64,000 nucleotides of DNA from Simmondsia chinensis (Eukaryota > Streptophyta > Magnoliopsida > Caryophyllales > Simmondsiaceae): positions 4,352,501 through 4,416,500 of the forward strand of contig JAGTTD010000008.1 of NCBI GenBank assembly GCA_018398585.1. The letters run 5' to 3'. Every line of letters starts with the position of its first letter. Within the stretch, counting starts at the first letter, position 1. A program made the translations under genes and the position numbers. The notes beneath the pieces are model-generated. The model saw nothing but the letters and a program-made list of their open reading frames with translations, did no database searches and was not told the DNA's origin. Shown here one piece after another: positions 1 to 64,000 of the stretch.

Positions 1-345
1 AATAACATTTATTTATTTTATTTTCAATTTCCATACATGATTTATTTTATTGTCCTTTTCTGAAAATCCAAGTAATAATAATCATAAATGAATCTAACAA
101 GCCTAGTAAATAAGTTTAACAAGCCCGGTAAATGAGTCTAATAAGCCAACAAAGCTCAAAGAGCTTGCTCAACAAATAATCAAGCCTAAATGATACCGAT
201 AACGAGCCGGTCTCATTTAGTTAGCGAGCCGATCTCATTTAGTAAACAAGCCAAACGAGCACAGATATGCGGCTCGATTAGATAAATGATACTGATACCG
301 AACCAGTCTCATTTAATTAACGAGTCAAGCCAAGCCGGCTCATTT
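1..345. repeat. GAGCC-rich dispersed repeat, copy 1
   Basis: The stretch repeats short words such as GAGCCGGCTC, AACGAGCC and CTCATTTAGT in degenerate tandem form and ends in GGCTCATTTGCAGCCCTG. Related sequence recurs at 2905-3250 and 36690-37130. The words resemble the ends of a common non-autonomous plant DNA transposon, but I cannot name the family. The left edge of the window may cut it. Confidence 0.5.
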
Positions 346-792
346 GCAGCCCTGTTGCGCTCGCTCTTGTAATTTAGGCTCTTTTCTTACATCCACATCA
401 ATTAGATTATTGGTCAAATTTGCAGTATTAGTTAATTCTAATTTTTTTAATCCCTTTGTTATTTATTTAATACTTCATCATGATTTGTTCCTGATTTTAC
501 TATTTTTTAATTTTTTTTTCCCATGCATAATGGAATAAATTTCTTAATTGTTTGAAAATTGTACGTATATTGTAAAATTATAGAGATATTATACTCTATA
601 GGAAGAGAATAAAAAAAAATCCAAATATATTCAAGAAAAAAAAGCAATTATTTTATATCATAACTAGAGAACCAGGAAAGCTTTTCTTCTATTTAAATAA
701 TCTCTTAATATTATATTATATATAATATTTCATTTTGCTATTCTCTCAATCTCACTCACAATTCTCTCTGCACTCTCATACTTATATGCACA
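346..792. other. AT-rich intergenic DNA, nothing recognised
   Basis: AT-rich sequence with short poly-A and poly-T runs. The small ORF inside it is low-complexity and has no recognisable domain. Confidence 0.5.
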
Positions 793-994
793 CAAATTGT
801 AGATGAGTCATGCACCAAAGATTAACAATAGCATCAGGATGGGTGACCTCCTGGATAATCCTCACCCTCAGGTTAGGGGCACTGGGAAACAGCCTCTCTT
901 CAGGTTAACACCCTGAAGGGGGAAAGCTGCGTACATCCGCCTCCCCAAACCCTGCGTAGGCGGGAGCCTTTGAGGCATTGGGTATGTTTTTTTT
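793..994 (+). mobile_element. 5S-rRNA-headed SINE (copy S1), head partly deleted
   Basis: Only the 3' part of the 5S head survives (CATCAGGATGGGTGACCTCC, the box C region, about 831-853). It is followed by the family tail, in which AACAGCCTCTCTTCAGGTTA and GCTGCGTACATCCGCCTCC are recognisable. It ends GGTATG plus a T-run. CTTATATGCACA (781-792) and CTTATATACATA (995-1006) form a plausible 10/12 TSD. The tail matches the 3' end of the RTE LINE at 8712-13378. Confidence 0.75.
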
Positions 995-1175
995 CTTATA
1001 TACATATAATATATATGTATGTATACATATATCACCATACTTGGAGCTCAGAAACAATTATAAAAGAACAAGAACGCAAGCCTGATCAAAAAAAAAAAAA
1101 AAAAAAAAAAGAACAAGAACGCAAGAATTTGTGGACAGGGAAAGAAGTTTCCAGAGAGAAATTATAAGGAGATGA

Positions 1176-1282
1176 CTAGAGGTGGTCATGGGGTGGACTG
1201 GGCCGGGCCCACTTGCTGTCCGAGCCCGGGCTGGGCCTAGCCTTGGCCTAGCGAACCCGGCCCTCTTTTGTTTTTTTTAGAA

Positions 1283-1337
<55 letters not shown>

Positions 1338-1666
1338 CATACAATACAATTATAATAATGCCTTATAAAATTATAAATATATTTTATAAAATAAAATATA
1401 TTATAACTTATTGAAAAGATACAACTACAATAATATAATAGTACGTTATAAAATTATAAATATATTTTATAAAATTAAATGTATTATAATTTATTTAAAA
1501 AATATAATTATAATAATATAAATACAAAATACAACCATAAAATAAGTTACAATGCCCAAACAGGCACTACCCGGGCCTCTTCTATTTTGAGGAGGCTTGG
1601 GGCCCGGCCCAAACGGGATGGGTCAGGCCGGGTTCCAAGCTAACCCAGCCCATTGGCCACCTCCAG
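1176..1666. mobile_element. MITE with GC-rich terminal inverted repeats and AT-rich core
   Basis: The left end (AGAGGTGGTCATGGGGTGG) is the approximate reverse complement of the right end (CCATTGGCCACCTCCAG). Both ends continue into GGGCCGGGCCC-type sequence. GATGA occurs beside both ends (1171-1175 and 1668-1672), a possible short TSD. The core is nearly pure A+T, with a (TA)n run at about 1288-1336 and an internal direct duplication of a TTATAAAATTATAAATATAT unit near 1363 and 1447. There is no ORF, so it is non-autonomous. The superfamily is uncertain (hAT or Mutator-like). Confidence 0.6.
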
Positions 1667-2904
1667 GGATGACAAATGTATAGGGCAACTATTTATATAC
1701 AGGAATACTTAACTGAGAGTGTAACTAACTGAGAGTGTAACTGGCCCAAAGCAACGGCCCAAGAAAATAAAACATCAGAAAAATAACAAGTTTAAATCAT
1801 TTAATGTCATAATTTTTTAGTCTACAAATTTTATGAAATAGATTTTTAGATCAAAAGTTACGTGTATTTAATAAAATAGTCAAAACGATAACATAAAATG
1901 GTGTAAAACTTGTCGACATTTGCTGGTAAATCCACCATACCCTTGCTATTCCCCTCATCCCATGCATGAACACTACTATTAAAATAGAGTTGGATTTTAA
2001 ACCCTTACACACGATCATTTTGGTTGTTTTATTAAATATATGTAAGTTTTGAACAAAAATATTATTTCATTATGAAATAAAAATTTAATATACCGAACCT
2101 CTACATACTAATGTGTAATTTACCCTAAGAACAATGGGCGTGAAGAGTAGATGTTAAATTTTATGGGGTTATTTACTTTTTAGTACCTTCATAATTTTGT
2201 GTTTATTTTGCTTTTTCACTTTTGTTTTTGGAAACTCTGTGTATTTAAAAGATTCCCTTCTTCTTAACTATCAAAAATAATGGAAAAACCGAGGAGGGGG
2301 AGGGGGTGAGTGTATTAGAGTCGTAGGATATTTATAACTCTTTTAGAACCGTATTTTGTATCCGATTATGTCTAAAGCTCGACCTTCTCCCTATCTAGAA
2401 CTTTATCCATATTATATATGTATATGTATATATTGCATCGGTAATAGGTTTTCAATATGTAAGTCTACTAGTACAAGACGTTTGGATAAGCTTCACGGTG
2501 CATACACTTCTTGTTTATTTCATTCTTGCCGATTTCTCATCTTTGTCTTATTGGGTTTTTGATGCGAAACGGATAGGCAGAGATGGATTTGAATCCTACA
2601 AGATCATAAATGACTCAGATCCATAATTAGAGAAATACTAGAGATTGGTATTGAGATTTTCTTGAATGACCAATCTTAGGGGCTATTTAAACAAAAAACT
2701 AAACAAAAACCTAAACGTTATGGCTCTTGAAGTTGCAATAGCATATCAATATTTCTAGCTCACCTATTTGGGTTTCTGCCTGTCCAATTGCTGATAAAAT
2801 CTTTGGATACTCATTATAAAAAAAGAGTGAAAATTACTATAAAATTTTTACAATACATTTATCCAAACTTAAGAGTTTTAAATGAACCAAATTACAGCTA
2901 TCTT
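1667..2904. other. AT-rich intergenic DNA
   Basis: No gene seen. Short ORFs here have no domain, and there are scattered AT-rich runs and no clear element ends. Confidence 0.45.
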
Positions 2905-3250
2905 AGCTAGGCCTGTTAACTCCACAAGATCGGCTCAACTTGGTACCATTGCTGGAATCCAAGCATTTGTTGAGCCAGCTCGGTTTCTATATCATTTAGG
3001 ATTTGATTATTTGAAGCGTTGACTTGTCAAGCTTTTCTGGCTCATTTATACGCCGACTTGTTGAGCTCATTTACTGGGCTCTTTAAGATTATAGCTAGGG
3101 GCTAGGCCTAAAAGCATGAATTGATGTTAGCTCGGTTTGACTCATTTAGTAATCCAACCATTAACAAGCCAAGCTAGCTTAGACAAACCTGAGTCAAGAT
3201 TGAATGAGGCCAGTTGAATCGCTTGCGAGCCGGCTCGACTCATTTGCCGC
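2905..3250. repeat. GAGCC-rich dispersed repeat, copy 2
   Basis: It begins GGCCTGTTAACTCC and ends GAGCCGGCTCGACTCATTTG, with repeated GAGCC/GGCTC and CATTTAG words. It is degenerate and non-coding, related to 1-345 and 36690-37130. Confidence 0.45.
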
Positions 3251-3751
3251 ATATTTTTGCACTGCAACATTGTTATGATAATAAAATGACAAAATGTCTC
3301 TTGAAAATGATTCATCCTATTAGATTGATAGCATGTCATTTTGCAATATATTTTTTTCCTGTCCCTCAATGTTTGAAGAATCAAACAACTACCATAAAGC
3401 AAAAAATCTTTGGAAAAATAATCCAAATAGGTAATTGGAAAACAAACTCGAGACTGATAAAACTAACCTAAGATGGACAAACTAAAACTCAAACCGGCTA
3501 TTTAAGAGTTTATGAATAGGAAGACCTCAAGCTAAGCACACTAGAACTCAAACTTTAAGCAAGAACTTAATCCAAGACAATTAAACAATAGATTGAGAGA
3601 GAATCAGAGAGGAAAGATCAAATGGAAGTAAATTGTCACACTGTGGAGTTCACCTCTACCCTGAGTAGTTTATGCCCTGCATCTGTGCAAACAGGATTGA
3701 GTGGCACTCTAACTCTAAGGGTTAACACGGTATCCACCATCATAGCACAGA

Positions 3752-4949
3752 ATGCTTTCTAAGCTGGCCCGTGGGCGACCGAGGTACGACGCCGTCAGAG
3801 ACATTCTTAATCGTGACGTTCAATGGCAGGTCGAGAGGAGATTCGAGGAAGTGGAAGTTGAATTCCTACGAATCAAGGGTTGCTTGATTCAACTTGGAGC
3901 AGATCTCAATCTGAAACCAGGAACCCAGCCTCAATGCCCATTAACACCGGGTGCTAAAGAAAAGGTGAAGGACGAGATCTAGAATCCGGCATCGGGTGCT
4001 GATCTAGGCGTGAGAGATGCCCTGCATCTTTACCGGCGACGCCAACATTCAAGAACGGTGGGTGGAAGCTGATCTCCATGATGAATTTCCAGAGTTGGAG
4101 GAAGAAGATGCCATAGTGCTGGACGAAGACCAGGATGAGTTGGCGTCACTCGAGGAGATGGAGGTAGCGGGTGACAAAGGTCCCGTGTTGTTGGTCAGGC
4201 GAGTTGGCTTCGCGCTTGAAGAAACTGAAGGGGACGATTGGATATGACACAACATATTCCAGACGATAGGTACCATTGGCGCCAGGGTTTACCGCCTGAT
4301 CATCGACTCCTGGAGTTGTGAGAACGCCATCTCTAAAGAAGCTATTCAGAAGCTAGGGTTGAAGACGAAGGATTATTCGAACCCTTGGCTCGAGAAAGAC
4401 GATCAAGTAACCATCTCAAAAAGTTGCTCGATGGATTTCTCAATTGGGTTGAAGTTCAAGGATGGGGTGTGGTGTGATGTCGTCGCCATGGACACTTGCC
4501 ACCTATTGTTGGGGAGGCCTTGGCAATACGATAGGGGTGCCATGCATGATAGAAAGAAGAACACTTATAGCTTCATGTTTGAGGGAATGAGGATCATCTT
4601 GTTGCCTAAGAAGGTTGAGGCGCCATGTGAGTCAAAGAACGAAGAACCAAAGCCAAAAGAGGAAGTCGTGAATACTAATGAGATTGGTGAGACCAAGTTG
4701 GAGTCGACACCAGTAGGTGTTACCCAGGGAGGACATGTCTTTGATGAGGCACCATATCTTGACTTATCTTATCCCTCCATATTTGATGAAGCCGCGTATG
4801 ACAAGCCCACCCATGACAAGGAGGAGGAGCCAAAAGGGTTGGCGTTTTGCTTACCGCCAATAAGAGAAGAACAATGCTGGCAAGACTGGATTCCTGCAGA
4901 CGCTTTACTGAGCAGGAAAAATCAATACCGTAACCTTGGCGATGCGTGA
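3752..4949 (+). pseudogene. Ty3/gypsy chromovirus-like gag-end and protease remnant
   Basis: This is a decayed retrotransposon polyprotein in several frames. A first piece (3752-3982) looks like an element N-terminal region, reading RRFEEVEVEFLRIKGCL. A second (4017-4247) is acidic, as expected for the gag/protease linker. It runs into HNIFQTIGTIGARVYRLIID, the start of a chromoviral retropepsin. The protease piece (4359-4949 and upstream) carries the family signature DTCHLLLGRPWQYDRGAMHD. The expected catalytic D-S-G is D-S-W here (LIIDSWSCEN), so the enzyme would be dead even without the stops. Reverse transcriptase, RNase H and integrase are absent, so this is a large internal deletion derivative. 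Assignment to Tekay/CRM-type chromoviruses is by recall of the protease sequence. Confidence 0.7.
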
Positions 4950-5340
4950 GGATATCTCGCGCTAAAAGTGGAAGCTGCTTAATATGATTTACATCTGGGC
5001 AAGACAGAAAGGTGGATCAGTTGTTCTGAAGCTGACAAAGGACGGAACTTGGCGGGGATATCGGGATGGCGAAGCAGAACAGGTACAAAGGCCAAAAGAG
5101 TTGGCGACAATGAGAAATCTGTAATGGAAGATCCCTTGGAGAATTCAAGGGCAAAATTCTCTCCAAGTCAGAAAGAATGATGCAGCCTTGGCAAGCCGGG
5201 ATGATGAACCACGATCAAGTCAGTTTGGAGGCTTAAAGTTTGGCAGGGCGGAGCCTAGGCGTGAGAGAACCAGGCTTAGCGGCATTGGCCCAATTGACCC
5301 AACGAATTTGAAGACGAATTCTCTTCAACTGAGAGAGAAT

Positions 5341-5790
5341 GATGCAGCCGCCAAATAGCCTTTAGCAGGTCAGGCGGGTTGAGACGGGCGAGCCAGGAAT
5401 AGGCAGGATTAGGACGCTACGGTTAGACGGGAATCAGCCTCGCGTTTGCCATTGGCGCATAGCTTGGCGGATACATGGTTGGCGGCAAGATCTTGGCATC
5501 ATTGCTAAAGAGAGAAGCGTGAAGATTGCGGTGAAGATTAGAGTTTGAGTTTGATCAGAATTAGTTTGTTAGTTTTTAGATTTTAATTTAGTTTTTTTAT
5601 ATTTATCTTTAAGGTGTTCGAGTTTAGCTTTTGTACTTTATTTATCTCTTAGAGTTTTATCTAGTTCAAGTATGCTCCTTTATAAATATAAGAGGAAATT
5701 GGGTAGTTTTAGTTAGTTAATTGTTTATAAATATTTTATGAGTCTTGGTTCTTCTATTCTCAAGTGTGATATAGGATGAATTTTATCTTT
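5341..5790 (+). repeat. Probable 3' LTR of the chromovirus remnant
   Basis: The stretch follows a line ending GAGAGAGAATGATGCAGCCG, the usual 3' edge of chromovirus coding sequence. It contains a TATA-like CTTTATAAATATAAGAGG at about 5680-5697 and T-rich sequence as in LTR U3/R. No matching 5' LTR was found upstream of 3752, so the boundaries are estimates. Confidence 0.4.
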
Positions 5791-5799
5791 CCTCTTATA

Positions 5800-6942
5800 A
5801 TTTTTATTAGAGTAAAATAAAATTATAGGGAAGGCCTTTAATTCCTTCCCGTTCCCCAAAATCCCACTTTACGCACTGCATTATTTGATATGATATAGAG
5901 AAAGAAGAGAGAAAGGATTTTAGAATTTCTATGTGCCAATCAATACTCCAAAGCACTGAATTTATAGACAAAAAGTAATTTGCCGGTCACAGAAAGACGG
6001 CGAGAAAGCCGAGACTTAGCATGGAAGAGTGGGTAGATGGGGAAGAGTGGGAAGTTAAAGAACAAAATCTTCAAGCTTGAGCTTGAAGGCCCAATCTCAA
6101 ATCTGGAGTAACGACCAAGAATAGAATTTCCCACGAATTCGACTTTGCCATAATGACTAAAACAGCAACAACAGCAAAAACAAAGTTCGAGTCGGAAAAA
6201 GCATGCTGGTCCCACAAGACTAAAATAAGTCCAAGAAGGGGTATATAATGAACTTTCACATCTCCAAATTTTCTATACAAAATAAAGGAACTTGAATAAA
6301 ATTGAGTCGATTCCAAAAACAATGTCTAAAAAATAAAAAAATAATTACCTTCATACAGTCCACGTGTGCTAGATGATATATAAATTATGCAGTTATAAAC
6401 CGTGTTTCAAAAACGCGATTAAACCTAAAACAACCGAAACATAAAACGTAACCGTAAAAACATGCACCCACAACAATAGAGACTATATGCAAATTCATAG
6501 CACAATTACATACCATCATCATTTATTTCATTATATACTATAAATAATGATAATACAAATATCTCCAAAAAGTTTTTAAAATCATTAATGAAATTAACGT
6601 AAATCCTTTACTGCGGGCACAACTACTACTCCGATTTACATCAAACAAAACAATCCACAATTTTCTGGGTTTCTAAATTATTTTATTTTTATACAATTTA
6701 CATTGACATTGTAAGTCCTTTACTCTCTATCAAATCTATATCCTTGTTGGTTAACACATGAATTAAATTTTAATAAGAAGTTGTATTTTCAGGAATTGAA
6801 CTTCCTAAAAAGTGGGTATTTGTGTTTGGTTGATAGACGAGACAACTTTCCTAGGTAAGTTAATTCCTGCGTAAACAAAGGAATTGACACATTTTATGAA
6901 TTTTCACTTCCCACAAACCCGAGTTCCTATATTACTTTCTAA
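5800..6942. other. Non-coding DNA, no gene recognised
   Basis: Minus-strand ORFs at 5940-6322 have no recognisable domain and poor coding character. The rest is AT-rich. GTTTGGTTGATAGACGAGAC near 6830 resembles the edge of a Tourist-like MITE, but I could not find its partner end. Confidence 0.4.
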
Positions 6943-7275
6943 TCAACGAGACGTGGAACTGCCAGTCTCATTGCAAACCTCAACAGAAAATGAAGGAGAA
7001 ACAAGGGGAGAAAGAAGAGGAATAGGATCTTTACTTTGATTACACAACCCACCAAGCAACGGCACACCACCACCACCTCCACCGACACCAGCAGCAGCAA
7101 CAGCGACTGCTACAGCCGTTAGATCACGACTGGATTTGAAGGAAAGAGAGGGCTTGAGGTGAAGAGGACAAGGAGCGCGACGTTGAAGGCGGCTAAGAGA
7201 TCGCCTCGCTGGGGGGAAGTACTCGTCCTTGGGGAATAAGATCTGGAATCCTGGGAATTCCTTCTCTCCTTCCAT
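6943..7275 (-). CDS. Uncertain ORF (110 codons) on the minus strand
   Basis: An ATG at 7273-7275 (MEGEKEFPGFQ) opens a 110-codon frame with a basic segment (PARRSLSRLQRRAP), an Ala/Val/Gly-rich middle (TAVAVAVAAAGVGGGGGG) and a Ser-rich end. The base composition is richer in GC than its surroundings. I recognise no domain. It could be a first exon, a transit-peptide-like fragment or chance. No intron signals were established. Confidence 0.2.
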   Translation of the reverse strand: MEGEKEFPGFQILFPKDEYFPPARRSLSRLQRRAPCPLHLKPSLSFKSSRDLTAVAVAVAAAGVGGGGGGVPLLGGLCNQSKDPIPLLSPLVSPSFSVEVCNETGSSTSR

Positions 7276-7629
7276 TTTTGTGTTTTTTTTTTTTTTTTTT
7301 AATCGGGTTTTGTTTAGTTTGGTTCTTACTCTAGCATTTTCAGGTCTTTTTGGACCCACTTCACGTTACATGAGAGTTGTCTAAATAGCAAAGTAGATGG
7401 TCAATTTATTTTCCTTTTTTCTATAATTAGCGAGAGAAGCTAATGATACAAAAGCTAGCATCTGACAGAGAGACCCAAGATACACGCACAGCACAGGAAA
7501 AGAGAAAATAAAAAAATTTACCTAAACAATTCTAAGATACAGACTCGATACACCTAGAGTCAAAAGTCACAGTAACCCACACCAAGCATCGTAAACCCCA
7601 CCATAATGCATACCACAAGTAATCTATAC

Positions 7630-7815
7630 CTTAAAGCAAAAACAAATCACCACAGCCTTCAGCAATTCAAGTGGAGCATCTGAGGCTTCTTTGGCTCCGA
7701 ACTGCCACTCTGTCAAAACGAACGCCATACCCAAAGACATCATTGCCAAAGTGGCATACCAATCATAAATACCTATCTCTTCTATCAGCATCTTTATCTC
7801 TGAATTCAATAACAT
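7630..7815 (-). pseudogene. Exon-like coding fragment, hydrophobic
   Basis: A minus-strand frame from ATG (7813-7815) reads MLLNSEIKMLIEEIGIYDWY and continues through a hydrophobic stretch (WYATLAMMSLGMAFVLTEW) to CFCFK. There it meets a good splice-donor-like AAG|GTATAG at 7629/7630. The protein-like composition and the donor suggest a real exon, either of a broken membrane-protein gene or of a fragment captured by a transposon. I did not find a following exon before 6943, and I cannot name the family. Confidence 0.3.
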
Positions 7816-7865
7816 TCCACCCAACGCTCAACTTCCTGAACTTCTCAGTGTCAGAGCATGAATAA

Positions 7866-8690
7866 ACGGTCCGAGATTAACACCAGGCTTCTATAAGTTG
7901 ACTTCTTTGCAAACCAGCTAGCACCACGTCTTACATCCTTATTTCCTTTAATTATGTAATTTTAAATTAATTTTTATATAGATATTTAATACTTTTCTTT
8001 TATTATTCAAGTGTTAAATATCAAACGAATACTTTTGGATATAATTTAATACCTTTTAAATTTTTTTCCTATTTTCTAACTGACCCTTTCTCCTAATTAA
8101 AATATTTAAAATTAAATATAATTACATAAACAATATTCATTGTTCATGAATGTTTACGAACATTCATAAAAAAGAACCCCATAAATAGAGGGTGTTGTTA
8201 TAATCACTATAAAACGATACTCCTGAACTATTAGTAAAAGTTAATATAAACCTTTTAACTTTTAATTATATCAAAGGCACTTCCTGTTATAAGTGAAGAT
8301 AATTTGATCCTCTAACTTAATGAAACTATTAAACATATTAGAAAAAAAATCTTTTAGGTACTCTAAGATTTTAAAATATTTTTGAGTTATCATAAATTTT
8401 AATAACTTTTTTTTATGTATTCTCTCATAACTTCATTAGAATTCTGTTAATCATGCTGGTATGACACATAAAAAAAAAATAGAAAATACTACAAATATAA
8501 TTAGCTATCATTTATATTTAGATATTTTAAATATTTTAAATTATTATAAATATATTAAACTCTATAAAACTACCACTGAATAGCTTTGAAAATTAAAATT
8601 TTTTTATTTTTAAATTATTTTAATATTTTTTTATATTTATATTTTAAATGTAAAAGACATTTTTTTGCTTAGTTATATTATTTTTTAAGT
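7866..8690. other. AT-rich intergenic DNA
   Basis: No gene. A short palindrome, ATGAATGTTTACGAACATTCAT, lies near 8146-8167. The remainder is A/T-rich filler into which the RTE LINE inserted. Confidence 0.5.
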
Positions 8691-8711
8691 GTCATGTTAG
8701 CGTAATGAATT
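8691..8711. repeat. Left target-site duplication of the RTE LINE
   Basis: GTCATGTTAGCGTAATGAAT plus T matches 13379-13399 (GTCATGTTAGCATAATTAAT plus T) at about 19 of 21 positions. The two copies flank everything from 8712 to 13378, which defines that span as one insertion. Confidence 0.85.
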
Positions 8712-9573
8712 CTTTATTCTCTCTCTTCTCTGACAAAAGCAACGGCCACTGGGCCACTGGGCACCTGCTCCTACCGCGCATCATGTCAAGTCAAGTCGGA
8801 CCGCTCGCCGACGACGACTGCACCACCACCACTGGTGGCGCCACAGAGACGGCTACACCCCATCGCCAACCACCGAGACGCAACCACCAGCAACGCCCAT
8901 CCCTTCCATCTTCTCCCCTACCCACCCCCCACCCTCTTCGGATCAACGCGCTACCCCAGCCATCTACCCATCACCTCCCGGACCACCAGCCTACCTCACC
9001 CACCACTCTCTCTCCTCCCCACCTCGCCCCCACCACTCTCTCTCCTCCCCTCCGCAACGCACAGCCCCCCCCCCCCCCCCCACCCTCTCTCCTCCCCACC
9101 ACCCAACACCATCTCCACCAACACTCCTCACCACCACTATCATTTCCTCTCTCCCCCCACCTCGCCCCACCCCTCCTAACCGCACCTCACCACCGAACAC
9201 CCTACCCCTCCGTACACCTTGCCGTACCTCACCACCGAAAACCCCACCCCTCCTCCGGACACCTCGCCCCACCCGCCACCAAACACCAACAAAACCCACA
9301 GCACCATCAACACCCCTCCCCCCTCACCACCACTACCATCACCCCTCACCCCCCACCTCCAGGCAACCCTGCCCGCCTCCTCCCCAAGTCCAAACGGCAG
9401 CCAGCCAACCGTCCCAGGTAAATAAAACCGGTCGGCCCCAGGTTCGAATCCCTGAACCTTTTTTTTTTTTTTTGGGTGCCCTTAATATTGCTCCTATTAG
9501 TTGTACTAGGTTGGTATATCATTGTCTCTAGTGATTGTCTACGTGTATAATCGGGACTAGGAACAGGTAGTTT
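8712..9573 (+). promoter_or_regulatory. C-rich 5' region of the RTE LINE
   Basis: The plus strand is strongly C-rich and G-poor from about 8830 to 9410, with imperfect direct repeats of CACCACTCTCTCTCCTCC (near 9000 and 9030). It keeps a frame open that would encode a Pro/His/Ser-rich protein of 238 residues (8705-9421, starting within the TSD). I think this open frame follows from the composition rather than from coding. Just before the ORF, 9439-9474 reads CCAGGTTCGAATCCCTGAAC followed by a T16 run. It resembles a tRNA T-arm/B box plus a Pol III terminator. Confidence 0.6.
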
Positions 9574-12512
9574 ATGAACTTTATCAACAATGGAGCTCAA
9601 AACATGAGACCATCTCTAAATGGGGTTGGAACGGGTCAGGGAAGTTCGCGAGGTGAGGGGAGTCTGCGAATTGGGACATTAAATGTTAGTACGCTAACTA
9701 GGAAAAGCTTTGAAGTAGCCCAAATGATGGCTAGGAGAAAGATCAACATCATGTGTATTTAAGAGACTAGGTGGGTAGGCACTAAAGCAAGGGATGTGTT
9801 AGGCTACAAACTATGGTATTCGGGCCAAGTCAGGGGAAGAAATGGGGTAGGTATTATGGTGGATAGCTCCCTTAGGGACGAAGTAGTAGGGGTCACTCGG
9901 ACTAGCAATAGGATTATTAGCATCAAGTTAGTTTTAGGCGGGGAGATGTTAAACATCATAAGTGCATAAGCCCCACATATAGGACATACACAGCAGGAGA
10001 AGGCCAGTTTCTGGGAGGACTTAGACCTAACAATGCAGGGGATACCCCAGAGCGAACAAGTTGTGATTGGAGGGGACTTTAATGGGCACGTGGGAGCGAA
10101 CACAGACGGTTATGCATCCCACCACGGAGGATTTGGCCATGGAAGGAGAAATGATGAGGGCAAGGCTTTGTTGGACTTCGCCGTCACCTATGAGTTAACA
10201 GTGGTCAACACTTTCTTCAAAAAGCATGAGAACCACATCATCACCTATCAGAGTGGCGAACCAAAGACCCAGATTGACTACATATTACTAAGAATGAGGA
10301 CTCAAAAAGATTGCAAGGATTGCAAGGTTATCGCTGGGGAGGACCTCTCAACACAACACAGAGTAGTGTGTGCTGAGATTAGGATCAAGAGAAAGAACAA
10401 GAAGGCCATCAAACCATCACAACCACGCACGCGATGGAGGGAGTTGAAGGGGGAAAGCTCTCTAGTCTTTAAAGAAAGAGTTGAGGCTGTGCTTGGAGAG
10501 AAGTGTGAGGGAGATTCAAACCACATGTGGAACCAAGTTGCCCAAAGGTTCAGAGATGTGGCACGAGAAGTCCTAGGCGTATCTAAAGGTAGGGCACCAA
10601 AGAACAAAGAGACCTCGTGGTGGTGCAAGGAGGTACAAGAGAGGATTAAGGCGAAACGAGACTGCTTCAAGGAATGGGATCGTAGTGGTGATGAAGACAA
10701 GAGACAACAATATAAACAGGCTCAGAAGGAAGCTAGGATAGCAGTTAGAGACGCTCAATCCAAAGCCTTTGAGGAGTTCTATAAAAGGATGGATACCGAT
10801 GAGGGAGCTAGAGACCTCTATAGAATTACAAAGGCAAGGGAAAGGAGGATTAGAGACCTGGATCAAGTAAGGTGCATAAAGGGGGCAGTAGGACAAGTGC
10901 TCTTGGACAAGCAACAAATCAAAGCCAGGTGGAAGTCCTACTTCCACGATCTGTTTAATGAGAAGGGAGATACAGTTACTTCCCCAGAGGTTCCACGAAC
11001 AACAGCAGTGCAAGAGTCCCACGACCATTGCACCAGAATTAGACCCGAGGAAGTTCGGGAAGCATTGAGGAAGATGGGCAGGGGTAAAGTAGCCGGCCCT
11101 GACGGTATACCCATTGAGGCATGGAAATGTACTGGAGAAACGGGTATAAAATGGTTGATTGAATTATTCAACCAAATCCTCAAGGCAAAAAAGATGCCTG
11201 ATGATTGGTGGAAGAGCATACTAGTCCCCGTCTATAAGAACAAATGCGACATTCAGTGTTGTGCCAACTACAGAGGAATCAAACTAATGAGCCACACTTT
11301 GAAACTATGGGAGTGGGTCATAGAAGGAAGGCTTCGCCACCAAGCAGGAGTCTTAGAGAACCAATTTGGATTTATGCCGGGTAGATCTACAATAGAAGCC
11401 ATCCATCTCCTGAGAAGGTCCATAGAGTGCTACAGAGATAGACAAAAGCACCGTCACATGGTTTTCATTGATCTGGAGAAGGCATATGATAGAGTGCCGA
11501 AAGAAGTCCTATGGTGGGTCCTGGAGAGGAAAGGCATCCACGAGTCCTACATACAAGTCATCAAGGACATATACGAAGATGCTCAAACTAGTGTGCTCAC
11601 TACGGAAGAGGAGACAGACGCTTTTCCCATTACTGTAGGAGTACACCAAGGATCAGCCTTGAGTCCCTTTCTGTTCATTTTGGTGATGGATGAGCTCACT
11701 AGGCACGTCCAAGGGGATGTACCTTGGTGCATACTTTTCGCGGACGACATAGTCTTAGTGGGTGAGTCTAGAGTGGAGGTGAATGAAAAACTACAACTTT
11801 GGAGGTTGGCCCTAGAATCGAAAGGTTTAAGGCTCAGTAGATCTAAGAAAGAATATATGGAACTTAAGTTCAGCACCTCTACCACGCCAAGCACAGAAGT
11901 CGTACGGATTGGATCAGAGCACATACCTCAAAAAGCATGCTTTAAGTACCTAGGTTACATGGTGCAGATGATGGCGAATTAGACGCAGATGTCAACAACA
12001 GGATTAAAGTGGGTTGGCACAAATGGAGAAAGGCAGCGGCGATATTGTGTGATAGGAAATTCCCTCTAAAATTAAAGGGTAAATACTATACGACGGTAGT
12101 GAGGCCAGCTATGTCTTATGGGGAAGAGTGCCGGCCTGTAAAGTGTCACCAAACTCAAAAGATGAGAGTGGCGGAGATGAGAATGCTAAGGTGGATGTGC
12201 GGACACACAAGGAGGGACAGGATCCGAAATGAGGTCATTACAAGTAAACTGGGTGTCGCCCCAATAGAAGATAAGTTAAGGGAGCAACGTCTGCTATGGT
12301 TTGGGCATGTTAGAAGGAGACCCATCATTGCACCTGTCAAGAGATGCGAACAACTTCACATAGCAGACAGGAAGAGAGGGAGAGGACGGCCTAAGAAGAG
12401 CTGGATGGAGACAATACGACGGGATCTTACCTATCTCAACCTAAATGATGAGATGGCTCTAGACAGAGCTGTGTGGAGGACTAGGATAGGCGTTCCCGAT
12501 GTAGCGATGTAG
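9574..12512 (+). pseudogene. RTE LINE ORF: APE endonuclease plus reverse transcriptase
   Basis: The frame starts at ATG 9574. The endonuclease part shows LRIGTLNVSTLT, ETRWVG (catalytic Glu), GGDFNGHVG, QIDYILLR and STQHRVV, the usual APE-like series. The reverse transcriptase part shows GKVAGPDGIPIEAW, GFMPGRST, FIDLEKAYDRVP, GVHQGSALSPFLF and the catalytic FADDIVLV near 11737. The C-terminus (12009-12512) has RMLRWMCGHTRRDRIRNE and RGRGRPKKSW. Stops interrupt at 9760-9762 and 9967-9969, and a single-base frameshift lies around 11965-11975, so no functional protein is made. Plant RTE endonucleases are often mis-annotated as craniofacial development protein 2-like. Start choice is supported by the APE domain beginning ~30 residues later. 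Confidence 0.92.
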
Positions 12513-12649
12513 GAGCATCTGTCCGCTCGTCAGCCTGATCTAGTGCCACGAACCTATGATATGCCTATTCCAAAGCCTGGGCATATGGACTTGCGGTCCC
12601 AGGGGCGGCCATTAGGGATGTGGTATGTGGCATTGTGGGGCGTGGCCTA

Positions 12650-12900
12650 GATAGAAGAAAGAATATAAAATTGAAGAAGCTGCTCTTGAAGTGGTTCAGG
12701 CACGCCAGGAGGAGACCAACCACTGCTCCAGTCAGGTATTGCGATTAGCTTCGTACCACGCTAGGAAGAAGAGGTTGAAACAGGCCAAAGGAGGGACGAC
12801 TGCAGTCGTACGGCGGGACCTCACCCACCTAATCCCACGGAAGGAGATGGCCTCTGATAGAGCTAGACAGAGCTAGAGCTTGAGGGAGGACTAGCATAGA
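12650..12900 (+). repeat. Degenerate second copy of the LINE ORF C-terminus within its 3' region
   Basis: Sequence reading LKWFRHARRRPTTAPVR, then a run similar to the end of the ORF (AVVRRDLTHLIPRKEMASDR, translated from about 12800-12865), repeats the last ~80 codons of the ORF just upstream. It is shortened and out of use. It may reflect a template switch or an older duplication carried by the family. Confidence 0.6.
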
Positions 12901-13239
12901 AGGAGCAGAGGTAGCGGCCGCATACTGCTGATTATTCTGCTACTTATGGGTTCATAAGCGTCAAGGCTCATCAGGTTGTACCTATCTACCTATACGCCTA
13001 TCTGTCTATCTGTCTACTATCGGCCTATTTGCTTATTTGATTATTTGTGTATTTGCTTATTCGCTTATTTGTTTATTTGGCATATTTGTGTATTATAGCT
13101 GTCTTGGAGGGTAGGTTATGCCTCGTAGTCCCCTCTAGGGCATTTTTAGGCTATGACTTACTCTTTTTCTTTCATGACATATTACTCACAACCCATTGCT
13201 CACAGGTCTCCATGAGGTGACAAAGACTTTCCTCTCAAG

Positions 13240-13378
13240 TTGGAGGTCCTCGGAAACAGCCTCTCTTCAGGTTCACACCCTGAAAGGGGAAGACTGCGTA
13301 CATCTACCTTTCCCAGACCCCACTTTTGCGGGAGCCCTTGAGACACTAGGATTGTTGTTGTTGTTGTTGTTTGTTGTT
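13240..13378 (+). other. Conserved 3' tail of the RTE LINE
   Basis: It contains GGAAACAGCCTCTCTTCAGG, GACTGCGTACATCTACC and CCAGACCCCACTTTTGCGGG, and ends in (TTG)n. The same block, with the same order and spacing, ends the SINEs at 793, 17731, 33926, 37458, 37731, 61929, 62243 and 62803. It is presumably the site recognised by the RTE reverse transcriptase. Confidence 0.85.
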
Positions 13379-13399
13379 GTCATGTTAGCATAATTAATT

Positions 13400-13777
13400 T
13401 AATGTAATCCTAAGGGAGTTGTGTGGACAATACCTAGAAAAAAAAAAAAAAAAAAAAAAGTTCCCAAATTTCACGTTATTCTAAAACCGTAGGGCACTTG
13501 AAAAGTATATTATACTTTTTGATAAAAATTTTGATGTTGGGGAATCAAATTGATTTTAGTTAATAGTTCAAGGGGTATATTTGATTAAATTAGAAATTCG
13601 GGGGGGGGGCACATTGATTTTGACCAATAGTTTGTAGGTGTATTTGACCAATAGTTTGTAGGTGTATTTGATTAAATTAGAAGTTCGAAGGGCTACATTA
13701 ATTTTGACCAATAGTTTGAAAGTCTATTTAATAACTTATAATAAATAATAGACATATACATTTATAGAGTTACTATG
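13400..13777. repeat. AT-rich flank with short tandem repeats
   Basis: The unit ATTTTGACCAATAGTTTG with GTATTTGATTAAATTAGAAG recurs two to three times between about 13555 and 13730, with a G9 run at 13602-13610. No coding content. Confidence 0.5.
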
Positions 13778-13794
13778 ATATTAAATAATTTTAT

Positions 13795-15315
13795 GGAGTA
13801 TCTCTCGCGTATGCTTCGTAAAAATGCACGGGAGAAACGGTTCTCCCTTCACCCCAAGTGTAAGAAGTTGGCCATTACACATCTCTCCTTCGCAGATGAT
13901 TTGTTACTGTTTTCTAGAGGGGATAGGGATTCGGTTCTCTCCTTGTGGGCAACTGTATCTCAATTTACCACGATGTTAGGGATGGAACCGAGTGTACTTA
14001 AATCTGGTATTTGTTTTGCCGGTGTTCCTTTGGATCAAAGAAGAGCCATTCTCAATGACACAGGATTTGAGGAGGTCTTCCTATCATTGAGATATCTTGG
14101 AGTTCCGATATGTGGGACTCGATTGCTCTCAGGTCAGTTTGGTCCATTGATTCAGAAAATTCGTGATAAAACTTCTGGTTGGCGCGCTCATGTATTATCT
14201 GTGGCTGGTCGATTGGAGCTTCTTAAGTCTGTTGTTGGAGGTATTTTGGGTTTTTGGTCAAATGTCTTCCTCTTTCCACGTACTATTATTAATGAGATAA
14301 ATTTTATCTATTCTCATTTTTTGTGGAAGGGGGGTGAAGATTTTATAGGTCGGTGGATGGCACCAGTGGCTTGGAGGCGTGTATGCCTTCCAAAAGTGTG
14401 GGGAGGGCTTGGGATTAAACAAGTTGAACCTTAGAATGTTGCTTGCTTTGTAAAATTTATTCGGGATTTCCATCATAAGAGCAATGTTCTTTGGGTAAAA
14501 TGGATTCATGAAGTTTATATGAAAACAGAGGGTATTTGGTCAGTCAAGAGTCGTGTTCATGACTCGTCCTTTTGGAAATCGTTGTTGAAATGCAGAGATC
14601 GTTGGGTGGGGTTGTTTGGTGACGATGTTAATGCTGCTGATGCACTTCTCTGCTACATACATCAAGGCAAATTGAGGATGGTTGATGTATATGATAAACT
14701 GCATGTACAAAGTGAAGTATGGCATTGGCAATGTACAGTACGGGGTATGTCTATACCAAGGCATAGCTTTTGCTTATGGAAAGTGTTGGTTGGGGGAATG
14801 TTTACTGATGAACGTTTGCATAGGATCGGGTGGTCTTTTCCGAGTCGATGTATACTATGCCGGTGCAAAGGAGAATCCTTGTCCCACCTATTTTTTTACT
14901 GTGAGTTTACGTTCTCGGTTTGGAAATTGATATGATCAGTTTCATATTGTCCTGAAGAGAGGAATCTGTCGAGTTATGGAATGGTTCGGTTCGCATGTGC
15001 GCAATAGACAGAAGCGTAGTGTCATCAAAAGAATAGCTGTGACTGCTACTGTCTATAATATTTGGCTTGAGAGAATTAGGAGAATTTTTCAATCACGTGA
15101 GTGTTGCGAGAGTGCTCTAAATAGGTTGATTATTCTGCAAATATGGAGTCGCTTTAACTTTTTGTATGGGGATTGATTTGTGTATTGTAGCTTTGATTGG
15201 TGTGGGGATGATGGTGTAGCAGGGGTGGGAGCCTTTTGTTTTTGAATCGGTTGGATATTGTATTTGAGTTTTTTTGGTTGAAGTAATATAATAGCTCTTG
15301 CCGTTTGACAAAAAA
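13795..15315 (+). mobile_element. 5'-truncated L1-type LINE
   Basis: A ~1.5 kb insertion flanked by a perfect 17 bp TSD, ATATTAAATAATTTTAT, at 13778-13794 and 15316-15332. It ends in CTTGCCGTTTGAC plus an A-run, a typical plant L1 3' end. It carries only the 3' half of ORF2, consistent with target-primed reverse transcription aborting early. Confidence 0.88.
13796..15175 (+). pseudogene. L1 ORF2 fragment: reverse transcriptase end plus zf-RVT
   Basis: The first piece (to 14434) starts inside the reverse transcriptase, with THLSFADDLLLFSRGD as the catalytic F-A-D-D motif. It runs on through LRYLGVPICGT and GRLELLKSVVGGILGFWSNV to WRRVCLPKVWGGLGI, all standard plant L1 landmarks. A stop at 14432 interrupts it. 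A second piece (14519-14935) has IPRHSFCLWKVLVGGMFTDE and a zinc-binding zf-RVT stretch, CILCRCKGESLSHLFFYCEF. A third short piece continues to 15175 (TATVYNIWLERIRRIFQSRE). It is not functional. Confidence 0.88.
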
Positions 15316-15504
15316 ATATTAAATAATTTTATTTCAGCAATAACATTACTCTAAATATAAAAGAACAAAAATGAAAGGGGGTGAAATTGGGTAACAAACG
15401 GGACCCATGTGGAAAAGGGGGTGAAATTGAGTAACAAACAGGACCCATGTGGACTAATTTAACAAACGGGACCCGGAGAGGGGTGTGAACAACCTCATTT
15501 TATA

Positions 15505-16145
15505 GCCGGGAAGAGAGGGAGAGGCCGGCCAAATACAAATACAAATATAAATAAGATTTACATTACAAATAAAAATAGAAATTAGTTAGTGAACTTTTGG
15601 CGAGACCTTGCCGACCCCAACCCAAATAGAGAGATGGCCCTAGTTTAGAGCTCGGTGCAAGTTTAGGATAGGGTAACAGATTTAGCAGCGTTGGAGATAT
15701 GCGCACCTGTATCTGCTTGTATGCCCGTGAATACGCGCGATACGGGTTTAGTCGGTCAAACAGTGCCCCCTTATCCTGGGGGTGCAGGGTTATAGGCTGC
15801 TGATACTCTCATCACATTTTGCACTATCCGTCCTTCTCTCGTCTCTCTCCTGTCTTTTCTCTTCTCTCTTCTCTCTCTCTCCCTCTATCCCTTTCTCCCT
15901 CTCGATTTCTCATCACATGCTTTTTACATGCTCTACATGCTCATCTTACATGCTCTTCTTTCTTTCTTTCTTTCAGGCTCTTCATAACTATCAAACTCTA
16001 AAGACCAGGTTGGGGGTCCTTAGAAACAGCCTCTCGTCAAGGTCTCACTCTGATGGGGTAAGGCTGCGCACATCCTACCCCCCAAACCCTGCTCAAGCGG
16101 AAGCCCCTGTGGCACTGGGACTGTTGTTGTTGCTGTTGTTGTTGT
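15505..16145 (+). mobile_element. 5'-truncated RTE LINE fragment
   Basis: It opens at GGGAAGAGAGGGAGAGGCC, matching the RGRGRPKK coding segment of the RTE ORF. It is then interrupted by an AT-rich insert (15535-15598), and resumes with CCCAAATAGAGAGATGGCCC as in the ORF end. A pyrimidine-rich tract follows (15820-15975), then the conserved tail (GAAACAGCCTCTCGTCAAGG, CTGCGCACATCC), ending in (TTG)n. A possible TSD is CCTCATTTTATA (left) and CACCATTTATAC (right), which is weak. Confidence 0.75.
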
Positions 16146-16149
16146 ACAC

Positions 16150-17001
16150 CATTTATACAAAAATTAGAAATCAGACATTTCAACAAAAAAATTTTAGTAA
16201 AATGATATAGTTTACTGAATAATTATGCACGCCATTTCAAATGGCATGCAAGTTATGGCGTGCAAAACTAATTTATCAAACTGTCACAGTTTAAAAAAAT
16301 AGGAGTGCATAAAGTATGCACGCCATTTCAAATAACGTGTGTAAAATTATATAGTAAAGTGTGTCATTTCACTAAAATTTTTTACTAACATGACATATTT
16401 TTAATTTTTTTTTAAAATGGTGCAATATTCTAAATTAGTCACCCATGTGACCGTAATCAATCATGTTGGCATTATAATTCCTGCAGACGGCACGTTACCC
16501 TTTTTTTTTTAATTTTTCTGGATAAATTATTTAATTAACTTAGAATTATTATTTGTTTAACTTTAAAGTAAGAAATTCTGATTATTCAATACATTGAAAT
16601 AGTTATCCAATGTTATCTTTTTTTTTTTAATTCAAAATTTCATAAATAGGAAGATAGCTTTTATATAACGAGTTTTCCGCTAATTATTGAAAAAGAAAAC
16701 ATATTTTTTAGTGCATAAATTGGCACCTTAATTAATCAGTAAAATTATTCAAAAAGTAATGGAACATACATAAAGAAATTTTCAGGTAATGAGTAAAGAA
16801 TTTATAAATGGTTTCGTATTCGATGTTGTGTTGTATCTCAAAGTTTTTTTTAATACTTTTATCTGCCTTTTGGCTAAAATCAAGTGTAGTAGCTGCTCTT
16901 ATCATTTTAATATCTGATACGTGAGTTATACTCACATAATATTAAATTAAAAAAAAATTTCGAAGTTTTTGAGTTTTGGATTTAGAAGTGGATGTCGGTG
17001 T
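16150..17001. other. AT-rich intergenic DNA with a short direct repeat
   Basis: ATGCACGCCATTTCAAAT occurs twice (near 16223 and 16316) with related GGCGTGCAAAAC text, suggesting a small decayed repeat. No gene. Confidence 0.45.
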
Positions 17002-17075
17002 TGTTAGATTGTAAAATTAATCATGAGCCTTCACCCGTTAACTTAAACTTTTGACATAGTTAGTGCCCGTGGCAT
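17002..17075 (+). repeat. TRIM-type LTR, probably solo
   Basis: TGTTAGATTGTAAAATTAAT followed by CATGAGCCTTCACCCGTTAA and CTTAAACTTTTGACATAG matches the ~72 bp LTR of the TRIM at 32552. No primer-binding site or second LTR is obvious nearby. Confidence 0.5.
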
Positions 17076-17548
17076 TAGAAAAGGGTTTTTTACATTCTCC
17101 GATCCAAATGGCAGAGAAGACAAGTGTTGGGCTATAGTCTTGGGTCTTGTCCGGTAAGTACACCCATTACTTATAGGGTCTCTTTGTGTTCCTCTGTATA
17201 TATACTGTTTATAAGTCTTTTACCCAACAGAAGAGGCTTAATAAGCTGCTCGTAATCCTGCAGTCTAAATATATTCAAGCTTTCATCATTATGTCATGAT
17301 TTGCCCTCAATTTGAGGGTTTTACACATAAATTACTGGGTTAATTGTATGTTTTTACCTATTATTGTCAATACATGTTTTTTTTTTTTTTTTTTTAGCAA
17401 TAGTTCAACATCTTTTCTAAAGAGGGAGAACAACACTAGAGGGAAGGAGAAGACAAGCTTTAAACCCAAAATATTTTGCTTAGAGGATCGGAAGTTAAAC
17501 CACTTCATCGGTCCTATTAGACTTAAACTATGGAGTAAAAACATATGA

Positions 17549-17690
17549 GGTCCACATATAAGCCTAGCTAAGTGGGATTCCATCCAAAAATTAATTGGCA
17601 TTAGGTAGATTAACGCACTAAACTCATATGTTGATCTCTTCTTTCCCTCCATTCCTACGTCAAATACATTTAACTCATATGTAGAGTTCT
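17549..17690 (+). repeat. Dispersed repeat R1 (probable TRIM or LTR piece), copy 1
   Basis: GGTCCACATATAAGCC and CCATCCAAAAATTAATTGGC, then a segment ending in ACTCATATGTAGAG. Close relatives lie at 21808-21965 and 63495-63650, with a fragment at 34490-34560. The copy at 63495 is preceded by a sequence resembling a retrotransposon primer-binding site, so R1 is probably an LTR. Confidence 0.5.
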
Positions 17691-17730
17691 TGCCATAAAT
17701 ACATGTTAGTTGTTTAAAAAACCTCCCTTA

Positions 17731-17969
17731 AAACAACATTCCTAGTGCCGAAGGGTACCTTCTAAGTAGGGTCTTCCGGGGGGGGGGGGGGGGTAGAGAT
17801 GTTTTGATGTACGCAACCTTCTCCTTTCAGAGTAAGTACCCCTAGCCTGAGAAGTGCAACACAAGGACTTTCTAGGAGGTCACCCATCTTGATACTGTTC
17901 TCGCCTCCAGCATGCTTAATTTCGAAATTCTAATGGAATCCGATGCTTTAATGCTAGTCCCTCTTAGGT
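17731..17969 (-). mobile_element. 5S-rRNA-headed SINE (copy S2)
   Basis: On the minus strand it reads an almost complete 5S head (GGATTCCATTAGAATTTCG, AAATTAAGCATGCTGG, then CAAGATGGGTGACCTCCTAG), a linker, and the RTE-like tail. Part of the tail is replaced by a 16-base homopolymer at 17778-17793. The TSD TTTAAAAAACCTCCCTTA is perfect over 18 bp (17713-17730 and 17970-17987). Confidence 0.85.
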
Positions 17970-18070
17970 TTTAAAAAACCTCCCTTAACTAGCAAAAATG
18001 GGAAAGAAAAAGTAAGAATTTAAGGTAGAACGGAGGTAGTTGTGTAGTTGGGGTAACATGCTTGTAGATC

Positions 18071-18330
18071 TGTTAGAGTATAAAATTATTCATGTGTTTT
18101 CATTTATTAGTTTAAACTTTGGGACTATTGGTTTTTTGATATGATATCAGAGCATTGTTGACCAAGAGGTCACGATTTCGAATCTCAATAGCTCCCACTT
18201 TTAATATTAAAACAATTTAAGCATAAAGTATAAGGTAGGCTTGTATACTATTCACGTTTCGAGTCCAATTGTCATTTGCTTGAGCCATCACCCATCAACT
18301 TAAAGCTTTTGAAATAGTCATTCCATAACA
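18071..18330 (+). mobile_element. TRIM element, degenerate
   Basis: The first LTR (18071-18139) begins TGTTAGAGTATAAAA. A primer-binding site resembling initiator Met-tRNA follows directly (TATGATATCAGAGC, 18140-18153). The interior contains CAAGAGGTCACGATTTCGAA. The second LTR is worn (about 18262-18330; CATCACCCATCAACTTAAAG). No coding capacity. Confidence 0.65.
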
Positions 18331-19133
18331 AGACCTTATCCCCTCATGAGAGCTTTAGAATCTATACTTTCTCTTTTCTTTTTTTTTTTAAATGAGAAAA
18401 TAAATATAGTATTCTTTTAGTGATTCTGCATAATCATGTGATATAAATTTACTATTTATTATTTGGTGTCAATTAAATATGGTCTATGCAATGAACCAAG
18501 GGTTTGAATTATATAATATGATGTGTATATTTAAGGGACTTGCATTAATGGTTTCATCTTGTTATGAAATGATCATAAATATATGGGTTGACGAGTAATT
18601 TTACATTTTGACCCCAAAAAAGTGTAAATTTACATTATTAATTAGGTTGCCGTATTTTTACTTTTTTTTCTTTATAATTAAGATGATAAGGTTCTTAGAG
18701 ATTATTTGGTTGGTGGGCGGGAGTGGAAATGAGTAATCTATTCCTATTTTTAGATTGTTTAGTACACAAAAGGGGGACTGAAAGGGAAGGATGAGAATGG
18801 GTGGGAATGAAAATGAACTTCCATTCTCACATTTTCATATTTAAGAGGAGGCCTGAGTTTGGTAGGGTGGAAATGGGAATAAAAAAAGAGATTTGGGTCC
18901 CACTTTTTAACACTATAATATTAATAATAAAATACTAAATTATTATTATTGTTATTATTATGATATTATTACAATTACTATAGTGATATTGTTGTTGTTG
19001 TTGTTATTATTATTATTACTACTACTACTACTACTACTACCCACATGTGCATATCAAACATGGGAATGGCTATTTTAGCCCATTCCCATCTCCATTCCAT
19101 CATATACCAAATGAAGGTGTGGGAATTTTATTT

Positions 19134-20740
19134 TATTTTTTTTGATAAATAAAGAGCAATGCTCGAGGTTACAACTACCAGCGTCCCAAACAAGGGGACC
19201 CGAAAGATACTATAATACAATAGGCCTAAAATATCCATCTCCAAAAAACCAAGAATCAGAGGGAAAAAAAGGGGGGGACAATGACCCCCTCCAGTAGATG
19301 ACGAACCCCAAAATAGCCACAGAGTAAAATTCACCAGAAGCCCAACATATCAGCATCATGGCATTCTCTGTCTTCTATATTGCAGGGAACAATGACCCCC
19401 TCCAGTCAGTTAACAAATGCAGAAATAAGAGACCAACCCCACGCCAAAAACATCCCAGAGAAAATCCCAATCCCCAACCACACAAGAGGTCATGAATCCG
19501 TAAACCAGACTTGGAAACACTGAACATTGCTTGCTGCGTCAACCGGAGAGTATGGAAATATGTTACACCTCTAACCCAGAAGCCAACCCTTAGTCTAATT
19601 GACCACTCGGTGTCCTTAGCATTCCAATTAGCCTGCTCGAAAACTAATTGTTCCTTGCGCTGCACCCCCACCCCCCCCGGGACTTCCCACATTAGACGAT
19701 ACCCAATTTAAGCCTCTCCATTTATGACAGAGTCCAAACCTTCCATGTTTCCTCACATCCTAAGAAGAGATGGTCAACAGTCTCCGGGACCTTACCGCAA
19801 AGAGGGCACCATTTCTCATCCTCTGGTATAATGCCAATTCTCCAAAGACGTTCTTTAATGTTCATCTTTCCAAGCAACACCATCCAGACTAATAATTCTA
19901 CTTTTGGCGGTGCCAATCCCTTCGACGCTCCACATACAAGATGATCCACTGTGAAGGCTCTGGGGATGCTCATGTAAATTGCCTCCGCAAAAGACTTCAC
20001 CGAGGAACGGCCAGCACTATTACTACTCCACCATATTTTGTCTCCCGAACTCAGCGTTGGGGCCACACCCACCAAAATCTGGGTAAGTGCGGACAAGTTC
20101 GGTTCCTCCCGATGGAAGAAGCGACGTGTCCAATTAAGAATCCACCTCCATTCAGCTCCATCTCATGTCCTCATTTGAGTCACAAAATGCTCTTTTTGAA
20201 GGGATTCAGCGAAAAAAATCTAAAAATCAAATTTTTAATGAGTCTTCTCCAAGCCACTTGTGTTTCCAAAATTTGATTCTTGTACCATCTCCTAGTTTCA
20301 ACTTCAAAGTATTTATGGCTTCCTGTGGGATTTGGAAAGAGTTAACTACTTCTGTAATTGCTGACCAAGGACTTCGGATTTTACTTCCAGCATGGGAGAG
20401 TAGCAGGTCTTGTATAGATCCACCGTAAATCGAACATACGACCTTCTTCCAAAGTGAGGATCCTTCTTCTAAGAATCTCCACCACCATTTGAACAGTAAT
20501 GCTACGTTCCTAATAAGTGGGTCCCGCACACCTAATCCCCCTAGGTGTTTTGGCGCTTGGATAAGCTCCCATTTAATGCACGGTAGGCCCGGCGACTCGC
20601 CATTTGAACCCCAAAAGAAGTTCCTTTGCAACTTAATGATCTAATGAAGCACTTTTTTTGGGATACGAAATATGGACATTGAGTATGTTGGGAGGTTATT
20701 TAGGACTGACTTTATAAGAGTTAACCTTCCCGCTCCCAAA
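19134..20740 (-). mobile_element. 5'-truncated L1-type LINE, antisense, inside the MITE
   Basis: Minus-strand ORF2 3' half. Its 3' end is at the low-coordinate side next to a T-rich run (poly-A of the element, 19134-19142). The high-coordinate end falls inside the reverse transcriptase C-terminal region (KVNLIKS-like text near 20720). TSD was not resolved with confidence. Confidence 0.8.
19722..20735 (-). pseudogene. L1 ORF2 fragment (RT C-terminus and zf-RVT)
   Basis: The upstream piece (20227-20631) reads QRNFFWGSNGESPGLPCIKW, LGGLGVRDPLIRNVALLFKW and WKHKWLGEDSL, standard plant L1 landmarks. The downstream piece (19722-20096) reads KGLAPPKVELLVWMVLLGKM followed by the zinc-binding CPLCGKVPETVDHLFLGC. 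Stops and frameshifts separate the pieces. The reverse transcriptase catalytic motif is missing because the insertion is 5'-truncated. Confidence 0.87.
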
Positions 20741-20809
20741 ATTTAATTAACATTCCCTCATTCCTATTCCCACAAATTCATTCCCACGTACCAAACGGTC
20801 CCTTAGGGG

Positions 20810-21254
20810 AAAACATGATCTGATTGTCCAAAGAAACAAGAAACATAAAAAAAAAAGAAAAAAAGAAAAGAAAGGAAATGAAAAGATAGAAACATGAACA
20901 TAAATCCTTAATCCAGTTGCATCTCATGGTATAAGTTAGGCTAAAACATCATCTTTACCTACGGTCCGCACCAAGGGCACAAACTATCATCACAGTCTAT
21001 AATGACAACAGAGTAACATGTGTGACAACCAATTTCGAAATATGCAGAGGATGTAAGCAATCATTATGTTTATTACATACCAGAGAACAACATTTATTGG
21101 AAAATGACCAAAGAAGGAAGCATATTCTTTTTATAAAAAAAAGAAGAAGAAGAAAAAAAGCGTCGACTATAATCTAGGTGACTAAAATGATGAAGTGACA
21201 ACAAAGAAAATAACATAACAAATGTATGTGACAATTAAAAAGATGACACGATAA
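20810..21254. other. AT-rich intergenic DNA
   Basis: A-rich tracts (20848-20885) and no coding signal. Confidence 0.5.
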
Positions 21255-21257
21255 TCA

Positions 21258-21450
21258 TGAAGTCAGTGTCTTTTTTTCTTTGGGGGGGGGGGGGGGGGGG
21301 GGGTTACCCTCTTAAAATCCCCAAAAGGGGAGCCACAAATATCATATATCATAGTGGAGATTCGAACTCAGGTGGCATATATGGCTGCAAGTATTCTTTG
21401 CCATTAGACTGCGAACATGAAGTCAATGTGCTTCTTAGGTTTTTTTTTTT
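21258..21450 (-). mobile_element. Probable tRNA-derived SINE
   Basis: On the minus strand GTTCGCAGTCTAATGGCAAA (box A region) is followed ~45 bases later by a perfect B box within CTGAGTTCGAATCTCC, then a body reading TTTTGGGGATTTTAAGAGGG. The plus strand carries a G22 run at 21282-21303 at its 3' side and a T22-type run at 21439-21461 on the other. Boundaries are approximate. Confidence 0.5.
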
Positions 21451-21479
21451 TTTTTTTTTTTAAATACATTGCCTATTTT

Positions 21480-21807
21480 GTTTATTTAGGCTACTTAGGT
21501 GATATATACTCAAATTCTATAATACCTAAGTGATAAATTCCCCCATACAAAACTTATATTGGGTCATACACATATAAGATCAATTGAGGGTGCATCCCTA
21601 AAGTTTCGAATCTTGTCTATAAGAGTATTTATCTAAAGGGCGATAGTAAGATTGTTAGAAAGGCTTTAAAAGAAGAGGTTATGTATTCATAAAAAATTCA
21701 AAGTATTGCCTTTTATGTGAAATTCTCACTCCGGAGCTATGGATAGGTGCATATTCAACATTACTATTAAATTTCGAACGGGCCTTAGGTTCGATCCATG
21801 AAATTGG
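21480..21807. other. Non-coding DNA leading into repeat R1
   Basis: Includes GGCCTTAGGTTCGATCC at 21781-21797, a B-box-like string. No gene. Confidence 0.4.
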
Positions 21808-21965
21808 CACACATAAAGTCCACATATAAGCTCAAGTGAGATTTCATCCAAAAATAAATTGGCATTAAGTGAAGCAACGCACTAGGATTATAAATTGGTC
21901 TCTTATTTCCTACAACTCTTATGTGGGATTTATATTTGACTCACATGTGAAGTCCTTAACAATTA
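21808..21965 (+). repeat. Dispersed repeat R1, copy 2
   Basis: AAGTCCACATATAAGCTC, ATTTCATCCAAAAATAAATT and GGTCTCTTATTTCC correspond to 17549-17690 and 63495-63650 in order. Confidence 0.5.
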
Positions 21966-21999
21966 CTTTCAGGAAGCTAACATGAAACCTAATTGTGTG

Positions 22000-22735
22000 A
22001 CAAAAATTCATGACTCACTCGTTTTCTTTTCTTGTTCTACTGTCCTATCGGCCTTGTACTCAACCTTTTTTTTCACTTTTTTGATAGAAGAGAGATGATC
22101 TCTTTAACGTACCACATAATATAATGAAAAACCGGAAAGAAAAGAGGCATATAGAGTACAAAATAGAAATGTCCTAAAAACTATATAACGAATACCATGA
22201 TCAAAACCGAACAATAAAAGGATCTGCTCTTGAAACTACATGCTTTGCAAAATGGATCATAATGCAATTTGCTACTTGGGGAGTGCCATATACTCAGCTT
22301 TAATTTATTATTTTGGCAGATACTCAAGGTTGACCTTTCTCGCAAAAGGGATCCCAAAACAAAGTCACATTGAGTTGTCAATGGGCTTACCAGTTATTTT
22401 GTTAATCTCGCCATTTGTTTCGAAGGAAAAAGAGATTCTTGGAAATGGTTTTTCCTACTTTTATTGTTTGGCGCACACTTTTTTATGAAAAACGTTTTCT
22501 AAAGGAAAAAGTTTTTCCTCCAAATGATTGTGAAAAAGTTTTTCCTCCAAAAGAAGTTACAGGATTGACACCCCAACAAGAAATCCAGTGCCTACGGGGA
22601 CTCCCACGTCTAAGTGTTCATAAACCATTAGAGCAACAGAATAAACAACTCATCCCAAATTTAAAAAAGACTTGGAGGTCAACTGTGTTAACTTTATTCT
22701 CATTCTCTCAAAATTCCAATTGAGAAGACTCTTCA
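22000..22735. other. Upstream region of the small ORF; no gene seen
   Basis: It has a direct repeat AAAGTTTTTCCTCCAAA (near 22508 and 22534) and otherwise unremarkable sequence. ORFs here have no domain. The last 200 bp could hold the promoter and 5' leader of the ORF at 22739, but I see no clear TATA box. Confidence 0.4.
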
Positions 22736-22738
22736 GAC

Positions 22739-22888
22739 ATGGGGAAGGTGTGCTGTTCGTCGGAGGACGATGAGGGATTGGATTTCACCGGGTTTCTGAT
22801 TGCCCTGCTGGTTGCGTTGGCTCTTATGCTCCTCTGCATCGCTCCCCGTCGCCCCAGGCCCCGCGTGGTTGCAGTTTACCGGTGCTAA
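22739..22888 (+). CDS. Small predicted membrane protein, 49 residues
   Basis: ATG at 22739 lies in a good plant start context (G at -3, G at +4) and opens a 49-codon frame to TAA at 22886. It begins MGKVCCSSEDDEGLDF, has one hydrophobic segment (about residues 17-34, FTGFLIALLVALALMLLC), then a basic proline/arginine tail (APRRPRPRVVAVYRC). The layout, with a Cys pair near the N-terminus and a single membrane span followed by positive charges, suggests an N-out or tail-anchored small membrane protein. The ORF is a local GC-rich island amid AT-rich DNA, unlike nearby shadows. I cannot assign a function or confirm that it is expressed. No introns are needed. Confidence 0.5.
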   Translation: MGKVCCSSEDDEGLDFTGFLIALLVALALMLLCIAPRRPRPRVVAVYRC

Positions 22889-22889
22889 T

Positions 22890-23894
22890 TCTCTCCCTTT
22901 TTTCCTCTTGATACATTGTTGTATACTCTTGGTGGGGTACTCAAAGGCCATTATAGTTCCTTCTTAACCATTTTCTCTAGCAGTATTTGAATACATGAAA
23001 AAAATTATGCGGAGCTCTTTGTAATTTGATTTACTTTGGACGTAGGATTGACTTCTTGATCAACACTTGATTATAGAGTCGGATTCACATAATGTCATGG
23101 CTATGATGGTCAAGCCTAACTCATTCTCGTGGAAGTAGAATTTCCAGATAAAAAAGATTCTTTCTTTGAGTAAACTTCAATTGTATGCAATTCTTGCATT
23201 TTCGATGAGAAACAAATTACGTTGCGGATCATTTTATAACACGAGGAGTTCCTATAGTAGATCCTCTGATTGACTGACTTTGATCAATGATGTTCAACGT
23301 GTGCAATTTTAGTTCTCCTGTATGCCTTTTATCTTTCCTTTTCTTTTCTATTATATTATATTGTATCTCATTAAGACACTTTCTCTCGTGTTATTCGATT
23401 ATAAAAAGAAAATACATTTTGAATACCTATATAATCACTCGGCCAAAAAAGAGAGAGAATATAGTAGAACTTGAAAATAAATTGAGAGAGCAAGGTGTGC
23501 TTAATTTATGTATCAATTATATAGATTAAAAGCCGTTAAATTTAGGAGAAATAATTATATTAATATTAATTTTCTTTAAGTTATTAATTTATACCTTAAA
23601 TGAATTTGAATCCCAGTTTGTATTTTTCGATAATTAGCAACAAGAGTCGCGGTATAAAACAGGAAAACCCGCAAAAGTGAGGCATGAATCAACCCGTATA
23701 GAAGTATGTAGTTGAGAAACACAGAACTAGTTAACATCACAACGACAAAAAAAGGAAAGAGAGGAAATTTGTATACATAGCTTTTTCTTAAAACTATATT
23801 AAAAGCGAAATCTTCAATCGATCTAAATGTGGGAGTCAGCATCAGCACAATTCATTTTTCAGGATCATCAAGGTCGCGTGTTTCTTACTAATTT
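22890..23894. other. Non-coding DNA
   Basis: No gene found. It holds ATAATTAGCAACAAGAGTCG (23629-23648), one member of a short motif also seen near 30741, 34596 and 63850. Confidence 0.4.
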
Positions 23895-23899
23895 GCGTG

Positions 23900-24369
23900 T
23901 GTTAGGTTTATTTGTTAGGTTTATGCCTCAAATTCCTAAATTCTAAGTGGAGGCAAGCCAAGAGTCCGCCAATCGATCGGCAGAAGAGCCCGATCGATTG
24001 GGAATGTTACGTAAATCGATCCCGCCTACAGAAAGCCTACCAATCGATCGGGAGCCGTGTTTTTCACATGGGTATAAATAGAGACGTAGGGTTACGTCCA
24101 AAAGTATCTAATTCTTTTGAGTGTTTTTCCCTGGCGGCGCCGCACCCAATAAACGAGAGAGAGAGAAAAGGAGCGATTGTTTCTTCTTTTTCGATTCAAT
24201 AATAAAAGCTCCAATCTTCGCCCGTAGTTTTCTTCTCTCTTGATTGTAGAGGAATTTCCACGTAAATTGATGTGTTCTTGTATTTGATTCTCTTTAGTCT
24301 ATTTTACTTCTTGATTGCCGTGGTATTTGATTCGAATTCAGTACTTGAGATTTCTACATTTTCCACACA
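23900..24369 (+). repeat. 5' LTR of the copia element
   Basis: It starts TGTTAGG and ends at CA in the TTCCACACA string. It has a TATA box (GGTATAAATAGAG, about 24071-24083). It also has three GATCGAT-type palindromes (23971-23980, 23991-24000, 24041-24052) upstream of the TATA box. A 13 bp local duplication of the LTR start (TGTTAGGTTTATT) is present here and absent from the 3' copy. Confidence 0.9.
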
Positions 24370-24371
24370 AA

Positions 24372-24386
24372 TTGGTATTAGAGCCC
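24372..24386 (+). promoter_or_regulatory. Copia primer-binding site
   Basis: TTGGTATTAGAGCCC corresponds to the usual initiator-Met-tRNA PBS (TGGTATCAGAGC) with one or two changes, just after the LTR. Confidence 0.85.
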
Positions 24387-24406
24387 TTGTTGTTCGAGTT
24401 GGTACA

Positions 24407-27400
24407 ATGACGTCGACAATCAAATCTAAGATAGAGAAGTTCGGAGGTTAAGGAAGGTTCAATTTGTGGCAGGTCCGTGTTAAAGGACTCCTGACCCAAA
24501 ATGGCTTGAAGAAAGCACGGGATGGAAAAGAGAAGAAACTGGATAACATGACAGAGACACAGTAGGAAGAATTGGATGATAAGGCTCTCACGGCGATACA
24601 GATGTGTTTAGCAGATGATGTACTAACAGAAGTCTTGGAGATGAAAACCGCCACGGAGTTGTGAGAGAAGTTGCAAGAGATGTTTTGTCACAAATCGGTC
24701 TCCAATAAACTCGCAGTAAAGCTCCGGTTATTCACGTTTCGTATGACGGAAGGTATAACGCTTAAAAACCATCTTCGTGAATTTAATTCTATAATTCAAG
24801 AATTAAAAGAATTGGATGACACCCCTAAGGACGAAGATCAGGTCGTGATATTGTTGTGTTCACTCTCTAAGTCTCACAAAGGCTTTGTAGAAAGCATGAT
24901 AGATGGTGGTTGGCCAATTATCACAGTTGATGAAGTTAAAAAAAAATCTAGTAAGTAAAGAGAGAGTTGATAGAAAATTGTCTGACTCTGGAAAAAACTC
25001 TGGTAATGGGTTGTTTGTAAGAGGTAGGACTGAGACTGGAGAGTCTGAAGGTGAAAAGAAGTCTAGGTCTAAATCTAGACATAAGAACCTGTCGTGTAAC
25101 TTCTGTCACAAGGAGGGGCATATAAAGAAAAACTGTTATAGGCTTAAGAATTAGCAGAAAGATGATAACAGGAATGACCATAAGTCTGCTGAGGCTAGTA
25201 TAGTTGAAGATGAGGGAGATGTTGATGTCCTACTAGTAACCAAGTCACAGACCAGGTCCAGAGATAAGTGGATCATGGATTCGGGTTGTTCTTACCATGT
25301 TTATCCTAACAGAGACTGGTTCGCCGCTTATAAGTTAATTCAGGGTGGAGTAGTATTGATGGGCAATGACGCCACTTGTAAGGTGATGGGTATTAGAACA
25401 GTTCATGTCAAGATGTTTGATGGTACTATCAGGACACTTAGCGACGTGAGACACATTCCAAACTTGAAAAAGAATCTTATCTCTCTAGGTACCCTTGAGT
25501 CCAATGGGTACAAGTACACAGTTGAAAGTGGAGCTATAAGGGTCAGTAAAGGTGCATTGATTGTGATGAAGGGTAGAAGGATAGGAACCTTATATGAGCT
25601 TTTAGGTTCTACCGTGACAGGGTCAATGGCTATTTCTATATCGTCTATGACATATACAGAGATCACTAAGATGTGGCACATGAGATTGGGTCATATGAGT
25701 GATAAAAGGCTGTCAGAGTTGAATAAAAGGGGTCTGTTATGTTTCCAGTCAACTGGAGTGATGGATTTCTGTGAGCACTGTGTATATGGGAAGCAGAAGA
25801 GAGTCAACTTCAAGCAGGCAGTGCATCAGACTAAAGGAACATTGGACTATATACATTCAGATTTGTGGGGACCGTCCAGAGTCGCTTCCAAAGGAGGTTC
25901 TAGTTACTTACTAACGTTCATTGATGATTATTCACGTAAAGTTTGGGTCTATTTTCTTAAGCAAAGAATGAATTTTATGAAGTCTTCAAGAAGTGGAAGA
26001 CACTGCTTGAAAAACAGACAGGGAAGCAGATAAAGAGGTTGAGGACAGATAATGGTGTTGAGTTTGTTGAGGGTGATTTCCTCAAATTCTGTGAGAACCA
26101 AGGCATTAACAAACACAGAACTTATACAGGTCGACCTCAACAGAACAGAGTAGCAGAAAGAATGAATAAGACTTTACTAGAGAAGGCTTAGTGTATGCTT
26201 TCAAACACAGGATTAGGGAGAGAATGGTGGGCAGAGGGAGTTAACATGGCTTGTTACTTAGTGCATCGATCTCCTCATTGATCGCTTCAGTTGAAGATTC
26301 CAAAAGAGGTAAGGTCTAGTTCTCCTGCTGATTATTCTTATTTGAAGATATTTGTTTGTCCTGCTTATGCTTATGTTAATGATAGAAAGCTAGAGCCTAG
26401 GGCCAAGAAGTGTATCTTTCTTGGTTGTACGTCAGGTGTGAAGGGATATCGCTTATGGGATCCAAAATCTCATAAATTTCTGACTAGTAGAGATGTTACA
26501 TTTGATGAGTCAGCTCTGCTACATTCGCTACACATGCCCTCCTTAGTTCGTGAATTAGTTCAGGTGTAGAAACCTGATGACAATCAGATACAGTCAGAAA
26601 GTTCAGATCAGCAGCAGGTAGTTCAGTTTAAGAGTATGCAGGCACCTTCACTACAGGTTTCAGATGATGATGAAACAGAAACAGGTCAGCAGGTCGAGCA
26701 ATATACAATCGCAGGTGGTAGGCAGAAAAAACAGATTAGGTTGCCACAAAGATATGGGTATGAGGAGATGATAACTTATGCCCTTACTGCAGCTGAAACA
26801 GTGGAAGACAATGAACCGTCTTCATATTCAGAGATTGTATCGAGATTTGACTCAGATAAGTGGCTTATGGCCATGCATGAAGAGATGGAGTCTTTGAAGA
26901 AGAACCAGACTTAGCAGCTAGTCAAGCCTTAAAAAGGAAAGAGTCATTGGGTGCAAATGGTTCTTCAAAAGAAAAGAAGGCATTCCTGGAGTAGAAGATG
27001 CAAGGTACAAAGCTCGGTTAGTAGCTAAAGGCTAAAGTCAGGTACACGGTATTGATTTTCATGATATTTTCTCACCTGTTGCTAGACATTGTTCTATACG
27101 AGCGATACTTGCTTTAGTAGCTATGCATGATTTAGAACTTGATCAGTTAGAGGTGAAAACTACATTTTTACATGGTAAGCTAGACGAGAGTATCTATACG
27201 CATCAGCCTGAAGGCTTCATTATTGAGGGTAAGGAAGATCATGTTTGTTTATTGAAAAGATCTTTGTATGATTTGAGGCAATCGCCTAGACAGTGGTATA
27301 AAAGGTTTGATCAGTTTATGATCAATCATGGGTTCTTCAGAAGTAAGTATGACAGTTGTATGTACTTCAGGAAGACAGATTCAGGTTCTTTTATTTATCT

Positions 27401-28380
27401 TCTATTATATGTTGATGATATGTTAATTGCAGCTAAGGACATGACAGATGTTGATGATTTGAAAGCAATGCTGAAAAGCGAGTTCGAGATGAAGGACTTA
27501 GGAGCAGCTAAGAAGATTCTTAGCATGGGGATCAGTATGGACTGAAAAGCAAGAAAGTTGTGCTTATCTCAGGAGAAGTACATAGAGAAGGTTCTAGACC
27601 GATTTCACATGAAGGATGCTAAACCAGTTAGCAATCCCTTAGCAGCTCATTTCAGGCTTTCAGTATTGGATTCGCCTCAGACTGAGGAGGATGTCAGGTA
27701 CATGTCACAGGTCCCTTATTCTAGTGCTTTTGGTAGTATTATGTATGCTATGGTATGTACCCGTCCAGATATTACTTATGCTGTGAGCAAAGTGAGTAGA
27801 TACATGGCGAATCCAGGAAATGAGCATTGACACGCTATCAAGTGGATTCTCATGTACTTACGTGGCACTTCTAATGTTTGTTTGAAATTTGGGAAGAGTA
27901 AATGCTATTTAGTAGGGTATGTTGACTCAAACTATGGTAGATACCTCGATAAGAGAAAATCTACGTCTGGTTATGTGTTTTGTTTGGGAGACAGTGCTAT
28001 CAGTTGGAGAGCTTGTCTACAATCAGTTACTGCATAATCGACTACCGAGGCCAAGTATATGGCAGTTACAAAAGCGTTTAAGGAAATTGTTTGGTTGAGC
28101 GGTTTGATTAGTGAGATCAGTGTTGCTCAGGGTCTTGTTGGAGTTTACTGTGATAGCCAGTCAATGATTCACCTAGCTAAAGATCAGATAACACATCATG
28201 ACATAACGAAGCACATTGATGTCAAGCATCATTTTATTAGAGATCGGATTGATGAGTGGAAGGTGGAGTTAAAGAAGATTGGTACTGAAGATAATCCAGC
28301 AGATATGTTCACTAAAGTTCTTCCCCGCAAGAAGTTCGAGCATTGCTGGAATTTAGTTGGACTTACAGTTTCAGTTTGTT
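24407..28380 (+). pseudogene. Copia gag-pol polyprotein, multiply broken
   Basis: Gag starts at ATG 24407 (MTSTIKSKIEKFGG). Stops come at about 24449, 24565 and 24661, and a frameshift near 24945. The zinc knuckle is CNFCHKEGHIKKNC (about 25100-25140). Protease has WIMDSGCSYH (catalytic D-S-G, about 25270). The GAG-pre-integrase domain has MWHMRLGHMSDKRL and CEHCVYGKQKR. Integrase begins IHSDLWGPSRVASKGGSSY with FIDDYSRKVWVYF. RT shows LDQLEVKTTFLHGKLDE and the intact catalytic LLLYVDDMLIAAKD (about 27408-27449). RNase H includes VGYVDSNYGRYLDKRKSTSG, then HIDVKHHFIRDRIDE. All parts are present in copia order, so this is a worn full-length copy rather than a deletion derivative. Confidence 0.92.
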
Positions 28381-28459
28381 AACCCCGGTGTCGGGGTGTT
28401 ATTGGAAAAGGTGGAGATATTTTATTTCAGTGATCGAATTTGGAGTCAAGGTGGAGATT

Positions 28460-28920
28460 TGTTAGGTTTAAGCCTCAAATTCCTAAATTTTAAGGGGAGG
28501 CAAGCCGAGAGTCCACCAATCGATCGGCAGAAAAGCTTGATCGATCAAGAATGTTACGTAAATCGAACCCGCCTGCAGAGAGCTCACCGATCGATCGGGA
28601 GCCGTTTTTCCACGCGGGTATAAATAGAGATGTAGGATTCCATCAAAAAGTATCTAATTCTTTAGAGTGTTTTTCCCTAGCGGTGCCACGCCAAACTAAC
28701 GAGGGAGAGAGAGAGAGAGAAAAGGAGTGATTGTAATTCTTTTTTTTCGATTCAATAATAAAAGCTCCAATCTTCGCCCGTTGTCTTCTCCCCTCTCAAT
28801 TGTAGAAGCGTTTCCACGTAAATTGCTGTGTTCTTGTGTTTGATTCTTTTTAGTCTATTTTATTTTTTGATTGTCGTGGTATTTGATTCGAATTCAGTAC
28901 TTGGGATTTCCGCATTTTTA
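28460..28920 (+). repeat. 3' LTR of the copia element
   Basis: It starts TGTTAGGTTTAAGCC and aligns along its whole length with the 5' LTR. It keeps the TATA box (GGTATAAATAGAGATG near 28617) and the GATCGAT palindromes near 28517, 28537 and 28587. The terminal CA has decayed to TA. Confidence 0.9.
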
Positions 28921-28925
28921 GTGTG

Positions 28926-31900
28926 CAATGCGTCTATCATTGTGGTAGATGCGGTAGGGGTAAGGAACACTCTTTTTTATTATTTGCATCTAGGTAGGAC
29001 GAGAAGTATTTTGTGAAAAAGGATAATGAGGTAGTCATCAAAGCAACTGTGGGCTCATATTCTATTCCAGCAAATACTATAAATATTTTGAGCAATATTA
29101 ATCTCTTAATAAACTCAGTATGATCAAGTCTTTCAAACAATGCTCTTGGCAAGAGGCAAACAAATAGGCAGATTTGTTAGCAAACATAAGTCTTACAGGG
29201 TTCATGACTTTATGTTGGGGGAGTTTTCTATGCACAGGGCCATCTTTCTTTTTTCCTGTACCAATGTCTTAGGTATCCCTTTAAAAAGAGGACATACTTA
29301 AGGGATTTGTCTTTACCGTTAAAAAAATATATATATTAAAAGTGAGATCTCTTTTGCACATGATCACTCCAAAATTTGTAATTCAATTTCATCATTACCA
29401 AGTAAACTTAGCCATGAAGCTCTCACAACATGTTACTATTGAATTAATAATTTAAAAGTTATTTACTCAGAGATACATCTACTTTGTTTATTTTTTTATT
29501 TATATTACTTACTTCATATACTCCAACTATGTTAGATGCAAGTAACCCGATACAAATCTATCAGTTGACCCAATTTAAACTCACTCGTGACCCAAAGGAC
29601 AAAACTTTCTTCATCAATTTAACGTTCATTTTTTACTCTATGACTAAACTGAATTGTAAAGGGGCTACATTAAAACAATGAATGACGCACATAGACTTAT
29701 TACGGAATAAGCCATATTTATTGTTTTCGAATTTACGATTACTTTTAAAATGATACAAAAACATAAACTTTCTTAATTTTTTTTTTATTTTTTATAAAGG
29801 GGTAAAATATCTTTTGTTATAATCAATATAAAATCCTGTCAAATCATGTTATAATACAATGTTGTTTTCAAATGAATCCTCTACCAAGTAATCTTGGACA
29901 CTCAGAAAAAGAAAGATAATCCAAGGGGTAATGAGATGATCAAGAAGTTCCTTTTCTGATATTTGAATAGAAGTTCGAGGAGAACATCAAGAAGTTCCTC
30001 GATGCTCAAGTTAGTATTTCTTTTTTAGTCGGCAAAGAATTAAACCCAAAAGGCAATTTCAAACAACCAGTCAGAAAAGCTCCTGCGTGTTATACAAGTT
30101 GCAAATTATTAAGAAAGCGAAACAAAAGAATGCAAAAAATTTCAACAATAAGAAATTCAACATGATTAGGTTGATAGTACCTGCCTCGGACTGATGTTTG
30201 ATGGAGATGACTCTATCATGGTGAATCAATTTGCAAAAATAACCGAGAAGAAATGAAAGAATTTTCCGTAAAGAGGATCGAAGAGGATCAAGAAAAAGCA
30301 AGCTATCAAATGAGGTGAATCGAAGGTATCTTATTAAAGTGTATTAAGTGTCTATTTTGGTTTGTCCTTCTTATAAATCGTCGTTGTCCTGTATGGCCTG
30401 TTTTGTGTGTTTTGGCCCTTCTTGGCCTTGTCGTTTTGGGATCAACCTTTTTCTGTGTATTTTTTAATATAGCACATTTTTGTTGCCTTTTGGTGTTTAA
30501 TTTTGGTTCCTTTAGTGTTAGGCTTTGATACAAGTAAAAGAGATATGTGATAAATATTCATGTGATTATTAGGATTAGTAAGGTTGTTAGAATTAATTAG
30601 TACTTAGTAGTAAAGTTGTTAGACTTAGTTAGTTACTATTACTAGGTATTACTATAAATAGTTGTGTAATGATCATATTAATGATAACAAGAATCAAATC
30701 AATCTTCTTCTCCTTCTCTTCTCTACCTTTTTTTTTTTTTTAATAATTAGCGATGAGGTCGCAAAAACTCTTCTCTACTTTCTCTTACTAGATTCTTCTA
30801 ATTCTTTCTCATCTCATGTTCTAACTCTTTTCTTCTTCTCCCAAACCCTTATCCATCTTCATTCCCTTTGATGTGTCTCTAATTGACACATCAGGCTTGT
30901 CCGTGTTAAGGCATGCCTGTGTTTTGGTATCTGGTTGTGGGCAGCCTACTGCCATGGGTGTTTTGGGTTTTTTGCCTGTCTTCGATCGCTATCATGCACC
31001 ATTGTGCTTTCTCAGACTTTTTTTAAATTATCGAAAAAAGTGTATGAATGCTCAGATGATAACAATAATTGCAAAAGCTACTGATGGATTCTTGGTGGGG
31101 CTTGTCTTTTAGCATGCTTTCTGTATGGCATTTTTTGGTGTTAAACATGATTTTTGGTGTTATCTGAGGTGCTTGGGATCCATTAAAAATCTATTGTCGT
31201 GTCACGGGTGTATTTAGGAATGGCAATCAAACCCAAACCTTTTGGATATTCAACCAAACCAATCTATTTGATGGATTTGGATATAGAAAATAGATTTTAC
31301 ATAGATTTGGATTTAAATGCTAATAAATAGGTTTTGGATGGGGTTGGATATGGATGACATCAAATCCAAAATCTGACCCAATATTTTGTTTAGCACATAA
31401 TAAAATTTTCAAACTTTTAAATCTTTAAGTATTTAACATGTGTCAAACCATACATTCTACTAATTTATTTATTGTGCCAACACATTTGGTGCTTGTTCCA
31501 ATACTATGATATTTTTTGTAACAACCATAATATAACAAATCCATATACAAATATAAGTAGTTGAACTGTTTTTTGAAAGATTGTCTAATATTGTGTTATT
31601 ATTATATACATATTAACTTTAAAAAAGTAAAAGGTGTACCAATTTGTCGAAATCTTGGTTTTTAAGGCAGGATATGTATTCTTTTCTGTTTGTCTTGTTT
31701 TATGGTGGTTCAATTGTGCGAACCTTATTCTTATGCCTGATTTCCATCTTATATTGATGCCGAGCATCATTTCTAATTATCAAAAAAAAATACTTATAAT
31801 AAAGCTAGTGACGTCAGGACACCAAGTATCATGTTCAGTATATGAAGAATCTTTATATTTAACTTAGTAAAAAATAAATTAATCTTAAGGATTATAATAA

Positions 31901-32551
31901 GAATATTCAGAAGAAAGTGCTAAAATTTCATGTGGGTAAAGGGAATCTATGCACACATGGTATTCAGTGATACCATCCTATTTTAATCACTTCCCGATTT
32001 TCTTTACTGTTTTTAAAGTGGCTTGTTGCATCGTGCCTTATATTATATTACCAATTCCATCTTATTACCAAAAAAAAAAATCATAAATTATATAAGTTTA
32101 TCAAGCAAATTCGAAAGTTTGAGAACGATGTCGTTTTAGTTAATGAGACTATCTTGACAACGTTGTTTTGGTTAAGAAGGCACATGTTTGTGATGTTATA
32201 AAACCAACTTAAAAGAAATAAGCATTTAGGAGGTTACTAGGGATTCTACCAAGGAACGGGAGTCTCAAGCTCGAGGTGTTTACCAGAAAATCTGCAAGAA
32301 AAGGAGTCTCTAGTTGGGGATGATTACCTGACCCGTCTAAGGAGAAGTGGGACTCAAGAAGTTCTACGGAGAAATGGCAAACATGGCGGACGAAGAATGT
32401 TTACTGCAACTTGTGGATTTAGGGATTAATATTGCCTTAACAGAGCGTGGAAGTTGGAAGTCCAGGTGTGGAGAGTGACTGGGGAAATTTCAGGGGCAAT
32501 AATTAATTTCTTTAGGCTATACATAATTAAAAGCCTGAGATCTAGCAATGG
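28926..32551. other. Long AT-rich stretch, no gene recognised
   Basis: About 3.6 kb without a supported gene. Short ORFs (for example 30873-31112) have no domain. 30726-30760 carries a T-run followed by AATAATTAGCGATGAGGTCG, a member of a short dispersed motif. TTGGATATGGATTTGGAT-like text around 31220-31390 is a low-complexity repeat (CCAAACCC / GGATTTGG words). Confidence 0.4.
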
Positions 32552-32825
32552 TATTAGAGTATAAAACCGATCATAGGCCTTCACTTATCAACTTAAGTTT
32601 TTGGGATTGTTGGTTCCTTTGGCATAGTATTAGAGCCTAGTTAACCAAGAAGTCACGAGTTTGAATCTCAACATATAATTTTAGCACAGGGTGTGAGGTG
32701 GACCTGTGTAATATCCATGCTTCAAGATTAATAGGTATTTGTGCGAGGGGGCATGTTAAAGTATAAAACCAATCATGGGTCTTTACCTATCAACTTAAGC
32801 TTTTGGAAAAGTTGGTTCTTTTACA
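32552..32825 (+). mobile_element. TRIM element, complete
   Basis: LTR1 (32552-32624) begins TATTAGAGTATAAAACC and ends GGCA. It is followed at once by TAGTATTAGAGCC, a worn initiator-Met-tRNA PBS. The interior (~130 bp) ends in a purine tract, GCGAGGGGGCA. LTR2 (32754-32825) begins TGTTAAAGTATAAAACC and ends TTACA. AATGG (32547-32551) and AAGGG (32826-32830) form a 4/5 TSD. It has LTRs of ~72 bp and no coding capacity, which defines a terminal-repeat retrotransposon in miniature. It is the reference for the other TRIM copies here. Confidence 0.75.
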
Positions 32826-32829
32826 AAGG

Positions 32830-33909
32830 GTCTCAACACCAATACACAAACTTTTCAATTTTTATACAAATCACTTGCACTTTTATCTTTTTTCTTTTTA
32901 GGAGTAAGCATAATTGTAGTTCCATTTGCTCTTGCAAGTACAGCAATGCGTTAGCAACGTTGTTCATGAATATATCCTTACCGCCATAGTTTTTGTCCCA
33001 TCCACTCAAGCGAATTAAACTAACATCATTAATCTAAGGCTTTGACAGCCAAACCACGTACTTCATAGAGTTGGACTCAGGTTGGTGACAAAAAATGGTG
33101 AGCCAGTTGAATTTAGGTTGGAGTCATCAATTTAGAACTTTGATTGGCAGACATCCAATTAAATATCATTGGTCCTAATTGGTTACCTAAAAACAGGTTA
33201 CTCCATTCAAATCTTGTTAAGCTTGAACTCGATCAAGTTATCTTGAATCAAGAGCATGTGTTGGGCATAGACCTGACTGACTCTGGCTTGAGATAGGCTA
33301 CCGAGTTCTCGAGCTTACCTCCACCCCCAATTCTCAACTCTTTAGCATTCATGGCAAGGTTTATGTGGACTTTAGTTGCCTCAATTGTCGCATGGATTGG
33401 GTTCATAACTTTAGCTTTCTCGCAATACATAAATACCAAAACTTTAAAAATATATGTATATACATAAGTCTCTTTAATTGAAGTATTAGTTGAATATAGG
33501 TAAAATTAGTAAACTAAAGTTACATTCAATAAAACCATCACCACACAAAAGAGGTGATCGGTTGAGGTTAATTGTGTGCGATTCAAACTTGACTTTCCCC
33601 CAAGCAGTGATAAGTCCTTCATCAAGTTTGTTTCCCTACATTTAAGGCAACAATACACACAAATAAAACAAACGAAATAATATATATACATATATATAAT
33701 TACATTAAATTCCTTGCTATCTGAGTAATCAAAAATTAAGGAAAACCGACCGATAATATTTTTTGTTCGTCATGCTACTATTTCCACACTAGATCAAAAA
33801 AATCGATCAATTTATCTTTTTGGTAGCCTTCACATCATGGTGGTAGCACTTGATACATCTGTTAATAGAGTATCTAACAACATAAAAAGTGTTAGATACA
33901 CCAAACGAC
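32830..33909. other. Non-coding DNA
   Basis: No gene. It has an AT microsatellite-like run at 33680-33700 and no recognised element. Confidence 0.4.
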
Positions 33910-33925
33910 ATAAATGCATACAACT

Positions 33926-34159
33926 GGAACATACCTAGTGCTTCAAGGGCTCCCGCTTACGCAGGGTTTGGGGGGGCGGATTTACGCAGCCTTCCCCCTT
34001 CAGGCTGTTAACCTGAAAAGGGGCTGTTTCTCAGTGCCTCCAACCTGAGGGTGAGGATTTCCCAGGAGGTCACCCATCCTGATACTACTCTCGCCTAAGC
34101 ACGCTTAACTTCGGAGTTCTAATGAGATCCGGTGACAACATATTGGTACCCTCTTTGGT
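33926..34159 (-). mobile_element. 5S-rRNA-headed SINE (copy S3), best preserved
   Basis: Minus-strand reading gives 5S-like GGATCTCATTAGAACTCCG, AAGTTAAGCGTGCTTAGG, then AGGATGGGTGACCTCCTGGG. The linker CCTCACCCTCAGGTTGGAGG follows, then the RTE-like tail. Box A and box C of the 5S promoter are almost intact. The TSD is ATAAATGCATACAACT (33910-33925) and ATAAACGCATACAACT (34160-34175), 15/16 identical. Confidence 0.9.
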
Positions 34160-34489
34160 ATAAACGCATACAACTATATCACCAAAAAAAATGACAATAT
34201 ATTCAAAAAATGAGAGGAAAGTTTAAAGAAAATCGACTCTAAGCAAGTATAGAGAAAGGTATTAGGCAAGTAAAAGCATTAAGTGGGCATGCATATTAGG
34301 GTGTGAGGTACATTCAAGTACATGGAGTACCAAAATTGCAATGGAGATACAGCTGTAGATGGGGTACCGTTTTGTCACCCCTTTTTAAAGCATAAGGACT
34401 CATGCCAACTTTGCCCACCTCCCTACATTCACTTTCTTGTCCCCGAGCGGTCTTTAAATTTTAGGGATTTAACATAAGTTTAGCTGATT

Positions 34490-34560
34490 AAGGCGTCTTT
34501 GTGTTACAGTTTAAGTGGGGTTCCATCTAAAAATTAATTGAAAATGAGTGAAGTAGCCCA
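34490..34560 (+). repeat. Fragment of dispersed repeat R1
   Basis: GTGGGGTTCCATCTAAAAATT followed by GAGTGAAGTAGCCCACTTAA corresponds to the central part of R1. Confidence 0.35.
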
Positions 34561-34568
34561 CTTAATTT

Positions 34569-34594
34569 CCCCCCCCCCCCCCCCCCCCCCCCCC
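34569..34594. repeat. Poly-C tract (26 bases)
   Basis: An uninterrupted C26 run on the plus strand. It abuts AATTAGCGATGCAAGTCG, one of the dispersed motif copies. Length may be affected by sequencing or assembly error. Confidence 0.9.
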
Positions 34595-34860
34595 AATTAG
34601 CGATGCAAGTCGTGATATAATAAGAGCGAATTCGTTGGGAGTGAGGGTTGAGTGAACACACAAAATAATGTGCAACGGAAAATAACAATAAAGAAAAATC
34701 TCGAGCAATACCGAAACAAAGAGGGAATCGTGAGAGAAGACGGGAGGAAGAGACCTCGAGGGGGAGGGGTGTGAGCCGTCAGAATGAGAAGCCCCTCCCC
34801 CCTTTATATAAAAGAGAGAGAGTGCTAGCTCGCCCTATTTTGGCTCTACATGCTATGACT
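34595..34860 (-). repeat. Possible LTR fragment (TATA to U5), minus strand
   Basis: Minus-strand TTTATATAAAGGGGGGAGGG (near 34800-34818) is followed by C/T-rich leader-like sequence down to the GCATCGCTAATTG string at 34595. The layout resembles LTR U3-R-U5, but I could not find a PBS or coding part. Confidence 0.25.
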
Positions 34861-35339
34861 TGTTCTATTATGTGTCCCTCTAGGTCGCCCCTGTTGGGTC
34901 GCCCATACTGGATCGCCCATATGGGCGAGTAAGTACCCTGCTACCTGCAGTAGCAAACTACCCATATATTATATATAGGAGTGCTCCATTCACCTGAGCT
35001 CGTTTACGCCCATAATGGTTAACATGTTCGTTCGATGTCTTGGATTAATTTTGTGTTGAACATAATTTTGGACTTCATGTATTTTTGTGGGTGATGCAAT
35101 TTCCATTAAAATAAAACAAATTGAATTACAATATCCACGTCATTGCTTTCTTGTTCAACTATCCAACTTTAATTAATAACTCCTTTTTGTGAGGGCTACA
35201 CATAAAAAGCAAGAAAAGCCACGTGGCAGCACCCCACAATAGCACCAACCAAATAATAGCAATAATTAATTTACAGGGTGGCTAGTACATGCCTAGAAAA
35301 TAACTTATCAAACAAAATCCACTCAAAAAATAGGCACCC
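34861..35339. other. Non-coding DNA with a triple GGTCGCCC direct repeat
   Basis: AGGTCGCCCCTGTT, GGGTCGCCCATACT and GGATCGCCCATATG follow one another at about 34881-34923. GCCACGTGGC (G-box palindrome) lies at about 35218-35227. No gene. Confidence 0.45.
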
Positions 35340-35700
35340 TTATTTTAATTTAATTTTTTTTATTTTTAATTATATCAATTTAATTTTTATACTTTTAATT
35401 ATGTCAATTTATTATTTGTATAAATAATATTGTGTCAGTTTGGTCCTTATAAGAAAAAACTTGTGTCAAATTGTTAATAAAGTTTTTAATGGTTCGACCA
35501 TAAGTTGAGTGTAATTGAGTCAACAGGAAGATTTATAGTGTGTTACTAACATATAATATAATTGTGTTGTTAAAAATTATATCAATAACTTAACTTAAAT
35601 TTGACTAAAATGCTTAAATGATACAATATAAATTATAGGAGAACTAATTTGACACAATTAAAAATACAAGGAACAGATTGATATAATGAGAAAAGTATAG
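35340..35700. mobile_element. AT-rich MITE with inverted ends, sibling of 38300-38655
   Basis: The left side has TATTTTTAATTATATCAATT and the right side has GACACAATTAAAAATACAAG, its approximate reverse complement. The same pair of end sequences bounds 38300-38655. No ORF. Confidence 0.45.
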
Positions 35701-35701
35701 T

Positions 35702-36030
35702 AACATTTGGTGCAGCGGTAAGCTATTCAATTCCAGGCATGAGGTCTTGGGTTTGAAGCTCATATTCCCCTTTTCGGAAGTTGGTGGCTCTTATTAGGGC
35801 ATTGTCATACCTCTTCAAAAGAAATTGAGACTCAAACTCAAGTGTTTGGTGCTAAGACTTATGTGTGGGAAGATTTACTGATTCTCGCACTGACATCGTG
35901 TTTAAGAGTTCCATTCCTCTTCATGTGATGGGTACATGCCTTTTATTTTGGCGATTTTTGAACATAGATTACTAAACTGAATTGTAAGATTTATTTGGGC
36001 GGTAAATCTCTGTTTTGATCATAAAAAATG
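35702..36030 (+). mobile_element. Probable tRNA-derived SINE
   Basis: TTTGGTGCAGCGGTAAGC (box A like) and, ~35 bases on, TCTTGGGTTTGAAGCTC (box B like, GGTTTGAAGC). A body and an AT-rich end reading CTGTTTTGATCATAAAAAAT follow. It lies directly beside the MITE at 35340-35700. The 3' boundary is approximate. Confidence 0.5.
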
Positions 36031-36039
36031 GAAAATTGA

Positions 36040-36689
36040 GAGTAACAAGGGCAAACTTCAGCGTAACTACTTGAAGCAACGTCCTTTTTTTTTTTTGAAT
36101 TATTTTCATTTGATGATCACTTCAGATATAGTGTTATTGCCTTTAATATTTTTATGTCAATCAATATCTTATTTAAGAGCCATTTATGAGATTATAAATT
36201 AACGTTTATTTTTATGATCGAACTATAGTTTTCTGTAACATATATTACGTGATGAAATGAATATTTAACTTTTTATTTTGTTCTTTTTAGCCAGCATGAT
36301 CTAAAAACAAGTCAAAAGGAAAAGGATGAGCATGAGCTAGCTTTCCCCCTATAAACTTGGCACCACTTGCTTCAATAATTCATAATCGTTGGGGCCTTTT
36401 CAAATTTATATATATATATATATATATATTTAAAATAAAATATAAACATATTATTGACGCCAAAGTAAATTCTTATCCTTGAAGGTTGTTCGCAGTCGCG
36501 ACTATAGATCAATATTTAAACATACTTTGTAAACGAAAAAAATAGTTTATCAAATCTCATGTTACTAAAATGTTACACGAATAAGATATTTATAACTATT
36601 GCACCAAAACCTGAAAGGAGCTTCGTATGGTTGTTATTTGCATTGAAGCACTAAGTCGATCTATTTGATAATATGACTCTTAATTATGG
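36040..36689. other. AT-rich non-coding DNA
   Basis: A (TA)n run at 36408-36430. No gene. Confidence 0.5.
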
Positions 36690-37130
36690 GTGTAAACAAA
36701 CTGAGGCAAGCATCCCCTCATTCAAACTCGAGCTCCATAAGGCTTATTGAGCTCAAGTTTAATTTGTTCAAACTCAGGTCAATAAGATTTTATTGTATTT
36801 GATACTTGGTTCGTATTCACTCACCTCATCAGGCAAATAAAGCTAATTCAAGCTTGTTATCAAGCCAAGCCAAGCTCGTTATCGAGCGAAATTGAGCTCA
36901 CAATGGGGCTAAGCTCATTATTGAGTCGAGCAGAACTATTCGAGTTATTATCAAACTATTTTTGAGTTAATATTGACTGCTAATAAGCCCTTAATGAGCA
37001 CTTCACAAGCCCTTGTTCTACCGTTAATGAGCCCTCATCGAGCTGTTAAACAAGCTGAAAATCCTTTTGATCGAACTTAGCTCGTTGAGCTTATTAAGTC
37101 TGCTAGAACCTAGCTCAATAGACCATTGAG
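36690..37130. repeat. GAGCC/GAGCTC-rich dispersed repeat, copy 3
   Basis: It starts GGGTGTAAACAAACTGAG and is dense in GAGCTC, AAGCTC and TTATTGAG words. It is related to 1-345 and 2905-3250. Confidence 0.45.
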
Positions 37131-37457
37131 CCCCAATAAATAACATGAATGAACCGTAACTAACTTCAAACATAAGTAGTTCATCGAACGTTGAGTTCCT
37201 TTATACCTAATTCTTAATGCTCGGTTAAGTTTATCTTCATTGGAAAACGACCCAAAAGGAACCCAACATTAGTCTTTTTTTTAAATTATTTCAAAACTTT
37301 TGAAGTCAATAAAAGGGAAATTCAGAGTTTAAAATACCAGCGCCGCCCCCCAAGTCAAGAGGGTCTTAATTTGATTGGTTGGGGTTTGTCAAAGTGACGC
37401 CACTTCTCAAATTTCTTAGCACCTTTCAATTATTATTATTAAAGAAAGTAATATTTT

Positions 37458-37681
37458 CACTATCCCAAGAGCTCTTGCCTAAACAAGGTTTAGAGAGTAG
37501 ATATACGCAATCTTGCCCTTTTGGGATGCTATCATGAAAAAAGGCTATTTTCGAGTACCTCTAACCTGAGGGGTGAGGATTTTCCAGAAGGTCACCCTTT
37601 CTGGTACTAATCTCCCCCAAGCACGCTTAACTTTGAAGTTCTAATGGGATATGGTGCTTTCGTGTTGGTATCCTTTTTGGT
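37458..37681 (-). mobile_element. 5S-rRNA-headed SINE (copy S4)
   Basis: On the minus strand CATTAGAACTTCAAAGTTAA, GCGTGCTTGGGGGAGATTAG and AAAGGGTGACCTTCTGG are 5S-derived, then linker and tail as in S3. The tail is diverged (TTGCGTATATCTACTC). TTATTATTAAAGAAAG (about 37433-37448) versus TTGTTATTAGTAAGGC (about 37687-37702) is a weak TSD candidate. Confidence 0.75.
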
Positions 37682-37730
37682 AGAAGTTGTTATTAGTAAG
37701 GCAAAAATTATTACCACCAAAGTAATGATG

Positions 37731-37981
37731 CAAAAAGCAACAAGAAATAACATATCCAGTGCCCCAAGGGTTCCTGCCTAAGCAGGATCTAGGGGGCAGA
37801 AGTATGCAGCCTTCCCCATTTAAGGTATTACCCCTAAAGAGAGATTGTTTTCAAGAGCCCCCCAACCTGAGGGTGAGGACTTCCTAAAAGATCACCCATC
37901 TTGATACTGCTCTTGTCCAAACACGTTTAATTTCGAAGTTCTAATGGAATCTAGTAACGGCATGTTGGTACCCTCTTTGAT
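37731..37981 (-). mobile_element. 5S-rRNA-headed SINE (copy S5)
   Basis: Minus-strand CCATTAGAACTTCGAAATTAA, CAAGATGGGTGATC and the RTE-like tail. The TSD is CACCAAAGTAATGATG (37715-37730) and CACTAAAGTAATGATG (37982-37997), 15/16 identical. It inserted only ~50 bp from S4 in the same orientation, but has its own TSD, so it is a separate insertion. Confidence 0.85.
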
Positions 37982-38299
37982 CACTAAAGTAATGATGTGT
38001 CTTACAAATAATAAGGGCTATAAAATTGCATTGAAAACTATAATCTTGCTCTGACAATAATAATTTTATCTTGACAATAATATTATCCCATTATTACTAT
38101 TATATTAATTTCCCTTTCAATCCACAGCATTTTTTTACAATTATTTCCAACTTCGCGGAAATCCACTTTCATAGGGTCAATTCAACCTTTCTTTTGAAAA
38201 TGATGGGGTTTTATACAAATTATCAGTCAAAATAGCTTGCTAAACAAATGAGCTTACGTTAGCAAAGCATAAGCATGATAATATTCGGGATTATTATGC

Positions 38300-38655
38300 G
38301 CGTCACTAGTCCTTTTATTTTGCTTATTGTGTCAAATTAATCTTTTTATTTTTAGTTATATTAATTTAATCCTGATATAATTAAAATTGTTTCAATCAAA
38401 TCAATATTGAAATTAATATTGATTTATGATAGAAATTTGAAATTAAATAGTATTTAGATATGCATTACACGTGAAATGGGTGTCTGGAAAGAAGTAATCG
38501 TTCATACATAATAAATATGTTATATTTTCAGCCCAAAATTGACATTAATTTGATCATTGTACTTGATTGAAACACTTGTAATTGTATGGAGACTAAATTG
38601 ACACAATTAAAAATACAAATAATAGGAAGATTAGAGTAAGATAGAAAGTAATATG
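38300..38655. mobile_element. AT-rich MITE with inverted ends, sibling of 35340-35700
   Basis: CACTAGTCCTTTTATTTTGC and TCTTTTTATTTTTAGTTAT on the left are roughly complementary to GACACAATTAAAAATACAAA and AATAGGAAGATTAG on the right. No ORF. Confidence 0.45.
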
Positions 38656-39192
38656 TACAACTCGATGTTTGATTTACAGTCATTGAGAAATTTGACCGCT
38701 GATGTTTTCACTGACATTGCAACAGTTGGATACACGTTGACAATCGACCATTAGATTTGCACTAAAACTAAGGCCTAGATATGCTGAAATACCTCGAAGA
38801 AACATTTTACGTAAGATAACGAACGAGAAGGGTGTCATTCTCTAATACGCAAAGCAGGGAACATATTTAGGAAAAATAATAAAAACGACATCGATGCAAA
38901 AGCTGATTGCCAAATGGCTTTGTCGAAATGTTGAGAAACTGATATGGCTCTGATAATTTGTAACAAAAAAGGCTTCCTTTCCAACACCATGTCAGCTTTC
39001 TCACACCACATTCAGTTTTTTGAACTGAAAACCAATTGTCACATCAATGCTCTTGTTGCTCTTCATTCAAAAATGTTAACCCGTTTACGTATTTCATCAA
39101 ACACGATACCCTTCTTATTCATTCCCTTTACATAATGTGCTTCTAAGGCTAAGGAAATGGAGCTAAAATGTACAAGAGTGTGGATTTGAAGC
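38656..39192. other. Downstream flank and probable 3' UTR of the ACR4-like gene
   Basis: Sequence after the stop codon of the minus-strand gene. The nearest ~200-300 bp are probably 3' UTR. No second gene is seen. Confidence 0.45.
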
Positions 39193-42017
39193 TTAAGAGT
39201 ATGACCTAACCAAGCCAAAATTAACAAAAGATCTTGACTTGAAAAGACCACCAAATAGGGACCTAGATTGAGATTCTTGAGGGACTTCTTTTCTTTGTTT
39301 AGGGTTGGCCTTCACTTTCAAGATGGTTTGACCAATTGATTTTCGGATGGAATCGATCGTCTTGGCATCAACAGGGTATCCGGATGCATCACGCACGTAG
39401 AATGTATTTACGGCTTTGCCTCCTCGTGTTGTCACTTCTGCTTGGGTTACTGTGAGGCTGTTTTCTCGAAAAATGCGAGTTACATTAGATAGTAGGCCAA
39501 TTCTATCTGTTGTGCATAGTTCAAGCTTCAAGCCCTGAACCAAAGACAAGAAAAATAGAGTTCACGATCAGAAAACAAATCGACCCTCATTAATAAATAG
39601 GCAACTAAGAAAGAATCAGCCAAACAGCTTTAACTTTTAGGATGAGACGGTTCATTCAAATAGTATGGTATCCAACCCTCAAGCTATGAAATGGGACTAC
39701 TGCATCATCCACACCTCAAACCTCATGAGTTTTAACGTAAGGGACAATGTTAGAGCATAAAACTAGTCTCGAAACTTTATAAACGGTTTACTGCCTCGGA
39801 ATAGTCGGTTTCTTGACAGTATAATCTACGAAAGTCAAGAAAAGAATAACGACCACTGCAATCTATTTCAAAGGCATACCTCAGAAACTCTTCTTTTGAT
39901 TGCAGCTTCAAGACATTCAATCACCCTTTGTCTCTCTGCTTCTGACTTAACAGGGGATCCATCTATATGCCTAATGTAGTATTCCTGCACAAAAACAAAC
40001 CGATCAGGCAAACTGAAAACCTATTATTTTACCGCTAAAACAAGACGTCATTAATGGCATACTACGAGCACTGTTAGAGTATAAAACCATTCATAAGCCT
40101 TTACCCATTAGCTTAAGCTTTTGGGATAACCAGTTCCTTGATAGAGCCTTGTCGACCAAGAGTCACAACTTCGGTTGGCGCGTCAGAATATAAAATCATT
40201 CCTAGATCTTCACTCGTTGTTTAAACTTTTAAGACGATTAATCCCTTGATAAGCATGAACAACAGGAAATCCAATAGTTACCTGATAAGCTTCTGGCCCC
40301 TCTGCATCAACACTTCCATGGAACACAACATATTGCATATCAGTCAGCGTACAAACGGTATCGAACAGAAGCTTCGGTCTATCCTTACACCGAATCGTAA
40401 CCATCGAATAATCCTTATCATACCAATTCACAACACTAACATTCGGCTTTTGCCTCTCATCTAAGTCTTTTTCATCGCTAACGCGCTCGTAATCCCTATC
40501 TTCGAACATCAACTGATGAAGCCTTCTCTCTGTATGAGTACTATTATCAGACACTTCAGTTTTCGCTTCTTTTGATTGACTACTTCCGAGCACATTGCAC
40601 AAGAGTTCTTTGATACCCATAAGCCTATTCGGGTCAGTGATCGCTGACCCGGTTTCTTGATCAGTGATGTGCATCACGGCCGCAGCTCGGGTGTTGTGGG
40701 TCCAGACCTCGGCACTCACAACATTGCATTTGAGGTGGGCTAGGACTGCACTTAGCTCAGATAAGAGGCCTTGTCTGTCCCTCCCTATAAGCTCAATTGA
40801 AGTGGTGTCTGATGATGAAAGAACACCAACTGATCTTTCCATAAATGAAGAATCTGGACCCAAGGACTGATATGAGAAACACAGAAAATCAGATTATTCT
40901 GACATGAGAAACTACGGATCTGTTTGGTATTGTTTTTTATTTGCAACTTTTTGTTTCTCAAAAAATAAAACCATTGTTTCTGACACGAGAAAGCAGGGAT
41001 CTGTTTATCAAAGTTTTTTGGCACAATAAACTAAAGATCATTTTGGTATTCTTTTTTATTTGCAATTTTTTGGTTTTTAAAAAACCAAAACTGAGTTTTA
41101 AAAACAATTTTTTTCTCATTTTTGGCCTTATGGGAAAAATTCATCACGAGAAGCTAAGTTTTAGTTTCTTAGAAACAAAAAGTCGCAACAAAAACGATAC
41201 CGTACAGGCATTAAATATAAATGAAGCATAGCTGAGCATATGAAGTACCTTTTGGATGTAATCCAGAACTTCTTCATCAGTTATCTTATTCCCATCTTGA
41301 TCAGTAACATTAAATACTGGTTCAGAACAAAGGCAGAAGCAAATATTCTATCAAAAACCCATTTTTTATATAATGAAAAAAAATCAACTGTAAGGTTCAA
41401 ATATAGCTGAGGGGAGCCTACCATCCATGAACCATCCACCATCTGATGATATATAAGCCTTTGTAATGACAAGGTTAAGATCAGTCAGAATTTGTACAAC
41501 TTCAAGTAGTATTCCATGCCTGTTTGCACTGTCCACCTACAACAAAGAGAAAATATGCATAGAAAGTGTCAAGGAACTAACTTTTTCATAATTTTAAGCT
41601 GACGAATAAAGGTTCAAGAATACTTTTATACTCACACAAATGCCATGGGGCTTAAGGCATGGATAATGCACAAGGCACATTATTTAGAGTGAGAGTTGTT
41701 AGAATTCGAACTTATAAACCCTTAGTCAACAAGGTATGAATCATCCCAAAAGTGTAAGTTGATGAGTGAATGTTTAAGAATAGTTTTGAATTAGACGAGG
41801 CAATAAGATGGGGAATTACCTGTATCACTGTTACATTCTTGCAGGATTCATTGTCAATTGCAACTCTGTGGACAAGTAATAAAAATAAAATCTAAGTACC
41901 AACATGTAGTTTATGGAAGATAAACAAACTGAAGATGAAACTGTGTACAAACCTAGGTGGGTTCATTCTCCTGATAAGTTTCTCATACTCATCATCCACG
42001 TTCTGAGAATATCTCAT
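39193..42017 (-). CDS. ACR4: ACT-domain-repeat protein, ACR4-like, seven coding exons
   Basis: Exons (minus strand, 5' to 3'): 42017-41953, 41865-41820, 41536-41422, 41316-41249, 40866-40282, 39984-39880, 39534-39193. They join to 1326 nt, 441 residues plus stop, all with GT...AG introns and matching phases. The start [14 protein letters not shown] and the end [19 protein letters not shown] agree with Arabidopsis ACR4-type proteins (~450 residues). Four ACT domains lie at about residues 37-110 ([20 protein letters not shown]), 122-195 ([20 protein letters not shown]), 252-325 ([20 protein letters not shown]) and 331-405 ([20 protein letters not shown]). ACT repeats bind small ligands, usually amino acids. 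ACR proteins are thought to be sensors without catalytic activity, and the exact ligand is not shown by the sequence. The frame is fully open, so the gene is probably functional. Assignment to ACR4 rather than ACR3/6/8 rests on my recall of the termini. Confidence 0.93.
39610..39818 (+). mobile_element. TRIM element in ACR4-like intron 6
   Basis: LTR1 is worn (TTTTAGGATGAGACGGTTC, about 39633-39651), followed by TAGTATGGTATCC (PBS-like). LTR2 starts TGTTAGAGCATAAAAC at 39748 and ends TTGACA at 39818, preceded by a purine tract (GTAAGGGACA). It is antisense to the gene and takes up most of the 345 bp intron. Confidence 0.55.
40072..40258 (+). mobile_element. TRIM element in ACR4-like intron 5
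   Basis: LTR1 (40072-40141) reads TGTTAGAGTATAAAACC through AAGCTTTTGGGATAACC to CCTTGA. The PBS is partly deleted (TAGAGCC). The interior contains GACCAAGAGTCACAAC. LTR2 (about 40184-40258) reads CAGAATATAAAATCATTCC. Antisense to the gene. It ends close to the exon 5 donor at 40281/40282. Confidence 0.65.
40918..41210. mobile_element. MITE in ACR4-like intron 4
   Basis: The left end GGATCTGTTTGGTATTGTTT continuing TTTGCAACTTTTTGTTTCT is the approximate reverse complement of the right end, where AGAAACAAAAAGTCGCAAC precedes AACGATACCGTACAGGC. The inverted repeat is ~45 bp. Part of the left arm is duplicated inside (CATTTTGGTATTCTTTTTTA at about 41039-41058). The superfamily is probably Tourist or hAT. 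Confidence 0.6.
41595..41805 (-). mobile_element. TRIM element in ACR4-like intron 2
   Basis: On the minus strand an LTR-like CAACTTACACTTTTGGGATG (about 41744-41763) is followed by a PBS-side interior, CCTTGTTGACTAAGGGTTT, then a B-box-like TTCGAATTCT. A second LTR start, GTGAGTATAAAAGTATTC, lies at about 41618-41638. Same orientation as the gene. It fills most of the 283 bp intron. Confidence 0.5.
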
Positions 42018-42930
42018 TGTACTCTCTGAAAAGCAAATATTTCACCAAAAATAAGATGAGCCCAGATGTCATTATACCAAAATTTCCAGCAATGGAATGA
42101 GATTATTAGAGAAAGAGAGACAGAGAGATAAATGAGAACCAAAATGCACAAACTTGTCGTATAACTTAAATTATATAAATATCGAGAGTGAAGGACAGGA
42201 TTGGAATTCATAATCTTTTTCAGATAAAAAGAATTTGATTGGTGAAAAAAAATGAAAATGATATTATACTCTAACAAGCACGAAAAACAAAGATGGCCCA
42301 AGATTCAGAGAATCTGAATTCATACTTCAAATCACAAAATCAAAAGATTTAAGAAAAACAAAATCTAAACTCCTCCACTTACAAGTCCCAACAACAACGC
42401 CAAACCCAAGGGAAAGAAGAGAACCCCCAAGGCAATGCCCCCAGAACAAAAACACAGAACGATGAAATTCTACCATGGAAAACAAAACTTATGGTTGAAA
42501 TCTATTAATATATAAGTCTAATAAACTACTTCACATAACGTTACATCAGTTGTACTTATACACGGACCTAATATATGCAACCTCCTTAAATTTAACGTCT
42601 CAATTAGAGGACAAGCACCAAAAACCTTGAAAACTTTAACAAAGAAGACGAAAAAAAATGAAGAATGAGAGAAAATGCAACCTACCCATTACAATTACAC
42701 TTGTTTCCTGATCTGGGTCACTCCAATATTTCTCAAATTCTCTCTCTATCTCTCTGGGGCTCTCTCTCTCTCTCTCTCTTTCTCCTTTTTGAGTTTCTTA
42801 GGTAAAGATTGGGTTCATAAATATATGCCAAAAACACCACAACGAGCCAAAGAGACGCACAAAATCGAGAGAATCAATCAGACCCTTTCAGCAAGAACCC
42901 CCAACCCCACCAAAACCCTCAATTCTCTCC
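42018..42930 (-). other. 5' UTR of the ACR4-like gene, with a probable leader intron
   Basis: TTTGCTTTTCAG|AGAGTACAATG gives a good 3' splice site 8 nt before the start codon (boundary 42025/42026). GGTAATTGTAATGG-type exon sequence followed by GTAGGTTGC offers a donor at 42685/42686, giving a ~660 bp leader intron. The remaining leader (42686 to about 42930) contains a (CT)n tract on the plus strand at 42726-42784, GA-rich on the transcript. Introns in the leader commonly raise expression. This is inference from signals only. Confidence 0.5.
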
Positions 42931-42954
42931 CCTCCTCGTTGCTCTGTTTTCACT

Positions 42955-42975
42955 CTCTTCTTATATAGAAGAATC
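42955..42975 (-). promoter_or_regulatory. TATA box of the ACR4-like gene
   Basis: Minus-strand TTCTATATAAGAAG at about 42959-42972 lies ~30 bp upstream of a plausible start near 42930. A second (CT)n-rich tract (42980-43040) flanks it, as in many plant Y-patch/GA-type promoters. Confidence 0.5.
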
Positions 42976-43146
42976 CCTATCCCTCTCTCTCTGTCTCTCT
43001 TCTTTCTCTCTCTACCTCTACTTTCTCTCTCTATCTTGTCGCTCTCTATTTGTATGAATAAATATAAGTGAATCTGAGCTAAAAGAGAAAGATCCTCCTC
43101 TAGACAATTTTAAAAAAAAAAAAAAAAAAAAAAAAGGACCTATAAA

Positions 43147-43385
43147 ATTTTTGCCCAAAATAGCCTAAAATAAAAAATATTATCTAAAATAACATATTTT
43201 AAAAAATATTTTTTCAAATAACTTTCATGTCATCAAATTTTAAATTTTTTTTTGTTTTATTTTGGAGTTTAGGGTTTAAAATTAAAAAAAAAAAATTTAA
43301 TGATATGAAGGCTATTTTAAAAAATATTTTTTAAAATATATTATTTTAAATACTATATTTTTATTTTGAGCTATTTTGACCAACA
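43147..43385. mobile_element. Foldback (long inverted repeat) element in the ACR4-like promoter
   Basis: The arm at about 43153-43255 (CCAAAATAGCCTAAAATAAA, AAAAAATATTTTTTCAAATA, CTTTCATGTCATCAAATTT) is the near reverse complement of the arm at about 43290-43383. A ~30 bp loop separates them, holding GGAGTTTAGGGTTTAAAATT. The arms are ~100 bp and AT-rich. No ORF. Probably a MITE. Confidence 0.65.
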
Positions 43386-43506
43386 GTCGGAATCTATAAG
43401 GCGGCGCATTTTCGCACCAACCGGAGGCGGTTGGGTCATGTTGAGTGGGCCCACTACGGAGATGTGCTAACGTGCGCTGGCTCAACCCGGCATGGAACCA
43501 TATATC

Positions 43507-43516
43507 CACGTGGCAG
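43507..43516. promoter_or_regulatory. G-box / ABRE-like palindrome
   Basis: TCCACGTGGCAG contains CCACGTGG, the core bound by bZIP and bHLH factors. It lies in a GC-richer patch (43390-43515) ~550 bp upstream of the ACR4-like TATA box. Function is unproven. Confidence 0.4.
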
Positions 43517-43519
43517 GAA

Positions 43520-44047
43520 ATTAGGGAGTAATTATCTCCAAGCTTTGTGGGAAATTTCCCTCTGGCCCTTTCATCTTCCCTAACTGTCGTTTCTGTTCCG
43601 ATAAATTATATAGTAGTATTTTAAAATTTAATGTATTAACTTTTTATTTTGAAAGTTAGAGAAAGTTCTCAATACAAAAATCGGCACATATATCAAGCAG
43701 AGAAAGAAAGCCATGAAATGTGAGAAAAGGAGATTAGTTTCTTAGTTCATGAACTTTGTCATATAATTGTTTTGGTCCAAAATTTAAGTAAATTTAATAA
43801 AATAATACAAGTGTTTTATCACATTTTTTTTCAATAAGTAGCTACAAGCTCAAACAAGCACAAAAGTTACAGAGGACGGCACGAAGGCAAGTAACATTAT
43901 GAATTTGAAAACAACGCTCGAATCCCGACAAAAGGCCTAACCCAAACTCAAACATACCAACATAGAGAGACACTTCCAAAAAAACATAGAGATCAAACTA
44001 TCAACATCCTACACACCAAAGTTAAAGCCATACTGACAGAAAATGAA
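43520..44047. other. AT-rich intergenic DNA
   Basis: No gene or element recognised between the ACR4-like promoter and the copia LTR. Confidence 0.45.
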
Positions 44048-44617
44048 TGTTGAATATGTGGTTTAGATTAAACCATTTTAATCCTTCATTATTTGGCATT
44101 GACTAGACAACTATAAATTTGCATCTGGTGAGAATAAGGGAAAGTAAATCTATGGTGAAAATGAGAGCAAGCAAAGTTGTGGCTAGAATTGAAAGTAAAC
44201 TTGTGGTTAGGATTTATGATCTTAGCCTATAAATAGGCTTTGCTATCATTGTTCAAATTATCCCAAAGAAGTAGTAGCATCAAGTAGTAGAACCATTTGG
44301 CTTCCGAGTCAATTCTCCAAATTTGTTTCTCTAAGAGATAAGAATAGTGCTTGAGTGTTTGATTTTATACTCAATTTGTGAGTAAAACCAACAAAGGTGT
44401 AATTGGGATAGTTAGGAAGTAAGGCAGAGAGTGAAAGATAGTGTTACTCCTGTATTCCACTTGTTACTTTGTTAAGGGAAATTGTGATCTCCCTCCCGTG
44501 GATGTAGGCAATGCCGAACCACGTTAAATTCTTGTGTTGCTATTTTCTCTTTTATTGCTTTAACTTCCTACTATCATCTTTGTTGAAGTTATCGTTGTAG
44601 CACGCTTCTGCACTACA
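44048..44617 (+). repeat. 5' LTR of a second copia element
   Basis: It starts TGTTGAATATGTGG and ends CTACA, directly before the PBS TTGTATCAGAGCT (44620-44632). It has a TATA box, CCTATAAATAGGC, at about 44227-44239. It is 570 bp long and unrelated to the LTR at 23900. Confidence 0.8.
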
Positions 44618-44632
44618 ACTTGTATCAGAGCT

Positions 44633-47600
44633 ATGGTGAGCACAAAGTTCGAGATAATGCTCTTTGATGGCAAGACCAACTTTAGCATTTGGCAAAGTAC
44701 TGTCAAAAATGTGTCAGTGCAACAGGGGATTTATAAACCTCTACTTGACATGAAGCCCAAAAGCATGAAAGATGATGACTGGGATGAATTACTAGCAAAG
44801 GCGGTAAGCACGATATGACTTAATCTTGCTCTGGAATCAAGTACACAGTGTCGAACGAAACTTCTCCAACAACGTTGTGGGAGAAATTGGACAACCTCTA
44901 TATGTCTAAATTTTTTTATTAATAAATTGTACTTAAAGAAAGAGTTGTTCGAGTTGAAGATGCAGGAAGGCTCAGACATTACAAGCCACATCAACAAGTT
45001 CAACTAATGCATCACTTAACTAAACAAATGCATCACTCAACTACTAAGTGTAAAGATCGAAATCGAAAAAGAAGATCAAGCCCTTATCGTGTTGGCATCT
45101 CTGCCAAAATCATAAGGAACTTTGGTGACCGCATTACTAGTTGAGAAGCAAACTTTGACTGTGGATGAAGTGGCACAGCTCTTATGGAGACCGATAAGAT
45201 CAAGCAACCAAGTAATCCTTCTCAAACCGAAAGCCTTTTGTGAAATAAAGTAAAAAGGCAAAGTCAAGGCGTAGTAGAAGTAGATCTTGTGGAAGAAATA
45301 GTCATAATGATAGTTCGTAGTTGCGTTCTAGGAGAGATGTGGAGTATGACTATTGCCACAAGAAGGGACATATCAGACGATTCTACCTTGAATTGAAAAG
45401 AGACTTGGAAGATAGGAAGAACCAAAAGGCAATAGAAGCAAATGTCATAAACAACAAAGCAAATGAAGATGAAGTTGCTAAAATGTTGTTGGCGTCAACA
45501 AATAACATAGAACTCTTGCATACTTAACTCTGGGTGCACATACCATATGTGTCCTTACAAGAAATGGTTTAACACCTACCAACCTTGCGATGTCGGATGA
45601 GTAATGATGTTAGCTATAAAGTTATTGGAATTAGTATAGTGAAGATCAAGATGTATGATGGAATTGCCAGAACACTGGGTAACGTCTGACATGTTCCCGA
45701 TCTGAAGAAAAATTTGATCTCTTGGAGAACATGAGATTCTCTAGGAGATGGTTTCTCGACCAAAGGCGAATTGCTAAAAGTCTCAAAAGGAGCTCTCTTT
45801 GTGATAAAGGGAGAGAAAGTTGGGAACCTATACATGCTACTCGGAGATATTGTTTCAGGTTGAGTTGCTTTCGCCACTGAATCTAGTAATGATGATACCG
45901 AATTATGGCACAAGCGCTCATGCCATCTCGGTGAACACGGGCTAATTGAGTTACGCAACAGAAGACTATACATGGAGTGAAAGGATGCAGATTGGACTTT
46001 CACAAATTTTGCGCCATGGGGACACAGAAAAGAGTCAGTTTTAGCACCTCCTCCCACATCAAAAAAGGTGCTCTTGACTATGTTCATACTAATGTGTGGG
46101 GACCATCTCTATTGCATCACACAGAGGTTCCATTTACTTTGTCACTTTCATCAAAGATTATTCTAGAAAGGTATGGGTATACTTTATGAAGCACAAATCA
46201 GAGGTGTTTAACGTTTTCAGACAATGCAAGGCTAAAGTTGAAAACCATACGGGCAGAAGGTTGAAGTGCATTAGAAGTGACAATGGGATCGAGTACCAAG
46301 AAAGCATTTTTTTGGAATTTTACAAAAATGAATGTATTCCTCGACACTTTACAGTAAAGAAAACTCCGTAACAAAATGGAGTTGCTAAAAGAATGAACAA
46401 AACATTGCTAAAAGGAGCTTGGTGTATGAACCTTAATGTAGGATTGCCAAAGAGTTTTAGGACAGTGGCAGTAAACTGTACTATCTACTTGAGTAATCGG
46501 TCCTATGCTTGACAATAAATTTTAAAATCCCTGAGGAGGTTTGTACAAGAAGACCAGTCGACTACTCAAATTTGCTGCATTTTCAGATGTCCGGCCTACA
46601 TGCATGTACCAAGTGACAAGAGAACACCGTTAAGTGCAAAGTCAAAGAAGTGTGTCTTCCTCGGCTATCCTAAAGGCGTAAAAGGGTAGATGCTTTGGGA
46701 TCCAAAATCAAAGAAGAAAGTCATCAGTAGAGATATTATGTTTGATAAAACCAGCATGTTGTTTATCATGTTGAAGAAAGAAGATATCAAGTAGGCTTCT
46801 ATAAAAGAAGAAGTTGAGAGACCAGCCATTCAAGTAGAGTTTAAAGAAGAACATACATCGACGAAGAGTCAAACTCAAACCCATGATGGAGAACATCAAG
46901 AAGAGCCTTACTCTATCGCCACAGGTAGAGAGAGATGTACGATTAGAACACCTAACAGATATGAAGACATGGTCTTGTTTACTCTATTCACTGATGATGG
47001 AACCATGTACAGTTTTGAAGAAGATGTCCAGTCAATAAACTCTGACAAATGATTAGCAGCCATGACAGAAGAGATGGAGTCACACAAGAAGAATCAAACT
47101 TGGGAATTAATGTAATTGTCCAAGGGGTAGAAGGCCATTGGTTGCAAATGGGTTTATCAAAAGAAAGAAGCAGGCACAACAAATGAAGGTGAGAAGTTTA
47201 AAGCTCGACTAATTGCCAAAGGATACGCAAAAAGAAGGTCTAGACTATAATGGGATTTTGTCCCTCGTAGTTAAACATACATTGATACGCGTGATACTGT
47301 TGATAGTGCCACTATACAATCTAGAGTTGGAGAAACTAACGTCAAAATGATTTTCTTACATGGAGAACTAGATGAACAGATTTACATGCAGCAACTAGAA
47401 GGATTCAAAGAACCAAGGAAGGAAAGGCTAGTGTGCAGATTGAAAAAGTGACTATATTGCTTAAAGCAATCACCCAGACAGTGGTACAAGCAGTTTGATA
47501 CATTCATGGTATCTTTTGGATACAACCACTATGAGTTTGATTACTGTGTTTACTTTAGGAAACTGGATGATGGTTCTTTCATTTATTTAACCCTTTATGT

Positions 47601-48530
47601 TAACGATATGCTAATTGCTGCAAAGAGTAAATCTCACAAGACTGAGTTCAAGAACATCACTGAGCTCAAGAACACATTGAGCAGTGAATTTGAGATGAAA
47701 GATCTTTGAGCTACTCAGAAGATTCTTGGAATGGAGATTTATAGAGATAGGAAAATTGGCAAGTTGTGGCTTACCCAAAGAAGTTACATGAAGAAAGTTT
47801 TGGAGAAATTTAGTATGATGAACTCTAAACCTATAAAGACTTCGTTGGCAACAAATTTTTGACTATCTTCTAATCTTTGCCCAACAATAAAAGATGAAAA
47901 GGAATACATGACTCAAGTTTCCTATGCAAATGCTATAGAATGCCTTGCGACCTTATATTTCACATGCAGTTATTATAGTCAATACATACATGGAAAATCT
48001 AGGAAATAAGCATTGGAATGCAGTAAACTGGATTTTTAGATATCTCACTGGTGTAATTAACTATGAGTTACTATATGACCAAAAGACAGCTTCAAGCAAG
48101 ATAGTCAGATACGTTGATTCCGACTATGCAGGAGATCATAATGGAAGATTAAATACTGGCTATGCTTTCATTTTTGGTGGAGGACTAGTCTCATGGAAGT
48201 CTGTCTTACAATCTACTGTTGCTTTGTCTACTACGAAGGTAGAGTACATGACAGTCACTGAAGCAAGAAAGAAAGCTATGTGGTTAAAAGGTCTGGTCTA
48301 AGAGCTTGATTTTAATCAAGATGTTGGTCGGCTGCAGTGTGATAGTTAAGTGCTATATTGTTGGCCAAGAATCAAGTATTTCATGCATGGTCAAAACATA
48401 TAGTTGTTCGATATCACAAGATTAGAAAGTGGATCAACTCTGAAAAAATTTATCTATCGAAGGTCCAACACAAATGATAATGTAGCTGATATGATGACCA
48501 AGCCAGTTCCAACAAGAGTGTGGCTTGGAC
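44633..48530 (+). pseudogene. Copia gag-pol polyprotein, multiply broken
   Basis: Gag starts at ATG 44633 (MVSTKFEIMLFDGKTNFSIW). The zinc knuckle is YCHKKGHIRRF (about 45347; first Cys is Asp in DYCHKKGH, so degenerate). The protease region has decayed. The GAG-pre-integrase has TELWHKRSCHLGEHGL-like text (about 45897). Integrase has LDYVHTNVWGPS and TFIKDYSRKVWVYFMKHKSE. RT has the palm motif as LTLYVNDMLIAAKS, with Asn in place of the first catalytic Asp (about 47596). RNase H has VRYVDSDYAGDHNGRLNTGY, and the end reads DNVADMMTKPVPTRV. Stops and frameshifts are frequent. There is no 3' LTR. The element stops at about 48530 against the L1 ORF1 fragment. Confidence 0.88.
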
Positions 48531-48549
48531 ACTTCTGGAGGTGTGGTAG

Positions 48550-50150
48550 TTTCTGGAAACCCACTTCTTTTTCTTTTTCTCGATCACCTGGAACTGGGCT
48601 TCTCGAATATCCATCTCTCTAATTGTATGAGAAGGCTAATCCTGGCATGGAGATTGAAAAAAGCCCTCAAACCCAAGGAGGATACCGTAATCTCATCTCG
48701 CAGGTTGTCATAAACAGGTCCAAATATCAACACTTCAACCTGCTTGTAATAAGAGTTTGATGAAACCTCCTTTCTTGCTGCCAAATTAGGAACATAACTA
48801 CTCCCCATGAGTCAGTCTGCATTAATAGGCAACGCCAAAAACCGTCTTTGCCACAATTATCTTGGCCAACTTTTTTTGGGAAGAAGCTTAGCTAACCAAA
48901 TTTGCAGTTTAGGTTCTGTTGAACAAATCCTCAGTGACCAACCCAACTTGGTGAGCAACGAACTCAACCGTAGTGAACATCCTTCTCAATCAATGAAGCC
49001 TCTACTATGTCCTGACCCTGCCATGGAGCCGACACTCCATCTTCGTCTTTCGAAATCAACCCACTTGAGGAGAAGGAATCCTCGACAACAACATGAACCT
49101 CATAGCCAAAACACTTCGATTTGGCATGATCAAGGTCTACCTCACATGAATATATAGGGAATTTTAGGTCTCTAGCTTGAAGGATTATTACATCCTCAAT
49201 TGAACTCAAATGCATTGTATCAATAAGAATGTTTGCCATTGAAAGAGACTGGCAGTGCTCTTTCGTTTAATCGTGGCATACAACATTGCCCTAAAATTTC
49301 ACCAATTGTCTTGAAATTGTCCCTACACTATGTGTGAACCAAGATGTCTATTACCTCAATCCACACTCTTCAAGTCTCACAACACTCGGCAACAAAACAT
49401 TTCTTCAAATCCTCAACTAAGATTAGAGACAATCATTTTCATCCTCCTAAGCAATTTTAATGTCATCCTCACTTTCAAAAGTAACGAGAAACTTGAATTT
49501 CCCCATATCTCTAAATTTGATGGATGGATAACCCACCTCACATATACTAGCTAACAGGGAATCAACCTCTATAAGCCCAGTACTCGGTATGCAAACTAAA
49601 CTTGTTTGCAGCCATTCCATAGTCTCATCCACCACCTTGCCCTTCACTCTTTTTTCTTATATGAGTCATCCAACCCTCTGCTATCTCCAATGTCATTCTT
49701 TGTATCCTCAGGTCTTTGTTTAGGACCCTCAACCTCCTTTTACCTACAAAAACATTCCAAAATGACCTTCCATCTCTAAGAGCCTGGTTCGAAGTACCCA
49801 TGGTATTTGGAGATGTCTTTCATTGTCACTGTAGGGCTTGGCCCCTCTCATACTTGGGCCATTTGACCAACAAGTCCTTACCTGTAACGAGATAACCATT
49901 TAATTCCAACATGGCCTTCACAACTTAAACTCTACTCTCGAAACTAACAAATCCAAAAAAAAAAAACAGGGGGGGGGTGATTGATAGATCTCTTTTTTCT
50001 AGAAACATACAAATCCACCACCATTCCAAGATTATTGAAGATTTTCCAAGCCCTGCTCTCCATGCTTGTGGGCAAGTTATAAATAAAGATGGTGTGGAAG
50101 TGATGTGCTTGATTTTTATAAATTTTATTTTCCATTCCTATCATATATTC
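48550..50150 (-). pseudogene. L1-type LINE ORF1 fragment, antisense
   Basis: Minus-strand pieces in ORF1 order. First an RRM-like stretch, TIFIYNLPTSMESRAWKIFN then LGMVVDLYVSRKKR (about 50000-50090). Then a DUF4283-like piece, MEWLQTSLVCIPSTGL with LVTFESEDDIKIA (49447-49647). Then MANILIDTMHLSSIEDVIIL, typical of the region after it (48964-49239), and a low-complexity C-terminus (48584-48808). Plant L1 ORF1 encodes an RNA-binding chaperone-like protein. ORF2 is absent, and L1 copies normally lose the 5' end rather than the 3' end, so the junction with the copia at ~48540 probably reflects a deletion. Confidence 0.6.
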
Positions 50151-50267
50151 GGCCTCTACATGTGTGTTTGGTTGTTATTTAGGTACATTTAGACTTGGAG
50201 TACAAGGAGCAAACAAATGTTGAAAAGTGGTAGAATCAAGCATAATCGAAGCATAATTGAAGACTAT

Positions 50268-51589
50268 TGTGAGAAACCCGACCACTTGTGTTTAAAAAGA
50301 GTCTTTCCTTGGGTGCTTGGATCGATTGACCATGCATTTTGGCAATCAGTAAAGCTTAAAACGAGCAAAAGGTTAAAAGAAGGGTATCTATGACCCAATA
50401 ATTTGCTAATATACTTATGAAATCATTTGGGTCACGTAGATCTCTTCGAGAGCTTCGATTTGGTATATAATTTGGCCTATAAATTTTTACGGATCAAAAG
50501 TTACATGCATTTTAAGTTGACTACGCAAGCTTCCAAGGGGGACGCCGATCGATCGGCTTGACCACCGATCGATCGGGAATGGCACTGGACCAACCCTAAA
50601 GCACGCCCCACTTATAAATACGAAGGGAGAGACCTATTTTCCTATCTTTTGTCATGCCTCCTCTCCGCCTCTCCTTCTCGAAGCCACTACGAGATCCAAG
50701 GGATTCTCAAACGCCAAAGCGCAGGTGGTCGAAGTACTAGGGAATCAAAGCAAGGATCAACGTCAACATCAATTGAGGGAGTTTATTCTTCTGTTATTTT
50801 TATGCATTGTTTCTTCCTTTCTTTGAGTTTTATGATGTGTAAAATTCCCATGGTGGAGTTAACATTCTTAGTTTAGGGATGAAAGGCGGGTAGCTGCCCG
50901 TATCCCAAATTTATATTATACTTTTGACGATTGGTGTAGTTATGTTCTATTCGCACCCCTGTAGGGAGTTCTTCATGATTGTTGGATATTTTTGTATGTG
51001 TGCTTGTAGCCATGACTAGATCTTTAACTTCGCAGCAATTAGTCTTGTGCTTGTAGCCTAGATCATAATATAACAGGATTTCACGCGTGGTCAGGGTTGA
51101 GGTTGTACCCAACCCTGAACCCAATCTTTTATATAAATTAGTATTGAATTAGGAGTAATAAAGAAATTAAGTAGTGCTAATGAGATAACCTATGCTACAC
51201 TTAAGGTGCTAAGATAGGTTATGCCTTTAAACTAGTTCATTACCCTAAGCCCTAATTTATATATTAACCCAAGCTTAGAGCTTGTAGCCTAAATCCTTTA
51301 AATCATCGTCCTAAGTAAAATATAATGACGGGATACGTGTTAAGCTATCTTAAATTCACTCCCTAAACTAACTTCAATTGAATTGACACCTTTAATTTAT
51401 AATTAGTTTTACTATTTTAGTTAACAAATTATTCAAACAACAAAAACCCCGAATTCAAACCGCTCGTTAATCATTAAGTCTAACTTAAAACGATTCCCTG
51501 TGGATATGACCCGTATATCTGACAAAGCTACGACGATCTCGTATGCTTGCCAGTAGACGGTTTTAAAAACACAATTTAAAATCACATCA
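50268..51589 (+). repeat. LTR of an Athila-like Ty3/gypsy element
   Basis: It begins TGTGAGAAACCCGACC and ends CACATCA, just before the PBS; length ~1.3 kb, as usual for this lineage. TATA-like CTTATAAATACG at about 50611-50622. Two perfect CCGATCGATCGG palindromes lie at about 50545-50556 and 50564-50575, upstream of the TATA box. No second LTR is in the window. Confidence 0.7.
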
Positions 51590-51595
51590 AGTTTT

Positions 51596-51613
51596 TGGCG
51601 CCGTTGCCGGGGA
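51596..51613 (+). promoter_or_regulatory. Gypsy primer-binding site (tRNA-Asp type)
   Basis: TGGCGCCGTTGCCGGGGA is complementary to the 3' end of plant tRNA-Asp, as used by Athila-type elements. Downstream, 51640-51810 is a T-rich untranslated leader. Confidence 0.85.
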
Positions 51614-51820
51614 GTCGGTAGGCTAAGTTGATTTAAAAATTAACAAGTTATTTTCTATTTTTATCTTTATTTTTATTTCTATTTTCTTTGTTTAAAAAAA
51701 AGAAAAAAAAAAGCCTATTTCTTTTTATTAGTTTATTTTTCTGTTTTATTATTTTTATTTATTTAATTTTTTTTATTTTAATTTTTTTTTATTTTTTTTA
51801 TTCTGGTTAATTTTACACCA

Positions 51821-54057
51821 TGTACGATTGGGGACCATTTCATTCCCCAAACGTATGTCGCACCCGTTGGGGTTACGTTACCCACCGTGGGTAATGTTAA
51901 CTTCGAGCTTAAGCCTGAGATCATCATCATGCTTCCCATTTTCTATGGGAAGCCAATTAAGAGCCCATACGAGCACCTTGATACATTCCTTGAAATTTGT
52001 GAAACATGCCACTATCAAGGTGTCTCAACTGATGCTGTTAGACTACGTCTTTTTCCATTTTTGTTAAAAGACGTAGCTAAGAGGTGGTTTCAATCCTTAC
52101 CCAAGGATGAAATCGCCATTTGGAATGACCTCCAACAACGCTTTCTAATCAAATTTTTCCCTAAAGCTAGAACAATGGCTATTAGGCGTGTAATAAATAG
52201 TTTTGAACAAAAGGACCAGAAGCAATTTCACGAGAGTTGGGACAGGTTCAAGGAGCTTCTTAGAAGTTGTCCCCACCACAGGTCTCTCAAGTGGGCTCTA
52301 GTGCAAAATTTTTATGATGGCCTCTGTGTATCTAACAAACAAATGGTTAATGCTTCATGAGGGGGATCATTTAACTAACAAGACGAGGACGAGGCATGGA
52401 CACTATTTGAGCGCCTCAGCGAACACTCTCTCGACCAAGCCTCTTCGATGAGGGTGGTTGAAGGGTGTATACATGGTGTCCGCGAAGTAGCACCCAAAAA
52501 TAACATCAACCGTAGACTAGACGCCCCCAGTAAGAAGATGGATCAGATTATGAACGTGCATGTGAATCCTACTAATGTGCGCATGGTCAATGCAGTTGAG
52601 TCATCAAGTGGTATTACTTTGTGTGACATTTGTTCGGGTGAGAACCATTCTATTCTTAATTGTTTATATGCATCACAATTCCCCGAATACGTGCAGGAAC
52701 ATGTTCATGCAGCTCAAGGATATTCGGGAAATAGCGACCCATTCTCAAACACCTACAATTTTGGGTGGCACAATTATCTGAACTTCTCGTGGAAGCAGGA
52801 CGCCAATCAATATCAACCCACAAAACAACAAGATCTCGGCTTTGCAGGTAACGTGCACCCTCCCATTTTTCAGGGAGGGCATACGTATGAAGTTCGACCT
52901 CACTCCAATGTTTCTCATAATGACCCTCCTCCTCCACCTCCAGGATTTATGTCACAGTTTGAGGAGCGTATGCTCCGCTTTATGGAGGACACCGTACAAT
53001 TAGTTCGGTCTCACTCGCAATATCGCCAAATTAGAGACCCAAATAGGGCAGTTGACCCAAGCACTGAATAAGATAGAGGAAGGGAGGTTACCCTCACAAC
53101 CACTCACAAACCTCACAGGATCAATTAGTTCTAACCCTAGTTTGCTCATTCATGAGCAAGCTCAGATTGTGTCGATTTCAGGAGAGGAGAACCTTAAGGA
53201 AGTAGGGGTTGAAACTGAGGAGGATGTGACTGCCCCTCCCACTGTTGACAGGGAGGGATCACAAAAAGGGTTTTTGAACCCGTTGTCCCTTTTCCTTTGG
53301 CCCTTATAGGATCGAAGAAGAAGGATGATCCAAAGAGGGTTGAGCTCATAGATGTGTTTAAGGACGTGAAGATCAACTTGCCGTTGATTGAAGCCATTAA
53401 ACGCATTCCTATGTATGCCAAGTTCCTCAAGGACCTTTGCACCAAAAAGAAGCACGCACAAGTGCATATCCCGAAGAAGGTCCGGCTCACCGAGAGGGTG
53501 AGCAGTATTTTAGTATCAGGTGCCCCACTCAAGTTTCGAGACCCCGGGCTTTTACAGTTTCATGCGTCTTAGGAGAGAGTTACACTAGCAGAGCCTTGCT
53601 AGATCTAGGAGCGAGTGTAAACCTCATCCCTTACTCAGTTTTTTGAGAATTGAGTATGGGAGACCTTAAGCCAACAAATGTTACACTTCAGTTGGCTGAT
53701 AGGACAAAGCAAGTACCTCGTGGGGTAGTGGAAGATGTACTTAACAAGGTTGACAAGTTTGTCTTCCTTGTTGATTTTCTCGTCTTAGATATAGGCCCTA
53801 CTCCTAGGCAAAAGCACAACGCTCCCATTATTCTAGGTTGACTGTTCCTAGCAACGGCTGACGCTGTGATTCATTGTAGGACAGGAGTGTTGGAGGTTTC
53901 TTTTGGAAATCTCAAGGAAAAATTGAAGGTCTCGAACTTTGTTCAACACCCTAAGACTGAGAACGAGTTGGAATGCTATAGGGTTGATGATATTGACTCT
54001 TTGGTAGAGCCGGGTAAGCCCGATTCTACTAAAAGTGATTATTACATAGGTGTTTAG
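51821..54057 (+). pseudogene. Athila-like gag and protease, RT absent
   Basis: Gag (51887-52360) shows PIFYGKPIKSPYEHLDTFLE, KDVAKRWFQSLPKDEIAIWN and FLIKFFPKARTMAIRRVINS, the retrotransposon gag fold. A stop at about 52358 is followed by further gag (52448-53071) with a zinc knuckle CDICSGENHSILNC and NFGWHNYLNFSWKQ, typical of this lineage. The protease (53560-54057) has the active-site ALLDLGASVNLIPYS (catalytic Asp present) and NAPIILG. Stops and frameshifts interrupt it. After 54057 no reverse transcriptase, RNase H or integrase follows, and no 3' LTR is seen, so the element is 3'-truncated or a deletion derivative. Confidence 0.85.
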
Positions 54058-54059
54058 TT

Positions 54060-54855
54060 CCAAATAATTCCTACATGTATATTCAATGCTTTTCTTTTAC
54101 TATTAAAGAGTTATACAACGAAAAAAAAAAAAATTGGAATATAGTTCAATACCTTTTATATTGGTAAAGATATAAATTAGAGTATAATTTGAGCTTTTAT
54201 GAATAATTTATGTCATCAAGGCACCAAATAGTACGATTACGATAATTCGAAACCTATATAACCCGACTCAAAATTGACCTAACCTAAGAACAGCTGAAAC
54301 TAAAGTGACCTAAACCTGAAATAACTAGACCCAAATCTAACCCGACTCAAGTATAAGTAAAATCGAAAGTAACCTGGGCCCAGATGGGTTTACCCAAGCC
54401 CAACAAGACTTAGGTTTACTGTAAACCTAAAATGACACAAACCCAAAGCGACACACCTAAACTGGATCCAGATGAGCAGATTGTCGCCTTTGGCGAATGG
54501 CTAATCCTTTTTTCTTTTTCTCTTTTGGCTTTTCTTACAATTGTTTGTTTACTTTTCCCATTGTCCTAGTATCAAGATGATTGGTTTAATTTTGATGCAT
54601 TTTGAGACATCAATTAGTAAACAAACACATTGAGCACCTCATCCTCTAAGATTTTGCCTTTCTATATTTTGAGAGGTGTGAAGTCATTCGAGAATATTCA
54701 TCACAATCATAAGATAGCTCCACTTTCAATCCTTTTGCCTCTATATGACTCTTTTCCCCAAGCTTAGTCCATGTTATTGCTCCCCTTGTTTCAAGGAAAT
54801 TTTCTTGTCTTATTCTTGTTTTTTTAAGTTTACAATAATAACTGCTGAAATGAAG
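54060..54855. other. Non-coding DNA
   Basis: Degenerate AACCCGACTC / GACCTAAACC words at about 54250-54470 suggest a low-complexity repeat. No gene. Confidence 0.4.
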
Positions 54856-55330
54856 ACAAAAAGTTATCGAGTTCGGTGTAGTGGGAAGCTAACCGCCTCG
54901 AAACGTAAGGTCTTGGATTCAAAACTCATTTCCTTCCTCCCTTTGATGTTGAATTCGTGACGGAAATGTGCCCCTTACAAATTTATCACAGATTGGAACG
55001 GATTTATAATGACACCTTTTGTCAGAAATGTTAAGTTCATAAGTGAATTGCGTCTCTTACAAATCTGTCAAAGATTTTAATGGAAACAAAAAGGTTATCG
55101 AGTTTAGTGCAGTAGGAGGCTAAACACCACGAAACGTAAGGTCTTGTATCTAAAACTCATTTGCTTGCTCCCTTTGATGTTGAATTTGCGACGGAAATGA
55201 GCCCCTTACAAATTTATCACAAATTGGAACGGATTTGTAATGATACCTTTTGTCAAAAATGTTAAGTTCATAAGGAAATTGCGCCCATTACAAATCTGTT
55301 AAAATTTTAATGGATTTGTGATGGTAAGTT
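54856..55330 (+). repeat. Tandem duplication of a ~230 bp unit with a tRNA-like head
   Basis: Unit 1 (54856 to about 55087) and unit 2 (about 55088-55315) match along their length. GTTATCGAGTTCGGTGTAGT versus GTTATCGAGTTTAGTGCAGT, then CGAAACGTAAGGTCTTGGAT versus CGAAACGTAAGGTCTTGTAT, then CCCTTACAAATTTATCACA in both. The head (GGTGTAGTGGGAAGC, then TCTTGGATTCAAAACTC) resembles tRNA box A/B strings of the SINE at 35702. Confidence 0.65.
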
Positions 55331-57424
55331 TCCTTTTATTAAATTTGTAGTGGAAAGTCCTGTCACAAGTCCATTACAAATTCTAACAAGTTTGTAAGGA
55401 GAACAAATTCATAAAAAATTTTAATTTTTGTGCTAAATCTTTCTCTTTACAATTCCATCACAAAAAAATGTTGTGGCAATTTGCAATTTGTGACTTTTTT
55501 CATCACAAAATTCCCGTTATAAAGAGTCCATTTCAAGAAATTCCGTTACTTACCGTCATTAATCCATTTCAATTTGAAACCGACTTTTTCTTTTACTGTT
55601 TTTTCTTTCAAAGTTAGTTTTTCTTTTTTTATATCCATAGTTCAACTTTATTTGTCACGTCTCTCAAAAATAAAAGTTATCAAGGCATTTTAGGGCCTTT
55701 TTAATACCGTGACACCTCTTTTCGACTTCGCTATTTGTTCATCGTACATGCGAATTCAGATAGTTCCTTCTCTAACTGCAGTGCAGCCTATCTTAAACTA
55801 ATAAACGCATAACACAGCTTAACCTGATTTTTGAGTAAGTACACAAGTATACTAATTTTTGTATTCGACTTTATGCATATTGCTTTTAGTTAAGTTTTCT
55901 TCTATTAGGCTTAAAGGAAAATTTTTTTTTTTTTTCATTACCTTGAATAAAGATAAAAATTAAAACTTGGGCGGGACAATTTGAATATAAAAATTGCACA
56001 AGCTTTTAGGTAGAGACAAACAAAAAATAAAAATAGTATAAATTAAGGGTATTGTTATTGACATAGCAAAATTGTTATTGTCAGAATAAGATTGTAATTT
56101 TTAAAGTATTTTCTTGGCTCTCATATTTTGCAAACTATGTCATTGCTCTATTAATAAAAATTTTTTCCTAGCAATAACAACTTTCTAAATTAAACAAGAG
56201 TTAGAACTAATACACCGATATTTTCAAACCTCCCAAATTCCATTCAGAAGTCCAAGTCTTCAACATCTGACTCCAAAAACATCCGAGCGTCAATAGCGTT
56301 TATGGATGCTAGAGTAAAATTAACATTAAGTTGATAGCAAAATTTTAATGGTCGGCTCGTGAGTGGGCTTAAGTTAGGTCAATATATAGGTTTGTATTAC
56401 GTTACTTGTATCTGACATTACAGGATCTTTAAAAATTACACTATTAACTTTATTTTAAGTTCACTAGAAGACTAAATTAAAACAACATAAATTATGATAT
56501 GCTTAAATATTATAATTAACAGTATATAAGAGATATTTTAAAACGTACTCACGAAAAGAGGTAAACTAGATTCACCTCCCACGTCTAGCTAGGCTAATTC
56601 CTTGACATCAACTTGGACTTTCATTAATAAGAGTTGTAATCGTTGGAATAAAAATTTTTATCATCAGAATAATAATATAACTTATAGAAAATAATAACTA
56701 TAAAATTGTCATGATAATAATAATTTTACTCTGATAATAATAACTTTGTTCTGTTAACAATATTACCCTAACTAATTAATAATTTATAATTAAAACCTTT
56801 CAATTAAAGAAATCAGCCGCCAACCTCAATAAAGGGACAAATCCTCATTATAATAATCATTAATTAATTAATCTCTCTATTAGTATTCGCATTAAAAAAT
56901 GTACATGTGTAGGATTCTTAGAAGGAGAACCGTACCACCGTTCGGGTAAGATGCCATCACAGAGCCGGACATAACCCCAAGTAAAGGACCTCCGAATTTT
57001 AGGCCCCCTAAAGTTTGGAAGTGATAGATTTTGAAATAACAATTGTGTATATTAATACGTTTTAAGAGAAATGTTATTATATATAAAGGGTCCTATTTAA
57101 AAATCTTGCCTGGAGCTCCAAGAATATCGGGACCAGCCCTGCGTCATCACCTCTTCTAGTTTTCTTGCTTGTGCTCAGGCAAACTGAGCTAGTGGAACTC
57201 GAAGGGGATAATTGATCTTTAGCCGAACCGTAAGAGTGTGATGCAACTCGTGTGGACAATGTCATAGTAATTCAGATGTTACTTTCTTTTTTGAAAAAAT
57301 AGATCAAATAGAAACAAAGGGATGAAATACACTTATTATCCTAAAATTTGGTGAAAATATTTTTCAGTCGACATATTTTATGTTTGAATTTTTCAGTCCC
57401 TTGCTGATAATGAAATAGTTATTT
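55331..57424. other. AT-rich non-coding DNA
   Basis: No gene recognised. Minus-strand ORFs at 56860-57265 are short; 57077-57265 is Ser/Thr-rich and without a domain. ATAATAACTTT words near 56680-56760 are low-complexity. Confidence 0.4.
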
Positions 57425-57436
57425 TGTGGATAGAAG

Positions 57437-58125
57437 GTGGCGGAGATGCGAATGTTGAGGTGGATGTGCGTCACACAAGAAAGGATAGGATCAGAAACGA
57501 CGTCATAAGAGGCAAATTGGTCGTAGCCTCCATTGAAGATAAATTGAGGGAGCAACGTTTAAGGTGGTTCAGACATGTTAGAAGGAGGCCAGACAGTGCT
57601 CCAGTTAGGAGGTGCGAACAACCCTGGACTACACCAGGCAGAAGAGGAAGAGGTAGGCCAAAGAAGAGATGGCTGGAGACGATCCGACAAGACCTCATTC
57701 ACCTAAACTTTCAGGAGGAGATGACCTTAGATAAGGCCCAATGGAGGGCTAGTATAGGGGTTATAGATGCTCTAATTAGAGTAGGGTAGTCTAGCCTACT
57801 AGTGCTAGGCCGTGACATCCTCCTGGCGCACTTAGGTTGTGTACTTGCTCTCACGAGCTACTATTTGCTATTTGCCTACCTATCCGTTGATTTATGCTCG
57901 TTGTGGCTTGCTGTGAGTTTGTTGTTTTAATCTCCATGTGTTGTGGCCTACTCATGGTTTCATGTTCTCTTATTGTCAGGTCACATGCTCTTTGCTGCAG
58001 ACCAGCGTCTCAGGCTGGGGGTCCTCGAAAACAGCCTCTCTTCAAGGTAGCCCCCTTAAGGGGGAAGGTTGCGTACATCTACCCCCCAGACCCTGCTTTT
58101 GCGGGAGCCCTTGCAGGCACTGGAT

Positions 58126-58156
<31 letters not shown>
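57437..58156 (+). mobile_element. 5'-truncated RTE LINE
   Basis: It begins inside the ORF C-terminus (HTRKDRIRNDVIRGKLVVAS, EDKLREQRLRWFRHVRRRPD, GRRGRGRPKKRWLETIRQDL; ORF 57424-57789). It runs through the 3' region to the shared tail (AAACAGCCTCTCTTCAAGG, GGTTGCGTACATCTACC) and ends in (TTG)n. The TSD is TGTGGATAGAAG (57425-57436) and TGTGGATCGAAG (58157-58168), 11/12. The C-terminal frame is still open, so it is younger or better kept than the copy at 8712. Confidence 0.88.
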
Positions 58157-58159
<3 letters not shown>

Positions 58160-58168
58160 GGATCGAAG

Positions 58169-58710
58169 TTTAAAAAAAAGTGACGTTATATGACAAAACT
58201 TGATATTATATATTGAAAAAGTGATATCATACTTGAGATTTTGAATTGAAATATCATTTCACCCTAAGTAAAGTAAAAAATTCAAACATAAAATTTATGG
58301 ACTAAAAGTTAATTCACTAAATATTATATACGAGAGCATATTTAAGGGTTACTTATATTTTAATCCCCGATGTTTATAAAAATAATAGGCACCTCATATT
58401 TTTTTTTATATTTTTTTAATAGCATAGATTTTCTTCGTATTACTAAATAGGACTTTCTCCGACGTGAATACCATGCTCCGAGAAAAAAGCAGACGTGGCA
58501 TGTCATAAATACTCATTTCAGTATATGGACAAAAATACCCCTCTTGACCATTTTTTGTAAAAAAATTCATATTCCCAACCATTATTACCCCTTTATTTAA
58601 GTAGATTTTTAAAGTGATCTGCCACGTTAAGAGGCATATTTTCATCAAAATATTGTACAAAGTATTTAAAATGATCTACCAAGTCAACTTTCTCTTTAAA
58701 ATATGACATA
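58169..58710. other. AT-rich intergenic DNA
   Basis: No gene seen. The small minus-strand ORF at 58406-58660 has no domain. Confidence 0.4.
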
Positions 58711-58711
58711 A

Positions 58712-61651
58712 CTAGTTTTGTTCCCGTGCGATGCACAACAGGTATTTACTGGCCAATATATTTTTATACGTGCGGTTTTTGCGTTGAAAAAATCCTGGCC
58801 TTTTTTTTCCCCCTTGAACTTGCCATAGTATAGTGAAAAATACAAAATTTCCAAAGTAGGCCAAATCAATTATGTAACTTGCTGAGTTAAATCGTTAACT
58901 AAGTTTTCTTACCTGACAGATGCTTTTGTGTTCTTTGTTTCTCAAGTCTTACTTGTGTAGTTAGAGAAGCAGGAGCTCAAGCTGTTAACAGGTCAAATCT
59001 CCTATGTAATGTTGTTGCCTAAAATAGAACTTGTCGTGCATTTGTTGATGAGTGCTGTGTTATGTACATATTACTAATGAATGCCATAAATATGTCATAT
59101 ATGGAATTTACTATTGGATTCTACTTATAAACGATAGAATTGGTAGTACACACAAAATATTTAAGTGTAATTATGGATGCAGTTTGCTTATATCCAAACA
59201 TTTTTTACTAAAGTTTAACATATAACATAACATAAAGTAAACCGAGGTTTTTTTGCTAGCCACAAAGTAAACATAAGGTGGAAGTTGTTACCGTTTAGAT
59301 AATACGCTCAATGCTGAACGGCTTCTCCACTATTGAAGGATAATGGAATTTTTTGGACTTTCTTGTTAGAGGGTGGGTGGGAGCTATAGAGAAATTTTGA
59401 TAAGCATGAGGAATTTAAAAAGTGGATTAATGCTTCTTTTGAGTTTGGAGGTTTTGGAAATTGAGAGACTTTATTATAATATAAGTAGAGATTTGGATAA
59501 TATATTTTATGAAGATATTAATGTCAAAACTAATTTTACTATTATTAAAACATTGAAATTGAAAATGATAAAATTATCTTTCTTTAAATGATATTTTCTT
59601 ATGTAATTTATATAATTTACTAATTACGATAAACATGTAAGAATGTGAGGAATAAAAAAAGAAAAATAAAAAAAGAAAAAGTCTAAGAATTTAGAATTTG
59701 ATAAATTTGGGTTTGACTGAAGTACATTAACTATTGTTTAAGTGCGAGAAAAATATTGAATTACATTACTTTTATTTGGGTTCAATTAATCTTGGGGGTT
59801 GTACATTGTAATGATTGCAATGGTGCTATGCATTAATTGTGATACAACCAAGCATTGAATTACATTAAAAATTAAAAATGTAGAATTTGTGGACTGTATT
59901 TTTTTAGTTCAATTCTCGGCATTTTAATTAGTAATTCCCAAAAAAGGGTTTTAGAAATCATTATGTTTTCAATTGTGTAATCTGCAAATAAATATAGTTT
60001 GAGATTTTTCATTTTTAGAACCTATGACTTTTAATTTGAAGCAAACATTTAAAATTTTAAATAAATATTTTTATATATCTGCACCCTCCTTATACCAGTG
60101 TTGGGTACAGAGCCGGTACACCTGACCCATACGCACTACCCGCTCCACTTATAGACACTCACCTGTCAATTCCGCATCAATTCAGTATCTTTTAAAATCA
60201 ACCCTTCAAAATTTAGCGTTTCATATTCTAATCATTAAAAATATAGTTCAAGCATTAAAAATTCTCTTTAATTTTTTTATTTTTCTTGGCAAAAGTAAAA
60301 TAAGAAAAAAAGAAATTAAAAAGATAAGGATAAGTTTGTGAGGATTGAAAAAAAAAAGAAATTAAAATGATAAGGATAAGTATGTGAGGATGAAAAAAAA
60401 GAAAATAAAAAAAAAATCTAAAAATTTAGAATTTGCGGTTTATATTATATAATTTTTATGTATTTTCTTCTCGTCCATTTTAAGTGAGAAGTAATCATTT
60501 ACTTTAAATGACATTTTTCAGTTCAAATAAAGAAAATAAAATATAAATAAAATATACTCATAATATAATTTTGGCATTTGTATTCAATTAATTTTAGAGG
60601 GTTGTACATTGTAAGAATTTAGATAAGGATGGATAAGCATGCTTCAAGTTTTAAGTGTCTAATTTGAATACTACTATTATAAAGATAAAAATTAGTCCAT
60701 TGAAATTATGGTTTAATTGAATTGAATTTATTTATTTTAATAATTAGAGTATGAGTTTTCTCATGTAATTTATATAATTTACTAATTACGATATCTTAAT
60801 ATAATATTTATTGTGATACAACCAAGCATTGAATTACATTAAAAATTAGAAATGTAGAATTTGTGGACTGTATTTTTTAGTTTGAGGCTTTTCATTTTTA
60901 AAACTTGTGACTTTTAGTTTGAAGCAAACATTTAAAATTTTAAATAAATATTTTTATATATCCGTACCCGCGTTATACCAGTGTTGGTACAGGGCCGGTA
61001 CACCTAACCCATATGCACTACCCGCTCCACTTATAGACACTCACCTGCTAATTCAGTATCAATTTAGTATCTTTTAAAATTAACCCTTCAAAATTCAGCG
61101 TTTTATATTCTAATCATTAAAAATAGAGTTCAAGCATTAAAAATTTTCTTTAATTTGTTCATTTTTCTTGGCAAAAGTAAAATAAGAAAAAAAAAATTTA
61201 AAAAGATAAGGATAAGTTTGTGAGAATTGAAAAAAAAAATTAAAAGGATAAGGATAAGTAAGTGAGGATTAAAAAAGAAAAAATAAAAAAAAATAATTTA
61301 AAAATTTAGAATTTGGGGTGGGAATGGTTTTTAGGGGGGTGAAACTTCTCTATATATATATATATAGTTCTACTCTTAATATATGAGATACCGGAGGCAT
61401 TGTGGGCATTATTATAAAAGAAAATAAGTATAGATAATCATACCTGTCCCATTATTATTCCTTTAATACGTTGAGATATAATTGTACTACTTTTAGATTA
61501 ATCTGCAAATCAATACAAAAAAAGCAAAATAAGAAAAAGGGATTAGGGTTAAGAGAGCATTTAAAAAAAGGAAAAATCTAAAAAAAAAAGAATTGGACAT
61601 TTGGATGCTTTTTAAGGGGGGGACAACTTTACAATAAGTATATAGTATAGA
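58712..61651 (-). mobile_element. Probable non-autonomous Helitron
   Basis: On the minus strand the element would begin TCTATACTATATAC at 61651 and end GCACGGGAACAAAACTAG at 58712. These match the 5' TC and 3' CTRR ends of plant Helitrons, with a hairpin-like GTGCATCGCACGGG 12 bp before the end. The host bases are A before the 5' end and T after the 3' end, the expected A/T insertion site. There is no Rep/helicase ORF, so it is non-autonomous. Inside it is a long direct duplication (see next feature). Confidence 0.65.
59597..61320. repeat. Two ~0.55-0.85 kb direct repeats inside the Helitron
   Basis: Sequence from about 59597-60440 recurs at about 60762-61320. Shared strings: AATTTATATAATTTACTAAT, ACAACCAAGCATTGAATTAC, AGTTTGAAGCAAACATTTAA, ACCGGTACACCTRACCCATA-like text, and CCGCTCCACTTATAGACACT. 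The second unit runs on to a Helitron-end-like TCTCTATATATATATATAG at 61350-61366. Confidence 0.75.
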
Positions 61652-61917
61652 TCAGGCTAGGTAACTCCTATTTATCAATAATATACTAAGAAAATCTAAA
61701 GTACCAAAATAATAAATAAAAAAGGTTACAATCCTTTTTATTATTCTACAGAGTCAAGGTACTACATGGTAAATAATCTTATTTTTTTCTTAAAACATAA
61801 AAATTGCTATTACTAGAGAAAAAGTTACTATTACCACAACAATAATACGACTTACAAACAAGAACAGTCACAAACTATCTTGAAAACTATAATTTTATTC
61901 TAGCAATAATAATTTTA
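61652..61917. other. AT-rich flank between the Helitron and the SINE cluster
   Basis: No gene or element recognised. Confidence 0.5.
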
Positions 61918-61928
61918 TTATGTCAATA

Positions 61929-62178
61929 GTTCGTAAACCTAAGAGGGTATCAACACGCGTCCACTGGATCCCATTAGAACTCCAAAGTTAAGCGTGCTTG
62001 GGCAAGAGTAGTCCCAAGATGGGTGACCCACTGAAAAGTCCTCGTCTTGCACCCCTGAAGTTGAGGGTTCTCGAAAACAGCCTCTCTTCAGGGTAGCATC
62101 CTAAAGGGGGAAGGTTGCGTACATCCACCCCCTCAGACTCTGCTTAGACGGGAGCTCTTGGGACACCGGAATTATTGC
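61929..62178 (+). mobile_element. 5S-rRNA-headed SINE (copy S6)
   Basis: GGATCCCATTAGAACTCC, AAGTTAAGCGTGCTTGGGC (box A, 61986-62004) and AAGATGGGTGACCC (box C) are close to plant 5S rRNA. Then GTCCTCGTCTTGCACCCC (5S end), a linker, and the RTE tail (AAACAGCCTCTCTTCAGGG, GGTTGCGTACATCCACC). The TSD is TTATGTCAATA at 61918-61928 and 62179-62189. Confidence 0.9.
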
Positions 62179-62198
62179 TTATGTCAATAATATTAAAA

Positions 62199-62222
62199 CC
62201 GCCCTTGGGACACTGAAACTGT
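62199..62222 (+). mobile_element. Isolated SINE 3'-tail fragment
   Basis: CGCCCTTGGGACACTGAAAC is the last part of the SINE tail. It is followed by TTGCTTAAGTCAATAATA, the same flank as after S6 and S8. It is the remnant of a middle unit in a tandem array. Confidence 0.7.
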
Positions 62223-62242
62223 TGCTTAAGTCAATAATAATT

Positions 62243-62483
62243 AAACCTAAGAGTGTACCAATATGCAAGCACCAGATCCCATTAGAATTTCGAAGTTAAG
62301 CGTGCTTGGATGAAAGTCGTACCAAGGTGGGTGACCACTTGAGAAGTCCTCGTCTTGCACACTTCAGGTTGAGAGTTCTCGAAAACAGCCTCTCTTCAAA
62401 ATAGCACCCTAAAAGGGGAAGGTTGCATAAATCTACCCCCTTAAATTCTGTTTAGGCGGAAGTCCTTAAAATACTGGAACAGT
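62243..62483 (+). mobile_element. 5S-rRNA-headed SINE (copy S7)
   Basis: AGATCCCATTAGAATTTCG, AAGTTAAGCGTGCTTGGATG and AAGGTGGGTGACCACTTG from 5S. Then GTCCTCGTCTTGCACAC, linker, and tail. It ends CTGGAACAGTTGC, with TTATGTCAATAATATT after it, the same flank as S6. Confidence 0.88.
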
Positions 62484-62513
62484 TGCTTATGTCAATAATA
62501 TTGAAAAAAAAAC

Positions 62514-62545
62514 AGAGAGAGAGAGGGAGAGAGAGAGAGACAAGT
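62514..62545. repeat. (GA)n-rich microsatellite
   Basis: AGAGAGAGAGGGAGAGAGAG-type repeat. Confidence 0.85.
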
Positions 62546-62802
62546 GGGAGGAGAGTAGGGCGTAGCCCCACAAACTAGAGGGGGAAGAGAGCTGAGATAC
62601 GTGCAGGGATTGTATGTGCGCGTGGTCCTGAGCCACCCTTTGACACGTCCTGCCATGTTCTTTCATTTTTATGATACTCTCCATTTCCTTGTCTTCCGGG
62701 ATTCTCTTGTCCCCCTTTGCTTCTTTTTTATTATTCTTCTTTTTACCCCCTCCAAATTTATTTTTTTTTCCTTTTTTTTAGTATTTGGGGTGTCGGGATT
62801 AG

Positions 62803-63019
62803 AATTTCGAAGTTAAGCATATTTGGGCGAAAGTAGTACCGGATGGGTGACCTTCTGAGCAGTCCTTGTGTTGCCAACCCTATAAGGTTGGGAGTTCTCG
62901 AAAACAAACTCTCGGCAGGATTACACCTTGAAAGGGTAAGGCTGTATACATCCACCCCTCCCAGACCCCGCTTAGGCGGGAGCCCTTGAAGCACTCGGTC
63001 TGTTGTCGTTGTCGTTGTT
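62803..63019 (+). mobile_element. 5S-rRNA-headed SINE (copy S8), 5'-truncated
   Basis: It starts within the 5S head at AATTTCGAAGTTAAGCATAT, then GGATGGGTGACCTTCTGAG, GTCCTTGTGTTGCC, linker and tail (GAAAACAAACTCTCGGCAGG, GGCTGTATACATCCACC). It ends in (TTG/TCG)n. The TSD is GGGGTGTCGGGATTAG (62787-62802) and GGGGAGTCGAGATTAG (63020-63035), 14/16. Confidence 0.88.
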
Positions 63020-63399
63020 GGGGAGTCGAGATTAGCCTGTACGTGTTTTGATTATTTTCCAGGTTGCAATGGTCGGATATGGTCATTTTAGCAATTGGTG
63101 TTGGAAAAATCGGTTGACATAAGATTGGATAAGGTAGACTCTTCGTGTACTCTGGAATGCGAAGAGGAGGAAAGAGATTGTTGCACCATGAAAATTGCTA
63201 ACTTTACTGACAATCATCTCATTAGACTTATATGCTGGCCTGTTCCATCTCACAAATCCAATGTCCTTAACACCCTCCTTCCCCCCATATATGTGAATCT
63301 TGTTCAATCGTAACCCTCGCCTTTTCCGGTCCATTTCGGTTGGGCATTGGAGAGGCACTTAGCACAACAAATTCAAGTACGCACCTTATTTCGGCTGCA

Positions 63400-63650
63400 C
63401 AATGTGTCAAAAAAGAGCCCGAGATTACCCACTCGTTCTGATACAATGTTAAATTTTTCACCGAACCTTTAGGCCTAACCCACGGAGCTGGCACTCATGA
63501 GTTCTACATATAATCCCAAGTGAGGTTTCATCCTAAAACTAATTAGCAAACGGTGAAATAACCCACTGTACTTATATGTCGGTCTCTTTTGTCTCCCAAA
63601 TCTAATGTACAGTTCAACAAGACTCGCATATAGATTCTCTAAAACTAAAA
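63400..63650. mobile_element. Dispersed repeat R1, copy 3, with PBS-like flank
   Basis: TCTACATATAATCCCAAGTG, GGTTTCATCCTAAAACTAATT and GGTCTCTTTTGTCTCCC match R1. Just before it, minus-strand TTGTATCAGAACGAGTGGG (about 63432-63450) resembles a worn initiator-Met-tRNA PBS. This suggests R1 is an LTR of a TRIM or similar non-coding retroelement. Confidence 0.45.
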
Positions 63651-64000
63651 AGACTCCAGCTGAGTTTCTAAGCACTCCTTCAAATGTAGACAGGCCTAAC
63701 TTGCCAAAATGCTTTAACCATCATTTTCCATTTTATAGATCCCATGGTGGGGGATCCACTGGAGATGAGAGAGTCTTAGGTCGATGTAGATGATGCCAGT
63801 CAAAGAAGACTCTCAATGCAATGGTGGAATGGGCTATTTTTTTGTGTTAATTAGCAATACAGTCGCGATACAAAACAGGCTACTGGAGCAAACGAGGCCT
63901 AACAGAACCCGAATGGGGGAATGGGTAACCGAATATCTTAGTAAAGCTTGAAATTATGAGATTACTCTGAACTTTATGAAATCGACAATGTAAGACTTCC
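63651..64000. other. Non-coding DNA to the window end
   Basis: AATTAGCAATACAGTCGCG (63853-63871), a member of the short dispersed motif, follows a T-rich run. No gene seen. Confidence 0.45.

What the first reader, a model, noticed from the sequence alone, without database searches (positions are those of the whole stretch)
61929..63019. A plant SINE family built from 5S rRNA plus an RTE LINE tail
Copies at 793-994, 17731-17969, 33926-34159, 37458-37681, 37731-37981, 61929-62178, 62243-62483 and 62803-63019 share one architecture. The head is nearly a whole 5S rRNA with box A (AGTTAAGCGTGCTTGG) and box C (GGATGGGTGACC). A short linker follows, then a ~120 bp tail with AACAGCCTCTCTTCAGG and TGCGTACATCC. 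Several have long TSDs (18/18, 15/16, 15/16). 5S-headed SINEs are known in some animals (SINE3-type). I am not aware of a well-described plant family with this head and tail, though one may exist. Eight copies plus a fragment in 64 kb imply high copy number.
Basis: partly seen in the sequence, partly recalled or inferred. Interest (0 to 1): 0.9.

Follow-up and report, generated by a model that had tools for sequence, protein, structure and literature searches.

The report
Plant SINE with 5S rRNA head
This plant genome carries a very common small jumping gene made of a whole 5S ribosomal RNA joined to the end of a larger jumping gene (an RTE LINE), a combination described for animals but, as far as could be searched here, not for plants.

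Summary
All eight listed copies are real, and the window belongs to an 831-Mb plant genome (an asterid by one gene tree) with many more copies. Twenty further copies, the best matches to one window copy, share the architecture. The head is a whole 120-nt 5S rRNA, colinear without gaps with this plant's own 5S genes except for the first 11 nt. It joins an RTE LINE 3' end directly, with no linker. Eleven of the 20 have perfect target-site duplications of 13-20 bp, against 0 of 380 mismatched flank pairs. Flanks of different copies are unrelated, so this is not Cassandra. RTE LINEs with the same 3' end lie in the same window. A 200-kb sample holds 7 head-bearing copies, roughly 29,000 per genome with wide error. 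Three subtypes exist; the one seen least (C, three copies) has a LINE-like tail and may be closest to the founder. Most likely it is a Pol III-transcribed SINE moved in trans by the RTE LINE; transcription and mobility were not tested. By promoter class it is a SINE3-type element. I found no plant member in the open papers searched; Repbase, SINEBase and most subscription papers could not be checked.

The parts
794..996 (+). SINE copy c1 (subtype B by its junction), head largely lost
   Evidence: own profile, E 3.7e-57; 5S query matches only nt 71-107; no convincing TSD
17732..17969 (-). SINE copy c2 (subtype A), tail partly deleted
   Evidence: profile; TSD 19/19 at 17713-17731 and 17970-17988; Rfam 5S 48.8 bits
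33926..34159 (-). SINE copy c3 (subtype B)
   Evidence: profile; TSD 15/16 at 33910-33925 and 34160-34175; Rfam 5S 67 bits
37453..37681 (-). SINE copy c4 (subtype B)
   Evidence: profile; Rfam 5S 66.2 bits; no convincing TSD
37731..37981 (-). SINE copy c5 (subtype B)
   Evidence: profile; TSD 15/16 at 37715-37730 and 37982-37997; Rfam 5S 46.5 bits
61937..62178 (+). SINE copy c6 (subtype A)
   Evidence: profile; TSD 11/11 at 61918-61928 and 62179-62189 (eight unexplained bases between the 5' TSD and the usual start); Rfam 5S 56.4 bits
62201..62244 (+). third partial unit (SINE tail end plus flank) of the tandem duplication holding c6 and c7
   Evidence: TRF period 308, 61934-62507, and period 47, 62157-62247; profile fragment 62201-62227, E 0.1
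62245..62488 (+). SINE copy c7 (subtype A)
   Evidence: profile; Rfam 5S 56 bits; part of the tandem duplication
62803..63017 (+). SINE copy c8 (subtype C, 5'-truncated at about 5S nt 40, LINE-like end of TTG/TCG units)
   Evidence: profile; TSD 16/18 at 62785-62802 and 63018-63035; tail groups with tail-only elements
9970..13380 (+). RTE-type LINE copy (broken reading frames; 5' limit not determined): endonuclease/RT ORF 9970-11982, C-terminal ORF 11946-12512, 3' end with the SINE-type tail 13223-13364 and a TTG microsatellite
   Evidence: RVT_1 PF00078 E 1.8e-33; Exo_endo_phos_2 E 1.4e-4, below its cut-off; ORFs; tail hit E 6.5e-34; sequence
57388..58160 (+). 5'-truncated RTE-type LINE: C-terminal ORF 57388-57789, 3' end with SINE-type tail 58006-58138 and a TTG microsatellite
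   Evidence: 66% protein identity over 102 residues to the C-terminus of the 9970 LINE
16006..16145 (+). tail-only element ending in TTG units, probably a third RTE LINE 3' end
   Evidence: tail hit E 1.9e-28; weak RTE protein match upstream, E 1.6e-4

Best explanation
It is a SINE family of about 245 bp. The head is a complete 5S rRNA that supplies the internal Pol III promoter (box A, intermediate element, box C); the 3' ~120 bp is the 3' end of the plant's RTE-type LINEs. Proposed working: Pol III starts at the old 5S +1 position, reads through the 5S and the RTE tail (the 242-nt consensus has no internal TTTT) and stops in a T run at the 3' end; the RTE protein then recognises the tail and inserts the copy by target-primed reverse transcription. 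The likely birth is an RTE reverse transcriptase jumping from its own RNA tail to the 3' end of a 5S rRNA. Shown: architecture, match of the head to the host's own 5S, LINE origin of the tail, dispersed insertions with long TSDs, high copy. Inferred: transcription, RTE mobilisation, template switch.
For: Consensus of 20 genome copies matches the plant's own 5S gene without gaps over nt 12-120 at 101/109, promoter region nt 50-97 at 46/48. T39 and A49 of the host's own 5S occur in 34 of 34 readable SINE heads, of 35. The junction falls at the mature 5S 3' end...GCACCCCT, followed directly by the RTE tail. SINE tails align at 70-86% (c2: 25-28 bp only, 86-88%) to three tail-only elements of the window, two of which follow RTE coding sequence; 6 of 14 tail-only hits in the 200-kb sample have RTE protein upstream, two of the six behind the same LINE. 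11 of 20 genome copies have perfect TSDs of 13-20 bp, against 0 of 380 mismatched flank pairs. With TSD-defined starts box A lies at 49 nt in c3, c5, L010, L014, L023 and at 48 in c2, L015, L022, L026, L027, as in the gene (49). T runs of 4 or more occur within 18 nt upstream of the TSD in 8 of 18 sites against 13.6% background (P 0.0014), and 13 of 18 TSDs start with T, resembling the plant RTE signature in PMC13295347 (passages).
Against: No transcript data. 6 of 20 genome copies had no convincing TSD. TSD-defined starts in L013, L017, L019 and L011 put box A at 51, 47, 51 and 40, and in L012, L021 and L025 the box A pattern was not found. A T4 run near the 3' end was seen in 13 of 20, counting flank and without a background control. 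A shared tail hairpin gained no covariation support (a small 3' hairpin only weak). The first T of a TSD is partly ambiguous because the SINE ends in T. The base before the TSD is A in only 6 of 18. Copies differ from consensus by 4-20%, so recent activity is not shown.
Confidence: 0.9

Rival explanations
1. The copies are LTRs or solo LTRs of a Cassandra-type TRIM, the known plant retrotransposon with 5S in its LTRs.
For: 5S heads; c4/c5 and c6/c7 lie in tandem in the same orientation, as two LTRs would; two genome loci have some repeat between their flanks.
Against: TSDs are 13-20 bp and flank single units of about 245 bp; the related TRIMs Helenus and Ajax make 4-5 bp TSDs (PMC10886601, passage). 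Flanks of 20 copies are unrelated (4 of 780 pairs). The 3' half is LINE sequence. c5 alone has its own TSD; c4/c5 are 69% and c6/c7 79% identical. A primer-binding site and polypurine tract were not searched for.
Confidence: 0.02
2. Dispersed 5S pseudogenes that chance to lie beside separate RTE fragments.
For: RTE-type tails without a head are commoner than heads in the sample (14 against 7); one head-only fragment exists (L036).
Against: The same few junctions recur in unlinked loci; all 6 Rfam 5S hits in the 200-kb sample are joined to the tail; TSDs bracket the composite.
Confidence: 0.01
3. The subtypes are separate births: C (tail ending in TTG units, LINE-like) and A/B (own tail, T-rich end) each arose by an independent 5S-RTE fusion.
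For: Tail tree: a starred split (96/96) puts the 30 A and B tails with 3 tail-only pieces on one side and the 3 C tails with 17 tail-only rows on the other. C has a different junction (GCCAACCCTNTAAGG or close). C keeps host 5S at nt 20-25 in 11 of 12 cells against 72 of 150 (A) and 5 of 18 (B); at nt 81 all 25 A heads share the host's A, all 3 C heads have G.
Against: A, B and C share a C at nt 79 where the host 5S has T (A 23 of 25, B 6 of 6, C 2 of 2 readable). Elsewhere C is not closer to host 5S: promoter region 121/143 against 1104/1199 in A. Only three C copies, short alignments, bootstrap not settled, c1 labelled A in that run. The search for more C copies did not complete.
Confidence: 0.3
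4. It is an ordinary tRNA-headed plant SINE (Au-like or Angio-domain type) misread because it shares the RTE-like tail.
Against: Heads reach Rfam's 5S gathering score in 6 of 8 window copies and 20 of 20 genome copies; ARAGORN finds no tRNA in the window or the 200-kb sample, though it would miss decayed heads.
Confidence: 0.01

Closest known systems
SINE3-type 5S rRNA-derived SINEs of animals (zebrafish SINE3, AmnSINE1, lepidopteran HaSE3, springhare Ped-1; 5S-related SINEs are also claimed in Aspergillus, PMC5063351, search listing)
   Same: 5S rRNA-derived head and LINE-derived 3' end. Ped-1 has a BovB (RTE-clade) tail (table in PMC3747384, passage).
   Different: Plant host; head shares variants of the host plant's own 5S, which suggests an independent origin; head is the whole 120-nt 5S with the LINE tail directly behind it. 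No animal sequence was aligned here.
Plant tRNA-headed SINEs with RTE-like 3' ends (legume SINEs; Au and Angio-domain SINEs, their RTE link recalled)
   Same: Legume SINEs share 3' ends with RTE LINEs, end in T's and show a T stretch upstream of TSDs (PMC13295347, passages). Au ends in T(2-5) (PMC3747384, table passage, where its LINE tail is marked not determined).
   Different: Head is 5S rRNA, not tRNA. [quoted passage not shown]
Cassandra TRIM retrotransposons
   Same: Plant mobile element carrying a 5S promoter.
   Different: No LTRs found, long variable TSDs, LINE tail, flanks not shared.

Membership tests
SINE (order) | short non-coding element with internal Pol III promoter of small-RNA origin | tested here: met
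   Rfam 5S heads in 20 of 20 genome copies; promoter region 46/48 to own 5S. Sequence only; transcription not tested.
SINE (order) | 3' end shared with a LINE of the same genome | tested here: met
   70-86% identity to LINE 3' ends in the window; RTE protein upstream of such tails
SINE (order) | dispersed copies flanked by TSDs of variable length | tested here: met
   11 of 20 perfect TSDs of 13-20 bp, 0 of 380 in the control; 41 listed matches on 20 contigs
SINE3 (5S rRNA-derived SINE class) | 5S rRNA-derived head | tested here: met
SINE3 (5S rRNA-derived SINE class) | common descent with the animal SINE3 families | tested here: inconclusive
   head shares T39 and A49 with the host plant's own 5S, which speaks against it; no animal sequence was aligned. 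The class is said to have arisen several times (PMC10886601, passage).
Angio-domain SINE superfamily | conserved 37-bp 3' Angio-domain | not testable with these tools
   sequence of the domain not held; its existence is taken from PMC9033089 (passage)
Cassandra TRIM | 5S inside paired LTRs | tested here: not met
   no LTR-like repeats around window copies; flanks of 20 copies unrelated
Cassandra TRIM | primer-binding site and polypurine tract | not tested
   not searched for
RTE-mobilised retroposon | T stretch about 10 nt upstream of a TSD that begins with T, next to A | tested here: inconclusive
   T4 runs in 8 of 18 sites against 13.6% background, first base T in 13 of 18, but preceding base A in only 6 of 18 and first T partly ambiguous

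The most novel reading that the evidence does not exclude
A plant-lineage-specific SINE3 whose birth can be read step by step: an RTE reverse transcriptase switched from its own tail to the 3' end of the host's 5S rRNA, giving a founder (subtype C) still close to both parents; later forms (A, B) gained their own tail and a T-run end. The A heads carry the host's current nt 81, so heads may have been renewed from the evolving 5S genes, much as Cassandra is reported to mirror 5S changes (PMC10853983).
Probability: 0.25. Interest if true: 0.75.

Novelty: new variant of a known kind. Interest (0 to 1): 0.6.

Why it matters
Plant SINEs are described as tRNA-derived (PMC9033089, passage), and 5S promoters in SINEs are described for animals (PMC10853983, passage). 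A high-copy 5S-headed SINE in a plant shows that plant LINE machinery can capture the 5S promoter too. The speculation that Cassandra began as a SINE3 inserted in an LTR (PMC10886601, passage) needs such elements in plants. With LINE parents, 5S genes and subtypes in one assembled genome, SINE birth by template switching can be tested directly. It also warns annotators that many 5S-like hits in such a genome are SINEs, not rRNA genes.

Tried and rejected
Cassandra, chance adjacency and tRNA-SINE readings were tested and rejected. Species: not identified; a tree of a 226-residue ACR4-like piece with 23 named proteins that I chose from the 120 listed (1,271 found) puts the window with two Lamiales and two Asterales sequences (95/87). 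RTE protein hits in the listed 120 reach at most 55% identity and do not name the plant. Tail hairpin: no covariation support. Literature: ten answered searches of open-access full text listed no paper that by title and abstract start is about a plant 5S-derived SINE; the lists were capped (25 of 30; 25 of 768; 15 of 129,952; 19 of 21). I saw passages only of PMC10886601, PMC10853983, PMC9033089, PMC13295347, PMC3747384, PMC11490119 and PMC11709435; no paper was read whole. Subscription journals, Repbase, SINEBase and Dfam were not searched. My first reading of T39 as SINE-specific was wrong: the host's own 5S has it.

Full report
Observation. All eight listed copies are in the window. A profile made from them recovers the eight (E 1.5e-50 or better), three tail-only elements and a marginal 27-bp piece; 20 shuffled windows give nothing. 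Rfam's 5S model reaches its gathering score in 6 of 8. The other two are c1, whose head is mostly lost, and c8, cut at about nt 40 of the 5S. TSDs: c2 19/19, c3 15/16, c5 15/16, c8 16/18, c6 11/11; c1 and c4 none convincing; c7 lies in a 308-bp tandem duplication with c6.

Genome context. The window is part of an 831,394,711-base plant assembly of 35 contigs. The c6 copy as query gave 6,598 first-look candidates, of which 40 were scored; 41 matches on 20 contigs are listed, the 100% row being c6 itself, the best other 89%, the last (80%) c7. The 20 best other matches were fetched with 400-bp flanks, so they lean towards subtype A. All 20 carry an Rfam 5S match. An automatic search found perfect TSDs of 13-20 bp in 11 of 20, near-perfect ones (14/16, 14/15, 15/16) in 3 more, and none convincing in 6. 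Pairing the 5' flank of one copy with the 3' flank of another gave 0 perfect repeats of 13 bp or more in 380 pairs; the looser score that 14 of 20 true pairs reach was reached by 5 of 380. Flanks of different copies are unrelated: 4 weak hits in 780 pairs, two of them between the flanks of one locus. L011 (48 bp, 90%) and L022 (236 bp, 68%) have some repeat between their own flanks, unexplained.

Head. The plant's own 5S genes were found in arrays on contig 8. 50 of 56 units read from eight overlapping loci are identical; because the loci overlap these are not 56 independent units. The 20-copy SINE consensus matches this gene without gaps: nt 1-11 3/11, nt 12-49 33/38, promoter region nt 50-97 46/48, nt 98-120 22/23. 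Thus the head is a whole 5S rRNA whose first 11 nt differ at equal length. With TSD-defined starts box A stands at 49 nt in c3, c5, L010, L014 and L023, at 48 in c2, L015, L022, L026 and L027, at 51, 47, 51 and 40 in L013, L017, L019 and L011, and could not be read in L012, L021 and L025; in the gene it is at 49. A start near the 5S +1 position is what an RNA made from the 5S promoter would give. Box boundaries are recalled, not from a call.

Tail. The 3' ~120 bp of the SINEs align at 70-86% to three tail-only elements in the same window (c2 only over 25-28 bp because of a deletion; c4 only to one of the three). One of these ends an RTE-type LINE with a reverse-transcriptase domain (PF00078, E 1.8e-33), one follows a C-terminal RTE reading frame, the third has a weak match. 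In the 200-kb sample 6 of 14 tail-only hits have RTE protein upstream, two of them behind one LINE. A simple box B pattern occurs upstream of 1 of 17 tail-only elements (L042_5138), where a 12-bp repeat, ATCAATTTGCTT, on both sides of the tail puts it outside the element (read). ARAGORN finds no tRNA in the sample. The LINEs end in TTG repeats; most fetched SINEs end in AATGTTGC or close, plus T's.

Copy number. Twenty 10-kb stretches at fixed positions on six contigs hold 7 head-bearing matches, one a head-only fragment and one cut by the stretch's end, and 14 tail-only ones. Seven in 200 kb extrapolate to about 29,000 in the genome (Poisson 95% about 12,000-60,000; my arithmetic). The sample is small and not fully random; the window, picked for these copies, is three to four times denser.

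Subtypes. A has the full 5S 3' end; B lacks 8 nt at the junction; C has GCCAACCCTNTAAGG or close there and ends in TTG units. In a tail tree a starred split (96/96) groups the 30 A and B tails with 3 tail-only pieces, against 17 tail-only rows and all three C tails (bootstrap not settled; c1 labelled A there, B). Over 35 heads, C keeps the host 5S at nt 20-25 in 11 of 12 cells, A in 72 of 150, B in 5 of 18; but in the promoter region C (121/143) and B (226/269) match less than A (1104/1199), whose copies were mostly chosen as close matches. C79, which the host lacks, is in 23 of 25 A, 6 of 6 B and 2 of 2 readable C. A simple reading is one founder like C with A and B derived; separate births are not excluded. 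At nt 81 A heads have the host's A in 25 of 25, C heads G in 3 of 3, B mixed (3 G, 2 A, 1 C), which could mean that heads were renewed from the changing host 5S, or could be chance.

Mechanism. The RTE signature described for plants (T stretch about ten bases upstream, TSD starting with T next to A; PMC13295347, passages) is partly seen: T4 runs in 8 of 18 TSD sites (13 of 20 genome and 5 of 8 window copies had a usable TSD) against 13.6% background, first base T in 13 of 18. The preceding base is A in only 6 of 18, and the first T is partly ambiguous. No covariation supports a long tail hairpin. Transcription, RTE mobilisation and template switching are inferences.

Known or new. 5S-derived SINEs (SINE3 type) are known from animals and are said to have arisen repeatedly (PMC10886601, passages); springhare Ped-1 pairs a 5S head with a BovB tail (PMC3747384, table passage). 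Plant SINEs are described as tRNA-derived (PMC9033089, passage). Ten open-access searches, some with capped lists, showed no plant 5S SINE; repeat databases and most subscription papers were out of reach. I file it as a new variant of a known kind: it is built like a SINE3, probably with an origin of its own in a plant.

Noticed in passing
window 16853-16961 (+): U2 snRNA-like sequence (Rfam RF00004, 71.6 bits), cut short and followed by an A-rich stretch: probably a U2 retropseudogene.
   Followed up: no
window 39193-40893 (-): Exon pieces of an ACR4-like ACT-domain protein gene; used for the asterid placement.
   Followed up: partly
window 13745-14935 (+), 19722-20640 (-), 25155-27545 (+), 51782-53071 (+): Open frames that read like L1-type RT, Copia pol and Gypsy gag pieces (judged by eye, no family search).
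   Followed up: no
window 54849-55314: 231-bp unit in two tandem copies, 87% matches, not explained.
   Followed up: no
L015:127-248: MIR399 microRNA precursor match (80.4 bits) about 140 bp from one end of a 5S-SINE copy.
   Followed up: no
window 61934-62507: 308-bp tandem duplication of a SINE with flank, plus a third partial unit, perhaps from unequal exchange.
   Followed up: partly
L036:7838-7896 (-): 5S-like head fragment without tail, close to the host 5S (27 of 27 readable promoter positions).
   Followed up: partly
L022 (flanks of the SINE copy): 236-bp direct repeat at 68% identity between the two flanks, not explained.
   Followed up: no
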